Assembly (NCBI GenBank): GCA_017303755.1
Contig: JAFLBS010000001.1
Coordinates: forward strand, 1,168,330 to 1,232,329
Origin: Flavobacteriales bacterium
Lineage (GTDB): Bacteria > Bacteroidota > Bacteroidia > Flavobacteriales > Flavobacteriaceae
Reading direction: 5' to 3'
Length of the DNA: 64,000 bases
The notes under the pieces are model-generated. The model saw nothing but the letters and a program-made list of their open reading frames with translations, made no database searches and was not told the origin of the DNA. Shown one piece after another: positions 1 to 64,000 of the stretch. The translations under genes were made by a program, and so were the position numbers. Each line of letters opens with the position of its first letter. The stretch's first letter is position 1.

Positions 1-260
1 GTAATGACGATTTCACCATAAGCGAAGGTGATGTTGCATTAGCGCCCAATCCTTCAGCAAATGGATTTACGACTGTTTACTTCCCTGAACTAGTTGATGA
101 AATAAAAGTGTTTGATTTATTGGGTCAAATCGTTTTATCTGAAAATGCCCAAGGAAAAGATCACATTGAGATTTACCTTCCTAACTCAGGGGTTTACTTA
201 GTTACTTTTTATTCTGCAGGAGCAACCATTACCAAAAAATTGCTGGTAGGGCAGAATTGA
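1..260 (+). CDS. NHL-repeat T9SS protein, C-terminal end only (partial)
   Basis: The frame is open from base 3 to the TGA at 258-260, so only the last 85 or so residues of a gene starting outside the window are visible. They form a T9SS type A C-terminal sorting domain: an ALAPNPSANG-type start, a strand with LLGQIVLSE, and a terminal TKKLLVGQN. This piece is almost identical to the end of the complete NHL-repeat gene at 2294-3619, and the terminator that follows is also the same. The missing upstream part is therefore probably an NHL beta-propeller as well. Known from the family: the sorting domain directs secretion across the outer membrane and surface attachment. Inferred: this is the partner copy of a duplicated module. 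Confidence 0.85.
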   Translation, partial: NDDFTISEGDVALAPNPSANGFTTVYFPELVDEIKVFDLLGQIVLSENAQGKDHIEIYLPNSGVYLVTFYSAGATITKKLLVGQN

Positions 261-285
261 GGTTGTTAATACAATTTAAAATAAA

Positions 286-307
286 AAGCAACTCGGGTGA
301 GTTGCTT
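286..307 (+). terminator. Rho-independent terminator after NHL gene copy 1
   Basis: A nine-base perfect stem (286-294 with 299-307) surrounds the loop gggt. It has A-rich DNA on one side and T-rich on the other, so it could work on both strands. The same stem sequence recurs at 3642-3667 and 5622-5650. Confidence 0.75.
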
Positions 308-496
308 TATATTGTTATGTGGGTGTGATTTGTAAATTTGTGCTATTGGTTTAACAGATAGACTCCATTTATAAATACTTATAAATTTGAAACATAAATT
401 TAGCAATTATATTTGTTTTTTATCAATAGAATGTGCTATCCGTTATGTGAAAGGATTCAACCGCAGCGTTGGGTTAAGTTATGTCATCAAGCTTTC

Positions 497-895
497 CTAT
501 TCTAAAATTAGCGTTTTATTATTCTCTTTTAATATAGCAAATAAACTATCTTCACTGATTAATCGATTCTTTTTTAAATCTTCTATTATACAGACATTAT
601 GATGATTAGGATAACAGATATATAAAATACTATCATGAATACTAGGATAAAAATCTTCAGCATCTCCATGAATATCATGTGTTCCTGTCAAGAATCTCAT
701 GCCAATTATGGTTGAATCATTTTTATTTAAAAGTTCATAAAATAATGGATTAGTCATTTCAAATTCATTTTTTTGATAAAACCTTACTTTAAGTATACCC
801 ATTTCGTAAATTTTTTTTTCTCCAAGAAATACATATTTATCATTAAAACAAGATGTTAAAACAATTAGTGATAATAAAAAAAGTAATTTTTTCAT
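497..895 (-). CDS. Small lipoprotein, putative immunity protein of orphan RHS tip 1
   Basis: This 132-residue protein starts with a lipoprotein signal peptide (hydrophobic run, then LTSC with the lipobox Cys near residue 16). The mature protein should be anchored in the inner or outer membrane facing the periplasm. I do not recognise the family. It lies two bases downstream of the orphan RHS tip gene on the same strand, the usual place for an immunity gene in RHS toxin loci. It is very AT-rich, as acquired immunity genes often are. The immunity role is inferred from position only. Confidence 0.6.
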   Translation of the reverse strand: MKKLLFLLSLIVLTSCFNDKYVFLGEKKIYEMGILKVRFYQKNEFEMTNPLFYELLNKNDSTIIGMRFLTGTHDIHGDAEDFYPSIHDSILYICYPNHHNVCIIEDLKKNRLISEDSLFAILKENNKTLILE

Positions 896-897
896 GA

Positions 898-1812
898 TTA
901 TTGTCTTCTTATAATGTCTTCATCTACTAAAAACAAATTTTTTCCTTTTTCAGCTGGTTTTATGCTTTTTAACTCTTTTGGAATACTAAAATTATTAAGC
1001 GTAAAATTTGTTTTAAAAAACAAGGGAGTGAAGCTAAGATTTTTAAACTTTTTATCAGTAAAAGTGCCCGGATAACTCCTATAAATTATCAATGAAGTGA
1101 TTGCATCTAATGGCTGTATTAAGTTTTTTATTTTTGTAGTATTCATACCTGATTGAACTATTCTATAAAAATTCAACATATTGGATGGTAAGTCTGCTGG
1201 TTCAAAAGATGATGAAGATGTAGGATGTAAAGATTGTAGTTTTTCAAATTGAAAACTTACATCTTGGAAAATAGTTAATGCAACAGACTTTTTCTCCTCT
1301 AATGATAATCCAGCAGATATGGCATACTGTCTTTCGACACCAATCGACATTCCTCCCTTAAGTATATCTTGTTTGTAAGTAACACTGTAGCAACCCATAT
1401 GCAGTTTTTCTTTAGAAGGCTCGTTCATAATTTGTCTCCATAAGTTTTGAACGCCTATGTGAGGATCTTTTCTGGTTGTTTCTGTAAATGCATGGGTTTT
1501 ATCAACCCATCCATAGTTTTTTGCAAAAAAAATTCTTCCTTCAAGAATTGCTTTTTCATAATCATCTTTAGGCTTAATCTTTGATACATCTATAGTAGAA
1601 TTATAGGCTAATTGTGCCTCTTCAGCATTTACGTATGGGCCATATATACTTCCCGATTCTCCGTTAATCTTATTAATTTTAAATTCTTCTAAACCCTCAA
1701 GTTCTATTGAATCAATTGGTCTGTTTCCACTAAATTGATAAGGAGTATACCATGGATATTTACTCTCAAGCGGATCCACCGCAAAAAACCTACCCACTCT
1801 AGGGTCGTGCAT
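898..1812 (-). CDS. Orphan RHS core fragment with unique C-terminal tip (cassette 1)
   Basis: The 304-residue ORF opens with the RHS-associated core motif DPRVGRFFAVDPLE and then carries a tip of roughly 265 residues unrelated to the other tips here. The core reading frame continues upstream of the ATG to about 1938, and further open to a TAA near 1990, but contains no ATG, GTG or TTG start. Translation could begin only at this internal methionine. There is no signal peptide, no YD-repeat shell and no upstream RHS gene. I do not recognise the tip. It has conserved-looking patches such as YGWVDKTHA and GCYSVTYKQD (His and Cys available) but no assignable fold. Most likely this is a silent spare toxin tip that could be recombined onto the main RHS gene at 6132-16676. 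A short expressed protein cannot be excluded. Confidence 0.7.
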   Translation of the reverse strand: MHDPRVGRFFAVDPLESKYPWYTPYQFSGNRPIDSIELEGLEEFKINKINGESGSIYGPYVNAEEAQLAYNSTIDVSKIKPKDDYEKAILEGRIFFAKNYGWVDKTHAFTETTRKDPHIGVQNLWRQIMNEPSKEKLHMGCYSVTYKQDILKGGMSIGVERQYAISAGLSLEEKKSVALTIFQDVSFQFEKLQSLHPTSSSSFEPADLPSNMLNFYRIVQSGMNTTKIKNLIQPLDAITSLIIYRSYPGTFTDKKFKNLSFTPLFFKTNFTLNNFSIPKELKSIKPAEKGKNLFLVDEDIIRRQ

Positions 1813-1938
1813 TCTAAAGGTGTAGTTTAATGAATTCCCTTCGCCTTTAATTTCATCATCTTTTTCCTGGCCTTGGAAGCCATAACGGTAGCTACCATCG
1901 GTGGCGTGACGGTTGGGTACTAAACTTCCAAAAGGATA
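1771..1938 (-). repeat. RHS core homology block, copy 1
   Basis: This stretch of about 168 bp is almost identical by eye to 6970-7136 in the main RHS gene and clearly related to 5222-5378 in cassette 2. It encodes the core from YPFGSLVPNRHATDG to the FAVDPLE motif. Similarity to the main gene stops sharply after the bases encoding YPFGS, as expected for a recombination boundary. Confidence 0.85.
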
Positions 1939-2120
1939 TGTACTTTTTTGTATAAGAACGTGAGGTAAATATAGGAAAAAACCATATTAAAAATGCGTTT
2001 TTTGGAGTTAAATTTTTGTCATTTTAATAAGGAAAAAATGATTGTTTTTTCGAAAAACTGTAACTTAATTTAATAACAAATATAATATGAATATTACTTT
2101 TTGATGGAAATATATGTGAT
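1939..2120 (-). repeat. Orphan-cassette leader repeat, copy 1
   Basis: The first 42 bases (1939-1980) are identical to 5379-5420 and the rest is a diverged match up to about 5560. The main RHS gene has nothing like it. On the minus strand it contains a TATATTTG match to the Bacteroidota -7 box (2077-2084), aligned with TATTTTTG in copy 2 (5518-5525), but I see no clear -33 TTG. It may be a weak promoter or leader for the tip cassette. The remaining bases to 2293 are AT-rich and hold no gene I can support. Confidence 0.75.
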
Positions 2121-2293
2121 GCTTTTAAAGGATAATTTGATTTGGAGAGTTTTTTTTACCCTATTTTAATATCTATAAAAAGGATTTGAATGGAAGTGAA
2201 TATTATGAATTTAGTATTTATTTACTATTTTTAAAAATGATATTACTATTAATCTAAAATGCATTATTTTTACAATATACTAAAAATTAGCCT

Positions 2294-3619
2294 ATGAAAA
2301 ATTATGTATTAGCCCTTTTTACAGTGATTCCATCTCTATTATTTTCTCAAACCATAACTACTATTGCTGGTACAGGTCTTTCTACTTACAATGGAGATGG
2401 GTTGTCTGCTACTGCCACCAATTTAGGGAATGTTGGAATTATGACTTTCAACAATAATGGAGAGTTACTATTCCCGGACAGTTCAAAAAATTTAATACGA
2501 AAAGTTCACACTAATGGAGTTATTACTACAATCGCAGGGACTCAAAGCTCGGGATATAACGGCGAAAATATATTGGCAATTAATGCCGATTTATACACTC
2601 CAAACGCTGTTGTGGTAGACGGCTTTGGAAATATCTTTTTTAGCGAATTAGGAAATTGTCGTGTCAGAAAAATTGACACTAATGGAATCATCACGACCAT
2701 AGCTGGTAATGGGGAATGTGTTTCATCAGGTGATTTTGGCTTGGCGGTTCAGGCTAGAATACGTTATCCCCAATCTATTTCTATAGATTCAGGAGGCAAC
2801 ATCTATATCTGTGAATCTGTAACTCATAAAGTACGCAAAATTGACACATCTGGGATTATTACTACAATTGCAGGTACTGGCATTGCTGGTTATAATGGAG
2901 ATGGAATATTAGCTACTAATGCTCAAATTAGTCAACCTGGTGGAGTGGTTGTTGATCCACAAGGAAATATTTTTTTTTCAGAACATTTTGGACAACGGAT
3001 TCGTAAAATAGATACAAATGGTATTATTTCAACTGTAGCTGGTACAGGAATTGCCGGTTTTAATGGTAATAACATTCAAGCAAATACCGCTCAAATCAAT
3101 AGACCAACAGGAATAAGAATAGACGCTCAGGGAAATCTTTATTTTGCTGATTCCTATAACAATAGAATTAGAAAGATAAATACCAATGGAGTAATTACTA
3201 CCATAGCCGGTATGGGATTACAAGGTTATACAGGAGATGGTGGTTCTGCTTTATCTGCTATGCTCAACACACCATCCGATTTGTTGTTTGCCCTTGATGG
3301 TAGTATGTACATCAGTGATAATTTTAATTATAGAATTCGAAAAGTTACCAATGTTTTGGGCAATGAGGATTTCACAATAAGCGAAGGTGATGTTGCATTA
3401 GCGCCCAATCCTTCAGCAAATGGATATACGACTGTCTACTTTCCTGAACTAGTTGATGAAATAAAAGTATACGATTTATTGGGCCAAATCGTTTTATCTG
3501 AAAATGCCCAAGGAAAAGATCACATTGAGATTTACCTTCCTAACTCAGGGGTTTACTTAGTTACTTTTTATTCTGCAGGAGCAACCATTACCAAAAAACT
3601 TGTGGTAGGGCAGAATTAA
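2294..3619 (+). CDS. Secreted NHL-repeat protein with T9SS sorting domain
   Basis: This 441-residue protein starts with a Sec signal peptide (about residues 1-19, ending LLFSQ). Six repeats follow, of the type TTIAGTG-x-x-x-YNGDG with intervening NxxFSE and RIRKI segments, typical of NHL beta-propeller blades. Residues from about 355 to the end are a T9SS type A sorting domain (LAPNPSANG, LLGQIVLSE, TKKLVVGQN). Known from the family: NHL propellers bind proteins or ligands, and T9SS exports cargo to the surface. The specific ligand is unknown. The gene stands alone on the plus strand between two minus-strand toxin-tip cassettes, and its 3' end is nearly identical to 1-260. It appears to be part of the duplicated unit; whether it has anything to do with the toxins is open. 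Confidence 0.9.
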   Translation: MKNYVLALFTVIPSLLFSQTITTIAGTGLSTYNGDGLSATATNLGNVGIMTFNNNGELLFPDSSKNLIRKVHTNGVITTIAGTQSSGYNGENILAINADLYTPNAVVVDGFGNIFFSELGNCRVRKIDTNGIITTIAGNGECVSSGDFGLAVQARIRYPQSISIDSGGNIYICESVTHKVRKIDTSGIITTIAGTGIAGYNGDGILATNAQISQPGGVVVDPQGNIFFSEHFGQRIRKIDTNGIISTVAGTGIAGFNGNNIQANTAQINRPTGIRIDAQGNLYFADSYNNRIRKINTNGVITTIAGMGLQGYTGDGGSALSAMLNTPSDLLFALDGSMYISDNFNYRIRKVTNVLGNEDFTISEGDVALAPNPSANGYTTVYFPELVDEIKVYDLLGQIVLSENAQGKDHIEIYLPNSGVYLVTFYSAGATITKKLVVGQN

Positions 3620-3641
3620 GGTTGTTAATTCAATTTAAAAT

Positions 3642-3667
3642 AAAAGCAACTCGTGTGAGTTGCTTTT
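3642..3667 (+). terminator. Rho-independent terminator after NHL gene copy 2
   Basis: An eleven-base perfect stem (3642-3652 with 3657-3667) surrounds the loop gtgt and is followed by a T run. It is the same stem sequence as at 286-307 and probably also ends the minus-strand immunity gene at 3716. Confidence 0.85.
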
Positions 3668-3715
3668 TTTATGTATTACATTCACGCTAAGGGATTCTTG
3701 TGAGGGCTGTGAAAC

Positions 3716-4396
3716 TTATTCATCAAATGACCAAAAAATTAGAATTTGTTCAGAGTTTTTATTCTCGATTAAATAATTCTCTATTTCAGTTATTCTTTCT
3801 ATTTCATCATTAAATTTTAATGAATTAATTTGATAGTAATATTTTGAAATTAAATAACTATCTGAGATTTGTGGGTTATATAAATAATTATTTCTTGTAG
3901 GCTCAAAAAAATAGTCATACTTAAAAAGTAGTTTATTTATTTCCCATTTAATTGGTTTATATGTTATGAACCAATCGTTGAAAAAGATATATGAGTTGTA
4001 TTTTACATAATATTCTTTCCATGTATCATAGTTAATATAATTTATAGAATTTCCTTTAAACTCAATACCATCATTAATTATTGAATTTAAAACTTCGTTA
4101 GTAAATTCATATTCATTTTTAATATTACCTTTAAAATTAGTTAGGAAAAACTTGTTTTTAGTTAATGATTCATAATTTTTTCTTAATTCATTAAGTAAAA
4201 ATTTAGCATTTGCAATAACAAATTCTTTATCATTATTTTTTTCTATGTAATTAATTTTTTGTAACGCTTTATTATACCCATTTTTATTATACAAAGCAAT
4301 TTCAACATTATCTTCCATATTCATTTTCTTATCGTTACAGGAAAAATTAAATAAAATTAGAATAAAAAATAAGACTTTATTTACCACTCTTTTCAT
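3716..4396 (-). CDS. Lipoprotein, putative immunity protein of orphan RHS tip 2
   Basis: This 226-residue protein begins with a signal peptide ending FNFSC (lipobox Cys at about residue 20), so it should be a periplasm-facing lipoprotein. The body is rich in Asn, Lys, Tyr and Ile, consistent with very AT-rich DNA, and I recognise no domain. It overlaps the end of the orphan tip gene upstream by 20 bases, so the two would be translationally coupled. Position and coupling suggest an immunity role. The lipoprotein location is odd if the partner tip really is a nuclease. Confidence 0.6.
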   Translation of the reverse strand: MKRVVNKVLFFILILFNFSCNDKKMNMEDNVEIALYNKNGYNKALQKINYIEKNNDKEFVIANAKFLLNELRKNYESLTKNKFFLTNFKGNIKNEYEFTNEVLNSIINDGIEFKGNSINYINYDTWKEYYVKYNSYIFFNDWFITYKPIKWEINKLLFKYDYFFEPTRNNYLYNPQISDSYLISKYYYQINSLKFNDEIERITEIENYLIENKNSEQILIFWSFDE

Positions 4397-5309
4397 ATTG
4401 TTCAGTCATATTGTCTATAATAGCTTCTGTATTCTCATTTTGATTATCCCTTAGGATTAATCCTCCACCTAAACTCTGTAATATTCTTAATTTCTCATCT
4501 ATAGCGGATTTCGTATTACTGTTTTTTGTAATCTCTAGAAAAGTATCCTTATCAGTGACTAAAACAGTAATTTCATTATTAGACTTTCGTTCTTTAGCAG
4601 TTTCAATTGCTTGATCAAGACCTTTTAATATCTTGTCTTTAGCACTTCTACCTGATCCAACGGTTTTAATTTCTGCATAAATCTTTGTTTCACTAGTTAA
4701 ACTAATCTTTTTTAAATATTCTTTTCCATTAATATCGTTTAATTCTATTCCCAAATCATCTTGATAAATTCTTATATAACCACCATCTGGACCAATAAAT
4801 TTCACTCCTTTCTTAGCTTTATCAATCATTGATTTAATTGGATTTACAGTTATTACAGCATCATATTTTTTACCTGGTGAGCTTGGTTTAGCAACTGCTC
4901 TAAAAAAAGGCAACAATCCTATTGTGAAACTTGAAGCCCCTATCGTCTCTCCGATAGCTCCTTTTAAATTACCATGATAAGAAATTAATTGTTTTTCTTG
5001 TTGTGGTGTTCTATTTTTAATTTTTCTTAACCTTACATAATTTTCAAAATATAAAAAAACACTTTTGTCATACAAAGGTGCTAAAGGAGCATATTTTATA
5101 ACTGCTGCATATATTCGCGGGTTGGGATAATCACCATTAATATCTGAATTATATAATGGATTATTATCAGCATAACTATATGTTGAAGAATCTGGAAATT
5201 CTGTCTCATGAGAATCAGGTGAAAACCATCTACCAACTCTTGGATCCAACATCCTAGCCCCGAAATCATAGCTATTCCCTTCGCCTTTAACTTCATCATC
5301 TTTTTCCAT
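4377..5309 (-). CDS. Orphan RHS core fragment with nuclease-like tip (cassette 2)
   Basis: This 310-residue ORF starts within the RHS core (MEKDDEVKGEGNSYDFG, then LDPRVGRWFSPD at about residues 21-32) and continues into a unique tip. The core frame extends upstream to about 5378 without another clear start. The tip has Glu121 in a GAIGE context, Asp150 and an E-x-K pair (Glu213, Lys215, in YAEIKTVGSG), followed by a helix-like KDKILKGLDQAIETAKE stretch. This arrangement resembles PD-(D/E)xK nuclease-fold toxins. That is a pattern-level inference and other folds are possible. The ORF has no signal peptide or RHS shell, so it is probably a stored or displaced tip. Confidence 0.7.
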   Translation of the reverse strand: MEKDDEVKGEGNSYDFGARMLDPRVGRWFSPDSHETEFPDSSTYSYADNNPLYNSDINGDYPNPRIYAAVIKYAPLAPLYDKSVFLYFENYVRLRKIKNRTPQQEKQLISYHGNLKGAIGETIGASSFTIGLLPFFRAVAKPSSPGKKYDAVITVNPIKSMIDKAKKGVKFIGPDGGYIRIYQDDLGIELNDINGKEYLKKISLTSETKIYAEIKTVGSGRSAKDKILKGLDQAIETAKERKSNNEITVLVTDKDTFLEITKNSNTKSAIDEKLRILQSLGGGLILRDNQNENTEAIIDNMTEQYEKSGK

Positions 5310-5378
5310 CCCATTAAAGCCATAACGGTAGCTACCATCAGTGGCGTGACGGTTAGGTACTAAACTTCCAAAAGGATA
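5222..5378 (-). repeat. RHS core homology block, copy 2
   Basis: This block is homologous to 1771-1938 and 6970-7136 but more diverged at its 3' end (RWFSPD instead of RFFAVDPLE). The segment encoding YPFGSLVPNRHATDGSYRYGF is nearly identical in all three copies. Confidence 0.8.
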
Positions 5379-5560
5379 TGTACTTTTTTGTATAAGAACG
5401 TGAGGTAAATATAGGAAAAAATCACATCAAATAATGTAGTTTTTGGAGTTAAATTTTGTTCATTATTAGTAGGTGAAAAATGATTGTTTTTTGAAAAGTT
5501 AAGACTAAATTGAATAACAAAAATAGAATTATGAGTATTGCTTTTTGATGGAATATATAA
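5379..5560 (-). repeat. Orphan-cassette leader repeat, copy 2
   Basis: The first 42 bases match 1939-1980 exactly, then diverged similarity continues to about 5560. On the minus strand it has TATTTTTG (5518-5525) aligned with TATATTTG in copy 1, a possible -7 box without a convincing -33 element. Confidence 0.75.
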
Positions 5561-5621
5561 TAAGAATTTGAAGCGTTTTTTAAAGATTATTGATGCTTTG
5601 AGTTTTTGCTTTTTATGAATG

Positions 5622-5650
5622 AAAAAGCAACTCGGTTAAAGTTGCTTTTT
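5622..5650. terminator. Bidirectional terminator and remnant of a third NHL-gene end
   Basis: An eleven-base stem (5622-5632 with 5640-5650) is the same stem sequence as at 286-307. The following 45 or so bases resemble 308-352, including the phrase GTGTGCTATTGG. Only this tail of the duplicated unit survives here; no NHL coding sequence precedes it. It probably ends the RHS operon on the minus strand. The rest of 5651-5780 holds no gene I can support. Confidence 0.7.
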
Positions 5651-5780
5651 TATTGCTTTGTGGGTATGGATTGTAAATGTGTGCTATTGGAATTATTAAA
5701 ATCAAGACTGTTTTATCATTCCGCAAAGTCTCCTGACCTTTCGGAGCTGAAGATTAGTTGCTTTTTTGTTTATTGTATGA

Positions 5781-6125
5781 TTACAAATCATCGCTATCAG
5801 GTTGTTTTCTTATAAATTCATGAATCCATAAATTTAATAATTCTAACGAATGAAAATCGTCAGAACTATAAAGTCTAATAATTCTTTCACAGTCATATTT
5901 TTTTATACATTTTTCAGCATAATTACTTTTTACAAAAAAATAAAAATTATCAAAAAAGTCTCTTACAATTGAATCTTCTTTTGCTATAATATAACCTTTA
6001 AAGAATATGTAAAAATCTTCCACCTTTTGAATTGAAAAAAGTGAAGGCCTCTCTAATACATATAAAATTAAATTTATATTTTCTATTTTAAAATCATTAT
6101 TTTCCATAATCTGAAAAAAACTCAT
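5781..6125 (-). CDS. Putative cytoplasmic immunity protein of the main RHS toxin
   Basis: This 114-residue protein begins six bases after the RHS stop codon. An alternative start at Met7 would shorten it slightly. It has no signal peptide or membrane segment, so it should stay in the cytoplasm. It is acidic and aromatic-rich, with no recognised domain. Being directly downstream of a polymorphic toxin tip is the classic immunity position. A cytoplasmic immunity protein implies that the tip acts in the cytoplasm. The function is inferred from context only. Confidence 0.6.
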   Translation of the reverse strand: MSFFQIMENNDFKIENINLILYVLERPSLFSIQKVEDFYIFFKGYIIAKEDSIVRDFFDNFYFFVKSNYAEKCIKKYDCERIIRLYSSDDFHSLELLNLWIHEFIRKQPDSDDL

Positions 6126-6131
6126 TAATAT

Positions 6132-9100
6132 TTATTTAATTTCTTTTGCAGTCTTCATTATTTCTGCCCCGCTAATAATTTTTGATGTTTTAGGATCAAA
6201 AGCTTCAAGTCCTTTAACAAAATCAGACTTCAATATTCCATTTGGGTTCATATTATCAAAAATATATTCAACCCCTTTTATAGTTTTTTGTACAAATTGA
6301 TGTATTCCTGTTGTGGATAAAGGCACATCTCTCCCATTAACAAGCACACTCATACCCGCACCATTTGGAGCTTTTATTTCATATTTAGTACCGCCAAATA
6401 TTTTTTTAAAATCCTTTGCAAATTCCTTACATTTACCATATTGTAATTTACCAACAATTTTAGTTTCAGTAATTAAACTTCTAACTTCAGTTATTGTTCT
6501 ATTGAGTAAAGAAAACTTGTTTGAAGCGCCCGCATACCTTAGTCCATTAACTAACTTACCTCCTCCGCCAATCCCAGGAGCTGGAAGAACACGATTACCT
6601 AAAACCTCAGTCTTATGATATTGATCCGAAGTTAGTTCAATGTCATCATTATCAGAACTTGTTGTAAAATGAATAAGTTTGCCATCATTTTTAGACAATC
6701 TAAAAATGGAATATCTTTTTTCATGATTCTCTAAAATTCTTATAACTAAGTATGTATCATTCTCTAATGAAATTATATTTTCATCAGGGATATTATATTT
6801 AGTGATATAAGCATTTAGTCTATTAAGATGATATTGACCTGTTATAGCATTCAATGCCTTAGTGAAAAAACTTGGGTCTTTTTCTTCTAATCCTTCAAGC
6901 TCTACAAATCTAATCACTTTATTACCTCCAAAACTGTATGGCGAATACCATGGATATGATTTTTCCAACGGATCCACTGCAAAAAACCTACCCACTCTAG
7001 GGTCATGCATTCTAAAGGTGTAGTTTAATGAATTCCCTTCACCTTTAATTTCGTCGTCTTTTTCCTGGCCTTGGAAGCCATAACGGTAGCTACCATCGGT
7101 GGCGTGACGGTTGGGTACTAAACTTCCAAAAGGATAGTAATCATTATAGGCTAAAACATCAGGTTTAAATAACGAAACATAATCTACATTTGATGGATCT
7201 ACGGCATAGGCATAAAAATCATCAACACTAAAACGCACCGCAGTCGAGTTCTCACAATTGGCTGTTATTGTAACATAATAGTCGTCAGAAACAGTTGGAG
7301 TAAATGAACCAGATACAACATCGTCATTGATCAGAGTACTCCATAAAACTGTTTTATCAAGTTTATCCCTAACCTCTAAAGACAAAGGAACTGATGAAGG
7401 AAAATTATCTAGTTTTTTTACTTTTACGTTAAACATGACGGTTTGATCTTCCTCTAAACGTAAGGGTAATTGTATCCCGGTGTTAGCAGCATCGGGTTTG
7501 GTCGTGGTAATCAGATCTCCGTATTTGGTATAGTCTAAAACAGCTTCGTTTAAACTAGTCCAGTTTGTTTCTCTGTCAAATGTATCTATAAAAACACTTC
7601 GAGTATTTGTGTTTATTAATTTTCGATCACTAATTACATTTAAGACATTTCCTAAATGATTGGACAATTCGTAACTTTTATCACCTACTAAACGATAGTA
7701 ATATTCGGGGTATCTATAGTCGCCATAATTTTGTATTCCTAATCTACTGCTTCCATAAATGTGGTGTTCAATTAGCTTATTGTTGATAACCTCTTCGGCA
7801 GTATACAAAGAAATGTATTGTTGGTATACTCCTAACACATTTCCTTGTGCATCTCTAGAGTAATAGGTCGTGGTTGTACCTTCTCTTCGTCCAACATCTT
7901 GTTTGGCTATTCGATTACCTAAACCATCATAAAAGAAATTAATTGTTTGACGGCCATTACCTTTTTGTACACTTTTTACTTTTCCATCAACTCTCCAGAT
8001 AATCTTGTCAATATTTTCGGCTTTATCTTGAATCAGTTGGCCAATTTCATCATAAACATAATTATCGTTGTCCGTTTGATGGTCAATGTCTTCGGTGAAA
8101 TTGTCACTTATTGTGACATCATCATTAATAGATTTTAGTTTGTTGGTATACGGGATGTAATTGTACTCAAAGCGATCCATTTTAACTATTGACTCTTGTG
8201 TATTACCTGCTAAAATCTTTGGGGCATCTCTGTGTAAGGTTAAGAGATTTCCATTTTTATCATAAGTATAATCACTTTCGTAACTTGGTGTTGATGTGAC
8301 TAATCCGCCAACTTCAGTCGCTTTGTAAGAGTCCATGCCAAATATTCTATTCAACTGGTCATAACTATACAAGTTTACTTGAGTAGGCAGTATTTCTTCA
8401 TTCAATCCTCTAACCGAGGTAATCATCCGTTTAATGTTTCCGTTAAATAGATTGGTGCCAGAAAAATTGGTGTTAGTAGGTGAGACAGAATAAGGGTAAA
8501 CTGTTCCGGGTTGTCTAGCTTCATAATCGCCATCAAAGTAGGATAACGAAAAACCAAAAGCATCTCTTGAAATGTAGTTACCATCTCTTCCCATGTCTTT
8601 ATTGTTGGCAGCTAAATTCTCTGAATTAACTGTTTTCAACCAACCTTGTAAAGTATAAGCATAGTCAGTACCTTGCACTTTTTTGTCACCAGTAATGACT
8701 TTGGCTAACGGACCGTGTTCATAATACAAATAAGTGGCATCATTTTCCCAAATAACACCATCTCTAGATGTCTCTACTGATGTTATTCGGTTGTCTGCAT
8801 CGTAAGTGTATCGATGTATGAACTGATCCTCTTTTGACCCTTTTTGAAAATGGACTTTATTTACATTTCCGCTAATTAAGTCGTACTCATAATGAACTCT
8901 TTTTATTATTCCATCAGGGTTGTTTTCATCGTTTACTATATTTGGTCCTATTCTTTGGGCCATTTCATCTACATTTCCATGGATGTCATAATTATAGAAT
9001 ATAGCAGTATCATTTTCGGCTAATTCTTTCCCTTCAAAATGTGAATCAAAAGTTAAAATAGCAGTAACTCTATTTCGAGTATTCCTAATTTGTTGTGGTG

Positions 9101-12100
9101 TTAGAAAATCATCTGCATTGAACGGGTCATAAGAATCGTACAATGTTTTGGTAACTTCTGTTTGATTTGAGGATATCTCATATGGAAAATGAGTAGAATC
9201 TACACCAATTTCAGTTCCCAAAGTTACATTTATGAGTCTCCCATTATCATTAATTTCTGCAACCATATTAGGTAGTAGTTCAAATTCACCAGCTTCAATT
9301 ATTCTTCCCAAAGGATCATAACGAGTATAACTAAAATCAGACGAAGTATTATTTGCAATTTTAATTTCGCATATTCTGGAACCTGGGTCATAGATTCCAA
9401 AATCGGCATACATCGGGTCTGAATTTTGGGCTACGGGCTCGTTTACTTGATCTAATAATGAACCATTTTTATAAAATTTGATAACACCATTATTTCGGGT
9501 TATCTTCATTTTATCACCGTTTATAACGGTATGAATCGGGCCAAAGTCTTGAATACCTTGTCGTAATCTGAATTGACCATTTACGTCATAGGAAAAACCA
9601 TAGTCAACCGAATTATTATCACCAGCAGCATACGACATACCAAATATGACATGCTGAGTACTCGATAAAGGATGATTTTCATCAATTCGGATGGTATGCT
9701 CAACACTTGAGTTGGTTGAAAGGCTTGACAAACTAGTTCCACCTGAATACTTCCATGAATACGCGCTGCTCGCTTTATAAACGTAAGTTTCTTCTGTAGA
9801 CAATGCTGTTTGTAGCGACAAACTTGGATTCAATTCAACCACAGAATTTTTTTGCTTATCGTTTTGTGATGCTACGATTCTTCCTAATTTGTCATAGGCA
9901 AATCGGGTTTCTCCGCCATCTGGGGTTAATTGCCAAACCAATTGATTCAATGAGTTGTATCGGTATTGCGTTTTAAAATTATGCTCAGGAATCAGAGCGT
10001 TGTTTTCAGAATTTGGAGTTTCAATTCTAAGCTGATCAATCAAGTTATTTGTTGATGACGGTAAGGTCGCCACTCCTTTTGGGGCAACAGTTTGAATCAA
10101 ATTACCCGCTTGGTCATAATAATATAAAGTATATTGATATTCTCTATCAGCATAAGATAAATTAAAATTTTCAATCGCAGTGGCTAATGCTTCTTCTAGA
10201 TAACGTCGTTTGAACTCAGCTTTTTTAGATTCTAAATAAGCTGCATAGTTTGCCGAATTATATACGTCTGCTACTGCTGCATTAAACTGTTCGCAAGGTG
10301 AGTCCTCTGGTAAACCCACATTAAATGATACAGAAGGAATCATTGGGGTGGGTGGACAAATTTCAGGATGAGCAATCAAATAAGTAATAATAAACGCTTT
10401 CCAGTTTTTAATCTCTGTGTCAGTTGTGGTAGTTAAATAATCTTTATAAGCTAAAATCGCAGAAAGATAACCGTCACCACCCGTTGTATAACCATCAAAG
10501 CCAAAGTTCAATCCTGTAGCACCAAATTCTGCAATTGTTATATATTGTGCGTGATTTGTTGAGGAAATTTGTAGTTGTTCAATGTAATCTATATACCCAT
10601 CTACTAAATACTGTAGATTGTTCCCGCAGAAATAGTCTTTTCTATTTGCATAATATTGAGCTTCATAATTGGTCGAGCCAAATGTAGTTGACATAAAGGT
10701 CATATAAGTTTCATAAGCCTCATCACAGGCTACAGGAACGGGTGGACGTGGAATACAAGGACAGGTGTTTTGAATGGAATTTGAACTGTTAGTAGCGTAT
10801 ACATAGTTGGTTGGTATTCTTGCAAAATCATTACCGTAAGCCTCAGTTCGGAAGTAACAAATTTTTCCGTTTCCAGAATTTGTACAAGTTATATAATTAT
10901 AACCTGCATTTTTAATTAAAGTCGAAATATTAAAACTAAAATCATGAGTAGCTTCATTTGTTGTATTAGTTACTGTGTCTGTCCACAAGTATCTTATTCG
11001 CATAATATCCCAATTTAAAGGAGATGGATTTGGAAATAATTTTACTTCTAGAACCTCGGTAATGTTTTGTGATGTACCAGAGCCGCCTGACAAATAAAAT
11101 TCGACTGCTGGATCAAAATTATTATTAACACTGTTTTTCCATCTAAACTTATATGGAAATTTATTATTCTTATAATATGTAAAAGTATTTTGAGTTGATG
11201 TACTATAATTAGGGCTATTAGAACCATAACACTGATCTGTTTTAGCATCAAGAAAATGTTTAATTCTATTTAAATCTGGATTATTTAACATTAAATAATT
11301 ATCTCTAAACGCTCCATAAAATGATAAATTATTTCCAATTATTTCTACATTTTGTGGATCATTATTAATTTGAACAATTTCATTTAATAAATTTTTAAAA
11401 TGAAGTTCAAAATTTTCTTTGTCTTGACCTATAAAACAATCGCAAACATCACCTAAACCGTCATTATCTGTATCATTTTGGTTTTCACTATTAGTATATG
11501 GGCAATTATCACAAGCGTTTCCTCTTGAATCATTATCAGAATTCAATTGATTTAAGTTATTAATAGTTGGGCAATTATCACAAGCATCAGCAATTCCATC
11601 TCCGTCTGGACTGTTTTCTTGGCCAGGATTAGGAACATTTGGGCAATTGTCATTTACATTAGGAATTCCATCACCATCTGTATCTGGTAATGCAATATTA
11701 TTTGTAGTACAATTAGGATTAATTCTACTATCACATCTATCACAACTTGTTGATCCAAAAACACCATTATCACCAATTCCATCTGCATCAAAATCATATT
11801 CACCACACGGTGAACAACAAGTAAAATATAATTTAGTTTTTATTGGATTGTTTGTAGTTACTCTATGGATAAAACCATTAAATAAGTTTCCACCCCAATT
11901 GATAGTAATGGTATGAACATTTTCAATATCATCTGTATTCCCAATAGTAACTGAATTTATAGGTGAGGTTGGTGTTGCATAAGGTGTACTTTGTGTGTCT
12001 CTGTAAATTATAATTCCTGTATTGACAGTGCTTGAACCATTTGTTACCTTAAGTTCAAATCTCTGAGGATTACCAGCTGTAAAAACTGAAGCTTGCCAAC

Positions 12101-15100
12101 GAGCAGTTGTTGCGCCAAAATATGTACTTAAGCTCGGTGGTAAAGTAAACGGAGGTGTTTGTGAATTAGAGAATATTTGATTTGTAGCAATTAATCCTTG
12201 CATTAAGGATTTTAAACCTTGCGCAAAAATTTCCTTTTTATCGCAGTCTGGGTCATCTAATGGTTCTAATACAATAGGATTACCCTGTGATACATCATTT
12301 GAACCACCCGTATTACAACTCAATCGGATGGTAGTTTTTCCGTCTAAAACCCTTTCAAAATAATCAGTACCGTTAATAGTAATTTTGGCCAATACTTTGA
12401 AATTGTATATGCCACCATTGAGGTTATCGTAAGTAGTAAAAACAACATTCGACATCTTAACAATTTTCCAATTGCCAGAAGTAAAGTAGTTGTTCCAATT
12501 CAAATTACTGTTGTTGGACGTATTTGGGATAGTGAGTTCTATGGTTTTTAAAGTATAACCTTGTTGGGTATACTGTAAGGTTACTGTTTTTCCGCCTGAT
12601 GAAACCGTACCATTACCACTGAAAGGATTGGTATATGCCACAGGAGAGCCATTCATTTCGGTGAGTAAAGCAGGAGTAATAAAGCTTATGTTAGGATGAT
12701 TGGCAGCAAGCGGTAGTCCTCTATACATTGGAGCGAAAGCTTCTCTTTTGGCCGATTGGTCCAACAGTATTTCCAAATCACGCACCATTGGGCAAATACC
12801 AGTTTGAGCATAAAAGCTACTGTTTGATTGTGCAGTAGAAACACCGCCACCATTGGTAGCCATATTTTCTTGCATCATAAAGCGTTTAACTTTAGTGGCC
12901 AATTGAACGCTATTGGCAGAGCAAATGTTTGTAGCAGGAGCCAATACCAATTCTGTGTCAACAAATGCTTTTTGGGAAGCGTATCGTTCCGCAATGCCGC
13001 TAGTAATTAGACCAATGTTTGCTTCGTTAGCATTTCCTATACAGTCATTATAAGCGCCATTACGAGCGGCATATAAATTGATGAAAACATCTTTTATTCT
13101 TTGTTTATGACTTACATAACTGGCTAAATATGTTTTCCAAAAGCGATCTTGTTCGTCGGGTTCGAATTCACTTTGAACTTTTTGAATTATAGCACCAAAA
13201 GTGGTCAGTGTATTAGAATCGCAATTGCTACCATATCCTGAGCATCGAACCAACTCATAAGCAAATTTTGCTATGCTTACGTCAGTTCCGCCGATTCCTG
13301 GTGCGTAGCCTTTATTGGTATTACCACTAAAAAAAGTCGTTGTATTATTTAGTGCCAAAGCTTGCTCCATCATCGATATTTTTACATTTCTGTAGTTTTC
13401 TCTTATTGTATTGGAAGCAAGTGTTTGAACATAGTTTCCGCTAGTTAGTGTTGTTGTGGCACCATCTAAAGGATGTGGTTCTTGAAAAAAGGGATCGTTT
13501 TGTAGCAAAACAGTGGCAGATTGGAAAAACCCAGCAGCTGAAGCTTGATTAAAAGTTGCTACCTGGCTTAAAAAAGAATCAAAACCGTCTGAGTTAACAG
13601 TATAATCTTCAGTAGCACTGTCTGATTGAATCAAATTAAAAGAAATCGTTTTGATGTATTCATCATCACAATATTGCAGTTGATAATCGAGATAATGAAA
13701 CTCAGGATGGTATTTGATTAACGATAAAGCCCAACTTTGCTGCGTCTGAAAAAAGGAGATAAAATCGTCAACATTTTTAAGATACTGAGGTTCAATTTTG
13801 CCATTTACAACAACTGCGCCTTGAGCTATTTCGGGGTTATAAGTTCCATCACCTTGATCAAGAACGGTTATGTACGATATTTGACCTGTTTCATCGTAGT
13901 AATGATTAAGATCGCTGATGTTGAGACCATTCTTGTCATAGTAGTTAGGATGTCTCCAATTATTAACGGTTGAGCCAGGAATATTAGAATTGTTAGTTAA
14001 ACCTGCAACAGTAGCCGTAATTGTATTAGTAGTCGAATCGTTAAAAACAGATAATGGTAGTTCATCAATACTTGCTTGAACGGTTGCTTCTGGGTCATGT
14101 TCGTTGGCATATTGACCGCCAGGAGAAACATCAGATGTTATTTCCATAAACAAACCTGTACAGGCAATTGAACCTGTAGGTGGTGTTTCACTCCCTGAAA
14201 CAATTCCAGAACCTGTGCAAGGCTGCATACATCCTTCTAATATGAGTGCAAATTCGGTATCGTAACGTTCAGTAAGTATACTTAGTAAATCATCGTACTG
14301 TGAAGATCCTGGAGTTAGCAAGCTCAATTCACTATTAGCATCTAATAATTCTTGACGGTAAGCGGCAGCACCTAGATGTGTTACTCCGTTTGATGTGTAG
14401 CTTAGAGTATTATAATAGCTGGCACATTCTTCACAACTTTGAAAACAGCCAATGGTACTTACATTTGGTGGTTGAAAAGCAAAAATACAACCATTGTCTT
14501 TTGCATTTTCAATAAAGTCATTAGCAAAAACCTCTAATGCAACGTCATCAACTACTAGTTTTTTAGAAATTCCATAGTTCCCTATCGCTAGGGATAACGG
14601 AATATTTTCATTAATAGTGCCAATTGTGACAGAGTTTGTAATCAATTCGTTTTGTTGACTTGAAAAATGATGACTTATTGTTTCTGGTAATTGACTTAGA
14701 CCACAATCATTAATAATATCAATATCCAATTTATAAACAAATGGATATGAAAGCTCATTTGAACTAGTCCCTGTTGATTCACAACCAAAAGTGAACATTG
14801 AGGTATTGGTCAATGAGTAATTAAAGTCGTATATTGTTCCTTCAAATGTAAATACTTTTTGAGCATCATATCTCAATCCATCAAAAAGATTTCCAAAATT
14901 ACCCGTTTTAAACTTTGTATTATTATCTGATTCTGTATCAAAATCATTAGAATTCAATTTATTGAGTAAATCTTCAAAAAAGTTTTCTCTTTCTGCATGC
15001 GGATCGTTCAAGTCAACAGTAGAGTCCGTATTTTTTCCTGCCAAAGCGGTAGCTATAGTTCTGCCTTGTGGGTCGAGGTAACTAACACTCAACTGGCCAT

Positions 15101-16676
15101 TGGGGTCAATCACAGTGTTTTTTTTGTAGTGTAGAGCATTCCCAACATAGTATCCAAAAAGTCGGTTAAGTTCTTCTTGTGCAGGAACTGAATAGAAGTA
15201 CTTCATTTCGTGACCCGATCCAATTTGATGAGTCAAACCTACACCACCTTTGCTTTTTACTCTTCCAGTGTTATCATTTGAATAGATGATTTGTGAGAAT
15301 GGGAATAAGTTTGCTTTGGGTACAAAATCGTGTAGATTATCTTGACTAGCAGAAGCTTCAGAGTAATAGTGACTTGCTCCCGATACGTTTGACATTCCAA
15401 GAGTAGCAAAAGTGCAGTTTTCATCAACTAAAGGAACAAAATCCTGATACGAATAGACATCACCCTGTTCATTTTTGTTTAAATTAGGGTAAAACCGTAT
15501 GGCATTGCTGTTTATTGGTGATGGTAGTACTTCAATTGCTGGTCTTCCCTCGTTATCATAAATTACTTCTCCAACAATTGCTTTTTCATTGGTGTTTATT
15601 TTGGTTACTGTTTGTCTGTTTCGTAGTGATCCATCAAAATAAGATACAACTTCTTTTTTCTTGCCATTTTCAGCAAAAGAAGATTGAAATTGCCAGTTTA
15701 GTTTGTTTTGATGACCCGCTAATTGAATATGTGGCCAATTTGATACTGTTGTTGTAGTTGGAGGAGTAGGAGGAGTATTCATTGCACTCCAATTTCCATA
15801 GAGAGAGTTAGAGATTACTTCTTCATCGGAATAAGTTGGGTCCGTAAATTTACCAATTGTTCTTATTCTGTAAAGTAAAAAACCACGATCGTAAATGTTC
15901 GATATCGAATAATTCAGTTCTTTAGTTCTAATCCTGCTATTGTTATTTGTGAAATCATAAAAGTCAAAATTAATTTCATTGCTAGACAATACAGTGTTCA
16001 AATTATCAGTGCTGTAATTATCAACCCAAGTCCACTCTAATTCATATTCTTCAGCTCCTTGAATTGAATTCCATGAAAAATCAATAGTGTTGTTGGTAGT
16101 ATTTTGAACAACATTTAATTGAGGTGTATTTGAAGTCGTCAGACTGTAATAACGCTCCGATTCAAATGAAGCTTTGAGCTCTAGGTTTCCCGGAACAGTT
16201 GTAACTGGTTGCCCCGACTCGTTATTAATTATTGAAATTTGTGTTATCGAGATTCTTGCTCCTCTTGTTGAACTTCCTACAACTTGATGTTTGTGTAAGT
16301 CTATGAAGTTTCCGAATCCTCCATATCGGTTATTTTCAACGGTCAACTGAATGGGATAAGCAGGTCCATATCCACCTGTATCTAATCTTGGTTCAATATT
16401 TAGAGTAAGTGTAGCTGTATACCAAAAAAAAGGACCTGTATAATCATCAATGAGAAGTTCAACAAAGGTTGTATTGTTTATTGTTCTATAATTTGACAGA
16501 CTTAATTCGGTATCTTCTACAATCAAAGCGCCTGCATAGTTTGAACCCGTTAGTACAATACTAGAAGAGGAAAAAATAGTTTCTCGATAAAAATCTTTAG
16601 AAAATAAATTACTAAATGATAAAAGTAAAACCAATAATAATGTGGTTCTTACGGATGTTAAATTTATTTTTTTCAT
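6132..16676 (-). CDS. Giant secreted RHS polymorphic toxin with papain-like C-terminal tip
   Basis: This 3,514-residue protein starts with a Sec signal peptide (residues 1-27, LLLVLLLSFSNLFS). Residues of about 310-390 (NWPHIQLAGHQ, SYFDGSLRNRQTV) resemble the N-terminal DUF6443-type domain of Bacteroidota RHS proteins. Cys-rich and Cys-poor modules follow, then four or so thrombospondin type 3-like calcium loops at about 1640-1745 (DTDGDGIPN, NCPNVPNPGQ). YD/RHS repeats run from about 2170 to 3000. The RHS-associated core with YPFGSLVPNRHATDG and DPRVGRFFAVDPLE lies at about 3180-3262. The last 250 residues form the tip, with Cys3416 (YGKCKEF), His3459 (GIHQF) and Asp3474/Asn3475 (FDNMNP) in the order of a papain-like toxin fold. 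Known from the family: the RHS shell encloses the tip until delivery. It is the penultimate gene of an eight-gene operon, followed by a putative immunity gene. The export route beyond Sec is not visible. Confidence 0.92.
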   Translation of the reverse strand: MKKINLTSVRTTLLLVLLLSFSNLFSKDFYRETIFSSSSIVLTGSNYAGALIVEDTELSLSNYRTINNTTFVELLIDDYTGPFFWYTATLTLNIEPRLDTGGYGPAYPIQLTVENNRYGGFGNFIDLHKHQVVGSSTRGARISITQISIINNESGQPVTTVPGNLELKASFESERYYSLTTSNTPQLNVVQNTTNNTIDFSWNSIQGAEEYELEWTWVDNYSTDNLNTVLSSNEINFDFYDFTNNNSRIRTKELNYSISNIYDRGFLLYRIRTIGKFTDPTYSDEEVISNSLYGNWSAMNTPPTPPTTTTVSNWPHIQLAGHQNKLNWQFQSSFAENGKKKEVVSYFDGSLRNRQTVTKINTNEKAIVGEVIYDNEGRPAIEVLPSPINSNAIRFYPNLNKNEQGDVYSYQDFVPLVDENCTFATLGMSNVSGASHYYSEASASQDNLHDFVPKANLFPFSQIIYSNDNTGRVKSKGGVGLTHQIGSGHEMKYFYSVPAQEELNRLFGYYVGNALHYKKNTVIDPNGQLSVSYLDPQGRTIATALAGKNTDSTVDLNDPHAERENFFEDLLNKLNSNDFDTESDNNTKFKTGNFGNLFDGLRYDAQKVFTFEGTIYDFNYSLTNTSMFTFGCESTGTSSNELSYPFVYKLDIDIINDCGLSQLPETISHHFSSQQNELITNSVTIGTINENIPLSLAIGNYGISKKLVVDDVALEVFANDFIENAKDNGCIFAFQPPNVSTIGCFQSCEECASYYNTLSYTSNGVTHLGAAAYRQELLDANSELSLLTPGSSQYDDLLSILTERYDTEFALILEGCMQPCTGSGIVSGSETPPTGSIACTGLFMEITSDVSPGGQYANEHDPEATVQASIDELPLSVFNDSTTNTITATVAGLTNNSNIPGSTVNNWRHPNYYDKNGLNISDLNHYYDETGQISYITVLDQGDGTYNPEIAQGAVVVNGKIEPQYLKNVDDFISFFQTQQSWALSLIKYHPEFHYLDYQLQYCDDEYIKTISFNLIQSDSATEDYTVNSDGFDSFLSQVATFNQASAAGFFQSATVLLQNDPFFQEPHPLDGATTTLTSGNYVQTLASNTIRENYRNVKISMMEQALALNNTTTFFSGNTNKGYAPGIGGTDVSIAKFAYELVRCSGYGSNCDSNTLTTFGAIIQKVQSEFEPDEQDRFWKTYLASYVSHKQRIKDVFINLYAARNGAYNDCIGNANEANIGLITSGIAERYASQKAFVDTELVLAPATNICSANSVQLATKVKRFMMQENMATNGGGVSTAQSNSSFYAQTGICPMVRDLEILLDQSAKREAFAPMYRGLPLAANHPNISFITPALLTEMNGSPVAYTNPFSGNGTVSSGGKTVTLQYTQQGYTLKTIELTIPNTSNNSNLNWNNYFTSGNWKIVKMSNVVFTTYDNLNGGIYNFKVLAKITINGTDYFERVLDGKTTIRLSCNTGGSNDVSQGNPIVLEPLDDPDCDKKEIFAQGLKSLMQGLIATNQIFSNSQTPPFTLPPSLSTYFGATTARWQASVFTAGNPQRFELKVTNGSSTVNTGIIIYRDTQSTPYATPTSPINSVTIGNTDDIENVHTITINWGGNLFNGFIHRVTTNNPIKTKLYFTCCSPCGEYDFDADGIGDNGVFGSTSCDRCDSRINPNCTTNNIALPDTDGDGIPNVNDNCPNVPNPGQENSPDGDGIADACDNCPTINNLNQLNSDNDSRGNACDNCPYTNSENQNDTDNDGLGDVCDCFIGQDKENFELHFKNLLNEIVQINNDPQNVEIIGNNLSFYGAFRDNYLMLNNPDLNRIKHFLDAKTDQCYGSNSPNYSTSTQNTFTYYKNNKFPYKFRWKNSVNNNFDPAVEFYLSGGSGTSQNITEVLEVKLFPNPSPLNWDIMRIRYLWTDTVTNTTNEATHDFSFNISTLIKNAGYNYITCTNSGNGKICYFRTEAYGNDFARIPTNYVYATNSSNSIQNTCPCIPRPPVPVACDEAYETYMTFMSTTFGSTNYEAQYYANRKDYFCGNNLQYLVDGYIDYIEQLQISSTNHAQYITIAEFGATGLNFGFDGYTTGGDGYLSAILAYKDYLTTTTDTEIKNWKAFIITYLIAHPEICPPTPMIPSVSFNVGLPEDSPCEQFNAAVADVYNSANYAAYLESKKAEFKRRYLEEALATAIENFNLSYADREYQYTLYYYDQAGNLIQTVAPKGVATLPSSTNNLIDQLRIETPNSENNALIPEHNFKTQYRYNSLNQLVWQLTPDGGETRFAYDKLGRIVASQNDKQKNSVVELNPSLSLQTALSTEETYVYKASSAYSWKYSGGTSLSSLSTNSSVEHTIRIDENHPLSSTQHVIFGMSYAAGDNNSVDYGFSYDVNGQFRLRQGIQDFGPIHTVINGDKMKITRNNGVIKFYKNGSLLDQVNEPVAQNSDPMYADFGIYDPGSRICEIKIANNTSSDFSYTRYDPLGRIIEAGEFELLPNMVAEINDNGRLINVTLGTEIGVDSTHFPYEISSNQTEVTKTLYDSYDPFNADDFLTPQQIRNTRNRVTAILTFDSHFEGKELAENDTAIFYNYDIHGNVDEMAQRIGPNIVNDENNPDGIIKRVHYEYDLISGNVNKVHFQKGSKEDQFIHRYTYDADNRITSVETSRDGVIWENDATYLYYEHGPLAKVITGDKKVQGTDYAYTLQGWLKTVNSENLAANNKDMGRDGNYISRDAFGFSLSYFDGDYEARQPGTVYPYSVSPTNTNFSGTNLFNGNIKRMITSVRGLNEEILPTQVNLYSYDQLNRIFGMDSYKATEVGGLVTSTPSYESDYTYDKNGNLLTLHRDAPKILAGNTQESIVKMDRFEYNYIPYTNKLKSINDDVTISDNFTEDIDHQTDNDNYVYDEIGQLIQDKAENIDKIIWRVDGKVKSVQKGNGRQTINFFYDGLGNRIAKQDVGRREGTTTTYYSRDAQGNVLGVYQQYISLYTAEEVINNKLIEHHIYGSSRLGIQNYGDYRYPEYYYRLVGDKSYELSNHLGNVLNVISDRKLINTNTRSVFIDTFDRETNWTSLNEAVLDYTKYGDLITTTKPDAANTGIQLPLRLEEDQTVMFNVKVKKLDNFPSSVPLSLEVRDKLDKTVLWSTLINDDVVSGSFTPTVSDDYYVTITANCENSTAVRFSVDDFYAYAVDPSNVDYVSLFKPDVLAYNDYYPFGSLVPNRHATDGSYRYGFQGQEKDDEIKGEGNSLNYTFRMHDPRVGRFFAVDPLEKSYPWYSPYSFGGNKVIRFVELEGLEEKDPSFFTKALNAITGQYHLNRLNAYITKYNIPDENIISLENDTYLVIRILENHEKRYSIFRLSKNDGKLIHFTTSSDNDDIELTSDQYHKTEVLGNRVLPAPGIGGGGKLVNGLRYAGASNKFSLLNRTITEVRSLITETKIVGKLQYGKCKEFAKDFKKIFGGTKYEIKAPNGAGMSVLVNGRDVPLSTTGIHQFVQKTIKGVEYIFDNMNPNGILKSDFVKGLEAFDPKTSKIISGAEIMKTAKEIK
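6970..7136 (-). repeat. RHS core homology block, main gene copy
   Basis: This 167 bp lies inside the RHS core coding region and is shared with 1771-1938 (near identity) and 5222-5378. The shared block ends at the YPFGS codons on one side and near the FAVDPLE codons on the other. Homologous recombination here would swap the tip and the downstream immunity gene. Confidence 0.85.
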
Positions 16677-16687
16677 AATAGATATTT

Positions 16688-17404
16688 TTAGTCAACTATT
16701 AAATACTCTTTATATTTTTTGGTAGGTATGTATTTTCCTTTATTAACGATGACATAGTTTTCTTTTTTAAAAAGGACATCACTGTCAATGTCTTCAGTTT
16801 TAAAATTGGAAAACACTATCTCAAGTCGTGGATAATCATAATGGGGTTTCCCTTTTACAATTTTGGTTTTGTGTTTAGTTAAAAAATAGAGCTCTTGTTT
16901 GAGCATTCGACTGGTTTTCTTATCAATGTAAATGACCACTTTGCTGTACGGAATCATTGTAACCTTATCCGTTTTTAGCTCACATTTATATTGATTATTA
17001 ACTTCAGTTATTTTGTAACTCACAAAATAGTTTAGGTATTTTTTTATATCAAAATTTGGAGTTAAATTCTCTTGATTTTTCTCCGTTGAAATTTGAATTC
17101 TCTTAGTGTTATTATCAATTTTTAAATTAAGATCTTTCAAAATAACAAATTCTGTAGTAGCTATTTTGCTGTAGGCTAAATGGTCTTTTTTTACAGTAAT
17201 TCCGGTATAACTTTCCTTAACCTCATTTGAAGTTTGATTCACGTACAATTTATAATCGGATTCGAAATAGTACGATTTCAAACCCTCAAAAACCTGTTGC
17301 GATTTTTTTAATAAATTAATTATCTTAGACTTATCAGTTTCTTGGCCGAAAGTTGGTATTGTCAACAAGAAAAACATCATAAAGGAGAAAGACTTCATAT
17401 ACAA
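16688..17404 (-). CDS. Secreted protein of unknown function, LolA-like pattern
   Basis: This 238-residue protein has an N-terminal signal peptide ending PTFGQ (about residue 21; a start at Met3 is also possible). The body alternates strands in the style of LolA/LppX-like outer-membrane lipoprotein-sorting folds (SYYFESDYKLYV, KITEVNNQYKCEL, SRMLKQELYFLT), but there is no diagnostic motif. It sits 11 bases upstream of the RHS toxin gene and abuts the 190-residue gene, so it belongs to the same operon. It probably acts in the periplasm during export or assembly of the RHS proteins; that role is inferred from context only. Confidence 0.6.
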   Translation of the reverse strand: MYMKSFSFMMFFLLTIPTFGQETDKSKIINLLKKSQQVFEGLKSYYFESDYKLYVNQTSNEVKESYTGITVKKDHLAYSKIATTEFVILKDLNLKIDNNTKRIQISTEKNQENLTPNFDIKKYLNYFVSYKITEVNNQYKCELKTDKVTMIPYSKVVIYIDKKTSRMLKQELYFLTKHKTKIVKGKPHYDYPRLEIVFSNFKTEDIDSDVLFKKENYVIVNKGKYIPTKKYKEYLIVD

Positions 17405-17977
17405 TTATTGTTTTACGTTGCTCGAACGGGTTTCTTGAATGGTAAAAACTCCTTTTTCTGTTTCTTTTTTCACACGAATTAATCCACCTTCTTGGTCGTA
17501 CTCATAAAAAGTAGCATAATTATTTTCATCCAATTCGGCCATTAACTTTAAGGTTTCTTGATCGTAAACAAAGCTTTTCATGTTTCCACTTACAGGAAAC
17601 ATACGGATATCATCAAAAAAAACTTGCTTGTTATTACTTAAGTTTTCAAGTTCAATAGAAATGTATTTATGGTGAGATTGAACCATGATTATACCTTCAA
17701 TTTTTTGCCATTGATCAATAATTTTACCACTTGGGCTGAAGTGATATTGATCTACCAATACTCCAGTATCATTATACAAATAGACCGAAATTCTAGACTC
17801 ATTGTATGAGATTTGTTGACTTGAAACGGCTTCCTTAACCCAACCATTAATTAAATATTGCCCCACTTCGGGCATCAGAGATGAGTTGGTATAATCATCA
17901 GGATTACTCAAATTTTGATTTTGAGCAACCATACACTGACTGATGAGTATGGTAAGTAGTAGTGCTATTTTTTTCAT
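17405..17977 (-). CDS. Secreted galactose-binding-like/YD-repeat fragment protein
   Basis: This 190-residue protein has a signal peptide ending CMVAQ. Residues of about 30-130 look like a galactose-binding-type beta domain ending in FFDDIRMFP. Residues of about 130-180 (MKSFVYDQETLKLMAELDE, TFYEYDQEGGLIRVKKE) match the module that in many Bacteroidota sits at the C-terminus of very large RHS-type proteins. Here it is a separate gene six bases downstream of the 2,035-residue protein. It therefore looks like a detached C-terminal domain that gained, or kept, its own signal peptide. It probably associates with its large neighbour outside the cytoplasm. Confidence 0.75.
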   Translation of the reverse strand: MKKIALLLTILISQCMVAQNQNLSNPDDYTNSSLMPEVGQYLINGWVKEAVSSQQISYNESRISVYLYNDTGVLVDQYHFSPSGKIIDQWQKIEGIIMVQSHHKYISIELENLSNNKQVFFDDIRMFPVSGNMKSFVYDQETLKLMAELDENNYATFYEYDQEGGLIRVKKETEKGVFTIQETRSSNVKQ

Positions 17978-17983
17978 AACAAT

Positions 17984-20900
17984 TTAATTTTGATTACATG
18001 TTGGAGTAATATGAATAGAGTCTATTGATACAACATTATGTGGATAACCATACTGATCATTTTGCTGGCTTACATCGAGGGTTAAAGTAACGACGTGAAA
18101 AAAGCCTTGGTTATAATTTATTTTGAATTTGTAATAGTAAGTTCCAGTTTGGTATAATGTACTTGTAGAATAGCATAGATGAAAAACACTATCGTTAGAG
18201 TTTGAATCAATAATTGGATTTATTGGATTTAGATTTAAAACATCTTGTCCCAAAGCAAATTCACTAAAGGAATTTATCTGAACGACAGTGTTGTCTGGGA
18301 ATGTGTCAATTTGTTCTGTTACAATTAAATCAAGAGTAAACGCCCCTTGTTGATTGTAACATACACTTATTTGACCCTGACTGCCAATGTTTTGAACAAT
18401 ATTTGGACATTTTATAGCAGTGATACAATCCACCAGCAACGGATTTTTCAAAGGAGTAAAAAGCGGCCGAATCAATTTTGTCTTTGTATTAGGATTCAAC
18501 TGAATACTTTTTCTTCCTGTATGACTAGTGGTTTGTGTTATTTTCTTATCATCATGATCTGTTTCAAAGTCAAAGTGCTTAACTCCCATGTTGGGAATTC
18601 CATAATCTTCAAAGCCATCAAATCCCATTTGTGTATATTTAGAATTACTTGCAACGGCTACGGGTAATGTATTTTGATACCCGTATTGTGCACTACTAAA
18701 TCGGTTTAAAGCATCTCTATTTTCAAGTTCATTTCCATACGGACTGTATTGAGTGACTTCACTTGCAAAAGTCCAACCATTAATTTCTTTAGTCCATCTT
18801 TCTCTTTGAGTATCAAATTGATAAAATGAGCTATAGTTTGTGAAGAATCCGTTATGTCTGGTATTACTGTTTGAGACACCTTGAACACCCGATTTTCGGG
18901 ATGTCAAAAACGCGTAAGATTTAACAGGTCTCCAATTCCCTTTGTAGTTTTTGGTGTAAGGATTAAATTCTAGTTTTGTTGGGAAAGTGATGTCTTGTTG
19001 ATTTGTGAAATTATTGTCGTTTGGATATAACGGCAGACCATTTTCATCTTGAGGTGCCCAAAAATCAGTATACTCAATGGCACTAGCATTAATTATTTTT
19101 GGATTTTCACCCGTACCAGTATACTCATTTATCCTGAGTTGACCTTGAACTAAATCCAGCGGATTCCTCATTAAAGTCAAGCTGGACATTCCAGCCATTT
19201 GATGATTTCGGTATCCAGAACGTATGATTCTGAAAGTGTAATTTACGTCAGCAGTACCACATTCGTCAATATAATTACCATTTCGATCAATTAATAAGAC
19301 ACCCACACCATTAGCATCCTCATCTTGCTTAAATCCAAAAACCCAGACATTTTGCCAAGTATCATCTACCGGATCATGAATCCATAATTCATCTCCAAGA
19401 GTAAAAACACTCGAAGCATCAGCAACACCTTGTATCTTAAAAAAGGGATTAGGGTTAAGTTGATTACCACCAGTAGGATGGTTAAGTGTTCCTACTATAT
19501 CAATGTTTTTACTGCCCATATCCATTCCTTGATAAAACCAATAGGCAGGATGGTTAAGGGTATAGTAGGAGTCATCGTATTCATTAAATGTTTGGGTAAC
19601 CAAAACTTGACCTGTTTGAGCATCCCAAGCTAGGTTTTTAGTAGAAACTTTGGAACCCAAATCATAAGCTATTTTTTCTTTTAAAATCCCTGTTTTGTTG
19701 ACGACTTTTGTAGTTGCCGCAGTACGCAAGATTTGAGTAGTAGACTCATTGTCTCTAAACACTGTTGGTATAGGAACTATACCAGGTAAAGGAAGTACAA
19801 TCAAGAGATCAAGGTTTGCATTGCCTCCAGAAGTATTAGAGTAGTTATAATTCATTCGGAAATCATTAACTACATCATAATCAACTCCAATTGTCTTTTT
19901 TGAAATTTTACCCTTTTTATCAACCACATAAACCTCGTTATCCAATGATGATGCATCGGCTTCGTTTACTGATGGTGTAGCTGGGTCATCTTCTTTTACA
20001 CTGTAAATGTTTTCAACATAGGATATTAAGTTGTCATTATTGTCAAAAACCTCTTGTTTTTTTACCTTTCCATTCATGTCATTAGTTTCAATATAAAAAC
20101 CTTGAGAGAGAGTCAATTCATTTTTGATGCCAATTCCCAATCCAAACATTCCTAAAAATATATTAGGAATAGCTGCCTCATCGTTACTAAAATATGATTT
20201 TGTCTTGTTGTCGATTAAATCTGTAAAATCGGTTTTAGTCGGAAAATCATAGCTAGTGTAATGGTGTGTAACTACTTTTCCTGAACGAGTTTTCCTAACT
20301 TCTTGTTGAATCAAAGGGTCATTAATATGATCATCATCTGCAGCAGTTATGTTTTTTACGGTTACTTTACTGTAAGTAACAGTTGGATTTGGAAAAAACG
20401 AAGCTCCAAAGGGTTTTTCTTCGTATTTTTGACCTGAAAGTCTATCGGCTTCATGATAAAAAGGAACAACAAATGGGTTTTCTTTAGACATATTGGGTTC
20501 GTAAGTAGCAACTCCACTTGATCCAATTTCTCCTTTGTAATCATATTCTTGACCGTACTTCTTTTCATAGCGCTGATCATCACTTGTAATGTTTCCCACC
20601 ATCATTTTTTCCCATGCATCATACATCACAATAGATTTTACCCTTGAGCCACCACCTAATTTATAACCAGTTGGTTCATTGAGTCGTATCCAAGACTGTT
20701 CAGGTTTAAATTCTTTTGCACAACCATGGGTGTTTTTCAATCTGAAATTTACGCCAGTAAAAATATCTAGCATTTGTTGAAGATTATTAACCAGACTTCT
20801 TCCTAAACCAACAATATCAGGAAAACCATCTTGAGGCTCACCCAAATCATATACCTGTCTGTACAAATTATTTCTTCCAAAAAACCAACCAGCAACAGAT

Positions 20901-23900
20901 ATCGGGTTAGTCAACTCTGAGGAACTATTTTCACCTTCTCTTTGCACTTCTCTCATGGGTATATAGAGGTACTTCTCGCCACTATTACTACCATTACCAA
21001 TTTCAGCTTGACCATCCATTTCAAAGTAACCCGTTACATGATCGTATTTATTGGGTGTCATGTTGAGTAGAAAATCATAATAAATGGGTTGACCTGCCAA
21101 TCCTTCGGTACATCTTCTTAATATTTCAGTTTCTTTTTGAGTTTCGGTAGCGTTAGAAGGGAAAGAGAAAGAGGAAGTTAAGACTTTAACAACAGCATGA
21201 GTAGCATCGTAACCACTTCCATATAAATGATTTTGTGGGGTATTAAAATCACCATATTGATCTTTGTCTGTTACTCCAACCAATTTGTACATCATCATGG
21301 CTTTTTTGTTTTGAACAAACTGATAATCGTCGCTTTCCATTTTTAAAGAAATTTTTCCGCCCGATGGTAGTTTAATTTCTTTCAAAGTCCAAGCTGTTGC
21401 TCTTTTGTCTTGCTCTTCGCGACTGCTCTGGTCTACAAACGGAAAGTCTTGAGGGCTTAGTCCATCATAATTACTGCACGTGTTTTCTTTGAAATTACCC
21501 CATATATCATAACTTTTGGGGTTGTATGTGGCGTAATTGTTTTCAGCATTGTAAGTAAAAGTATAAGGGGTGTATTTACCCATGTTTGAATCTTGATATG
21601 TAAAGTAGACTTTAGTAAGGGTTAACTTACCTTTATTAGTATTATCAGAGCCTGCTTGAGGAATTCCACTATTGTTATCAACATTGCCACATAATGAATA
21701 ATCGTATTCAAAATGTGCTGTTTTTATTGGTTTGTCAGTTGCAGTGGGAAAATTGGCTGTGTTTCCAATTTTTTTCGCATACAAACGAATTGATTTTAAT
21801 CGGTAGGATTTGTTTGGTGTAGATGTTGATAACCCACCATTTTCTCCGTTTGCGCCATATCCATCTCTTCTTTCCTCTAAGTCAAATAAAGCAACATGAG
21901 TTTTTGTTTCAATTCTTTTAATGTACTTGACTTCCTTTACACCGTGTAAGTAACTGGCTTTTTGATCTCTACTGTCTGTTTTAAATCCTTCATTGTAAGA
22001 AGCTTCATTGGCTTTATAGGGTACTCTCCAGTTGTAATTGTTACTGTATCCTATTTCTCCTGGTTTTGTGTATTCAAACTTAGTATAGCTTCCCAAATCG
22101 TCATCGGTAGGACCATTGTGAGTTAAATCTTGATAATCAGAAGATAAAACAGAAGAAATTAAATAGGTATGTGCATAAGGACCGGTTTTGATTTTGTTAA
22201 AATAATGATCAATACCAGACCTATTGTCCCTAGTATTTTCACCAGGGTTGTAAGTAACTGTTCTTCTTTCACAATTTATATTGGGACTTTCAGTTGAAAA
22301 GGTAACCTCATTTTTTTCAGTGTTATATACGGTTTCCCCAAATATATGGCGTGTTCCATTTGTGTCGGTTATTAAGTAAGCTGCTGTATGATGGTTTTTG
22401 GCGTTGTCATTTATTTTGATGAATGTGTCATTCATCGAATATTCTATAGCTTGGGATTTTGTAATTTTTTGAATTTCAGAATTTCTTAATTCTCTATTAT
22501 TTCGTTTTAAGTTAGAAGTTGTAAACGGACTTAAAGCGGTAAAATCAGTGTTGTAAGTACTAGTTTGTGATTTTTTGAAGAAAGTATTCATTGCATTAGT
22601 TCCGGAAATTTTTAAAGCAATGGGTTTTTCGGCGCCTAAATTATTTTTTAAGATTCCGAATTCTTCATCAACTGTACTTTCTCCAACATTTTTAAAATAA
22701 ACTCTTTCATAATCAATGGTATTTGAATTAGAATCTAAAAAATAAGGAGTAGCTGTTGTATTCCATAAAGACGTAAAATTTTTGGTCGACGTATGTTTAA
22801 TACTTGCTCCATAGTGCGCACCCCAGCCCAATTCAATTTCTGCAGATACACTTGTGCTCACAGATTGGTCTATGGCTATTGGATCATAAACAAAACCTGT
22901 TTGACCTCTAAAAGGTCTAATCATTCCATTAACCGATTGACTTTGTATGGATAAAATGTCATAGGTATAATTGGTAACTGGAAGAACATTTGTGTTTTGA
23001 GAGACAACACTACTTTCGTTCTCTCTATTAAAATCTAAAACATCCATCCCAGAAGCAAAGTGAGTATTTTCATAGCCGTATGCTTTTTCAGTTTTTACTT
23101 TGTCTTTTATTTCTTGTGCTGAAGCTGAAGCTGAGATGCTTCCTTCACCCTGTATTCCTTGAACACTGCCTCCCAAAGAAAAAGAAAACATTATTTGTTC
23201 ATTAATCATCTCAACCCTTTTTGTTGGAGTAAAAGTTGTATTCGCAAAAGAGATACTTCCGCCTGAGCCCCATGAAGCGCTTTGCGTCTCATTATTTGTG
23301 TTTTCTTTGCGCTTATCACCTAATGAATTAGTATGATTTAGACTAGATGATAAATTAAAATTTTGCAAACCTTGTCTACTATTGTAAGTTATACCTCCTG
23401 TAAACTTACCACTAAATTGATTCCCAAATTGATCCACTTTTGATTTATTGGTTGATAAAGATACAGTTGGAGTTATTGAGGCGCCGAGATCATCAGAAGA
23501 AGATAATGCAAGGCCAATAGAGACGTTTTTTCCTAGGTTTAAACCTGCACTAATAGAGGGATTAGCTGATAACCCTGTGTAGTTGTTGTGTTTAATCTCA
23601 ATACCTCCTCCAACACTAAGACTTGTGTTAGCACCACTTGCTGTATTATCTCCAGTACCGAAGGCTTGTAAGTTAATGTAAGGGAAAACAGATACAGTAA
23701 CATTTTTTTTCATATTGTTTTCTGTAACCATCTCATCTCCTTTAAAATCATCTGGAATACCTCTGATATTTCTGTTGATTTGTCCAATGTTTAAATTCCA
23801 GCCTAAACCCACCCATGATGCTTCCTGATCCATAGTAACTCCCGAGTCATACGATAAATTTATGGGATATCCACCAACATCCATAATTGGGATATTATAA

Positions 23901-24091
23901 TTGAAATCACCATTTGCCAAATTTACCATATCGGATGTGCCAATAGGTGTGAAAGAGTTAAATTCAGGTTGTGATGGCCCTTCAGTTAATGCATATGCAC
24001 TCATTGGCTGAGTAATTTGTAAAAAAAGCATTATACACAAGTAATAAATAATAAACTTGGTAACTTTACTGGTTCGGATGGTTTTAAACAT
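17984..24091 (-). CDS. Very large secreted RHS-type partner protein
   Basis: This 2,035-residue protein has an N-terminal export signal with a long charged lead (hydrophobic stretch at about 13-33, FIIYYLCIMLFLQITQPMSA). The opening region (VNLANGDFNYNIPIMDVGG, NLSYDSGVTMDQEASWVGLG) is typical of large Bacteroidota proteins related to SpvB/TcB-like and RHS shells. The middle is a long beta-rich region, and the end has a TSHTGRKSI patch like carbohydrate-binding modules. There is no toxin tip, no T9SS sorting domain and no DPRVGRF core. It starts three bases after the lipoprotein gene. It is probably a structural or delivery partner of the RHS toxin, and the adjacent 190-residue protein seems to be its missing C-terminus. 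Confidence 0.8.
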   Translation of the reverse strand: MFKTIRTSKVTKFIIYYLCIMLFLQITQPMSAYALTEGPSQPEFNSFTPIGTSDMVNLANGDFNYNIPIMDVGGYPINLSYDSGVTMDQEASWVGLGWNLNIGQINRNIRGIPDDFKGDEMVTENNMKKNVTVSVFPYINLQAFGTGDNTASGANTSLSVGGGIEIKHNNYTGLSANPSISAGLNLGKNVSIGLALSSSDDLGASITPTVSLSTNKSKVDQFGNQFSGKFTGGITYNSRQGLQNFNLSSSLNHTNSLGDKRKENTNNETQSASWGSGGSISFANTTFTPTKRVEMINEQIMFSFSLGGSVQGIQGEGSISASASAQEIKDKVKTEKAYGYENTHFASGMDVLDFNRENESSVVSQNTNVLPVTNYTYDILSIQSQSVNGMIRPFRGQTGFVYDPIAIDQSVSTSVSAEIELGWGAHYGASIKHTSTKNFTSLWNTTATPYFLDSNSNTIDYERVYFKNVGESTVDEEFGILKNNLGAEKPIALKISGTNAMNTFFKKSQTSTYNTDFTALSPFTTSNLKRNNRELRNSEIQKITKSQAIEYSMNDTFIKINDNAKNHHTAAYLITDTNGTRHIFGETVYNTEKNEVTFSTESPNINCERRTVTYNPGENTRDNRSGIDHYFNKIKTGPYAHTYLISSVLSSDYQDLTHNGPTDDDLGSYTKFEYTKPGEIGYSNNYNWRVPYKANEASYNEGFKTDSRDQKASYLHGVKEVKYIKRIETKTHVALFDLEERRDGYGANGENGGLSTSTPNKSYRLKSIRLYAKKIGNTANFPTATDKPIKTAHFEYDYSLCGNVDNNSGIPQAGSDNTNKGKLTLTKVYFTYQDSNMGKYTPYTFTYNAENNYATYNPKSYDIWGNFKENTCSNYDGLSPQDFPFVDQSSREEQDKRATAWTLKEIKLPSGGKISLKMESDDYQFVQNKKAMMMYKLVGVTDKDQYGDFNTPQNHLYGSGYDATHAVVKVLTSSFSFPSNATETQKETEILRRCTEGLAGQPIYYDFLLNMTPNKYDHVTGYFEMDGQAEIGNGSNSGEKYLYIPMREVQREGENSSSELTNPISVAGWFFGRNNLYRQVYDLGEPQDGFPDIVGLGRSLVNNLQQMLDIFTGVNFRLKNTHGCAKEFKPEQSWIRLNEPTGYKLGGGSRVKSIVMYDAWEKMMVGNITSDDQRYEKKYGQEYDYKGEIGSSGVATYEPNMSKENPFVVPFYHEADRLSGQKYEEKPFGASFFPNPTVTYSKVTVKNITAADDDHINDPLIQQEVRKTRSGKVVTHHYTSYDFPTKTDFTDLIDNKTKSYFSNDEAAIPNIFLGMFGLGIGIKNELTLSQGFYIETNDMNGKVKKQEVFDNNDNLISYVENIYSVKEDDPATPSVNEADASSLDNEVYVVDKKGKISKKTIGVDYDVVNDFRMNYNYSNTSGGNANLDLLIVLPLPGIVPIPTVFRDNESTTQILRTAATTKVVNKTGILKEKIAYDLGSKVSTKNLAWDAQTGQVLVTQTFNEYDDSYYTLNHPAYWFYQGMDMGSKNIDIVGTLNHPTGGNQLNPNPFFKIQGVADASSVFTLGDELWIHDPVDDTWQNVWVFGFKQDEDANGVGVLLIDRNGNYIDECGTADVNYTFRIIRSGYRNHQMAGMSSLTLMRNPLDLVQGQLRINEYTGTGENPKIINASAIEYTDFWAPQDENGLPLYPNDNNFTNQQDITFPTKLEFNPYTKNYKGNWRPVKSYAFLTSRKSGVQGVSNSNTRHNGFFTNYSSFYQFDTQRERWTKEINGWTFASEVTQYSPYGNELENRDALNRFSSAQYGYQNTLPVAVASNSKYTQMGFDGFEDYGIPNMGVKHFDFETDHDDKKITQTTSHTGRKSIQLNPNTKTKLIRPLFTPLKNPLLVDCITAIKCPNIVQNIGSQGQISVCYNQQGAFTLDLIVTEQIDTFPDNTVVQINSFSEFALGQDVLNLNPINPIIDSNSNDSVFHLCYSTSTLYQTGTYYYKFKINYNQGFFHVVTLTLDVSQQNDQYGYPHNVVSIDSIHITPTCNQN

Positions 24092-24094
24092 AAC

Positions 24095-24691
24095 TTATAG
24101 GTTTAATATTGGATCTTTAAATCTAAATTTCAATATGCCCTTTTTAAATAAATTGTCGCGATACACCAATTGTATCTTTTCATTAGGATCAATATTTGAG
24201 AAAAAGAGCATTACTTTATTAAATGGAGCTACTTTGAAGTTTCTTTCAAATAACGCTCCAGAGCACTTAACCGTATCTTTTTTTGAAGTTACAGCAACAA
24301 AATCATTTTGAATAGTAAACGACATATACTTTACTGAACTCTCATAATCCAATTGTGTGAATTTTTCACTCAACAAATCTTCTTCATTATCTTCTTGAAA
24401 AGTAAATTCGATTACTCTTTCTTTTTTATTTTCTTGATAGATAGAATCAACTTTAATCAAATCGGTATTTCCTTGGTCTTTTAAAAGATAGTACTGAATA
24501 GGTACTTCAGTTGCTGTAAAACTTATATTATCAACATGTTGAGTATGCATTCGCGATTTCCATCCCGTGTTTTCTAAATTATAGTATCTGAATCGTATTT
24601 CAGAATCATCTTTGAACCCTTCTTTTTCCTTACCACAAGAAAAAAGCAGACACACAAAAACTGAAAATAAAAACTTATTCAAATCCTTCAT
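24095..24691 (-). CDS. Lipoprotein of unknown function in the RHS operon
   Basis: This 198-residue protein has a signal peptide ending in the lipobox LLFSC (Cys at about residue 19). No known domain is recognised, and the body is acidic then beta-rich. It overlaps the OmpH-like gene by 17 bases and is followed three bases later by the 2,035-residue gene, so the three are translated together. It could be an outer-membrane anchor or assembly factor for the large secreted proteins; this is inferred from context. Confidence 0.65.
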   Translation of the reverse strand: MKDLNKFLFSVFVCLLFSCGKEKEGFKDDSEIRFRYYNLENTGWKSRMHTQHVDNISFTATEVPIQYYLLKDQGNTDLIKVDSIYQENKKERVIEFTFQEDNEEDLLSEKFTQLDYESSVKYMSFTIQNDFVAVTSKKDTVKCSGALFERNFKVAPFNKVMLFFSNIDPNEKIQLVYRDNLFKKGILKFRFKDPILNL

Positions 24692-25172
24692 ATTTCTTGT
24701 TAATGTATTCTAATAATTCATCGGTTGTGTCAAGTTCAGGCTTTCCATAAAAAACCCCGTTTACTTGTGATCCTACAACTAAATCATAATTATTTTTTAC
24801 GGAGAAATCTTTAACATATTCATTAATTCGCTTCCAAATATTTTCTGAGTTAGTATTGGTGAAATTATTTTGAAACTCATTTATTTGTCTGCGTTGTTCA
24901 ATTATTTTTAGGGTTAGCTCCTTTTGTATTTCAGTATTGTTTGAACTCTTTAATATAAATGAAAGAGAGTCTAAATTTCTGTTCATTAGCGCAACCTGTT
25001 TTTCGCCAACTTTTACCAAATCTTTAGTCATTTTAAACTCGTTAAAGAGTTTAGAATTGTCAACAAAAACCAACTTACTATGTTGATTATATATAATGTA
25101 GAAGATTGATACAAGAATAAGGATAATGACTGCTGTAATTATTGTGTATGGTTTGTTGATTTTCAGTGTCAT
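24675..25172 (-). CDS. Skp/OmpH-like periplasmic chaperone
   Basis: This 165-residue protein has an N-terminal membrane segment or uncleaved signal (about residues 9-29, TIITAVIILILVSIFYIIY). A VFVDNSKLFNEFKM start, a long helical coiled-coil middle (about 50-110) and the OmpH-type end (NYDLVVGSQVNGVFYG, DTTDELLEYINKKY) follow. Skp/OmpH chaperones hold unfolded outer-membrane or secreted proteins in the periplasm. This one is the first gene of the operon that makes two giant secreted RHS proteins, which suggests a dedicated chaperone. Family call is firm; the client proteins are inferred. Confidence 0.82.
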   Translation of the reverse strand: MTLKINKPYTIITAVIILILVSIFYIIYNQHSKLVFVDNSKLFNEFKMTKDLVKVGEKQVALMNRNLDSLSFILKSSNNTEIQKELTLKIIEQRRQINEFQNNFTNTNSENIWKRINEYVKDFSVKNNYDLVVGSQVNGVFYGKPELDTTDELLEYINKKYEGFE

Positions 25173-25221
25173 AGATTCCTGTTTGTTTAAGTTTGAACAA
25201 CACCATCAAAAGCAGCACATC

Positions 25222-25256
25222 CAAAGTTATGTTTTTTTTTGTAAGAAAAAAATCAA
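25222..25256 (-). promoter_or_regulatory. Candidate promoter of the RHS operon
   Basis: On the minus strand there is TAACTTTG (25222-25229), a full match to TAnnTTTG, preceded by TTG (25254-25256) at 24 bases, one longer than the usual 17-23. Transcription would start near 25,215, about 43 bases before the chaperone gene. Confidence 0.45.
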
Positions 25257-26183
25257 GAGACTTATTTTTTTTGCTTAAAATGAATTAATTTGAAAAACGC
25301 ATTAAACAAATCAAATCAAATAAAAAAATAAATATATTCTCATATTATTTGTTAAAAAACTACTCATAATTTGTTAAAAAAAGCGTTTAATTATTGTTAA
25401 AAAATTAAAGAAAAAGACAAAATCAATAAAATACACTTCCGAACTAAGAAAGAATCTTAATTATAACTATAGTTTAAATAGAAATTTTGACTGTAACCAA
25501 ACACCTACATATAACAACTTGTAGCCCTAGACTTTTGAGAAATTAGTGTCACAGTTTTGTGCTAAAACAAGTACACATCATGATTTACATTAGTAAAATT
25601 TTCTCCAAGACATGCTAGCTAAACATTACATAATTGTGCTGGTGTTTATAATGGATCATTTAAAGTGTTAGAATTAGATTTGAACAGGTTCAATGACTGC
25701 TTTCGGTTAACAATTATATTCACTCCATTGTTTACTTAGCATAATTTAATCTCACCAGTATTTAAATACCAGTCTTATTCAAAGTATTGTAATAAGCGAA
25801 AGCTAGTGGAATTATTTAGTAATTGGTTTATATGGCTTCAGGATAGTAATTTTTAATAGTTTTATACACAAGAGACTTCATTTCAAAGAGAAACGTAAAA
25901 TAGATAATTAGTATAATTTTTTAAATGTTCCAGACAATTTTTAAAATAGTAATAATCAAACGAAGTCTTGTCTACTATAAGGTTGATAATTATCATAAGC
26001 ACTTAATTTTTTTGAGGTATTGAATCATCATTAATTAAAATAACTAATATATAGCCAGAACAAGTGAAATTCTAATGTTTTAGTCATTATAAGTGTTTTT
26101 TTTATTAGTGTAGAGGATTAGTTTTCAAAAGAAGTTTAATTATATTTACAGTTCAATAAAACAAATTTATTATTTTACAATCG
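25257..26183. other. AT-rich gene-free region upstream of the RHS operon
   Basis: About 0.93 kb carries no ORF with coding character on either strand. The only structure I can point to is a 12-base palindrome (25758-25769, GTATTTAAATAC), T/A runs, and presumably the promoters of the flanking divergent genes. It could hold regulatory sites, an unannotated RNA or decayed genes; nothing visible decides between these. Confidence 0.5.
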
Positions 26184-26867
26184 ATGCGTAAAATCACTTC
26201 CATAGGATTACTATTTATAAGTACTTTTTTCTACGGACAAGAGAAAGAAATCGATTTTGATTCGCCCGATTCGCTCTACCGTGAAGACCAATTTTATATT
26301 GGAGCATCTTATAGTAATCTTCAAAATGCACCACAAGGATTTGATCAGGTAAAAATTTCTCCCAATATTGTATTTGGTTTTCTTCGTGATTTTCCAATCA
26401 ACAAGAGTAGAACTTGGGCCATTGCGCCCGGTTTGGGTTATCGCTTGAGCATTATGAATCAAAACTTAGGAATTCCAGAAAATGGAAACTCAGATTCGTA
26501 TGCCATCATAAGCTCTGAATTTGATAAAAACAAATTATCATTGCATTATTTAGAACTTCCTATAGAATTGCGCTGGCGTACATCAACTCCAGAAAGTCAC
26601 CGTTTTTGGCGTATTTACACCGGATTCAAATTGAGTTACCTCATTCACAATCAGTACAAATTTGATGGTTCAGGTGTGAGTGTGAAGCAAACCGGAAATT
26701 CCGATGTAGAAAAATTACAATACGGTGCTTACATTACTTCGGGTTGGAATACTTGGAATGCTTATGTTTATTACGGCTTCAATCCCATTTTCAAAAATGC
26801 TTCTATTGATGGAGAGAAAATTAAAATGAATACATTCAACATTGGCTTGATGTTTTACATTTTATAA
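26184..26867 (+). CDS. Outer-membrane beta-barrel protein, PorT-like
   Basis: This 227-residue protein has a signal peptide ending TFFYGQ. Alternating amphipathic strands with aromatic girdles follow (FYIGASYSNLQ, IAPGLGYRLSI, WRIYTGFKLSYL, WNAYVYYGFNPIF), ending in an aromatic strand (FNIGLMFYIL). This is the pattern of small eight-stranded porin or PorT-family barrels in Bacteroidota. It converges with the membrane protein gene downstream, with a six-base overlap. The substrate or role is unknown. Confidence 0.75.
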   Translation: MRKITSIGLLFISTFFYGQEKEIDFDSPDSLYREDQFYIGASYSNLQNAPQGFDQVKISPNIVFGFLRDFPINKSRTWAIAPGLGYRLSIMNQNLGIPENGNSDSYAIISSEFDKNKLSLHYLELPIELRWRTSTPESHRFWRIYTGFKLSYLIHNQYKFDGSGVSVKQTGNSDVEKLQYGAYITSGWNTWNAYVYYGFNPIFKNASIDGEKIKMNTFNIGLMFYIL

Positions 26868-27467
26868 CCAAGCATACCACAGTAAAAGCTGCGGAATCAT
26901 GCCAATTGCATATCCAATTACTAATTCGGTCATCGTGTGTGCTTTCATGTACAAGCGAGAAGACGCAATAATTCCGGTAAACAAAAACAATGATGCTATG
27001 ACGTAAATAATGTTGATTTGGTTGTGTAGACTCAATCCGATTACAAAAAATGTCAGCGCACTAACTCCAATCATGTGTATACTAGATTTGATTTTGAAGA
27101 AGAGCAATACAAATGCAATAAACGTGGTTATTAATCCCGCCAAAAAGAAAAAATACAACTCTGGAAATCGATCAATCGTAATGCTTTGTTTGATTAAAAC
27201 TACAGTCAATGCCATTTGTAAGAGTAGCGGAATTTTACGCTGATTCACATCTGAAAGCATTATAGTGTCTACTTTTCCGAAGGTTTTTAGTAAATAAAAG
27301 AACGACATCGGAAGAAAAATGGTAATAATTATCACCTGAAAAACCAATAAATACACTTGCGGAATAGTAAAGTAATTTTCTTGAAAAAGAATATACAAAA
27401 CCGTTCCCAAAAGCGGAATGAAAATAGGATGGAAGAGGTACGAAAAAAAAGGCAGTATTTTTTTCAA
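26862..27467 (-). CDS. Multi-pass membrane protein, PAP2-like C-terminus
   Basis: This 201-residue protein has about six hydrophobic segments. Near the C-terminus, KSSIHMIG and ASSRLYMKAHTMTELVIGY resemble the phosphatidic acid phosphatase type 2 motifs (Ser-Arg followed by a His about six residues on, then E-x-x-x-G). The first PAP2 motif is not clear, so the enzyme activity is uncertain. It may act on undecaprenyl or lipid phosphates in the inner membrane. Confidence 0.6.
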   Translation of the reverse strand: MKKILPFFSYLFHPIFIPLLGTVLYILFQENYFTIPQVYLLVFQVIIITIFLPMSFFYLLKTFGKVDTIMLSDVNQRKIPLLLQMALTVVLIKQSITIDRFPELYFFFLAGLITTFIAFVLLFFKIKSSIHMIGVSALTFFVIGLSLHNQINIIYVIASLFLFTGIIASSRLYMKAHTMTELVIGYAIGMIPQLLLWYAWL

Positions 27468-27564
27468 GGGTGATGATTTGATTTCAAAGATAAATAATCA
27501 ATGCAAATTTATAACTCAAATTGATTAGTTTTGTTTTCCTATCAACCTTATAATTGTATACGCC

Positions 27565-28095
27565 ATGAATGAAAATTATTTGCCCGAAGAGGTTATCAGC
27601 AGTAAAATTTACTTCATTAGAGACCAAAAAGTGATGTTAGATAGTGATTTAGCCTCACTCTACGCTGTCGAAACTAAACAACTCAAACGTCAAGTTCGCA
27701 GAAATATCGAACGTTTTCCCGAAGATTTTATGTTTGAATTAGCCCAAGTTGAATTTGAAATCTTGAGGAGCCAATTTGGCACCTCAAGTTGGGGTGGAAC
27801 TAGACATGTTCCTATGGCATTTACAGAACAAGGTATTGCCATGCTTTCTAGTGTTTTGAACAGTTCAACCGCAATCAAAGTCAACATTCAAATCATCAGG
27901 GTTTTTACAAAAATCAGACAAGTGTTAACGGACACCATGAGTATGAAATTGGAAATAGAGGAAATCAAAAAGAAACTCTCCAACCAAAATCAAAACATCG
28001 AACTTGTGTTTAGTTATTTGGATGAATTAATGGATAAAAAAGAAAACGCAGAACCCAGAAAAAGTATTGGTTTCAAGCAGAAAAACAAGGATTGA
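27565..28095 (+). CDS. ORF6N domain protein
   Basis: In this 176-residue protein, the N-terminal 110 residues are an ORF6N domain (VISSKIYFIRDQKVMLDSDL, AFTEQGIAMLSSVLNS), a DNA-binding type common in phage antirepressor-like proteins and widespread as single genes in Bacteroidota. The C-terminal part (about 125-165) is a predicted coiled coil. No phage or integrase genes lie nearby, so it appears to be a stand-alone acquired gene. It ends 12 bases from the rpoN stop codon, convergent. Confidence 0.88.
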   Translation: MNENYLPEEVISSKIYFIRDQKVMLDSDLASLYAVETKQLKRQVRRNIERFPEDFMFELAQVEFEILRSQFGTSSWGGTRHVPMAFTEQGIAMLSSVLNSSTAIKVNIQIIRVFTKIRQVLTDTMSMKLEIEEIKKKLSNQNQNIELVFSYLDELMDKKENAEPRKSIGFKQKNKD

Positions 28096-28106
28096 TTTGT
28101 AAAAAA

Positions 28107-29573
28107 TTAAATCTTTTTACGCATTCGCGCCACTGGAATATCCAACTGCTCGCGGTATTTAGCAATAGTTCTTCGTGCAATCGGATAGCCTTTTTCTTTC
28201 AAAATATCAGCCAATTGATCGTCGGGAAGTGGTTTGCTTTTGTCTTCGTCTTCGATGACATTTTGTAATATTTTTTTGATTTCCAAAGTCGAAACATCTT
28301 CACCTTGGTCGTTTTTCATCGCTTCAGAAAAGAATTCTTTGATCAGTTTGGTTCCGTATGGAGTGTCAACGTATTTACTATTGGCCACACGAGAAACCGT
28401 AGAAATATCCAAACCAACCATGTCGGCAATGTCTTTCAAAATCATAGGTTTTAAGCTGGTTTCTTCGCCATCCAAAAAGTATTCTTGTTGAAAATGCATA
28501 ATCGCATTCATGGTAACAAAAAGTGTTTCTTGGCGTTGTCGAATCGCATCGATAAACCATTTGGCCGAGTCTAATTTTTGTTTGATGAATTGCACCGCAT
28601 CTTTCTGTTGATGGGATTTATCGCGCGAATCTTTATACGTTCGCAACATATCTTGGTAATCTTTAGAAACGTGTAAACTAGGTGCGTTTCTTCCGTTCAA
28701 CGTCAACTCTAATTCGCCATCAATAATTCGAATGGCAAAATCGGGAACAATATTTTCGGTAACGCGACTGTTTCCGGCAAAAGAACCGCCTGGTTTTGGA
28801 TTCAGTTTCTCAATTTCGTGAATGGTTTTCTTCAATTGATCTTGCGAAATACCGTATTTCTGTAGTAATTTATCGTAGTGTTTTTTGGTAAAAGCATCGA
28901 ATTGATTTTCAATAATATCAATCGCCAATTCCACAGATTCAGTTGGAGTTTTGTGTTTTAATTGCAATAATAAACACTCTTGTAAATCGCGCGCTCCAAC
29001 TCCAGAAGGTTCAAGTTCGTGCACCACATGCAAGATTTTCTCCACCGTTTTCTCATCGGTATAAATACCTTGAGTAAACGCCATGTCGTCTACAATGTCT
29101 TGAATCGAACGACGTAAATAACCATCATCATCAATACTTCCGACTAAAAATTCTGCAATTTCTCTTTGTTCATCCGTAAGAATAAACGTATTCAATTGGT
29201 TGATTAAATCCTGATGAAAACTCGTTTGCGCAGCATAAGGCGTATCGCGTTCTTCATCGTCGTCAGAATAATTATTGGATTGTAATTTATAATCGGGTGT
29301 TTCGTCGTCGCTTAAATATTCGTCAATGTTGATGTCTTCGGCTTCGATGTTGTCGCTTCCTTCATAATCATCGTATTCATCGTTGTTGTCGAATTCATCT
29401 TTTTCATACAGTTCTTCCTCGTCTTGTCCACCTTCCAATGCTGGATTTTCAACTAATTCTTCTTTCAGACGTTGCTCAAATGCTTGCGTCGGCAATTGAA
29501 TCAACTTCATCAACTGAATTTGTTGAGGAGATAATTTTTGAGAGAGTTTGAACTGTAGGTTTTGTTTTAACAT
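28107..29573 (-). CDS. rpoN: RNA polymerase sigma-54 factor
   Basis: This 488-residue protein has the Gln-rich N-terminal activator-interaction region (LSPQQIQLMKLIQLPTQAFE), a strongly acidic linker (about 50-110), the core-binding and helix-turn-helix regions, and the C-terminal RpoN box (ARRTIAKYREQLDIP at about 465-480). It directs transcription from -24/-12 promoters together with AAA+ activators. It is read in the same direction as asnS and the MMPL transporter, 90 bases after asnS. Length and all domains are normal. Confidence 0.97.
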   Translation of the reverse strand: MLKQNLQFKLSQKLSPQQIQLMKLIQLPTQAFEQRLKEELVENPALEGGQDEEELYEKDEFDNNDEYDDYEGSDNIEAEDINIDEYLSDDETPDYKLQSNNYSDDDEERDTPYAAQTSFHQDLINQLNTFILTDEQREIAEFLVGSIDDDGYLRRSIQDIVDDMAFTQGIYTDEKTVEKILHVVHELEPSGVGARDLQECLLLQLKHKTPTESVELAIDIIENQFDAFTKKHYDKLLQKYGISQDQLKKTIHEIEKLNPKPGGSFAGNSRVTENIVPDFAIRIIDGELELTLNGRNAPSLHVSKDYQDMLRTYKDSRDKSHQQKDAVQFIKQKLDSAKWFIDAIRQRQETLFVTMNAIMHFQQEYFLDGEETSLKPMILKDIADMVGLDISTVSRVANSKYVDTPYGTKLIKEFFSEAMKNDQGEDVSTLEIKKILQNVIEDEDKSKPLPDDQLADILKEKGYPIARRTIAKYREQLDIPVARMRKKI

Positions 29574-29589
29574 TGTATTTTTAGTTTAA

Positions 29590-29658
29590 AGGTTTAAGAG
29601 TTTAAGGGTTTAAATTTGTTATGGTTAAACAACTTTAAACAATTTAAACAACATTAAA
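29590..29658. repeat. Short TTTAA/TTAAA tandem and inverted repeats between asnS and rpoN
   Basis: The left half repeats gtttaaagg, gtttaag and ggtttaaat, and the right half repeats the complementary ttaaac units (ttaaacaac, tttaaacaat). The two halves could fold into a long AT-rich hairpin, perhaps attenuating readthrough from asnS into rpoN. Confidence 0.45.
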
Positions 29659-29663
29659 CTTTT

Positions 29664-31097
29664 TTAAAACTCGGCATTCTGTGGCGTTCTCGGAAACGGA
29701 ATTACGTCTCTGATGTTGGTCATTCCCGTTACGAAAAGCACCAAACGTTCAAATCCTAATCCGAAGCCAGAGTGAACTGCACTTCCGAATCGGCGTGTAT
29801 CCAAATACCACCATAATTCTTCTTCGTCGATGCCTAAGACTTTCATTTTTTCAACTAACACATCGTAGCGTTCTTCACGTTGTGAACCACCAACGATTTC
29901 GCCAATGCCTGGGAATAAAATATCCATGGCACGAACGGTTTTTCCATCTTCGTTCAAACGCATATAAAATGCTTTGATGTTGGCTGGATAATCAAACAGA
30001 ATCACCGGACATTTAAAGTGTTTTTCTACTAAATAACGCTCGTGTTCCGATTGTAAATCAGCGCCCCATTCGTTAATAATATAATTGAATTTTTTCTTTT
30101 TATTTGGAGTGGATTCTCTTAAAATGTCTATTGCTTCTGTATAGGAAACGCGTTTGAAATTGTTTTCTAACACGAAGTTCAATTTCTCTAACAACGCCAT
30201 TTCGCTACGTTCAGCTTGTGGTTTTGATTTTTCTTCGTCTAATAAACGACTTTCTAAAAATCTCAAATCGTCTTGACATTTGTCCATCGTATATTTGATG
30301 ACAAACTGAATGAAGTCTTCTGCCAAATCCATGTTGTCGTTCAAATCATTAAACGCCACTTCAGGTTCGATCATCCAAAATTCAGCCAAGTGACGAGAAG
30401 TATTTGAATTTTCAGCTCTGAATGTTGGTCCGAATGTGTAAATCTGACCCAAAGCCATTGCAAAGGTTTCACCTTCTAATTGACCTGATACAGTTAAGTT
30501 GGTTTCTTTTCCGAAGAAATCTTCTTTGTAATTTACTTTTCCGTCTTCTGTTCTTGGTGTGTTGTCAAAAGGCAAAGCCGTAACTTTAAACATTTCTCCT
30601 GCGCCTTCTGCATCCGAACCAGTGATGATTGGTGTGTTTACGTATACAAATCCTTTTTCTTGAAAGTAGGTGTGAACCGCATGAGCCAAAACCGAACGAA
30701 CGCGCATAATTGCTCCGAATGCGTTGGTGCGCACACGTAAATGAGCGTTTTCACGTAAAAATTCTAAAGAGTGCTTTTTAGGTTGCATTGGGAATTTCTC
30801 TGCATCCGAATCACCTAAGATTTCTAATTTTGAAGCTTGTACCTCGTATTTTTGTCCCGCGCCTTGGCTTTCTACCAAAGCACCCGTAACCGAAACAGCG
30901 GCTCCAGTTGTAATACGTTTTAGCGTTTCTTCTGGTGTGTTTTCAAAATCAACTACACACTGAATATTATTAATAGTCGAACCGTCGTTCAACGCAATGA
31001 ATTGATTGTTTCTAAAAGTTCTAACCCAGCCTTTTACATTCACTTCTGCAATCGTCGTTGTGCTGTTTAACAAGTCTTTTACTTTTGTATGTTTCAT
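29664..31097 (-). CDS. asnS: Asparaginyl-tRNA synthetase
   Basis: This 477-residue class IIb enzyme charges tRNA-Asn. The N-terminal OB fold ([20 protein letters not shown]) is followed by the catalytic domain with motif 2 ([21 protein letters not shown] region) and motif 3 ([16 protein letters not shown]). The ending [10 protein letters not shown] is typical of AsnS. It lies 30 bases after the MMPL transporter gene and probably shares its transcript. Confidence 0.97.
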
Positions 31098-31127
31098 TAT
31101 AAATCTAATTAGTAGTGCAAATATAAA

Positions 31128-33548
31128 TTAATTATTTTTCTTTTCTAACTCGTCCAATTCTTCATCAGTATGTTCCAAAATATCGATGATAGGTTCGATG
31201 AATTCTTGCTCGTTGGCCAATGCTTTGTTCAATGTTAATACTAATGATGGAAGCAACACCAAATTGGACAACATTCCGAAGAACAACGTCAATGCTACCA
31301 ATCCACCCAAAGCAATGGTTCCGCCAAAACTCGACAACATGAAAACCGAGAATCCGAAGAACAATACAATTGAGGTATAGAACATACTGATTCCAGCATC
31401 GTCAAATGTAGCAAATACTGATTTTTTAATTTTCCATTCGTTTCGTGAAAGTTCGAGACGGTATTGTGCTAAGAAACGCAACGTATCATCGACTGACATT
31501 CCGAAGGCAATTCCAAACACCAAAATAGTAGATGGTTTTAACGGAATCCCCAAAAAGCCCATCAATCCAGCCGTCATCAATAACGGAAGTAAATTCGGAA
31601 TGATAGAAACCAATACCATTTTAAATGAACGGAACATAATGGCTACTAAACCCGCAGTGATTAAAAAGGCAAAAAGAAGCGATGACAATAAGTTGTCCAA
31701 CAAATATTTGGTTCCTTTTTGAAACACTGATGCTTTTCCAGTCATAATCACTTCGTAACGCGGTGAAGGAAATATTTTGTTGATTTTATTGCTCAGTTGG
31801 GCTTCGATGTCTTCCATTTTTTCACCGTTTTCATCTTTAATGAACGTCGTGATTCGAGCTACACTTCCATCTGCAGTAACGTAACTTTTTAGTTGGTTGT
31901 CTTTGGTGCTATCAAGCGAATTTTTAATGTAAGGAAGAATAAACGACTCTTCTTGCGACGTTGGTAATTCGTAAAACTCTGGATTTCCGTTGTAATAGGC
32001 TTGTTTGAAACTTTTGGCTATCGAAACAATCGAAATGGGTTTTGAAAGTTCAGGAATATCGGTAATCGTTTCTTCCAAATCTTCAATACGACGTAAATTG
32101 GTCAATCGCATCGCACCGTTTTTCTTTTTGGTGTCAATCATTATTTCCAAAGGCATCACACCATCAAATTCTTTTTCGAAGAAGCGAATGTCTTCAAAAA
32201 AATCAGTTTTCTTTGGCATGTCTTCAATCAAACTACCAGAGATTTTGATTTCGTAAATTCCGATGATTCCAAAAACCAATAATATTACCGCGGTAACGTA
32301 AACACCAACGCGGTTGTATTTTACAGTGCGTACAATCCAACCCATAAATGACGTTAAATATTCGCGTTCTAAATGGCCTAAGTGTCTTGGAATTGGTGGC
32401 GGAATGTAACTGAAAAAGATCGGAATAATCAACAAACACAACAAATAAATGGCAATAATGTTGATGGAAGTTACGACTCCAAATTCAACTAATAAAGTAT
32501 TATTCGTAGCAATAAAAGTCGCAAAACCAAAAGCAGTGGTCAAGTTGGTCATCAACGTTGCGGTTCCTGTTTTGGTGATTACGCGTTGTAACGATTTGGC
32601 TTTATTAGCGTGTTTTTGGTATTCTTGATGGTATTTGTTGATGAAGAAAATGCAATTCGGAATTCCGATTACAATTACCAAAGTCGGAACTAAAGCTGTA
32701 AGAACGGTGATTTCGTAACCCAGCATTGCTAAAGTTCCAAACGACCACATTACACCAATAATCACAACCACAAGTGAGATTAATGTAGCTCTAAATGATC
32801 GGAAGAAAAAGAAGAAAATTAATGACGTAATCAACAACGCAGCACCAATAAATAAGCCAATTTCGTCAATGATGGTTTTGGCGTTTAACGTTCGAATGTA
32901 CGGCATTCCCGAAGTGCGTAAATCAACTCCAGTTTCCTTTTCAAATTTCTCAATTTTCGGAATTAAATCATTCAACACATATTCTTTTCGGGCAATAGTG
33001 TTGACTATTTTTTTGTCTAAATAGATGGCAGAACGAATCGCACCCGATTTTTTATTGAACAACAAACCTTCGTAAAACGGAAGTTGGGTGAATAAATCGG
33101 CCTTTATCGTTTTCAGGTAATTTTCGTCTTGAATCTTACTTTGATTGACAAATGGCTTTAATTGGAAAGTTTGTAGTGAATCGTTTTTGACAAGCGTTTG
33201 CAAATTATCTACCGAAATCACCAACGAAACTTCTTTGTGTGATTTGATGGTGGTCATCAAGTCACTCCACGCTTGGTATACTTTTGGGGTAAATAATTTT
33301 TTGTCTTTGGTAGCGATGACAATCAGATTTCCTTCTTCACCAAAGTTTTTTAGGAATTTATCGTAGTCAACATTTACTTTGTCATCTGCAGGAATTAGAT
33401 TGGCTTCGGTATGAGTGAATTTGATATTCTTCCATTGAAATACCATGAAAATCGTTAGTAAAACGACTCCACTTAAAATAATAATTCTATTTCTAAGGAT
33501 GATTCGAGCGATTAATTCCCAAAATCCTATTCCTAACATCTTTTTCAT
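31128..33548 (-). CDS. MMPL/RND family transporter
   Basis: This 806-residue protein has the RND layout: one membrane segment at 20-40, a large periplasmic loop (about 45-225), a bundle of five or so membrane helices (about 230-390), a second helix and loop (about 415-615), and a second bundle ending near 780 (AFGMSVDDTLRFLAQYRLEL). This resembles HAE3/MMPL exporters of hydrophobic compounds or lipids. Known members move lipids or hopanoid-like molecules; the substrate here is unknown. It is the first gene of the run into asnS and rpoN. Confidence 0.9.
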   Translation of the reverse strand: MKKMLGIGFWELIARIILRNRIIILSGVVLLTIFMVFQWKNIKFTHTEANLIPADDKVNVDYDKFLKNFGEEGNLIVIATKDKKLFTPKVYQAWSDLMTTIKSHKEVSLVISVDNLQTLVKNDSLQTFQLKPFVNQSKIQDENYLKTIKADLFTQLPFYEGLLFNKKSGAIRSAIYLDKKIVNTIARKEYVLNDLIPKIEKFEKETGVDLRTSGMPYIRTLNAKTIIDEIGLFIGAALLITSLIFFFFFRSFRATLISLVVVIIGVMWSFGTLAMLGYEITVLTALVPTLVIVIGIPNCIFFINKYHQEYQKHANKAKSLQRVITKTGTATLMTNLTTAFGFATFIATNNTLLVEFGVVTSINIIAIYLLCLLIIPIFFSYIPPPIPRHLGHLEREYLTSFMGWIVRTVKYNRVGVYVTAVILLVFGIIGIYEIKISGSLIEDMPKKTDFFEDIRFFEKEFDGVMPLEIMIDTKKKNGAMRLTNLRRIEDLEETITDIPELSKPISIVSIAKSFKQAYYNGNPEFYELPTSQEESFILPYIKNSLDSTKDNQLKSYVTADGSVARITTFIKDENGEKMEDIEAQLSNKINKIFPSPRYEVIMTGKASVFQKGTKYLLDNLLSSLLFAFLITAGLVAIMFRSFKMVLVSIIPNLLPLLMTAGLMGFLGIPLKPSTILVFGIAFGMSVDDTLRFLAQYRLELSRNEWKIKKSVFATFDDAGISMFYTSIVLFFGFSVFMLSSFGGTIALGGLVALTLFFGMLSNLVLLPSLVLTLNKALANEQEFIEPIIDILEHTDEELDELEKKNN

Positions 33549-33713
33549 ACTGACTTAAAACGGGTGCAAAGGTAGTGAAAACCTCTCAAAATCAAAGTCG
33601 GAGTATGTAAAAGTTTTACTAAATAACGAATAGAAGATTTGATATTATTTTTATATTAATTTGCACTAAAGATGCTGAACTTTTCTCATATTTGTAGTGC
33701 CTTAGAATAAAGT

Positions 33714-35981
33714 ATGAAGAATCTCAAAAATGCTATTTTTTACATCGCTGTTACAGGTGGTTTTACCGCTTTGATGTATTGGATTGTTTCCAAAGGAAAA
33801 GCATTAGAAATAGGGAGAAATATTATTTCACCCACTTCTAAAGACACTTTGTTCAATCAGTTTTTGGTTTCGTTATACCACAATTTACAACATCCTTTAG
33901 CGATACTTTTACTTCAGATAATTACCATTATTATTGTTGCGCGATTTTTCGGTTGGGTATTCAGAAAAATTGGTCAACCTACTGTAATTGGTGAAATTGT
34001 GGCCGGAATTTTCCTCGGACCATCATTAGTAGGATTGTATTTTCCAGAATATTCAGCCCTATTGTTTAATCAAGATACTTTAGGTAATTTACAGTATTTG
34101 AGTCAGATTGGATTGATTCTTTTTATGTTTGTGATTGGAATGGAACTAGATTTGAAAGTACTGAAAAACAAAGCCAATGAAGCGGTTGTTATCAGTCACG
34201 CAAGTATCGTAATTCCGTTTGCATTGGGAATTGGATTATCTTATTTCTTATACCATCAATTTGCCCCAATCAACAAAGGGTTTTTAGGTTTTAGTTTATT
34301 CATGGGAATTGCTATGAGTATTACTGCTTTTCCTGTTTTAGCTCGAATTGTTCAAGAACGAGGCATACACAAAACCAAACTCGGAACCATCGTAATCACA
34401 TGTGCTGCTGCCGATGATATTACCGCTTGGTGTTTATTAGCTGCCGTAATTGCCATTGTAAAAGCGGGAACTTTTGCCAGTTCGTTGTACATTATTTTAA
34501 TGGCCGCTGTATATGTAATTGTGATGTTATTTTTGGTAAAACCCTTTCTTAAAAAAGTGGGTGATTTATACGGAAATAAAGACAATCTGAGCAAATCGGT
34601 AGTTGGAATTTTCTTATTGACTTTAATTATTTCGTCATATTTAACCGAAATCATAGGTATTCACGCCTTATTCGGAGCTTTTATGACTGGAGCCATCATG
34701 CCTGATATTACCAAGTTCAGAAATATTTTCATCGAAAAAGTGGAAGACGTAGCAGTGATTTTATTACTTCCATTATTTTTTGTTTTTACAGGATTACGCA
34801 CCGAAATCGGATTGATAAACGATCCGTATTTGTGGAAAATAACTGGATTAATTGTACTGGTAGCTGTTGTTGGGAAGTTCTTCGGAAGCGCTTTGGCAGC
34901 TCGATTTGTAGGTCAAAATTGGAAAGATAGTTTGACCATTGGCGCACTGATGAACACACGTGGATTAATGGAGTTGGTAGTGTTGAACATCGGGTACGAA
35001 TTAGGAGTTTTGTCACCGAAAATTTTCACCATGATGGTCATTATGGCATTGGTTACTACGGTGATGACCGGACCAGCATTGGATGTAATCAATCTTATTT
35101 TTAAATCAAAAGCCGCTTTTATTCCGAAAGATGTATTGAATGATAAGTTTAAAATTTTAATTTCTTTTGGAAATCAAGAGAAAGGAAAATCATTGCTTCG
35201 TTTGGCCAATAGCTTTGTTAAAAATCAAAAGGAAAACACCAATGTTACTGCCATGCATTTAACATTGAGCGATGAAGTACACGCGTACAATTTAGAAGAA
35301 TACGAAAAAGAGACTTTTGCGCCAATTGTCAATGAATCTAAGGCGTTGAATCAAGAAATTGATACCATTTTTAAAGCCACTGTTGATGTAGAAAATGATA
35401 TTATTGATATTGCTGCAAAAGGCGATTTTGATTTGGTTTTGGTCGGTTTAGGAAAATCCATTTTTGAAGGTTCTTTTTTGGGGAAAATACTCGGATTTAC
35501 CTCTCGAATCATTAATCCAGATCGTCTTTTGGATAAGTTCACAGGAAAAGAAGGATTGTTTGAAAATTCTCCTTTCGATGATCGAACACGACAAATTATT
35601 TCTAAAAGTAAAAATCCACTCGGAATTTTAATTGATAAAGAATTGAATCAAGTCAATGAAGTGTTTGTTCCAATCTACAATTCGGATGATACATTTTTGG
35701 TTGAATACGCGCAGAAACTCATTCACAACAACAATTCTAAAATTACTTTGGTCGATATTAATGATCAATTGAAATCTAATTTTGTGCTTGAAAAAGCAGT
35801 CGAAGGTTTGACCGAACATTATCCTTCAAATGTTGAAGTTTTAAAAGACAAACAATTAAATGCTGGCTTTTTCATCAATCAAGATTTAATGATGATTAGT
35901 TTAGAAAGCTGGAAAACGCTGGTCGAATCACAGTCAATTTGGTTGAGCAATGTTCCTTCAACGTTGATTATTAAACCATAG
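33714..35981 (+). CDS. CPA2-type cation/proton antiporter
   Basis: This 755-residue protein has a membrane domain (about 1-465) with 12-13 helices and the CPA2 motifs GEIVAGIFLGPSLVG and GIAMSITAFPVLARIV. A cytoplasmic tail of about 280 residues follows, with a universal-stress-like region (FDLVLVGLGKSIFEGSFLG). It exchanges Na+ or K+ for H+ across the inner membrane. It is divergent from the transporter gene upstream and ends four bases from the convergent DUF5686 gene. Confidence 0.93.
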   Translation: MKNLKNAIFYIAVTGGFTALMYWIVSKGKALEIGRNIISPTSKDTLFNQFLVSLYHNLQHPLAILLLQIITIIIVARFFGWVFRKIGQPTVIGEIVAGIFLGPSLVGLYFPEYSALLFNQDTLGNLQYLSQIGLILFMFVIGMELDLKVLKNKANEAVVISHASIVIPFALGIGLSYFLYHQFAPINKGFLGFSLFMGIAMSITAFPVLARIVQERGIHKTKLGTIVITCAAADDITAWCLLAAVIAIVKAGTFASSLYIILMAAVYVIVMLFLVKPFLKKVGDLYGNKDNLSKSVVGIFLLTLIISSYLTEIIGIHALFGAFMTGAIMPDITKFRNIFIEKVEDVAVILLLPLFFVFTGLRTEIGLINDPYLWKITGLIVLVAVVGKFFGSALAARFVGQNWKDSLTIGALMNTRGLMELVVLNIGYELGVLSPKIFTMMVIMALVTTVMTGPALDVINLIFKSKAAFIPKDVLNDKFKILISFGNQEKGKSLLRLANSFVKNQKENTNVTAMHLTLSDEVHAYNLEEYEKETFAPIVNESKALNQEIDTIFKATVDVENDIIDIAAKGDFDLVLVGLGKSIFEGSFLGKILGFTSRIINPDRLLDKFTGKEGLFENSPFDDRTRQIISKSKNPLGILIDKELNQVNEVFVPIYNSDDTFLVEYAQKLIHNNNSKITLVDINDQLKSNFVLEKAVEGLTEHYPSNVEVLKDKQLNAGFFINQDLMMISLESWKTLVESQSIWLSNVPSTLIIKP

Positions 35982-35984
35982 TTT

Positions 35985-38468
35985 TTATATTCCTAAATCC
36001 AAATGATAGGAAATTTTCAACGATAAATTGTCTTCAAATTTGGGTAACGCATTGGGTCCGTAACGAATGAAGAAGTTCAATCCAAAACCTTTAAATATTT
36101 TGTTGACTTCGGCGCCGCTTTCTAAAAATCCCTTTTCTAACGTTTTGAAAACGAATTTATCATGTTGCTCAGGATTTTTCAAGGTTCCAAAAGCAGTTCG
36201 GGTGACTACTGAAATCTCTGGATTTATTTTATAACCCAATTTTATTTTATTGAAAGTATGACGCGCTTGAAGCATAAAATAATTGCTCGAGAAAAACTCG
36301 TTGTAGTACATGGTTTCAAAACTGTTTTTGCCCGCTAAAGTAACTCGTTTGAGTAAGGTGTTTCGATCCAAATTATTCGGAGCAATACTGTACAAATGCG
36401 TCAACGGAATTTCGCCATTACTAATACCTGTTTGAAAAACGAAAGCTGTTTTTTGTCCGGATAAAAACGGAATTTCATGTTCAATTTTGAAATCGAATTT
36501 GGTGAAATCAAAATTATTGTCGAACATTCCCGGAATCGATTTGGTGATTTGTAACGAGAATTTCGGAAACCTTTTTTCGATTTCCAATCGACCTGTTGGC
36601 GTTTGCATATAACCACTAAACGGATTCCATTGAATGGCAAAAAGCGCAGTTGAAATTTTATAATTGGTATAAATTTCATCGTTGGAGATGAAGTTGTATT
36701 CAAATAAAGGTCTGATTTCCGAACGTGTAATCGAGAAATACGTATTGGTTTTCGGAATGAATTTACTTTCTACAAAAGCCGAAAATGTTTTGTTTTCATA
36801 GAAAGTAGAGACGTTAATCGGTCGCGGATCGTAAATTCGAAAACGACGGTTTTGTGTCGCAAACTGAATTTGTCCAATCTCGCTCAAATCATCCGAATAA
36901 CTCGCATTCAACCAAGTATTTGTAGGTTTGTCCAGTTGATAGGAAGGCGTAACTCCGTATTTGAAACCATCGTCTTTAAATCCGTATGCACCATAAAAAG
37001 CCAATTTGTAACGTTCCGATAATTTGGTATTGGTTACGGCTCCAAAACCTACTCTGAAGCCTTCGTAATTGTTGTATTTTAGAATACTTCTCAAATCAAT
37101 ATCTAAAATGGAAACCGGAACATAACCATTGATGACTTTTTTCCCGAAGAGTAATTTCTTTTCAATTTTTTCCGCATCCGACAAACTATCTAAAGCGATG
37201 TATGTGTAGATTTTTCGTTTGTCTAACGTGTCTTTGCTGAATGTATTCCAGTATTTATCTTCTACTTTAAGACTCGATTTGGGAACGTCAATTTTTATTT
37301 TCGGTTGAATGATTGTGGTAGGTTGGTTGATTTTGATGTCGAATGGTTTGGATTCAATCAATAAATACGCCTGATCGGAAGCGTCGTTTTGCGCCCGAAG
37401 TTTGGAAGTCGAATTGAATTTTATCGTTCCGCCTAAAATCTTTAAGTCTTCGTTGTTGTTGCCTTTGATGACTTCAAATTTTCTTTTTTCGGGAAACCAC
37501 AAACCGTATTCTTTCATGTAATTGAACGTATACGTGGCATTGATGTTGACCGTTCCGTAAATTCGGTAAAAGGCTTTAGCAACACCAAAGGTTTCGGCAT
37601 CGATGTATATTAAACCGCGCAAACTGCTCGATTTTAAGTTCTTTGGCTGAAAATAGACACGATACACACTGCGATTCTGAATTTTTAAAGTGTCGATCAA
37701 TTTGAAAGTGTACATTCGTCGACCAAAATTCGAAATCGGATTTAATACTGGAATTTCGATAATTTCAAAAGGAGTTTCGTAAATGGAATACGACACTAAT
37801 TTCAATCCCAAATATTCGTACAACGGTTGTTTGAAACCCGCCATTCGAGCAGCGACAACGGTTTCTTTGTTTCCTTTTTTGTTGTGTTGAATGAAATTCA
37901 CCTTTTCGGCTTGATACAAATGCTGCTTTTCGGCAAGTTTTTTGAACTTGTAATTGGACGAATCCAATTTGATTTTTTTAGTGCCGAAAATATTCTTTTT
38001 TACAATCGTATCGATTTTACTGCTGATTTGATTCGGATGTGCCGAAACCAAAACTCTCTCGTAGTTTTTATATTCAAAAGATTCTAACGCTTTTTCAGGA
38101 TTGTTTTGGTTTTTCTTTTCAATCATCGTTTTAACCAAACCATTGACTAAATTCTCCGAATAAATTTCAATGTCTTTCTGAGTATTATCAGAAATCATTT
38201 TGATGAGTAAAAAAGTAGCGTCTTTGGTTAAGTAATAATTGTTGGTGTAATATCCTTTATAGGAGAATAAAATTGGTTTTTTTTCATTGGTGATGACAAT
38301 GGTAAATCGTCCTTCCCAATCGGCAGTAATGGTTTTGTTTTCGTGGGTTATTTTGGCGAAAGCAATAGGAACAGTCGAATCAAAATCAATTACTTGACCT
38401 TGTAATTTTTGTTGAGAATAGGCAAAATGAGAGAGTATAAAAAAGCAAATAGCCCAAAAATAGTTCAT
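35985..38468 (-). CDS. DUF5686 family outer-membrane protein with CarboxypepD-like domain
   Basis: I chose the start at Met16 of the longest frame, because MNYFWAICFFILSHFAYSQ is a clean signal peptide, giving 827 residues. After it comes a carboxypeptidase-regulatory-like domain (LQGQVIDFDSTVPIAFAKIT), the same fold that heads TonB-dependent transporters. A long region of strands and a C-terminal barrel (YNEFFSSNYFMLQARHTF, ending YHLDLGI) match DUF5686. It lies in the outer membrane; its substrate is unknown. There is no plug domain or TonB box that I can see. Confidence 0.88.
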   Translation of the reverse strand: MNYFWAICFFILSHFAYSQQKLQGQVIDFDSTVPIAFAKITHENKTITADWEGRFTIVITNEKKPILFSYKGYYTNNYYLTKDATFLLIKMISDNTQKDIEIYSENLVNGLVKTMIEKKNQNNPEKALESFEYKNYERVLVSAHPNQISSKIDTIVKKNIFGTKKIKLDSSNYKFKKLAEKQHLYQAEKVNFIQHNKKGNKETVVAARMAGFKQPLYEYLGLKLVSYSIYETPFEIIEIPVLNPISNFGRRMYTFKLIDTLKIQNRSVYRVYFQPKNLKSSSLRGLIYIDAETFGVAKAFYRIYGTVNINATYTFNYMKEYGLWFPEKRKFEVIKGNNNEDLKILGGTIKFNSTSKLRAQNDASDQAYLLIESKPFDIKINQPTTIIQPKIKIDVPKSSLKVEDKYWNTFSKDTLDKRKIYTYIALDSLSDAEKIEKKLLFGKKVINGYVPVSILDIDLRSILKYNNYEGFRVGFGAVTNTKLSERYKLAFYGAYGFKDDGFKYGVTPSYQLDKPTNTWLNASYSDDLSEIGQIQFATQNRRFRIYDPRPINVSTFYENKTFSAFVESKFIPKTNTYFSITRSEIRPLFEYNFISNDEIYTNYKISTALFAIQWNPFSGYMQTPTGRLEIEKRFPKFSLQITKSIPGMFDNNFDFTKFDFKIEHEIPFLSGQKTAFVFQTGISNGEIPLTHLYSIAPNNLDRNTLLKRVTLAGKNSFETMYYNEFFSSNYFMLQARHTFNKIKLGYKINPEISVVTRTAFGTLKNPEQHDKFVFKTLEKGFLESGAEVNKIFKGFGLNFFIRYGPNALPKFEDNLSLKISYHLDLGI

Positions 38469-38506
38469 ATTGTTTTGTTGATTGCTAGACAAAAATAGCA
38501 ATAAAA

Positions 38507-38533
38507 AATCCATCTGTGAGTGACAGATGGATT
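38507..38533 (-). terminator. Terminator after the LRR/T9SS gene
   Basis: An eleven-base perfect stem (38507-38517 with 38523-38533) around loop gagtg has an A run on one side. The stem sequence aatccatc is also used at 41177-41203. Confidence 0.85.
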
Positions 38534-38560
38534 AATTTAGAAAGCCTTAACAATACTTCC

Positions 38561-41128
38561 TTATTTTTTAACAAATATTCTGGAACACATTCCTTTGTTT
38601 GTTGCAGTTTTAATAAGGTAATTTCCTGATTTTAAATTTGATACATCTATTGCGTCAGTTGGATCGGTCTCTACATAAATCAACTGTCCTAACAGATTGT
38701 AAATGGCAACCGAGTTGATTTCAAGATTGTTTTTTGCAGCAATCAACAACTGGTTTTCTGCTGGAATCGGATATAAAGTAAACTCATCTTCAAAATCAAA
38801 ATCGGAGTTATTTAACGCTGTAAAAGTTGATGTTGCTGTATTTGTTATTATTGGAAAATTATAATCAAAATAGATACTCGCATTGTTTGAAATAGTAGAA
38901 CCAACGGTTAAACTTGATCTTGTTTTGATCTTGAAAACCACATAACCATCATTACTTGCGTCGTCAAAAGGTAGATTAATGTTTTCAAAAATAAACTCAA
39001 CCATATTTCCATTGACGCGTGTGTAGCACGAATGACTTGTATTGACCATTTGCAAAGTATTGATATCAAATTTGGTAGTATTGATAAAATCTTTAACCAC
39101 AATATTTTGTGCCGGATATGTTCCGGTGTTTTCAAAACGAATCATATAGTTTACATATTGGCCAATCTGACTAGGGTCAATAGTACTACCTTCCAAACAG
39201 GTTTTGTCGTTGGGATCATAAGAGTTTACAATCGGATCATTGTAGACTACTGTATTATCGGTAGGAGTATCATCCGTTAATAAACCATTGAATGATGCTG
39301 TATAAGTTAAAGTATCACCGGCGTTTAATGCTGGTGTTTCCATAGGTGTGTTTAAATTGAATCTTAATACTATTTCACCTGAAAGTAAGGGTAAAATAGT
39401 TCCCAAATTCCAGGAAAGCATTCCAGAGCTTTGACTTGATGGAGACTCAGAAGCATTGAGAAGGTCTATTACGGTATCATCATAAGTAAAGTTAAGTGTA
39501 GTATTTTCCGTTTGATTTCCTTTGTTTTTGTAGAAAATTTTATAGTAAGTATCAAATCCTGGGCGGGATACATTAAGCGGAATAATTTTGACTTCTAAAT
39601 CGTGGTGAATACCGTTTGGAGTTAAACAAAAATCTTGTGTAAATGGGCTTGAAGTTGTCGGAAAAGTGACGACAGCATTTGGTGGTGAAATGTTAAAATA
39701 AGCAGGGTTCTCTATTATTGGTGTGTACGTATATGTGCCAGCTAAAACAGGGATTATATAATTTCCAGTTATATCACTTATTATTCTCCCGAGTGTAGAA
39801 CCATTGCTGATGTTAAATTTCATATTTGGATAAGGTAAATCTCCAGCATTGCAACCATTGTTGTCACCGTCAAATTGCGTTTTCCCTTGAAGGGTGTAAA
39901 AAGTTCCTGAAGGAGTAAAACTGCAATAACTACTTACTGTACAAGTATCAGTATAACCATATTGGTCAATTAATTGTTGTACCAAATAAAGTTCTGTATT
40001 ATCCGCGCAGATGTATTCGATAGTAGGATTGTTAGAAAAATCAAGTGTACCAATCGCTGTATTGTTTTTAATATTGATAGATGCTAATTGATTGTTGTCA
40101 CAAACTAGAGTATATAAGCTGTTTTGGAGGGAAAGATCCAAAGTTGTAAAATAATTATTGCTGCAAAAAAAGGTTTGTAAAGCTGTATTTTGTGAAATAT
40201 TGAGACTTGACAGTAGATTAGAAGAACAATTTAATTCGGTAAGAGCTGTATTTTGAGAAACATTTAATGTGTTTAAAGGGATGTTACTACAGTTTAATTT
40301 TGTAAGAGCTGTATTTTGAGAAACATCTAAACTTGTTAAGGGACAACTGCTACAATTTAACTCGGTAAGAGCTAAATTCTGCGATAAATTTAAAGAAGTA
40401 ATATTATTATTATTACAAATTAATCTGGTAAGCAAAGTATTTTGAGTTAAATTCAAACTACTCACACTATATTGACATTCTAGTGTTCTTAAATTACTCA
40501 AATTTGAAACGTCTAGAGTAGAAATTGAATTTACTCCACAAGACAGTACCATTAAATTAGTTAGGTTTGTAAGAGGTAAACTAGTAATTTGGTTGGCACC
40601 ACAATACAAAGTTTCTAAATTAGTTAGATTCCCTATAGGTAAAGTTACGATATAATTACTTGCACACAATAAATGTTTCAAATTAGTTAGATTGGATAAT
40701 GGTGCGTTTACAATAGCGTTAGCACCGTAATTTAAATATCTCAAATTAGTTAAATTTGAAATAGGAAAATTAGTAGGAGGCAAATTTGACGATGTAGTAA
40801 TATGACTAGCACTACAATCTAAATACTCTAAATTTGTAAACGCTTCAATTCCTACTAATGATGTGTTTGTTGCCGTTGGTAAGAAAATTTTTAACCATTT
40901 TATAGCTTGAGCTTCTGTAACCTGAATTTGACCATCACCATTGGTGTCTACAGCGTTGTATGATGAAACAGTCATCGCACTGCCAGAAGGCGTTTCCGAA
41001 GATGCTATCTGATTACTTGAACTAGCTTGTAACAATTTTGCTTTAAAATTGGCATCTGGAATGTTTACGATTTGGGCTCTGGTAAAGACTGTTGTAAACA
41101 GAAATAAAACGATGTATAGTTTTTTCAT
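38561..41128 (-). CDS. Leucine-rich-repeat surface protein with T9SS sorting domain
   Basis: The start at 41128 (MKKLYIVLFLFTTVFTRAQ) gives a proper signal peptide; the frame opens 22 codons earlier without one. Residues of about 100-395 are leucine-rich repeats of about 21 residues, first with LTNLRYL-type then LTELNCSSN-type units. A middle domain (about 500-760) containing SYDPNDKTC and NYMIRFENTGTYPA matches the DUF7619-type beta-sandwich that often precedes sorting domains. The end (about 780-855) is a T9SS type A domain (LYPIPAENQL, YNLLGQLIYVE). It is surface-exposed and probably adhesive. It carries its own promoter and terminator. Confidence 0.92.
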   Translation of the reverse strand: MKKLYIVLFLFTTVFTRAQIVNIPDANFKAKLLQASSSNQIASSETPSGSAMTVSSYNAVDTNGDGQIQVTEAQAIKWLKIFLPTATNTSLVGIEAFTNLEYLDCSASHITTSSNLPPTNFPISNLTNLRYLNYGANAIVNAPLSNLTNLKHLLCASNYIVTLPIGNLTNLETLYCGANQITSLPLTNLTNLMVLSCGVNSISTLDVSNLSNLRTLECQYSVSSLNLTQNTLLTRLICNNNNITSLNLSQNLALTELNCSSCPLTSLDVSQNTALTKLNCSNIPLNTLNVSQNTALTELNCSSNLLSSLNISQNTALQTFFCSNNYFTTLDLSLQNSLYTLVCDNNQLASINIKNNTAIGTLDFSNNPTIEYICADNTELYLVQQLIDQYGYTDTCTVSSYCSFTPSGTFYTLQGKTQFDGDNNGCNAGDLPYPNMKFNISNGSTLGRIISDITGNYIIPVLAGTYTYTPIIENPAYFNISPPNAVVTFPTTSSPFTQDFCLTPNGIHHDLEVKIIPLNVSRPGFDTYYKIFYKNKGNQTENTTLNFTYDDTVIDLLNASESPSSQSSGMLSWNLGTILPLLSGEIVLRFNLNTPMETPALNAGDTLTYTASFNGLLTDDTPTDNTVVYNDPIVNSYDPNDKTCLEGSTIDPSQIGQYVNYMIRFENTGTYPAQNIVVKDFINTTKFDINTLQMVNTSHSCYTRVNGNMVEFIFENINLPFDDASNDGYVVFKIKTRSSLTVGSTISNNASIYFDYNFPIITNTATSTFTALNNSDFDFEDEFTLYPIPAENQLLIAAKNNLEINSVAIYNLLGQLIYVETDPTDAIDVSNLKSGNYLIKTATNKGMCSRIFVKK

Positions 41129-41144
41129 TATTTCATAATTTACG

Positions 41145-41152
41145 CAAATATA
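41145..41152 (-). promoter_or_regulatory. Candidate -7 box of the LRR gene
   Basis: TATATTTG on the minus strand, 17 bases before the chosen start, matches TAnnTTTG exactly. No TTG is found at the expected distance upstream, where the frr terminator lies. The position supports the shorter start. Confidence 0.4.
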
Positions 41153-41176
41153 AGCAATTAGGTGATAAAATAAAAA

Positions 41177-41203
41177 AATCCATCCGCGTGTCACAGATGG
41201 ATT
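41177..41203 (-). terminator. Terminator after frr
   Basis: An eight-base stem (41177-41184 with 41196-41203) with an adjoining A/T run resembles the hairpin at 38507-38533. Confidence 0.75.
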
Positions 41204-41229
41204 ATACTATAGTTTTAACTCTAAAGAAG

Positions 41230-41790
41230 TTACACTTTCATAATCTCAGCTTCTTTAACTACCAAATGCTCTTCAATTTTTTTGATGAAATTATCGGTTA
41301 ATTTCTGAACATCTTCTTCCGCTTTTTTGCACAAATCTTCAGAAGCACCTTCTTTTTCTAATTTTTTAATATCAGTATTAGCATCTTTTCGGTGGTTACG
41401 AATACCAATTTTGGCTTCTTCTGCTTCGTGTTTGGCTTGTTTTACCAAATCTCTTCTGCGCTCTTCCGTTAGTGGCGGAACACTGATGATAATCACATCA
41501 CCATTATTCATAGGATTGAACCCAAGATTGGCAACCATAATTGCTTTTTCAATCGGTTGCAACATGCTTTTTTCATACGGTTGAATCGTAATGGTTCGCG
41601 CATCTGGCACATTAATGTTGGCGATTTGTGACAACGGAGTTTGTGATCCATAATAATCTACAAAAACACTTCCCAACATTTGAGGCGATGCTTTTCCGGC
41701 ACGAATATTTAAAAAAGATTTTTCTAAGTGAGCTACAGAAGCCGTCATTGCCTCTTTAGTTTCATCAATAATAAATTCGATTTCTTCCAT
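41230..41790 (-). CDS. frr: Ribosome recycling factor
   Basis: This 186-residue protein has normal length for RRF. Diagnostic stretches include FLNIRAGKASPQML, SQIANINVPDARTITIQPYEK and PPLTEERRRDLVKQAK. With EF-G it splits the ribosome after termination. It lies 76 bases downstream of pyrH, the widely conserved pyrH-frr pair. Confidence 0.98.
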   Translation of the reverse strand: MEEIEFIIDETKEAMTASVAHLEKSFLNIRAGKASPQMLGSVFVDYYGSQTPLSQIANINVPDARTITIQPYEKSMLQPIEKAIMVANLGFNPMNNGDVIIISVPPLTEERRRDLVKQAKHEAEEAKIGIRNHRKDANTDIKKLEKEGASEDLCKKAEEDVQKLTDNFIKKIEEHLVVKEAEIMKV

Positions 41791-41801
41791 GTTTTTAAGT
41801 T

Positions 41802-41861
41802 TTCAGTCTCAGTCTCAGTCACAGTTTACAGTCTGAAATTCTGTGACTGTATACTGCGACT
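41802..41861. repeat. CAGTC-rich repeat and hairpin between pyrH and frr
   Basis: Short direct repeats of cagtct and cagtca are followed by an inverted pair (41816-41824 with 41841-41849, nine bases perfect). A related ctcagtcac/ttactcag string lies before leuS at 47709-47735. It may reduce transcription into frr. Confidence 0.45.
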
Positions 41862-41866
41862 GTTTA

Positions 41867-42574
41867 CTATATATTAACAATTGTTCCTACGTTTTCGCCT
41901 TCGCAAATTTTAAGTAAATTACCTCTTTTGTTCATGTCAAAAACAACAATAGGTAATTTATTTTCCTGACTCAATGTAAAAGCAGTGGTGTCCATTACAT
42001 TCAATCCTTTTTTCAATACATCTTCAAACGAAATGTAATCGAATTTTATTGCTGATTTATCTTTTTCTGGATCAGCAGTGTACACTCCATCAACGCGAGT
42101 TCCTTTTAAAATCACATCAGCATGTACTTCAACTCCGCGTAAAACCGCAGCTGTATCAGTAGTAAAATACGGATTTCCTGTTCCAGCACCAAAAATAACA
42201 ATTCTACCTTTTTCCAAATGACGAACCGCTCTTCTTTTGATGTACGGTTCAGCAATCGCTTCAATTTTTAAAGCCGTTTGCAAACGCGTTAACATTCCTT
42301 TGTCTTCTAAAGCGCCTTGCAATGCCATTCCGTTGATTACTGTTGCCAACATTCCCATATAATCACCTTGTACGCGATCCATTCCGTTGCTCGCTCCAGC
42401 TACTCCTCTAAAAATATTTCCGCCTCCAATTACAATGGCAATTTCAACGCCTTTGTCATGAATTTGTTTGATTTCGTCAGCGTATTCAGCTAGGATTTTT
42501 GGGTCAATTCCGTATTGACGTTCACCCATTAATGCTTCGCCACTTAATTTTAGAAGAATTCTTTTGTATTTCAT
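41867..42574 (-). CDS. pyrH: Uridylate kinase (UMP kinase)
   Basis: This 235-residue bacterial UMP kinase of the amino acid kinase fold converts UMP to UDP for pyrimidine synthesis. Motifs seen are [36 protein letters not shown] and [16 protein letters not shown]. It is a normal-length hexameric-type enzyme. It is co-directional with frr downstream. Confidence 0.98.
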
Positions 42575-42602
42575 AGTTGTGTTTGTGTTCTATTTTGTGA
42601 TG

Positions 42603-42638
42603 CAAATATAGTTATAATATGATTTTGTGAAATAGCAA
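42603..42638 (-). promoter_or_regulatory. Candidate promoter of pyrH-frr
   Basis: Minus-strand TATATTTG (42603-42610) with TTG at 42636-42638, 25 bases apart, gives a start near 42,596, about 20 bases before the pyrH ATG. Confidence 0.5.
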
Positions 42639-42646
42639 ATTAAAAT

Positions 42647-43426
42647 TTATACACCGAAAGATTCAAATGATTTTTTGGCCGTTTGATAGCCGATTTCAAA
42701 AATCTGATCCATTTTATTTTTGTTGGTTTCAAAAGTGTTAAAACTCGATAATTCTTCGGGTTCGATCACTAAATCGCAATTGTTGAACTTTTGCAGATTC
42801 GAATTGGCAGCCAATAATTCAAAGGCTCTTGTGGTTACGGCTTTAATTGATTTAAGGTCTTTGGCTTCAATTTTCTGTACCGGACTAACATAAATCCCAA
42901 TGATGTGATCGCATCGACCTTGTAAAATATCAGAAGGAAAATGATTTAAAATTCCACCATCACTGTAAATTTTTGAATCGATTTGATAGGGTGAAATTAC
43001 ACCTGGAACTGCCGATGAAGCCAAAACAGCATCCACAATTTTAGTGTTATTGTCGAAAATTTTGAGTTTTCCTTTTACCATATCGGTAGCAGTTATGTAG
43101 AGAGGAATGGATAATTCGTTCATTTTTGCATCGCCAAAAACTTGCTTGAAATACACAATGAACGACTCCGAATCAATAATTCCTGCTTTTTTCAACGTAA
43201 AATGCTTCCAATGAAAAAAGTAAATTGATTTAAAGAAGGCTAGGATTTCTTCTGGAGTTTTTCCCCAAGCGTACAAAGCACCAACAATGGCTCCAGCACT
43301 CGAGCCTGCAATGTGCGAAGGTTTAATACCTTGTTCTTCTAAGAATTGGATTGCGCCAGCATGAGCGATTCCTTTGGTTCCTCCGCCCGATAAAGCATAT
43401 CCAATTGATTTTGAGCGTACATCCAT
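42647..43426 (-). CDS. Patatin-like phospholipase
   Basis: This 259-residue protein has the three patatin motifs: the Gly-rich oxyanion loop (GYALSGGGTKGIAHAGA), the nucleophile GSSAGAIVGALYAWG with Ser in G-x-S-x-G, and the catalytic Asp in SDGGILNHFP. It is predicted to release fatty acids from phospholipids in the cytoplasm or at the membrane. It has no signal peptide. It is divergent from the thioredoxin-like gene. Confidence 0.92.
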   Translation of the reverse strand: MDVRSKSIGYALSGGGTKGIAHAGAIQFLEEQGIKPSHIAGSSAGAIVGALYAWGKTPEEILAFFKSIYFFHWKHFTLKKAGIIDSESFIVYFKQVFGDAKMNELSIPLYITATDMVKGKLKIFDNNTKIVDAVLASSAVPGVISPYQIDSKIYSDGGILNHFPSDILQGRCDHIIGIYVSPVQKIEAKDLKSIKAVTTRAFELLAANSNLQKFNNCDLVIEPEELSSFNTFETNKNKMDQIFEIGYQTAKKSFESFGV

Positions 43427-43513
43427 AGTTTCTTTCTGAAATTAATCTAACTGTAATAGTTGTTACAAATCATTTGTAAAAATAAAACTAATTTTGCTCT
43501 ATAAAACAAACAA

Positions 43514-44104
43514 ATGAACTCAATTATTAAAGAAAGTTTAGAACGCAGTTTTTCGTACGAAGAGTACCGAAATTTACTTACTAATTTACTAAAAGTAGGC
43601 AAAACTACTGGTAATGACCAGTCGGAAGCTATGATTCATTACGCCGAATTGAACGAAGCGCGTTTACATCGATTGGATAAAACCATGCAAGTTACTGACG
43701 AAGTACAACTGAAGTTGGAGCAATTAACTAAAGAATATCTTTGGTTGGTAATCACTGAAGGTTGGTGTGGCGATGCGGCTCAAATTTTGCCTATTATCAA
43801 TAAAATGGCTTTGGTTTCCGATAAAGTTGAATTGCGAATTATTTTGCGCGATGACAATGAAGAAGTCATGAATATGTTCTTAACGAATGGCACAAAATCG
43901 ATTCCGAAATTAATCATTATTGACAAAGAATCGGGCGAAGTCATTAATCATTTCGGACCGCGACCACAAGAGGCAAAACAACTTATTTTAGATTATAAAG
44001 CGGAACACGGCGTGGTTGACGAAACAGCTAAAATCGAATTGCAAAAATGGTATTTGCATGATAAAGGCGTTTCGACTCAGAATGAAATTATGGAGTTGAT
44101 GTAA
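43514..44104 (+). CDS. Thioredoxin-fold protein with a single-Cys WCGDA motif
   Basis: This 196-residue protein has a helical N-terminus then a thioredoxin fold (about 70-170). The active-site position reads EGWCGDAAQILP, so the second Cys of C-x-x-C is replaced by Ala, and KSIPKLIIID carries the conserved cis-proline loop. This is a known thioredoxin-family variant in Bacteroidota and other phyla, probably not a standard dithiol reductase. It is cytoplasmic (no signal peptide). Confidence 0.88.
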   Translation: MNSIIKESLERSFSYEEYRNLLTNLLKVGKTTGNDQSEAMIHYAELNEARLHRLDKTMQVTDEVQLKLEQLTKEYLWLVITEGWCGDAAQILPIINKMALVSDKVELRIILRDDNEEVMNMFLTNGTKSIPKLIIIDKESGEVINHFGPRPQEAKQLILDYKAEHGVVDETAKIELQKWYLHDKGVSTQNEIMELM

Positions 44105-44121
44105 TTTGAACCATTTAAGGC

Positions 44122-44169
44122 ACATAAGGACAGAAAGATTGGTTTTAAAAGTTCTTTTATACCTTATGT
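44122..44169. terminator. Possible hairpin between convergent genes
   Basis: Arms acataagg (44122-44129) and ccttatgt (44162-44169) are separated by 32 AT-rich bases. This is a weak candidate terminator between the thioredoxin-like gene and truB. Confidence 0.3.
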
Positions 44170-44185
44170 CTTATAGGGTAAAAAA

Positions 44186-44890
44186 TTAAGAATTTGGTGC
44201 AGTGACTTGTCTTTCAAAAATTTCAGGTGTAACTGCATTTTTCACATCATAATCACCAATTTTAGTACGGCGTAAAGCGGTTAAATGTCCGCCCGACTGT
44301 AACGCTTTTCCAAAATCATAAGCCAATGAACGAATGTACGTTCCTTTGCTGCATTGCACTCTAAAGTCAATTTCAGGTAATGCGATGCGAGTGATTTCAA
44401 ATTCGTAAATAGTGGTTTTTCGGGATACAATTTCTACTTCCTCACCAGCACGAGCGTGTTCGTACAATCGTTTTCCATCTTTTTTAATGGCAGAAAAAAC
44501 AGGTGGTTTTTGATCAATTTCGCCTAAAAATTGTTGTGTGGTTGCTGTAATTAATTCTTCTGAAATGTGTTCAATCGGAAAAGTAGCGTCAATTTCGGTT
44601 TCTAAATCGTATGATGGAGTAGTAGAGCCAACGGTTATTGTTCCTGTATATTCTTTGGTTTGCGCCTGAATTTCGGTAATTTTTTTAGTAAATTTCCCAG
44701 TACAAACAATCAGTAATCCCGAAGCCAAAGGATCTAAAGTTCCGGCGTGGCCGATTTTGAATTTTTTCGGAAGATTGTAGTGTCGTTTGAGTAAATATTT
44801 CAACTTATTGACCGCTTGAAACGAACTCCAAGTCAGCGGTTTGTCAATCAATAGCACTTGACCTTCCAAAAAATCATCAGCTGTTTTCAA
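44186..44890 (-). CDS. truB: tRNA pseudouridine(55) synthase
   Basis: This 234-residue protein makes pseudouridine 55 in the T-arm of tRNAs. Motif I (IDKPLTWSSFQAV) and the catalytic-Asp motif GHAGTLDPLASGLLIV are present, as is the CSKGTYIRSLAYDFG region. It lies four bases downstream of uppP and is probably cotranscribed with ftsX, DUF3098 and uppP. Confidence 0.98.
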   Translation of the reverse strand: MKTADDFLEGQVLLIDKPLTWSSFQAVNKLKYLLKRHYNLPKKFKIGHAGTLDPLASGLLIVCTGKFTKKITEIQAQTKEYTGTITVGSTTPSYDLETEIDATFPIEHISEELITATTQQFLGEIDQKPPVFSAIKKDGKRLYEHARAGEEVEIVSRKTTIYEFEITRIALPEIDFRVQCSKGTYIRSLAYDFGKALQSGGHLTALRRTKIGDYDVKNAVTPEIFERQVTAPNS

Positions 44891-44894
44891 ACGA

Positions 44895-45704
44895 TTATTT
44901 ATTTAAAGAAAAGTAAATTAAAAGCACAATTCCAGCCACAATTCGGTAGTAACCCCAAGGTTTGAAACCGTATTTTTTAATGATTCCGATGAAGAATTTT
45001 ATGGCAATAACTGCTACAACAAAGGCTACCACATTTCCAATCAAAAATAACTTAATATTTTCACTCGATTGAGTGACCAATTCATAGCCTTTTAATTGTG
45101 ACGCTTCGTAGGTTTTTAAAAATAATGAGTAAGTGGTAACCGCTAACATGGTTGGAACTGCCAAGAAAAAAGAAAACTCGGCAGCGGTTTCTCTAGTCAA
45201 TCCTTGTTGCATTCCGCCAATGATTGACGCTGCAGAACGACTGGTTCCGGGCATCATGGCCAAACATTGCCAAAAACCAATGGTCACTGCTTTTTTAATG
45301 GTGATGTCTTCTTCTTTAGCAACAGTTGGATGATTGAAACGACTGTCAATAAAGAGTAAAACAATGCCGCCAACGATTAAAACAATCGCAATCGGAATGG
45401 GATTTCCCAAAACAGCTTCGATTTTATCATCGAATAATTTCCCTAAAACCAAAGCAGGAAGAACCGCACAAGCCAATTTGATGTAAAAATTGATTTTGGT
45501 AAAGTCGAAAAATTTCTTCCAATACAAAACGACCACCGCTAATATGGCTCCGAATTGAATCGCTACTTGAAATAATTTTACAAAATCGTCGTTTTGAATT
45601 CCGAAAAAAGAACTAGTGAAAATCATGTGCGCCGTTGAAGAAACAGGTAAGTATTCGGTCAATCCTTCAACTATGGCAATGAGAATGGCTTGTAATAGAT
45701 CCAT
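44895..45704 (-). CDS. uppP: Undecaprenyl-diphosphate phosphatase
   Basis: This 269-residue integral membrane protein recycles undecaprenyl pyrophosphate to the monophosphate carrier used for peptidoglycan and surface glycans. Both family motifs are present: EGLTEYLPVSSTAHM near the N-terminus and PGTSRSAASIIGGMQQGL in the middle. It abuts the DUF3098 gene with no gap. Confidence 0.98.
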   Translation of the reverse strand: MDLLQAILIAIVEGLTEYLPVSSTAHMIFTSSFFGIQNDDFVKLFQVAIQFGAILAVVVLYWKKFFDFTKINFYIKLACAVLPALVLGKLFDDKIEAVLGNPIPIAIVLIVGGIVLLFIDSRFNHPTVAKEEDITIKKAVTIGFWQCLAMMPGTSRSAASIIGGMQQGLTRETAAEFSFFLAVPTMLAVTTYSLFLKTYEASQLKGYELVTQSSENIKLFLIGNVVAFVVAVIAIKFFIGIIKKYGFKPWGYYRIVAGIVLLIYFSLNK

Positions 45705-45959
45705 TTACTTCTTTAATTTTTGACTTTGGGTTTTAAAAATCGAAAAAATCACTACTCCAAAACCTGCTAAAACCACAGTTGGAGCCAAACGAATTCGTCT
45801 GAAACTGAACAATTCATTTTCTTTAAAAACGTTTGGATCTTCGCTTCCACCACCGCTCATTAAGATAAATCCAAGTGCTATCACTACCAATCCGATTAAA
45901 AGAATTTTGTAGTTGATGGCTTCAAATAAAAAGCCGTTTTTGTTTTCATTTTCTTTCAT
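45705..45959 (-). CDS. DUF3098 small membrane protein
   Basis: This 84-residue protein has two membrane segments (about 15-34 and 58-76) and the intervening signature SEDPNVFKENELFSFRRIRLAP typical of DUF3098. Family members are usually encoded between ftsX and uppP in Bacteroidota, as here, suggesting a cell-envelope role. The function is unknown. Confidence 0.88.
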   Translation of the reverse strand: MKENENKNGFLFEAINYKILLIGLVVIALGFILMSGGGSEDPNVFKENELFSFRRIRLAPTVVLAGFGVVIFSIFKTQSQKLKK

Positions 45960-46002
45960 AATAGTATTTTGTTTATCTGTAATTATGTGGCTTTTTGCCT
46001 TT

Positions 46003-46554
46003 TTATTTCTTAAAAAACACCTTGTCTAATTTGTTGCTATTGAAGGCTTCAAGGTATTTTTGTGCTTCTGTTGGAACTGTTACTTTGTTGTTAACGCAGT
46101 AGTTCAACACTATTTTGGCTGCGTTGAGTTGCACTTCTTTACAGTCTTCTTGTTTAGCATATTTTTTTCCTTTAATTGGAATGCATTTTAAAAACCGTTG
46201 ATGTTGCAATTTCTGATTCAAAATATAATTAATCGATGCCACAACATTTAAAAAAGTCAAATTTTTATCAGTTTTTAATGAATTGTGAAAAGCAGTTCCG
46301 ATTGGAATACCAAACCACGTTTCTTTATTCATCCAGTATTCTACAATTTGTACCGATGCTCTGTAATCTCTTGTTCCAATCAGATGATGATTGTCTAAAA
46401 TGTATTGGGTTGCCATTTGTAAACCCAATTCAAATTCGTCATCAAAAGTTGGGTTCTTGGCTTTGATAATGTGTTTGTGAACGTTTACCATATCTTGTCC
46501 AACAGAAAATAAAGGCAAACAAAAAATGAAAAGGAATACGAAATACTTTTTCAT
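46003..46554 (-). CDS. Secreted hypothetical protein
   Basis: This 183-residue protein has a clear signal peptide (MKKYFVFLFIFCLPLFSVG). The mature part is mostly helical and Lys-rich, with two Cys (CIPIKGKKYAKQEDC) that may pair. I do not recognise a family. It sits between ftsX and DUF3098, 12 bases after ftsX, in the same operon, and is not usually part of this conserved order. Confidence 0.75.
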   Translation of the reverse strand: MKKYFVFLFIFCLPLFSVGQDMVNVHKHIIKAKNPTFDDEFELGLQMATQYILDNHHLIGTRDYRASVQIVEYWMNKETWFGIPIGTAFHNSLKTDKNLTFLNVVASINYILNQKLQHQRFLKCIPIKGKKYAKQEDCKEVQLNAAKIVLNYCVNNKVTVPTEAQKYLEAFNSNKLDKVFFKK

Positions 46555-46565
46555 GTTTTAAACAA

Positions 46566-47441
46566 TTAATATAAATCGTCTGTTCTTAAATTTAAGAAAC
46601 GTTGAGTGGCAAAATACGTGCTGATCCAAGTGATTAAAACGCCCAAAGCTAATACACCAAAAAGAACAGCAATGGTCAGTTCAATGTCTTTAAAAATATC
46701 CAAAGCAGGATAATTTACATGAATGTAAAACAAAACTCCAACTAATACCAAAACTGCTAAGACCGAACCAATCACACCCAGAATGATGCTTCGATTGATA
46801 AAAGGTTTGCGGATGAAGGCTTTGGTTGCGCCTACCATTTGCATGGTTTTAATGATGAAACGATTAGCATATATGGACAAACGAAGTGAACTGTTGATCA
46901 ATAAAAATGAAATGATAGCAAAAACTGCACTTATGAATAATACCCAAAAACTCACTTTTCGGATGTTGTCGTTTACTAGTGTAATTAATTGTTTGTCGTA
47001 TACCACATCAATCACCATAGGATTGGAACGAATTTGATTTTCTGCTTTTGAAAAACCTGGGTTAGTTACGTAATCGGCTTTCAAATGAATGTCAAATGAA
47101 TTGTATAGCGGATTGGCACCTAAGTATTCTACAAAGTTTTCGCCCAAGGTTTTTTCGTGCGCTTTGGCCGCTTCTTCTTTACTCACGTATTTGAAATCTT
47201 TAGCAAATTTTGACGCTTTTAATTCGGCGTCAAATGCCTTGAAAACACTGTCGTTTGCGTTGTTATCAAAGAAAACCGTCATTACAATGTCTTCCTTGAA
47301 ATTATCCGACAAACGTTTCGAATTAATCACAAATAATCCGAGTAATCCTAGTAAAAATAATACCAGAAAAACACTCAAAACTACTGATACATACGACGTA
47401 ATTACTCTGCGCTTTTGGAATTTTTCAAATGATGATGACAT
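46566..47441 (-). CDS. ftsX: Cell-division protein FtsX
   Basis: This 291-residue protein has an N-terminal cytoplasmic tail, a membrane segment (about 17-38), a periplasmic domain (about 40-165), then three helices (about 165-275) of the FtsX permease domain (IKTMQMVGATKAFIRKPFINRS). With FtsE it forms an ABC-type complex controlling septal peptidoglycan hydrolases. ftsE is not in the window. It is the first gene of the run to truB. Confidence 0.96.
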   Translation of the reverse strand: MSSSFEKFQKRRVITSYVSVVLSVFLVLFLLGLLGLFVINSKRLSDNFKEDIVMTVFFDNNANDSVFKAFDAELKASKFAKDFKYVSKEEAAKAHEKTLGENFVEYLGANPLYNSFDIHLKADYVTNPGFSKAENQIRSNPMVIDVVYDKQLITLVNDNIRKVSFWVLFISAVFAIISFLLINSSLRLSIYANRFIIKTMQMVGATKAFIRKPFINRSIILGVIGSVLAVLVLVGVLFYIHVNYPALDIFKDIELTIAVLFGVLALGVLITWISTYFATQRFLNLRTDDLY

Positions 47442-47509
47442 ATAGTGTATTTTATGCGGTAAAAATAATAAAGAATTTGTTTATTCAAATGTTTATAACG
47501 TTTAAAGTT

Positions 47510-47538
47510 TTGAGTTTAGTACAATAAACGTAAATTTG
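47510..47538 (+). promoter_or_regulatory. Candidate promoter upstream of leuS
   Basis: TTG (47510-47512), 18 bases, TAAATTTG (47531-47538) is a full consensus match pointing toward leuS, giving an untranslated leader of about 250 bases. A second -7 match (TAATTTTG, 47639-47646) lacks a well-placed -33. The 47442-47795 gap also holds an 11-base tandem repeat (attaactttcg, 47557-47578) and ctcagtcac-type repeats (47709-47735); no gene is visible. Confidence 0.5.
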
Positions 47539-47795
47539 CCGACGATTATCCATGACATTAACTTTCGATTAACTTTCGACCCAAAAATGAAAATTTTTAT
47601 CAAAGTAAATTCTTACAAGTTTTGTGTTTTTAAAACGATAATTTTGAACGATTTAGTATTAATTAAAAAATAAAAACTCAGTAACTTATTTCAGAGCCAT
47701 TCAATTACTCAGTCACTCAGTTACTCAGTCACTAAAAAAATGACTCGAGCCCAAAGGGCGACAGCATGAGACCATAAAAAAAATAGAAAAGACGA

Positions 47796-50700
47796 ATGAA
47801 ATACTTTCACGAAAAAATCGAAGCCAAATGGCAACAGTATTGGGCAGAAAATCAAACCTTCGCCGCATCCAACAATTCTGATAAGCCAAAATATTATGTA
47901 TTAGACATGTTTCCGTATCCTTCGGGCGCCGGATTACACGTTGGTCATCCACTAGGTTACATCGCTTCCGATATAGTAGCGCGTTACAAACGTCACAAAG
48001 GTTTTAATGTATTACATCCACAAGGTTATGATTCTTTTGGTTTGCCTGCCGAACAATACGCGATTCAAACGGGGCAACATCCCGAAAAAACCACTCGTGA
48101 AAACATTGCTCGCTACCGTGAACAATTAGACAAAATCGGTTTTTCATTCGATTGGAGTAGAGAAGTACGTACATCCAATCCCGATTATTACAAACATACG
48201 CAGTGGATTTTCATACAATTGTTCAATTCGTATTATTGTAAGCATTCTGACCAAGCATTTGATATTTCAGAATTAATTAAAGTTTTTGAAACTGAGGGAA
48301 ATGAGATGGTTGATGCCGTTTGTGATGATAATGTTGAAATTTTTACGGCTTCACAATGGAATTCATTTTCTAGCGAAGAACAACAAAAAATATTGCTGAA
48401 ATACCGATTGACCTATTTAGCAGAAACCGAAGTCAACTGGTGTCCTGCTTTGGGTACAGTTTTGGCTAACGACGAAATTGTAAACGGTGTTTCCGAACGT
48501 GGCGGTCATCCAGTCATTCGCAAAAAAATGACCCAATGGTCGATGCGCATTTCAGCCTATGCCGAACGTTTGCTTCAAGGTTTAGACACCATCGATTGGA
48601 CCGAAAGCTTGAAAGAATCACAACGCAATTGGATTGGAAAATCGGTTGGTGCTTCAGTAGATTTCAGACTGCAGAATGCAGAAGGCAGCATTTCGGTGTT
48701 TACAACGCGTCCTGATACTATTTTCGGAGTAACCTTTATGACTTTGGCTCCCGAACACGAATTAGTGTCACAAATCACAACTCCCGAACAAAAAGCGGCT
48801 GTTGATGCGTATGTGGAAGCAACTGCAAAACGTTCCGAAAGAGAGCGAATGGCCGATGTAAAAACCATTTCTGGAGTGTTTACAGGTGCTTTTGCTGAAC
48901 ATCCGTTTACCAAAGAACCAATTCCGGTATGGATTGGCGATTACGTGTTGGCAGGTTACGGAACTGGAGCTGTAATGGCCGTTCCGTGTGGCGACGAGCG
49001 CGATTATGCCTTTGCGAATTTCTTCAAAGGTCAGAACGGAATGCCCGAAATTAAAAATATTTTCAATCAAGATATTTCTGAAGCGGCGTACGGAGAAAAA
49101 GGCGGTTTTGAATTGGTAAACTCTGATTTTCTTAACGGATTAGGGTACAAAGACGGAACCAAAAAAGTTATCGAAGAACTAGAAAAAATCGGGCAAGGTA
49201 AAGGCAAAACCAATTACCGTTTGCGCGACGCAGTGTTCTCTCGTCAACGTTATTGGGGCGAACCGTTTCCAGTATATTATGTGAACGGATTACCTCAAAT
49301 GATCGACGCCAAACATTTACCGATTGTTCTTCCTGAAGTAGAAAAATACTTGCCAACTGAAGACGGTCAACCGCCGTTAGGAAACGCTACAAATTGGGCT
49401 TGGGATTCTATCAACAACAAAATTGTGTCTAATGAATTTGTCACCCTGAGCGCAGTCGAAGGGCAATCTTCAAACGGAGTTTATCCTTTAGAATTAAACA
49501 CCATGCCAGGTTGGGCGGGAAGTTCGTGGTATTGGATGCGTTATATGGATGCGCACAATGAAGGCGAATTTGCTTCGGCCGATGCACTAAAATATTGGGA
49601 AAATGTAGATTTGTATATTGGCGGAAGCGAACACGCTACCGGACATTTATTGTACTCTCGTTTTTGGAATAAATTTCTAAAAGACAGAGGTTACGCACCT
49701 ACCGAAGAACCCTTCAAAAAATTGATCAATCAAGGAATGATTTTGGGGATGAGTGCTTTTGTTCATGTTTATCTTTTAAATACAAGGATAAAAGATGAAT
49801 TTAATAAAGGAAATATTGCTATCGATCATCCAAAAAGAGAATTGTTTTTTGTGTCTAAAGAATCTTATGATCAAATTATAAAAGGAGAAACTCCAGATGA
49901 AGTTGAAAATTGGATAAGCAAAAAGTATGGAAATAAAATAGAAAGAAATTTTGATTTGATTTGTTCTTCTAACGATGTAATTAAGAGACATGTTGATGTT
50001 TCTCTGTTGTTAGGGATAACAGATGAGTTAAACATTGATGCATTTAGATTAGATAATAGATATAATGACCTAAAAGATGTTATTCTTTTAAATGAAGAAG
50101 AAACTTATATATGTAGTCGCGAAGTCGAAAAAATGTCCAAATCGAAATATAACGTGGTAAATCCCGATGATATTTGTAACGATTACGGTGCCGATACCTT
50201 GCGTTTGTACGAGATGTTTTTGGGTCCGTTGGAGCAAGCAAAACCATGGAATACCGCCGGAATTACAGGAGTTTCTGGTTTCTTAAAAAAACTATGGCGT
50301 TTATACTTTGACGATAATGGTTTAATTGTCACTGATGCTGAACCATCAGCGGAAATGTACAAATCACTGCACAAAACCATCAAAAAAGTCACGGAAGACA
50401 TCGAAAATTTCTCGTTCAATACATCGGTTTCGCAATTCATGATTTGTGTAAACGAATTGGCGCAAATGAAATGCAACCACCGAAAAATTCTTGAACCATT
50501 GGCCATTATTGTTTCGCCTTATGCGCCGCATATTGCAGAAGAATTGTGGAGTCAATTGGGTCACGAAGGTTCGATTTCTACCGTTGATTTTCCAGTTTTT
50601 GAAGAGAAATATTTAGTCGAAAGCGAAAAAGAGTACCCCGTTTCGTTCAACGGAAAAATGCGTTTTACCATCAAATTACCTTTGGATTTAACCAAAGAAC

Positions 50701-50810
50701 AAATTCAGGAAATCGTAATGGCTGATGAAAGAACCATCGCGCAGTTAGCAGGTAATACGCCGAAAAACATAATTATCGTTCCAGGTAAAATTATCAATTT
50801 AGTAGGATAG
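47796..50810 (+). CDS. leuS: Leucyl-tRNA synthetase
   Basis: This 1,004-residue class I enzyme charges tRNA-Leu. Seen are the HIGH-type motif (SGAGLHVGHPLGYIASD), the CP1 editing domain (VFTTRPDTIFGVTFMTLAPE, GYGTGAVMAVPCGDERD) and the KMSKS signature (EKMSKSKYNVVNPDD at about 773). It is longer than typical, with lineage inserts at about 150-205 and 660-770. The second insert (49758-50115) uses nearly only AGA/AGG for Arg and is AT-richer than its flanks. A dispersed repeat lies in frame at 49439-49465 (encoding FVTLSAVEGQ). The frame is uninterrupted and all catalytic motifs are intact. Confidence 0.97.
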   Translation: MKYFHEKIEAKWQQYWAENQTFAASNNSDKPKYYVLDMFPYPSGAGLHVGHPLGYIASDIVARYKRHKGFNVLHPQGYDSFGLPAEQYAIQTGQHPEKTTRENIARYREQLDKIGFSFDWSREVRTSNPDYYKHTQWIFIQLFNSYYCKHSDQAFDISELIKVFETEGNEMVDAVCDDNVEIFTASQWNSFSSEEQQKILLKYRLTYLAETEVNWCPALGTVLANDEIVNGVSERGGHPVIRKKMTQWSMRISAYAERLLQGLDTIDWTESLKESQRNWIGKSVGASVDFRLQNAEGSISVFTTRPDTIFGVTFMTLAPEHELVSQITTPEQKAAVDAYVEATAKRSERERMADVKTISGVFTGAFAEHPFTKEPIPVWIGDYVLAGYGTGAVMAVPCGDERDYAFANFFKGQNGMPEIKNIFNQDISEAAYGEKGGFELVNSDFLNGLGYKDGTKKVIEELEKIGQGKGKTNYRLRDAVFSRQRYWGEPFPVYYVNGLPQMIDAKHLPIVLPEVEKYLPTEDGQPPLGNATNWAWDSINNKIVSNEFVTLSAVEGQSSNGVYPLELNTMPGWAGSSWYWMRYMDAHNEGEFASADALKYWENVDLYIGGSEHATGHLLYSRFWNKFLKDRGYAPTEEPFKKLINQGMILGMSAFVHVYLLNTRIKDEFNKGNIAIDHPKRELFFVSKESYDQIIKGETPDEVENWISKKYGNKIERNFDLICSSNDVIKRHVDVSLLLGITDELNIDAFRLDNRYNDLKDVILLNEEETYICSREVEKMSKSKYNVVNPDDICNDYGADTLRLYEMFLGPLEQAKPWNTAGITGVSGFLKKLWRLYFDDNGLIVTDAEPSAEMYKSLHKTIKKVTEDIENFSFNTSVSQFMICVNELAQMKCNHRKILEPLAIIVSPYAPHIAEELWSQLGHEGSISTVDFPVFEEKYLVESEKEYPVSFNGKMRFTIKLPLDLTKEQIQEIVMADERTIAQLAGNTPKNIIIVPGKIINLVG
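49439..49465 (+). repeat. Dispersed repeat inside leuS
   Basis: The bases tgtcaccctgagcgcagtcg and the following aaggg match the reverse complement of 53774-53798 at 21 of 25 positions. It is translated in frame. Similar strings occur as short intergenic repeats in many Bacteroidota genomes (from general knowledge, not checked here). Confidence 0.75.
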
Positions 50811-50826
50811 TTATACTCAATAGTAC

Positions 50827-50872
50827 TAGCCACAGATTCGCAGATTACTCAAAATCTGTAAATCTGTGGCTA
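50827..50872 (+). terminator. Hairpin after leuS
   Basis: A twelve-base perfect outer stem (50827-50838 with 50861-50872, tagccacagatt) has an inner cagatt/aatctg pair, followed by a T-rich run. It probably terminates leuS and resembles common dispersed 'ccacagatt' repeats. Confidence 0.7.
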
Positions 50873-50960
50873 TTTATTTTAACAAGCGTTAAAGTTTTTC
50901 TAAAACCGTAGTAATGGCAAACTCTTTGATTTTGGTTTTTTACAACAAAAAACCTCGCCT

Positions 50961-51605
50961 ATGAAACCACATTACTTTTTTTTCAGTATTCTTTTTTTAT
51001 CTTTTTTCTCGGTTAATGCACAACAAAATTCACAGTCGTTTTCGAGCGACAAAGAGTTAGCTGTTGATTTGATGATCTTTCATTCGCCTATTTTGAACCG
51101 AAACTTTGTTGGTTTTGCCGCCGATGCAAAATACTATGTAGCACCCAATTGGGGAACCGGATTTAGTTTTTCCATTGCAAACAAAAAAATCAGCACCGAT
51201 TATGGTGTTGGTTCTGCTGAACCCGATCTTTCGTATATTGGAATTGGTTGGCTCAATCAATGGGATGTTGTTCAAAGCGAAAGCGCTCGAGTAGGTTTTA
51301 ATTTGAATAATGGTTTGGCTATTGTCAACCTTAGAGATCGTTCGGAAACCGAAGTGGTTTGGGATGAATTCGGTCCATCTGAAGTGCCAGTGAGTCGCGC
51401 CAGAAGCTTTTTTTATGTAGTTGAACCCGGACTTACAGCATCGTTCCGATTGGTAAAAACCAAAAACACACCTAATATTTTCTTGACCACTCAGGCCAAA
51501 TACCGAAAAGCATTTGGAAGCCCAGAGTTTGGTAAAAGTCAGGATTTCTCTGGTTATTTTATTGGCGTTGGAGTTTCTTTTATTGGTTTGTTTGATACTT
51601 TGTGA
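50961..51605 (+). CDS. Outer-membrane beta-barrel hypothetical protein
   Basis: This 214-residue protein has a signal peptide (ending SFFSVNAQ) and alternating strands (GFAADAKYYVAPNWGTGFSF, ARVGFNLNNGLAIV, FFYVVEPGLTASFRLV) ending FIGVGVSFIGLFDTL, a pattern of small barrels. The family and ligand are unknown. Confidence 0.7.
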   Translation: MKPHYFFFSILFLSFFSVNAQQNSQSFSSDKELAVDLMIFHSPILNRNFVGFAADAKYYVAPNWGTGFSFSIANKKISTDYGVGSAEPDLSYIGIGWLNQWDVVQSESARVGFNLNNGLAIVNLRDRSETEVVWDEFGPSEVPVSRARSFFYVVEPGLTASFRLVKTKNTPNIFLTTQAKYRKAFGSPEFGKSQDFSGYFIGVGVSFIGLFDTL

Positions 51606-51691
51606 AACGGTTCGGATTGGGTAAATGATAATAATTCTAGTCCTCTGTAACCCAAAAGCGATTCTTTCGACTAATTACAAAAACAAAAACC

Positions 51692-51877
51692 ATGAAGAAA
51701 CACGAAATTCACATACTGAGTAAAAAGGCTGGTTTTACTAGTATGAAAGAAGAATTAACTAAAGAAGTGGAGCAATTTTTAGATCAAAAAGTCAATGAAG
51801 GCTTTGAGGTTGTCAATATTTCGTTTACCTATTATGAATCAGCTGAGTTGATTGCTTTTATTACGCTTTGCCAATAA
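51692..51877 (+). CDS. Small conserved-looking cytoplasmic protein
   Basis: This 61-residue protein reads HEIHILSKKAGFTSMKEEL, then a helix and NISFTYYESAELIAFITL, compatible with a small alpha/beta fold. It has no signal peptide. Coding-type codon use and position between two real genes on the same strand support it as a gene. I do not recognise its function. Confidence 0.6.
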   Translation: MKKHEIHILSKKAGFTSMKEELTKEVEQFLDQKVNEGFEVVNISFTYYESAELIAFITLCQ

Positions 51878-51952
51878 ATGCCAACTTGTCATTTTTTAAA
51901 AATGGCGTGTAATTTGATTGTAATTACGTAACTTTAACTAAAATTAAATAGT

Positions 51953-52639
51953 ATGGGAATGAGTTATATGTTGTTAGCAGGTATCATCATGCTAATGAGT
52001 TGGTTGGTGAGTAGCCGACTAAAGAGTAAATTTGAGTTTTATTCCAAATTGCATTTGCAAAACGGAATGAGCGGTGCGGAAATCGCCGAAAAGATGTTGG
52101 CCGATCACGGAATTAGAGATGTGCGTGTGATTTCTACACCAGGACAATTGACCGATCACTACAATCCAACAAATAAAACGGTTAATTTAAGCGAAGCAGT
52201 TTACAATCAGCGAAATGCCGCTGCGGCTGCTGTTGCGGCACACGAATGTGGTCACGCAGTACAACACGCACAAGCCTATCAATGGTTGACGTTGCGTTCG
52301 CAATTGGTTCCGATTGTTTCAGTAGCATCCAATTTTGTACAATGGATTTTGTTGGCTGGAATTTTGATGATTAAAGTATTTCCAGCACTTTTGTTAGTGG
52401 GAATTGTAATTTTTGCCGCTACAACTCTGTTCACGATTATTACATTACCCGTTGAATACGATGCCAGTAATAGAGCTTTGGCTTGGTTAAAAAACAAACA
52501 CATGTTGAATCAAGCTGAATACAATGGCGCAGAAGACTCATTAAAATGGGCAGCACGAACCTATGTTGTTGCAGCGATTGGTTCGATAGGAACTTTATTG
52601 TATTACATCTCTATTTATATGGGTGGAAGAAACAGATAA
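51953..52639 (+). CDS. YugP-type membrane zinc metallopeptidase
   Basis: This 228-residue protein has an N-terminal membrane segment, then the zinc motif H-E-x-x-H in AAAVAAHECGHAVQHAQ at about 95-105, and two or three more membrane helices (about 120-165, 205-222). This is the neutral zinc metallopeptidase family represented by YugP (PF04298). Its substrate is unknown. It is bounded downstream by a terminator at 52661-52689. Confidence 0.92.
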   Translation: MGMSYMLLAGIIMLMSWLVSSRLKSKFEFYSKLHLQNGMSGAEIAEKMLADHGIRDVRVISTPGQLTDHYNPTNKTVNLSEAVYNQRNAAAAAVAAHECGHAVQHAQAYQWLTLRSQLVPIVSVASNFVQWILLAGILMIKVFPALLLVGIVIFAATTLFTIITLPVEYDASNRALAWLKNKHMLNQAEYNGAEDSLKWAARTYVVAAIGSIGTLLYYISIYMGGRNR

Positions 52640-52660
52640 TAGAAATAAAAATTAAATTGG

Positions 52661-52689
52661 AATCCGTTTTGTGTAGTGCGAAACGGATT
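52661..52689. terminator. Bidirectional terminator after the metallopeptidase gene
   Basis: A nine-base stem (52661-52669, aatccgttt, with 52681-52689) is followed by TTTTATTT. It also sits just after the stop of the convergent gene at 52692. Confidence 0.85.
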
Positions 52690-52691
52690 TT

Positions 52692-52970
52692 TTATTTCTT
52701 CAAATTTGTCAAAAAGGTAATAATTGAAAACCACGCTACAGCATGAATGAAAATGCATTTGATGTAACTTTTATCCGAGTTGAAATGTTTGTACGCTTGA
52801 ACACTCGCATAAATCAAACTGATAGGAATTAACAAAAACATAAAAAGGATTCCTGAATTTGGGCTTTTATCATTGCCTGGAAAAAGTAAATATAAAATAT
52901 AGGCTAATGAAATATAAATAATGTAAAAGGCTAACGTAATTGTTTCTTTACTGTATTGGTTGAGGTTCAT
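52692..52970 (-). CDS. Small membrane protein of unknown function
   Basis: This 92-residue protein has about three hydrophobic segments (about 10-30, 38-58, 70-90) with short loops. No motif is recognised. It converges with the metallopeptidase gene. Confidence 0.6.
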   Translation of the reverse strand: MNLNQYSKETITLAFYIIYISLAYILYLLFPGNDKSPNSGILFMFLLIPISLIYASVQAYKHFNSDKSYIKCIFIHAVAWFSIITFLTNLKK

Positions 52971-53030
52971 GGTTTAAAATTAATCATTAATTTAATTGTT
53001 ATAATTTAAGGCAAAGTATTATTTTCAAAC

Positions 53031-53102
53031 TTGTCATTTCGACGAAGGAGAAATCTCATCAAGTAATTTTATTATGTGATTTCTCCTCCGTCGAAATGAC
53101 AA
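53031..53102. repeat. Long perfect-type inverted repeat (dispersed hairpin element)
   Basis: Arms of 25 bases (53031-53055 and 53078-53102, beginning ttgtcatttcgac) match at 24 positions, around a 22-base loop. It looks like a REP- or MITE-like palindromic element common between genes in Bacteroidota. It lies between the convergent-facing ends of the membrane protein and the lrp-type gene, and may stop transcription from both sides. Confidence 0.8.
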
Positions 53103-53157
53103 AATAACTGAAATTGTTATGTTGTTTTTAAGATTTTCTCTTTTAGAATTTTGTTGT

Positions 53158-53628
53158 TTACAGTTGAATTTGTCGTTCCAATTGTTGCTCCAATGAAATG
53201 AAGGTTTCCGTTCTTGAAACGCCATCAATCGGTTGGATTTTTTTGTTCAATAATTGCATCAGATGTTCGTTATCGCGGCAGATGATTTTAATCAGTATAC
53301 TCCAATTTCCGGTTGTGTAATGACATTCGAGGACTTCAGGTATTTTTTTGAGTTCACGAACGGCTTCCGAATTACTGGCGGCTTTTTCCAAATAAATTCC
53401 GATGAACGCCATGGTTTTGTAACCTAAGACTTTGTTGTTTACGATGAATTTCGAACCCGAAATGACTCCAGCTTCTTCTAGTTTTTTCAATCGTTGATGA
53501 ATTGCCGCGCCTGAAATTCCGATTTTATTGGCAATTTGAAGAATGGGTTTTCGGGCGTCTTCCATTAAATCGCGCAGGATTTCTTTGTCGATACCGTCAA
53601 TCTCTATTTGAAGCTGATTTATTTTCAT
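53158..53628 (-). CDS. Lrp/AsnC family transcriptional regulator
   Basis: This 156-residue protein has an N-terminal winged helix-turn-helix (IDGIDKEILRDLMEDARKPI, ANKIGISGAAIHQRLKKLEE) and a C-terminal RAM ligand-binding domain (GYKTMAFIGIYLEKAA, CHYTTGNWSILIKIICRD). It should respond to an amino acid. It is encoded next to a saccharopine dehydrogenase-like gene read in the same direction, a plausible target. Confidence 0.94.
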   Translation of the reverse strand: MKINQLQIEIDGIDKEILRDLMEDARKPILQIANKIGISGAAIHQRLKKLEEAGVISGSKFIVNNKVLGYKTMAFIGIYLEKAASNSEAVRELKKIPEVLECHYTTGNWSILIKIICRDNEHLMQLLNKKIQPIDGVSRTETFISLEQQLERQIQL

Positions 53629-53645
53629 AGCTTATGAATTTAAAG

Positions 53646-53653
53646 CAAAAATA
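53646..53653 (-). promoter_or_regulatory. Candidate -7 box of the Lrp-type gene
   Basis: Minus-strand TATTTTTG 17 bases upstream of the ATG matches TAnnTTTG. No matching TTG is evident at the usual distance. Confidence 0.4.
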
Positions 53654-53676
53654 GAAATTCTGTTTTAAATTGAAAG

Positions 53677-53718
53677 TTTTTTAACCACAAAGACACAAAG
53701 AAGGCGCGAAGTTCACAA
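53677..53718 (+). repeat. 'aaccacaaagacac' dispersed repeat, copy 1
   Basis: The bases ttaaccacaaagacacaaag then aaggcgcgaagttcacaa closely match 55325-55362. The two copies lie in the same orientation on either side of the saccharopine dehydrogenase-like gene. Confidence 0.65.
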
Positions 53719-53731
53719 CGATTTTCTATTC

Positions 53732-53853
53732 TAGCCCCGATTGAAGCAAGTATCCTTTTTTGCTTTTCAAGTTTCCCTCGACTGCGCTCGGGATGACAGA
53801 GTTGAAAATAGCACTCGTTTTCTGCAAAAAAGATACTGCGAAAAGCGGGACAA
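53732..53853. repeat. Composite inverted-repeat element with a nested dispersed repeat
   Basis: Inner arms agtatcc-ttttttgc (53749-53763) and gcaaaaaagatact (53824-53837) pair, and outer arms tagccccgattgaag and gcgaaaagcggga are also partly complementary. The loop contains tccctcgactgcgctcggga (53774-53793), the partner of the repeat inside leuS. Confidence 0.65.
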
Positions 53854-53888
53854 TTGGTCTTATGGATCCAAATTATCTGCTCCTAAAA

Positions 53889-55265
53889 TTACACTTCAAC
53901 TGTTAATTTATCAGGATTGTAACCAATGTACGGCATGACGGTTTCTTTGAAAATTACGCCGTATTCTTCGAGTTCTTTAAGAATGGGTTCGTAAACTTCT
54001 TTGCGAATGGGCAATTGTACTCCAGGCGTTTTGATGTTTCCGTTGAGGATTTGAAGCGTCGCCATTGCAACCGGTAAACCCACTGTTTTGGCCATAGCTG
54101 TATAGGTTTGATCGTCGCCAATGCAGACCATTTTCGAGTCGATTTGTTGTTCGTAACCGTTGAGTTCGTACCCAAATTTGTGGTACATCACAATCATGTC
54201 TTTGTCGTTGGGTTGCAATGTCCAAGAATCGTTGAGAATGCGTTCTAAAATCTGCGCTGGAGTCGCATTTTTGAGTCCGACTTTCTTATTTGCATTGAAT
54301 AAATCCAATTCCAATAATTTGTCCCACATGATATCGTCTTGCTCAATGTTGAGCGCCAAACGGGTTTTGATTTCAACTGAATCCGTTGGATGATAAGGTA
54401 AAAAAGAGTTGGTGTATTCGCGGAAACTCATATTTTCAGAGTTTTCCATTACGTAGGTATCGTCGGTCATTCCGAGTTGCACAAACATGTTCCATGCCTT
54501 TGAATATCCAACGCGGCGAATGGTTCCGCGGTACAATGTTAATACATCGTCTAAACCATACACACTGCGGTATTTTAGCGAATCGCGGTTGGCGTAACCT
54601 TCAAATTTTCCATAGCCTTCAACGAGTAAAAACTCAGTTCTGCGGAATAATTTGTGGTACGGAATATATTTGTATTTTCCTTCTTGTATGAATTTGGCAG
54701 CGCCACCTTGTCCGGCTAACACCACATTTCGCGGTGCCCAAGTGAATTTGTAGTTCCACAAATTGTTGTCGGATTCGGGTGCGACCAATCCACCACAAAA
54801 CGATTCGAACAGCAGCATTTTTCCGCCTTTTTCTCTGATTTCGTCGATGACTTTCATGGCACTCATGTGGTCGATTCCAGGATCGAGACCAATTTCGTTC
54901 ATGAAAATCAGGTTGTTTTCTTTGGCGGCAGCATCCAAATTTTGCATGGCGTCAGAAACGTAAGAAGCAGTCACCATATGTTTTTTGAAGGTGATGCAAT
55001 CTTTGGCCACTTCAATGTGCATGTGAGCTGGCAACATCGAAATAACAATGTCTGCTTTTTGGATTTCGGCATGACGTTGTGATTCGTTATTGATGTCGAG
55101 TTGAATCGCAGTTGCGTTGGGATGATTGTTGGTTTTTCGTTGGGCTAACTCTAACGATAAATCGCCTATAGTAAGGTGTAGATTTTGTTCGTTAGACTTG
55201 TTTAAAAGGTATTGAATTAAGGACGAAGCCGAACGACCAGCGCCAATGATCAGTATGTTTCTCAT
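53889..55265 (-). CDS. Saccharopine dehydrogenase-like NAD(P)-dependent oxidoreductase
   Basis: In this 458-residue protein, an N-terminal Rossmann fold (NILIIGAGRSASSLIQYL) is followed by the DIVISMLPAHMHIEVA and NEIGLDPGIDHMSAMKVIDE stretches characteristic of saccharopine reductase/dehydrogenase proteins. It likely acts in lysine metabolism in the cytoplasm. It may be under the Lrp-type regulator next door. Minus-strand CAAAATTA and CAA at 55285 and 55317 could be its promoter, with spacing of 24. Confidence 0.92.
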   Translation of the reverse strand: MRNILIIGAGRSASSLIQYLLNKSNEQNLHLTIGDLSLELAQRKTNNHPNATAIQLDINNESQRHAEIQKADIVISMLPAHMHIEVAKDCITFKKHMVTASYVSDAMQNLDAAAKENNLIFMNEIGLDPGIDHMSAMKVIDEIREKGGKMLLFESFCGGLVAPESDNNLWNYKFTWAPRNVVLAGQGGAAKFIQEGKYKYIPYHKLFRRTEFLLVEGYGKFEGYANRDSLKYRSVYGLDDVLTLYRGTIRRVGYSKAWNMFVQLGMTDDTYVMENSENMSFREYTNSFLPYHPTDSVEIKTRLALNIEQDDIMWDKLLELDLFNANKKVGLKNATPAQILERILNDSWTLQPNDKDMIVMYHKFGYELNGYEQQIDSKMVCIGDDQTYTAMAKTVGLPVAMATLQILNGNIKTPGVQLPIRKEVYEPILKELEEYGVIFKETVMPYIGYNPDKLTVEV

Positions 55266-55324
55266 TTTAGTTTGTAATAGAGGACAAAATTAGACAAAAA
55301 ATATCAGATTCTAATTCAATATTG

Positions 55325-55367
55325 TTTTTAACCACGAAGTCACGAAGTAGGCGCGAGGTTCACAAAG
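55325..55367 (+). repeat. 'aaccacgaagtcac' dispersed repeat, copy 2
   Basis: The bases tttttaaccacgaagtcacg then aagtaggcgcgaggttcacaaa closely match 53677-53718, in the same orientation, 1.65 kb apart. Confidence 0.65.
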
Positions 55368-55406
55368 GATTTGGAATTTGTTTTTTGCCTTTTGGAATTT
55401 ACCCAG

Positions 55407-55730
55407 TTATTCCAAACCTTCCAATTCTTCTAATTCTTGTTTGGCTTCTTGTTTGGTCTCGATTTTTTGCTGTTCGAATTGTTGGTCTACGGCAACTTCG
55501 TCTTTAAAAAACGCGGTTTTCACCACTACCACTGCAGTACATAAATAGGTAATGATGAACAATCGTTTGGGCCAAACGCGCAGATTTACATCCGATTTTA
55601 TAAAAGTAATCACCAAGCAAATGGTGGCTAATCCAATCGGAATAAAGGCCAAGGTATCGAATGGTAATGCGGTAAAGACGATGCTTAACGCAGTGAAAAT
55701 ATAGGATAGAATTAAGAATGTTTTTCTCAT
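55407..55730 (-). CDS. Small membrane protein with acidic tail
   Basis: This 107-residue protein has three membrane segments (about 5-22, 26-46, 58-76) and a Glu/Gln/Lys-rich C-terminal tail (about 77-107), probably a cytoplasmic coiled coil. The family is not recognised. It follows the DUF3108 gene by three bases and is probably cotranscribed. Confidence 0.7.
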   Translation of the reverse strand: MRKTFLILSYIFTALSIVFTALPFDTLAFIPIGLATICLVITFIKSDVNLRVWPKRLFIITYLCTAVVVVKTAFFKDEVAVDQQFEQQKIETKQEAKQELEELEGLE

Positions 55731-55733
55731 GAC

Positions 55734-56495
55734 TTAGATTCCGGTTGCAGAAGTTAACGTTAATTGTCCGGTTCCAACAGGAATGCTGAATTTCATTAAA
55801 GCGGGAACTTTTTTGGCATCGGCAGTCAACCAAATTAAGTTTTTGTCTTTTCCTTTTAAAGCATCTGTTTTGGCTCCTATGGATAATTTATAACACGATT
55901 TATCGCCTAAATTTCCTGCTTTTACGGTTTCAGTTCCTAAGTATTTTAAAGTAACTGGAATTTCTTTTTCGTCAAAAACAATTACAAACGATTTGGTTTG
56001 CCCGGCTTTCATTTTAGAAAAATCCAATGTTCGTACTTTATATAATAGTGAAATTGCATCTTGAGTAGAGCTTCCAATATTAAAGGTTCGAACGGTTTCA
56101 GGTTTGTTGCGTCTTTTGGCCGTACTGGTAACCGAATTTCCTTTAAAAGCGTATTTTTCTTTTTTAGTATAACCGCCTTCATCAATGCTTCTTTTGTAAA
56201 GACTAGGTTTTAATGTAGTTGGATTGACATACGATTCGTAAATGTCTCTCATTTTGAAAAATTTATCCCACTTGCTGAAAGTAGATAACTCACAATTCAA
56301 ATGCAAATACGAGTTTTTAGAAGTCGTTACCATTTCGGTCGACATGGTGACTTGTGCCAATTGCGTCATCAATCCGCTCATGTTATACGAGCCAGCATAA
56401 ACCAACTTTTCACCAGATGGAACTACCACTTCATCTTCGGGTGTAAAAGAGCATAAAATCAATAGACTAACTGCTGTAAATAGAATCTTTTTCAT
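55734..56495 (-). CDS. DUF3108 domain protein
   Basis: This 253-residue protein has a signal peptide (ends LLILCSF; the Cys at about residue 15 gives a possible lipobox). It has the DUF3108 pattern of repeated strands: EKLVYAGSYN, MSTEMVTTSKNSYLHLNCE, ISLLYKVRTLDFSKMKAGQ and LIWLTADAKKVPALMKFSIPVGTG. It is periplasmic and its function is unknown. Confidence 0.88.
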   Translation of the reverse strand: MKKILFTAVSLLILCSFTPEDEVVVPSGEKLVYAGSYNMSGLMTQLAQVTMSTEMVTTSKNSYLHLNCELSTFSKWDKFFKMRDIYESYVNPTTLKPSLYKRSIDEGGYTKKEKYAFKGNSVTSTAKRRNKPETVRTFNIGSSTQDAISLLYKVRTLDFSKMKAGQTKSFVIVFDEKEIPVTLKYLGTETVKAGNLGDKSCYKLSIGAKTDALKGKDKNLIWLTADAKKVPALMKFSIPVGTGQLTLTSATGI

Positions 56496-56619
56496 GGGTA
56501 AAAATTATGGTGCAAATATAAAATTTTAAAATTGTTATCGTCTAAAAGAAAACCTAAAAGTCCTTTTTAATTCTATGGATAACTGATAAATTTGTAAAAA
56601 ATTATAACAATTCAATCCA

Positions 56620-57006
56620 ATGGATAAAAAAATTATTTCTGCAGCAGGTTTTTTCGGAATGTCGGCCATTATTTTGGGTGCTTTTGGTGCTCATGCTTTG
56701 AAAAAACTCTTGACTATTGATCAGTTGACGAGTTTCGAAACGGGCGTGAAATACCAAATGTATCACGCTTTGTTTTTGCTTTTTTTAGGATTGAGTAATC
56801 AAATTTCACACAAAACTAAGAAGACCATTTTTATTTTAGTTGTAAACGGGATAGTTTGTTTTTCGGGTTCCATTTATTTGCTTTCGACTACAGCGATAAC
56901 CAACGTAAATTTTAAATCTATTGGTTTTATAACGCCAATTGGTGGCTTGCTTTTAATTGTGGCGTGGAGTGTTTTAATGATTCATTTTTTCAAGAAAAAG
57001 GCATAA
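56620..57006 (+). CDS. DUF423 membrane protein
   Basis: This 128-residue protein has four membrane segments and the family signature (SAIILGAFGAHALKKLL, followed by KYQMYHALFLLFLG). DUF423 proteins are small conserved inner-membrane proteins of unknown function. A TAAATTTG -7 box lies at 56587-56594. Confidence 0.9.
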   Translation: MDKKIISAAGFFGMSAIILGAFGAHALKKLLTIDQLTSFETGVKYQMYHALFLLFLGLSNQISHKTKKTIFILVVNGIVCFSGSIYLLSTTAITNVNFKSIGFITPIGGLLLIVAWSVLMIHFFKKKA

Positions 57007-57043
57007 TTTTTTATTAAAACTCAGCGTTATAATAATTAATTTT

Positions 57044-57051
57044 TACCTTTG
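57044..57051 (+). promoter_or_regulatory. Candidate -7 box of pckA
   Basis: TACCTTTG, followed by CACT, is the most typical flavobacterial -7 element in the window. No TTG is found at 17-23 bases upstream. The start codon is 35 bases downstream. Confidence 0.5.
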
Positions 57052-57085
57052 CACTCTATTTATAATAGCAACAAACTAAAATTTT

Positions 57086-58711
57086 ATGGATAATTATGCC
57101 CAATTAACGAAATCGATTTCGTTAGAACAGTACGGAATAACTAACACTCAAGAAATTATATACAATCCATCCTTTGAATTTTTATATGATGAAGAGTTGA
57201 ATCCAAACTTACAAGGCTACGAAAAAGGTCAACTGACCGAACTTGGAGCTGTAAATGTAATGACAGGCGAATTCACTGGCCGATCTCCAAAAGACAAATA
57301 CATTGTAAAAGACAGCATCACTGAAAGCACTATTTGGTGGAACTCAGACAAAGCTGCCAACGATAACAAACCGATTTCTCAAGATACTTGGAATGCGTTA
57401 AAACAAACTACAGTTAATCAACTTTCGGGTAAACGATTATTTGTGGTCGATGCTTTTTGTGGCGCAAATGAAAACACGCGTTTAAAAGTGCGATTCATCA
57501 TGGAAGTAGCATGGCAAGCGCATTTTGTGAAAAACATGTTCATTCGGCCAACGGAAGAAGAATTGGAAAACTTTGGTGAACCTGATTTTATCGTAATGAA
57601 TGGTTCTAAAACATCGTTTAAGGAGTATGCTGCTCACGGTTTGAATTCGGAAGTATATGTGGCGTTCAATTTAACTGAAAAAGTGCAGATTATTGGTGGA
57701 ACTTGGTACGGTGGTGAAATGAAAAAAGGATTGTTCTCGATGATGAACTACTATTTACCATTACAAGGAATTGCATCGATGCACTGTTCTGCCAACAAAG
57801 GGAAAGATGGCGATGTAGCTGTTTTCTTTGGATTATCAGGAACTGGAAAAACAACTCTTTCTACAGATCCAAAACGCGAATTAATAGGTGATGACGAACA
57901 CGGTTGGGACAACGATGGTGTGTTTAATTTTGAAGGTGGATGTTATGCTAAAACCATCGATTTAAGTGCTGAAAACGAACCTGATATTTACGGTGCTATC
58001 AAAAGAGATGCATTGTTAGAAAATGTAACGGTTGATGCTAACGGGAAAATTGATTTTAAAGATGGTTCAGTTACACAAAATACTCGTGTTTCGTATCCAA
58101 TCAATCATATTCACAATATTGTAAAACCAGTTTCAAAAGCAGGTCATGCGACAAAAGTAATCTTCTTAACAGCGGATGCTTTTGGAGTAATGCCTCCCGT
58201 TTCTAAGTTAACTCCAGAGCAAACTAAATATTATTTCCTTTCCGGGTTTACTGCAAAATTAGCAGGAACTGAGCGTGGAGTTACACAGCCAGAACCAACG
58301 TTCTCAGCGTGTTTTGGAAAAGCATTTTTATCATTGCATCCAACCAAATACGGTGAAGAATTAGTAAAGAAAATGGAGCAACACAATGCTACTGCTTATA
58401 TGGTAAATACGGGTTGGAATGGAACAGGAAAACGTATTTCGATTAAAGATACTCGTGCTATTATTGATGCTATTTTAGATGGTTCTATTGAAAATGCAGG
58501 TACGAAAGTAATTCCAGTTTTCAATTTTGAAGTGCCAACCTCATTACACGACGTAAATCCTGCGATTTTAGATCCAAGAGATACGTATGCAGATGCATCT
58601 GAATGGCAAACTAAAGCAACTGATTTAGCGGCGAGATTCATTAAGAATTTTACTCAGTATACCGATAATACTGAAGGACAAAACCTAGTAAAAGCGGGTC
58701 CGCAATTATAA
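57086..58711 (+). CDS. pckA: Phosphoenolpyruvate carboxykinase (ATP)
   Basis: This 541-residue ATP-dependent PEPCK converts oxaloacetate to phosphoenolpyruvate in gluconeogenesis. Motifs seen are the Walker-type kinase loop ([14 protein letters not shown]), the metal/substrate stretch ([21 protein letters not shown]) and ARG/substrate binding near [16 protein letters not shown]. The length is usual for the ATP-type enzyme. It is followed by a strong bidirectional terminator. Confidence 0.98.
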
Positions 58712-58732
58712 TTTTCAATCTAAATTAAATAC

Positions 58733-58765
58733 AAAAAAGTCTCACTGTAATGGTGAGACTTTTTT
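58733..58765. terminator. Terminator between pckA and hemD
   Basis: A thirteen-base perfect stem (58733-58745 with 58753-58765, loop tgtaatg) has A and T tails. It serves both convergent transcripts. Confidence 0.93.
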
Positions 58766-58782
58766 TGTTATATGATTGGGAA

Positions 58783-59541
58783 TTATTTTCCTTTGTTGGC
58801 TTCGGCTATGTACTTTTCTAAAGCCATAGTCATCGATGGGGTTTCTGGCGTTGGTGCCATAATATCAATGCGTAAACCGTGTTCTAAAGCTTCTTTTTGA
58901 GTAGTGCTTCCGAATACAGCAATACGCGTGTCGTTTTGTTTAAAATCAGGAAAGTTTTTGAACAATGATTTAATTCCAGTTGGGCTAAAAAACGCTAATA
59001 CATCGTAATATACGTCCGCTAAATCAGACAAATCACTCATAACCGTTTTGTAAAATGTACTTGGCGTCCAGTTTACTTTTAAGTTATTTAATGTTTGCGG
59101 AATATCTGCATTCAATTGATCCGAAGAAGGAAGTAAGTATTTCTCTTCTTTGTATTTTTTGAATAAGGCCGACATGTCAACAAAATCCTTTTGGCCAACA
59201 TAAATTTTACGTTTTCTATAGACTACATATTTTTGTAAATAGTAAGCAATCGCTTCCGACTGACAAAAATACTTTAAGTCTTCAGGAACTTTATACCTCA
59301 TTTCCTCGGCAACTCTGAAAAAGTGATCTACAGAGTTCTTGCTGGTCAATATTATAGCTGTAAAATTATTTAAATCAATTTTTTGAGCCCTAACATCTTT
59401 TGCGTTTACGCCTTCAACGTGAATAAAAGAGCGAAAATCTATTTTTACCTTATACTTCTGTTGAATATCGTGGTAAGGTGAGTTCTCAACTTTAGGTTCA
59501 GGTTGCGATACTAAAATCGTTTTAACTTTCAAATTTGACAT
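58783..59541 (-). CDS. hemD: Uroporphyrinogen-III synthase
   Basis: This 252-residue protein has two alternating alpha/beta domains. Supporting stretches are TAIILTSKNSVDHFF, DVLAFFSPTGIKSLFKNFPD and IAVFGSTTQKEALEHGLRIDIMAPTPETPSMTMALEKYI, which fit HemD. It closes hydroxymethylbilane into uroporphyrinogen III for haem. HemD sequences are weakly conserved, so the call rests on the ASxN-like and GxTT-like patches. It starts two bases after DUF4271. Confidence 0.9.
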   Translation of the reverse strand: MSNLKVKTILVSQPEPKVENSPYHDIQQKYKVKIDFRSFIHVEGVNAKDVRAQKIDLNNFTAIILTSKNSVDHFFRVAEEMRYKVPEDLKYFCQSEAIAYYLQKYVVYRKRKIYVGQKDFVDMSALFKKYKEEKYLLPSSDQLNADIPQTLNNLKVNWTPSTFYKTVMSDLSDLADVYYDVLAFFSPTGIKSLFKNFPDFKQNDTRIAVFGSTTQKEALEHGLRIDIMAPTPETPSMTMALEKYIAEANKGK

Positions 59542-59543
59542 TC

Positions 59544-60215
59544 TTATGCTCTAAATTTTGTAATCAAATAATATAGGAAATAGTACGGTGCTATTTCGAG
59601 TGCGCAAAGATATAAAATAAAATAAAACAACTGACTTATAATTAAATTTTGATAAATTTTCAAAGAAAAAAGATAAGTCAATAAATTTATTACCAATAAT
59701 ATACCAATTATGCTATAAATTAAAGAATTTGATAGAATATTGTTATAAAACAATATTAAAGTCACGGGCAGTAATAGCAATCCGATGTAGGTTCGGAAGC
59801 TAACTTTCTGCAAATTAAACTCTTCAATTAGTTCCTCGATGCCAAAAGTAGTGGCAATAATCTTTTCGATTAAAAATTTAGACAGTATGAAAACCGTCAG
59901 AAAAGTAAAAATCTGTACAAATAAAACCCAATCGGTTTTGGCTCCATAACCCAAATGATGAAAGACTAACTGAATAAAAAAAGAAAGCGAAATCAGGTTG
60001 GTAACAAACAACAATACATTAAATCCACCCATCAGATGCGAACTTTCTTTGTAAATCTTTAAATACTTATCAGAAAATAATAATCGAATGAAATCGTGAA
60101 ATCGGTTTTCAAAAAGATTGCGTGTTATCACAATTAATCCAAAAGACACCATAAAAAGTGCCGTTGCCCAGTCTTTATTTTCAATTATTCGAGGATGTAA
60201 TTCGAGTGCAATCAT
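59544..60215 (-). CDS. DUF4271 membrane protein
   Basis: This 223-residue protein has about six membrane segments with short loops and a final RRA-type basic end (LITKFRA). In Bacteroidota a DUF4271 gene is frequently next to hemD, as here, with a two-base gap. The function is unknown. Confidence 0.8.
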   Translation of the reverse strand: MIALELHPRIIENKDWATALFMVSFGLIVITRNLFENRFHDFIRLLFSDKYLKIYKESSHLMGGFNVLLFVTNLISLSFFIQLVFHHLGYGAKTDWVLFVQIFTFLTVFILSKFLIEKIIATTFGIEELIEEFNLQKVSFRTYIGLLLLPVTLILFYNNILSNSLIYSIIGILLVINLLTYLFSLKIYQNLIISQLFYFILYLCALEIAPYYFLYYLITKFRA

Positions 60216-60289
60216 CGGCGCAAAATTACTAAAAAATACTTCTCACTTAGTATTATAATATTATTAAGATTATCGAGTTATAAAATGAG

Positions 60290-60297
60290 TATTTTTG
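60290..60297 (+). promoter_or_regulatory. Candidate -7 box of the glycosyltransferase gene
   Basis: TATTTTTG, 24 bases upstream of the ATG, matches TAnnTTTG. There is no TTG at 17-23 bases, but the composition is typical. Minus-strand CAAAATTA at 60221-60228 is a similar candidate for DUF4271. Confidence 0.4.
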
Positions 60298-60321
60298 TAG
60301 CAATTATTTTAAGAGTTAATC

Positions 60322-61047
60322 ATGAATTGTGGTATTGTAATTATCCCTACTTATAACGAAATAGAGAATATAGAAAGTATAATAAGAGCCGTATTTTCTT
60401 TGCATAAATCTTTCCACTTATTAATTATAGACGACAATTCTCCTGATAAAACCGCCGAAAAAGTAAAACAACTTCAAGACGAATTCCCCGATAAATTATT
60501 TTTAGAACAAAGAGCTAAAAAATCGGGACTCGGAACTGCGTATGTTCACGGATTTAAATGGGCTTTGCAACGCAATTATGAGTACATTTACGAAATGGAT
60601 GCCGATTTCTCTCACAATCCTAACGATTTAGAGCGATTGTACGAAGCCTGTCATTTTGAAACCGCCGATTTAGCTATTGGTTCGCGATACGTAACTGGAG
60701 TAAATGTTGTAAATTGGCCGTTGAGTCGTGTGTTATTATCGTATTTTGCTTCGGTATATGTGCGAATGGTAACCGGAATGAAAATCATGGATGCCACTGC
60801 TGGATTCATCTGTTATAGAAGACAAGTGTTAGAAAGCATCAATTTAGATAAAATTAAATTCATTGGTTATGCATTTCAAATCGAAATGAAATACCGCACT
60901 TTTGCCAAAGGATTTGTCATTAAAGAAATTCCAGTTATTTTTACTGATCGAACCAAAGGTCAGTCGAAAATGAGTGGTGCTATCATTAAAGAAGCGGTTT
61001 TTGGAGTACTATCTCTGCGAATCAAAAAGTTTTTTAATCGATTATAA
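60322..61047 (+). CDS. Polyprenol-phosphate mannosyltransferase-like glycosyltransferase
   Basis: This 241-residue GT-A fold enzyme of family 2 (DPM1-like) has IIPTYNEIENIESIIRAVF at the start, IIDDNSPDKTAEKVKQLQ and the metal-binding EMDADFSHNPNDL. It has no membrane segments of its own. It likely transfers a sugar to polyprenyl phosphate at the cytoplasmic membrane face. It ends one base before the dihydroorotase ATG, so the two are cotranscribed. Confidence 0.92.
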   Translation: MNCGIVIIPTYNEIENIESIIRAVFSLHKSFHLLIIDDNSPDKTAEKVKQLQDEFPDKLFLEQRAKKSGLGTAYVHGFKWALQRNYEYIYEMDADFSHNPNDLERLYEACHFETADLAIGSRYVTGVNVVNWPLSRVLLSYFASVYVRMVTGMKIMDATAGFICYRRQVLESINLDKIKFIGYAFQIEMKYRTFAKGFVIKEIPVIFTDRTKGQSKMSGAIIKEAVFGVLSLRIKKFFNRL

Positions 61048-61048
61048 T

Positions 61049-62386
61049 ATGAACACCGTATTAATAAAAAATGCTAAGATTGTAAATGAAGGTCAGATTT
61101 TTGAAGGCGATGTTCTCATTGAAGGCGAATTCATAACCGCTGTTTCAGAAAGCATCAGTCCAAAATCACCCGATTTCAAAATTATCGATGCCGAAGGGAA
61201 TTACTTAATTCCAGGCGCTATCGATGATCAAGTGCATTTTCGTGAACCAGGTTTGACTCACAAAGGTGATATTGAAAGCGAATCGCGTGCTGCCATTGCC
61301 GGTGGAATTACTTCATTCATCGAACAGCCCAACACAGTTCCTAATGCGGTTACTCAAGAATTATTAGAAGAAAAATACCAAATTGCTTCCCAATCATCGT
61401 ATGCGAATTATTCGTTTATGATGGGCGGAACTAATGATAATTTAGAGGAAGTTCTCAAAACCAATCCGAAAAATGTAGCCGGAATCAAACTCTTCTTGGG
61501 TTCGTCAACCGGAAATATGTTGGTGGATAATGAAGAAGTGTTGGAAAAAATATTTTCTTCTACTAAAATGCTCATTGCTGTGCATTGCGAAGACGAAGCA
61601 ACCATCAAAGCCAATACCGAAAAGTATAAAGCCGAATTTGGCGACGATGTTCCCGTAACAGTGCATCATTTAATTCGAAGCGAAGAAGCATGCTATTTGT
61701 CGTCTTCCAAAGCAATTGCATTAGCCAAAAAAACAGGAGCGCGTTTGCATGTTTTTCACTTGTCTACAGCCAAAGAAATGGAACTGTTCACCAACACTAT
61801 TCCGTTAGAAGAAAAACAAATTACGGCTGAGGTTTGCATTCATCATTTATGGTTCAGTGATGAAGATTATAAAACCAAAGGTAATTTCATCAAATGGAAT
61901 CCTTCAGTAAAAACAGCTTACGACCGCGATAAATTATTTGCCGCGATGCTGGATGGCACCATTGATGTTGTAGCAACCGATCATGCGCCTCATACCATCG
62001 AAGAAAAAAGTTTACCATATTTGCAAGCACCAAGTGGCGGACCATTAGTACAACACAGTTTGCAGGCTATGATTCAATTTCATAAGCAAGGAAAAATTAG
62101 CCTGGAGAAAATCGCTGAGAAGATGTGTCATAACGTAGCCGATTTATTTAAAATCAAAAATCGCGGTTATATACGTGAAGGTTATTATGCCGATTTGGCT
62201 TTGGTGAATCTTAACAAATCCCAAACCGTTGATAAATCAAACATTTTATATAAATGTGGTTGGAGTCCATTAGAAGGTACTACTTTTAATTCGGTGGTTG
62301 AGAAAACTTTTGTAAATGGAAACCTGGTTTACGATAACGGAAAATTTGATGAAAGTCAGAAGGGTGACAGATTACTATTTGGCTAA
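61049..62386 (+). CDS. pyrC: Dihydroorotase
   Basis: I place the start at MNTVLIKNAKIVNEG (61049), because an earlier Met in the frame lies within the glycosyltransferase gene and the normal N-terminus is here. The product is 445 residues, an amidohydrolase that closes carbamoyl aspartate to dihydroorotate in pyrimidine synthesis. Metal ligands are seen in VHFREPGLTHKG, GIKLFLGSSTGNM (carboxylated Lys), AVHCEDE, HVFHLSTAKE and ATDHAPHT. The first of the two His in H-x-H is Gln (DDQVHFRE). Confidence 0.93.
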   Translation: MNTVLIKNAKIVNEGQIFEGDVLIEGEFITAVSESISPKSPDFKIIDAEGNYLIPGAIDDQVHFREPGLTHKGDIESESRAAIAGGITSFIEQPNTVPNAVTQELLEEKYQIASQSSYANYSFMMGGTNDNLEEVLKTNPKNVAGIKLFLGSSTGNMLVDNEEVLEKIFSSTKMLIAVHCEDEATIKANTEKYKAEFGDDVPVTVHHLIRSEEACYLSSSKAIALAKKTGARLHVFHLSTAKEMELFTNTIPLEEKQITAEVCIHHLWFSDEDYKTKGNFIKWNPSVKTAYDRDKLFAAMLDGTIDVVATDHAPHTIEEKSLPYLQAPSGGPLVQHSLQAMIQFHKQGKISLEKIAEKMCHNVADLFKIKNRGYIREGYYADLALVNLNKSQTVDKSNILYKCGWSPLEGTTFNSVVEKTFVNGNLVYDNGKFDESQKGDRLLFG

Positions 62387-62452
62387 TTAGCGGTTGTATT
62401 TAACCCTAACTTAATCATAAAGCTCTAAGTAAAAGATATAACCCACATCTTC

Positions 62453-62475
62453 ATCTAAACGTTTAGATAAACGTT
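62453..62475. promoter_or_regulatory. Overlapping palindromes, possible operator
   Basis: ATCTAAACGTTTAGAT (62453-62468) is a perfect 16-base palindrome. AACGTTTA-GA-TAAACGTT (62458-62475) is a second perfect one overlapping it. A weak stem ttttgc/gcaaaa (62490-62509) follows. The block sits between pyrC and the promoter at 62564, so it could be a regulator site or part of the pyrC terminator. Confidence 0.5.
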
Positions 62476-62563
62476 CCGCTCATTTATTTTTTTGCTTTAC
62501 TCAGCAAAATTTTAGATTTCAATAATCAATAAGTTATTGTTAACGATTCCTCTCAATAAATAC

Positions 62564-62592
62564 TTGACATACAGTATAATTTGTTATTTTTG
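62564..62592 (+). promoter_or_regulatory. Strong candidate promoter
   Basis: TTG (62564-62566), 18 bases, TATTTTTG (62585-62592) is the full Bacteroidota consensus. Transcription would start near 62,599, about 20 bases before the ATG at 62618. It therefore argues against the longer reading frame starting at 62537. Confidence 0.75.
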
Positions 62593-62617
62593 TATATACA
62601 TAAGAAAGAAATTTAAA

Positions 62618-62890
62618 ATGGCAAAATATGCTTTTATAACTTTTAGTCTATTTTCTTCAACTATTTGCTTTAGTCAGAATATAGATAATAACGTTAAAGA
62701 AATTTCAAAGAAGCCTCTTAAATCCGAAACAGAAGAAAAAGTGAAGCCTTCATTGAAAGAAGAGTATACAGGAACTAAACCTAATCCAATTAATCCGGAT
62801 TCTTTGCAAGTGATTATGTACAATCCATCCAACGAAACAACAGATAAAAAATCATCTTCTTCAGATAAAAATTCTTCCAAACCTCATTAA
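62618..62890 (+). CDS. Small secreted Lys/Ser-rich protein
   Basis: The 90-residue protein starts at MAKYAFITFSLFSSTICFS, a signal peptide. The remaining 70 residues are rich in Lys, Ser, Glu, Asn and Pro with no hydrophobic core, so probably disordered. It is not recognised. An upstream in-frame Met at 62537 is before the promoter and unlikely. The partial gene downstream begins two bases after its stop codon, so the two share a transcript. Confidence 0.7.
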   Translation: MAKYAFITFSLFSSTICFSQNIDNNVKEISKKPLKSETEEKVKPSLKEEYTGTKPNPINPDSLQVIMYNPSNETTDKKSSSSDKNSSKPH

Positions 62891-62891
62891 A

Positions 62892-64000
62892 ATGAAAAGA
62901 CTATTAACTTATTTAATTATCCTTTCATCTTTCAGAATTATTGCGCAACCTGCAAATAATAACTGTGCCAGCGCTACGAATTTAACGGTAAACGGATCTC
63001 TTTTATGCGCGCAAAACATGGCCTCTTCTAATCTGCAGGCTAGCGAGTGTACAGTAAGTTATGGAGGCGGTACATCCGGTGCATCAGTTTGGTATAGTTT
63101 TACGGCAAGTCAAACTTCCATGGTTCTAAATTTTCTACTTACAAATACTCCGGGATGTTACCCAATTATTTCCGTATTTGGGCCATTTGCAAGCGTTGCA
63201 GGAGGATGTTCAACAGCAGGGGTTTTTGGTGCTCCTTGCGGTGGAGCCCCGGCATATAATTGGACTACCAATAATAATTATCAAGGGGCTGAAACTTCTT
63301 TTTATTTATTATCGAATGGTGATTCGGGAAACCATCCACTCTTAACAGGCTTAACTGTTGGGGGCGTTTATTTAATCCGAATTCAAAGTGCTAGTGGTGG
63401 TGGATGTGGTGCTACTTTACCTAACTTTTGTATAAGTGTAGCCACTCCTGCGGCGAATTCCAGCCCACCTACTGCTTCTGCTATTAACGCTTGTGGCGTT
63501 ACTTTCACAGGTACAACTAATGGTGGATATTATAATAACGGTGCAGAAAACGGTGGAGGATTTGGTCAGTTAGATAATAATGCCGGTACCACTTGTCCTT
63601 CATGTGTAACTCCCGGTGATGATGTAAATTTTGTTATTAATAACATTTCATGGTACACATTCTGCGCCTCTTCGGCAGGCACATGGAATGTACAATTCTC
63701 AGTGAGTAATTGTGTGTTAGCTGCTCCGAATAATGGTGCTCAAATTGCAGTGTTTACAGGAACAACAACCGCACTAACACAAGTATGGCAAAGTACTCCT
63801 TCTTGTGGAGGATTAGGAAATGGTCAGGTACCAAATGGCTGTTCGGTTACTTCTTCTAACTTTAATGTAGCTGCGGGCCAATGTGCTTACATGGCTGTAG
63901 ATGGATTTGCCGGAGATGCTTGTAATTATTCCATTGTACTAACAAACGTACTGGGTGGATGTAATGTATTACCTGTAGAATTGAATGGTTTCACCGCTAA
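62892..64000 (+). CDS. Large secreted Cys-containing protein, probably T9SS cargo (partial)
   Basis: The ATG at 62892 opens a signal peptide (MKRLLTYLIILSSFRIIAQ), then at least 350 residues with no stop before the window end. It has paired Cys and glycine-rich loops (NNCASATNLTV, GGTSGASVWYSFTA, GGGCGATLPNF, ISWYTFCASSAGTW). These resemble two tandem beta-sandwich domains like those in Flavobacteriia T9SS proteins. The visible end, CNVLPVELNGFTA, is the stretch that normally comes just before a T9SS type A sorting domain. The remainder lies outside the window. Confidence 0.75.
   Translation, partial: MKRLLTYLIILSSFRIIAQPANNNCASATNLTVNGSLLCAQNMASSNLQASECTVSYGGGTSGASVWYSFTASQTSMVLNFLLTNTPGCYPIISVFGPFASVAGGCSTAGVFGAPCGGAPAYNWTTNNNYQGAETSFYLLSNGDSGNHPLLTGLTVGGVYLIRIQSASGGGCGATLPNFCISVATPAANSSPPTASAINACGVTFTGTTNGGYYNNGAENGGGFGQLDNNAGTTCPSCVTPGDDVNFVINNISWYTFCASSAGTWNVQFSVSNCVLAAPNNGAQIAVFTGTTTALTQVWQSTPSCGGLGNGQVPNGCSVTSSNFNVAAGQCAYMAVDGFAGDACNYSIVLTNVLGGCNVLPVELNGFTA

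Follow-up and report, generated by a model that had tools for sequence, protein, structure and literature searches.

How a giant toxin protein could come to trade one end for another is the question raised by this locus, since changes of tip in polymorphic toxins have mostly been inferred from the comparison of strains. The window, a stretch of 64,000 nucleotides from a Flavobacteriales bacterium, contains one full-length RHS gene together with shortened copies that lead into other ends. If a spare end were to replace the working end, sister cells could carry different weapons. Most probably, the locus exchanges Rhs toxin tips in the manner of a shufflon, with a tyrosine recombinase (REC) as the likely agent.

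A direct-repeat search of the window yielded a single family with three copies of 255 nt (1684-1938, 5124-5378 and 6882-7136), which show 67-86% identity to the reference copy, far beyond chance similarity. Together with a fourth cassette outside the window (A), the cassettes B, C and D all score above the curated cut-off of TIGR03696, the RHS-associated core model. The three core blocks claimed by the first-pass annotation (1771-1938, 5222-5378 and 6970-7136) are thus real by repeat search, core model and site identity, and each does lead into a different tip and a different next gene, with core before variable tip, as in RHS polymorphic toxins, in all of A to D. The four tips show no BLAST match to one another at E<=1e-8. 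The same annotation was right that 6132-16676 (3514 aa) is the sole copy with a shell and a signal peptide, the latter being a signal-like N-terminal stretch recognized by eye. The parts within the window, all on the minus strand, are as follows.

6132..16676, minus: full-length RHS gene D, 3514 aa, with shell, core and tip D; putative expression copy (ORF; TIGR03696; Pfam match of the tip)
7075..7143, minus: site D, -7 to +61 from the Y codon, GATTACTATCC..., corresponding to the exchange interval mapped in the relative G133
5781..6125, minus: putative immunity gene D, 114 aa, by its position after tip D; no Pfam match at E<=0.1
4377..5378, minus: orphan cassette C, core 5133-5378 plus tip C, start-less before the core (repeat search, TIGR03696)
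5317..5378, minus: site C, without GATTAC upstream of TATCC (site comparison)
3716..4396, minus: putative immunity gene C by position, 226 aa, lipobox-like signal sequence at its start (by eye)
898..1938, minus: orphan cassette B, core 1693-1938 plus tip B, start-less before the core (repeat search, TIGR03696)
1877..1938, minus: site B, 60/60 nt the same as site D, without GATTAC (site comparison)
497..895, minus: putative immunity gene B by position, 132 aa, lipobox-like signal sequence at its start (by eye)
5379..5559, minus: C copy of the upstream stretch common to B and C (86% match), with no counterpart found ahead of the core in the full-length gene
1939..2114, minus: B copy of the same upstream stretch (86% match)
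5622..5690, minus: terminator-like 3' edge of cassette D (by eye), with related edges at 283-349, 3639-3671 and after cassette A

The related 3' edges match over 69 nt (84%), 78 nt (77%) and 35 nt (89%). Between the in-frame stop that precedes them and YPFGS, the copies at 1938 and 5378 offer no start codon (by eye), and B and C are start-less modules of core, tip and putative immunity gene, as in the enterobacterial orphan rhs-CT reservoir. The same tendency is seen in related loci, where 61 of the 71 orphans with a visible upstream stop have no in-frame ATG before the core and 12/71 have GTG or TTG there. The stretch shared by B and C spans 1834-2114 and 5274-5559 (86%), and upstream of the core B and D, like C and D, are alike at only 25/53 nt.

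A piece of tip D matches the papain-fold toxin family Tox-PL-2 of Pfam (PF15643, E=2.2e-7). No Pfam toxin family was found above the cut-off for tips A, B and C, and tip D is the only one with a clear toxin family in searches of Pfam, NCBIfam and PADLOC with A to D and of PDB sequences with B and C. The tips are presumably toxins used against competitors, and an immunity role of the small genes is suggested by their position after the tip. In 160 same-genus genomes searched with each tip, A and C have matches in their own genome only (E<=1e-6), and tip B beyond its own genome matches a 284-aa frame at 48% and a 547-aa frame at 26%. The proposal that orphan tips and their immunity genes form a reservoir for tip swapping is supported: among 206 deduplicated tips, 19 of 39 multi-genome clusters unite orphan and full-length occurrences from different genomes (21/46 before deduplication). 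Neither in this tip set nor in the 160 genomes searched per tip did an orphan tip of the window genome turn up on a full-length gene.

The likeness to enterobacterial Rhs drawn by the first-pass annotation corresponds to an account of ordinary displaced orphan cassettes, remnants of past tip replacement with rare exchange via tandem direct copies. Cassettes B, C and D are indeed in tandem on one strand, the B and D repeats are 86% alike over 255 nt, tips recur as orphan and full-length across species, and REC-less genomes such as G004, G704 and G803, among those listed, have same-strand orphans only. Yet this account is very unlikely, as it leaves unexplained an inverted fourth cassette and a recombinase, the convergence of 122/122 cores around that recombinase, and the presence of both orientations in one assembly (G133). 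B or C could also exchange with D directly, but the exchange that is seen, in G133, is an inversion. Homologous recombination between copies in tandem is not supported as a full account, and the evidence favours inversion between oppositely oriented copies next to a recombinase.

The window shows just half of the locus. A fourth cassette of core, tip and small gene (A) lies about 7.5 kb to the left of the window on the plus strand (C1:1160825), opposite to B, C and D, and is adjoined by the gene for REC (C1:1162186-1163223). REC matches Phage_integrase (PF00589, E=5e-12), and its residues R177, H289xxR292, H315 and Y325, invariant in 7/7 aligned RECs, are taken here to be the catalytic R, HxxR, H and Y of tyrosine recombinases. 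No PDB sequence relative of REC was found at E<=0.001. As in a shufflon, then, a tyrosine recombinase is linked to the silent ends, and REC is the putative catalyst of inversion.

The convergent layout and its tie to REC are shown widely, with the layout conserved in Flavobacteriaceae and in Chitinophagaceae relatives. REC has RHS cores on both sides in 46 of 83 loci, and there 57/57 cores on the left point right and 65/65 on the right point left (122/122 convergent); REC sits beside a convergent core pair in 10 further loci, and the fetched piece of the remaining 27 has cores on one side and one strand (17) or no cores (10). Among 398 same-genus genomes, 48 have this core; 27/27 REC genomes fall among those 48, and 21/48 have no REC. 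A downstream orphan on the opposite strand occurs within 20 kb of 18/19 full-length genes near REC versus 2/8 not near REC, the other 6/8 having same-strand orphans only. In the two genes with a convergent orphan, REC lies beyond 20 kb (22 kb at the second locus of G787, 28.7 kb in G638); in G576, whose full-length gene is near REC, the opposite-strand orphan is 20.2 kb away. Of 119 Phage_integrase matches in 12 genomes, 13 lie between RHS cores, namely the RECs of all 12 and, in G589, a fragment next to REC. Genes resembling a T2SS set are frequent neighbours of the locus (any of four genes in 15/45 long loci) but are not general enough for a place in the model.

Any two of the copies A to D are identical at 57-60 of the first 60 nt from the Y of YPFGS and at 17-20 of the 20 third codon positions therein. 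Codons for the same amino acid are identical at a frequency of 0.82 within a locus (opposite strands) versus 0.44 between loci, in a comparison that left out L076, L088 and L086 (duplicate genomes), L044 and any core whose start is not intact. Within a locus, then, the site is homogenised, and therefore the possibility that the core blocks are no closer to each other than to RHS genes of other species fails. The A-D pair of the window genome differs at 3/60 nt, with an exact run of 29 nt (-6 to +22). The comparison of site pairs across loci was ungapped, and many of its rows of low identity look like a shifted core start (confirmed for G133 only); those left unused include L043, L044, L071, L081, L111, L134 and L135 and some rows of L078, L096, L113, L130 and L131. 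In 73 orphans, each base of the GATTAC that precedes the core is conserved at 60-86%. Short conserved repeats of the shufflon kind are thus present, although a mismatch at about +33 in Flavobacterium supellecticarium, described below, does not fit.

Inversion with tip swap is shown in a relative. In G133 a terminal redundancy of about 42 kb holds two copies of the locus, one in each orientation; the copies align collinearly at 99.5-99.7% apart from 4561 nt, which align in the opposite direction at 99.87%, and tips of 227 and 252 aa trade places between full-length gene and orphan at 100% identity. The 3' ends of a putatively expressed gene and a silent cassette are thereby exchanged by inversion, as in a shufflon. 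Flank markers at 0 and +1 stay put and tip markers from +62 move, which confines exchange to +2..+61, the 60 bp of YPFGS codons at which the first-pass annotation had suggested looking for breakpoints. In F. cupreum the last 127 nt of the shell contig (3503-aa frame) agree at 127/127 with a cassette that another contig joins to an orphan flank, and the two cassettes have only a 48-nt exact run in common. In F. supellecticarium one cassette stands at the end of both a shell flank (3321-aa frame) and an orphan flank, with one mismatch in 127, which remains with the flank at about +33 and conflicts with the interval in F. piscinae. In the latter, an orphan flank and a shell-remnant flank each overlap one cassette end by 127 nt, and the two ends share a 32-nt exact run; that flank was ruled out as a full-length shell, having only the last ~170 shell residues in a 210-aa frame, and no close core was found on any full-length frame of this genome. 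The first markers specific to a cassette are at +26 (F. piscinae) and +41 (F. cupreum). In L077, L104, L107, L115, L119 and L146 a contig breaks off at or within the core, which fits mixed orientations, but a second joint was not found. A contig end in F. humi (G554) resembles two orphan flanks of another contig at 91% and was not counted because the flank is repeated. An 11.3-kb second contig of G638, made of the locus and joining at the site, was likewise not counted and resembles a collapsed loop.

Could the two states be assembly artefacts or cassette duplications, and the convergent layout merely ancestral? Every two-state case is taken from a deposited assembly, the G638 contig shows that misassembly happens at this site, and the F. 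piscinae joints would equally follow from a second identical cassette copy. We give this hardly any credence, as the same place breaks or flips in four separate assemblies, the G133 flip is marked on both sides, and homogenised codons require recurrent exchange whatever the assembler.

A remaining account is that tips invert via general homologous recombination between short inverted core copies, with REC a passenger or serving another element. It is unlikely, though it draws on exact runs of up to 177 and 223 nt in L069 and L128, on exchange intervals that differ among species, and on the description of enterobacterial orphan Rhs exchange in these terms, over 522 bp, in the available part of PMC3967940. 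Where both joints are seen, however, the exact runs are just 32 nt (F. piscinae), 48 nt (F. cupreum) and 60 nt (G133); REC is restricted to genomes with this core and positioned between convergent cores; and most full-length genes lacking a nearby REC (6/8) have same-strand orphans only.

The recombinase-driven switch would operate as follows. The full-length gene, shell plus tip, would be the sole copy with a start, and spare 3' cassettes (start of the RHS core, tip and immunity gene) would be its silent neighbours, one or more of them on the opposite strand and thus convergent with the full-length gene, with the dedicated REC beside or between them. Recombination between two inverted short sites, the DNA encoding YPFGSLVPNRH, would flip the intervening stretch, fusing a spare tip and its immunity gene in frame to the shell and storing the previous tip. 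In the window genome, of which one orientation is known, cassette A would be the inverted partner of D, and B and C, which run the same way as D, could be brought to the shell by way of a prior inversion against A; the locus in the window would be one half of the switch, and it is presumably active.

We consider it likely that in Flavobacteriaceae and Chitinophagaceae programmed inversion by a dedicated recombinase swaps tip and immunity gene on a giant RHS protein, that a clone holds cells with differing contact toxins while every cell keeps all immunity genes, and that multi-cassette loci, such as this one with four tips, are true shufflons. If so, tip switching would be reversible and lossless, and siblings would differ in weapon and share immunity. 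The locus offers a system for the direct measurement of switching rate, tip choice and cost to kin, and a tyrosine recombinase flanked by convergent RHS cores provides a signature for finding such loci in genomes.

Among known systems, gene-altering programmed inversions were reportedly described by Milman in 2023. Such invertons reversibly exchange a gene's variable portion for that of a silent copy, as the available parts of PMC11892184 and PMC5903667 have it, and the present exchange is alike in this respect; an RHS or polymorphic-toxin target was not found there, 'rhs' occurring 0 times in the two main texts searched. The protein itself resembles Bacteroidota RHS/YD-repeat proteins with Rhs_assc_core, for which, as for others, literature searches found no earlier report of RHS tip inversion. 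Enterobacterial orphan rhs-CT/rhsI modules, including those of Salmonella, are truncated core-tip-immunity units beside a full-length gene (PMC3967940, available part; see also PMC3150448); their exchange is by homologous recombination over 522 bp at 95% identity and deletes the main immunity gene unless the locus is duplicated beforehand (PMC3967940, available part). As far as those accounts go, recombination in a conserved core moves a tip onto the shell in both systems, but here the sites are inverted, the exchange segment is about 60 bp or less, a recombinase is linked, and inversion loses no gene. The R64 pilV shufflon comprises the tyrosine recombinase Rci, a constant N-terminal part, silent inverted 3' ends and short coding sites. 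The RHS locus shares with it one (here putatively) expressed gene with a constant N-terminal part, inverted silent 3' ends, a neighbouring tyrosine recombinase and exchange at short coding sites. Unlike R64, it is found in Bacteroidota genomes, its target is a 3500-aa RHS protein with toxin tips instead of a pilus adhesin, each cassette includes a putative immunity gene, and its site uses different codons in different species and is homogenised within any one locus.

Three RHS core blocks occur in the window, each followed by its own tip and then by its own small gene, and only one of the three copies belongs to a complete RHS gene, that at 6132-16676 (3514 aa). The layout described in the first-pass annotation, with three cores, distinct tips and small genes and one complete gene, was thus borne out. 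A core search of the host genome (4.07 Mb, 15 contigs) returned eight matches, four of them close: the full-length gene, D (-), the orphan cassettes B (-) and C (-), and a fourth cassette, A (+), to the left of the window. Cassette A is laid out like the others: its core leads into a tip of 258 aa, followed by a 79-aa gene whose zinc-ribbon-like matches fall under the cut-off and by a terminator-like edge akin to those of the other cassettes. The relevant features are as follows, with C1 denoting the contig of the window, which spans C1:1168330-1232329.

1684-1938, minus strand, RHS core block (repeat search; RHS-associated core TIGR03696)
5124-5378, minus strand, RHS core block (repeat search; RHS-associated core TIGR03696)
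6882-7136, minus strand, RHS core block (repeat search; RHS-associated core TIGR03696)
C1:1160825, plus strand, core of cassette A (core search of the window genome)
C1:1162186-1163223, adjoining cassette A, 347-aa tyrosine recombinase, called REC (PF00589, E=5e-12)

Inversion driven by REC, swapping tip and immunity gene under the expressed shell, is the most likely mechanism, and we hold it with considerable confidence. REC would pair two inverted sites, the DNA between them would be turned over, and the tip and immunity gene would thereby be exchanged under the one expressed shell.

The inversion, the tip swap and the interval of exchange are all visible in G133, a relative carrying the locus in both orientations. 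Its 3.27-Mb contig has about 42 kb repeated at both ends, by the look of it an untrimmed circle, and these repeats align collinearly at 99.5-99.7% except over 4561 nt, where the match is reversed at 99.87%. One copy joins a 227-aa tip to the full-length gene and a 252-aa tip to the orphan, and the other copy has the two placements exchanged; each tip is 100% identical between copies, and both full-length frames are open (3003 and 3963 aa). With position 0 set at the first base of the Y codon in YPFGS (a codon that reads P in the G133 orphan), markers at 0, +1 and upstream remain with the flank and those from +62 move with the tip, while all four joints agree at each of the 60 intervening bases. 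The exchange therefore lies within this 60-base segment and swapped the tips in frame; it maps to the YPFGS codons, where the first-pass annotation had proposed to seek breakpoints.

Joints of a related kind occur in three more species and are taken as signs of both orientations within the sequenced culture. In F. cupreum, the shell contig (3503-aa frame) terminates in a 127-nt stretch identical (127/127) to a cassette that a different contig attaches to an orphan flank; the longest exact run common to the two cassettes is just 48 nt. F. supellecticarium has one and the same cassette at the ends of both a shell flank (3321-aa frame) and an orphan flank, and a single mismatch, at about +33, remains with the shell flank. 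Two different flanks in F. piscinae end in the same 127 nt, both overlapping one end of a cassette contig whose two ends have 32 nt in common. The 127-nt overlap probably reflects the word length of the assembler. The F. piscinae case is weaker, because its shell flank is not full-length and the same picture would arise if one cassette were present twice: of a shell, the flank (L229:1-631, contig C7) has roughly the final 170 residues in a 210-aa frame, its next 13 kb gave no further match to the window shell, and the RHS gene there, decayed or partial, remains attached to a cassette. If this species counts, its markers from +26 together with those of G133 would narrow the exchange to +2..+25, an interval incompatible with the F. 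supellecticarium mismatch; the position of exchange may differ between cases, or the mismatched base may be erroneous. Separately, a small contig of locus sequence (G638:C2; L211, 11.3 kb), compared with L212-L214, carries two cassettes joined head to head and a collapsed repeat, which may be the assembler's answer to mixed orientations.

The exchange site is nearly identical among the four cores of the window genome, in which 57-60 of the first 60 nt are identical (third positions equal at 17-20/20) and 38-44 of the next 60 (57 for B and D). Across 122 cores from 65 loci, same-amino-acid codons were identical at 0.82 between opposite strands of one locus (57 pairs), 0.74 on the same strand of one locus (23 pairs) and 0.44 for cores of different loci (2432 pairs, sampled at random at 35%); the corresponding values for codons 22-70 were 0.60, 0.58 and 0.49. 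Higher identity within than between loci indicates that the site is homogenised per locus, beyond mere protein conservation. GATTAC precedes the site (-6 to -1; 60-86% per base in 73 orphans), mostly inside very short frames. As it is present at A and D and absent at B and C, A-D is the likeliest active pair in the window genome, where the switch is presumably active.

The convergent layout and the linkage to REC are widespread. Scanning a REC alignment against 84,980 species genomes gave 92 relatives, from which 80 loci were retained, in Flavobacterium, Hyunsoonleella, Aquimarina, Aequorivita, Mesonia and others, with more distant ones in Chitinophagaceae. After addition of three further loci and removal of same-genome duplicates, 83 were classified: REC lies between cores in 46 and just outside a convergent pair in 10, cores are confined to a single side and a single strand in 17, and no core is on the fetched piece in 10. 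Where REC lies between cores, left cores are on the plus strand in 57/57 cases and right cores on the minus strand in 65/65, a rule that inversion between any left and right copy would preserve, as expected of a shufflon. In the loci with REC outside the pair (L139, L140, L142, L144, L145, L075, L098, L109, L110 and L122), which include Chitinophagaceae MAGs (REC identity 45-50%), REC precedes the orphan core by up to about 0.7 kb, and the two are divergent.

REC belongs to the RHS core locus. Of 398 same-genus genomes, 48 have the core (E<=1e-15) and 27 have REC (E<=1e-60), and those 27 are all core genomes (hypergeometric p=3.8e-29, with genomes treated as independent of kinship). As a control, Phage_integrase matches were placed in 12 genomes that carry REC, and 13 of the 119 lay between RHS cores, namely the 12 RECs and a fragment beside REC in G589; one additional match lay within 20 kb of a core. 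Among the matches listed, where a full-length gene had an orphan no more than 20 kb downstream, an opposite-strand orphan was present in 18/19 cases near REC versus 2/8 not near it (Fisher p=6e-4). Genomes G619 and G576 have both kinds, and their REC-distant full-length genes have same-strand orphans only; at the REC locus of G576 the opposite-strand orphan is 20.2 kb away. REC is the probable catalyst. The REC of G092 is distant (E=4.3e-79), and that of G645 (G645:C1:732658-733692) contains 10 in-frame stops, perhaps a natural dead-switch case; the G645 genome has 12 core matches, with both strands among the matches listed.

The orphan cassettes appear silent. By eye, the cores at 1938 and 5378 have an in-frame stop upstream and no start codon in between, and across the 71 orphans for which an upstream stop is visible, stop and core lie a median of 7 codons apart, with an in-frame ATG between in 10/71 and GTG or TTG in 12/71. 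Their immunity genes would be expressed even so. The tips are putative toxins, and D alone matched a toxin family (Tox-PL-2). Across related loci, orphan tips do recur on full-length genes elsewhere: 19/39 cross-genome clusters united an orphan with a full-length gene of another genome (206 tips, duplicates removed; 21/46 with duplicates). Tips A, B and C had no relative among 212 tips. Tip D has a 38% relative present as an orphan in locus L132. In searches of 160 same-genus genomes each, tips A and C gave no other match and tip B matched G055 (48%, 284-aa frame) and G061 (26%, 547-aa frame).

Several neighbouring features were also recorded. NHL-repeat genes with a T9SS sorting tail, at 2294-3619 (+; TEN_NHL E=2.5e-43, Por_Secre_tail) and L007:12226-13590 (+), alternate with cassettes B and C, their units being 85% identical over 1445 nt. 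Judged by eye, repeated Asp-rich DNCP stretches in the shell (11461-11789) resemble thrombospondin type 3 calcium repeats. A gene for a 2035-aa protein (17984-24091) precedes the RHS gene in the same orientation, two small genes separating them; it has relatives in 1/80 loci, whose fetched flanks seldom extend to its position. About 18 kb left of the window, at L006:3422-10357 and 11557-12873, a second large RHS-type gene (2311 aa, +) occurs together with a small gene of lipoprotein-like type and a further gene resembling tyrosine integrases. A T2SS/pseudopilus-like operon (L007:81-12095; GspD, E, F and pilin named by eye) flanks the locus. REC and cassette A lie between its GspF and pilin genes, which G133 and G136 have side by side; relatives of at least one of the four genes occur near REC in 15/45 long loci.

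The R64 shufflon has a comparable working principle; the locus described here is like it in operation and differs in carrying toxin tips as cargo. A search of the open-licence literature found no report of tip inversion in Rhs or polymorphic toxins, and the programmed-inversion predictions of Milman 2023 might include such loci. In enterobacterial orphan rhs genes, the system as which the first-pass annotation had read this locus, recombination takes place across a 522-bp repeat of 95% identity, and the main immunity gene would be deleted unless first duplicated (PMC3967940); inversion, by comparison, loses nothing.
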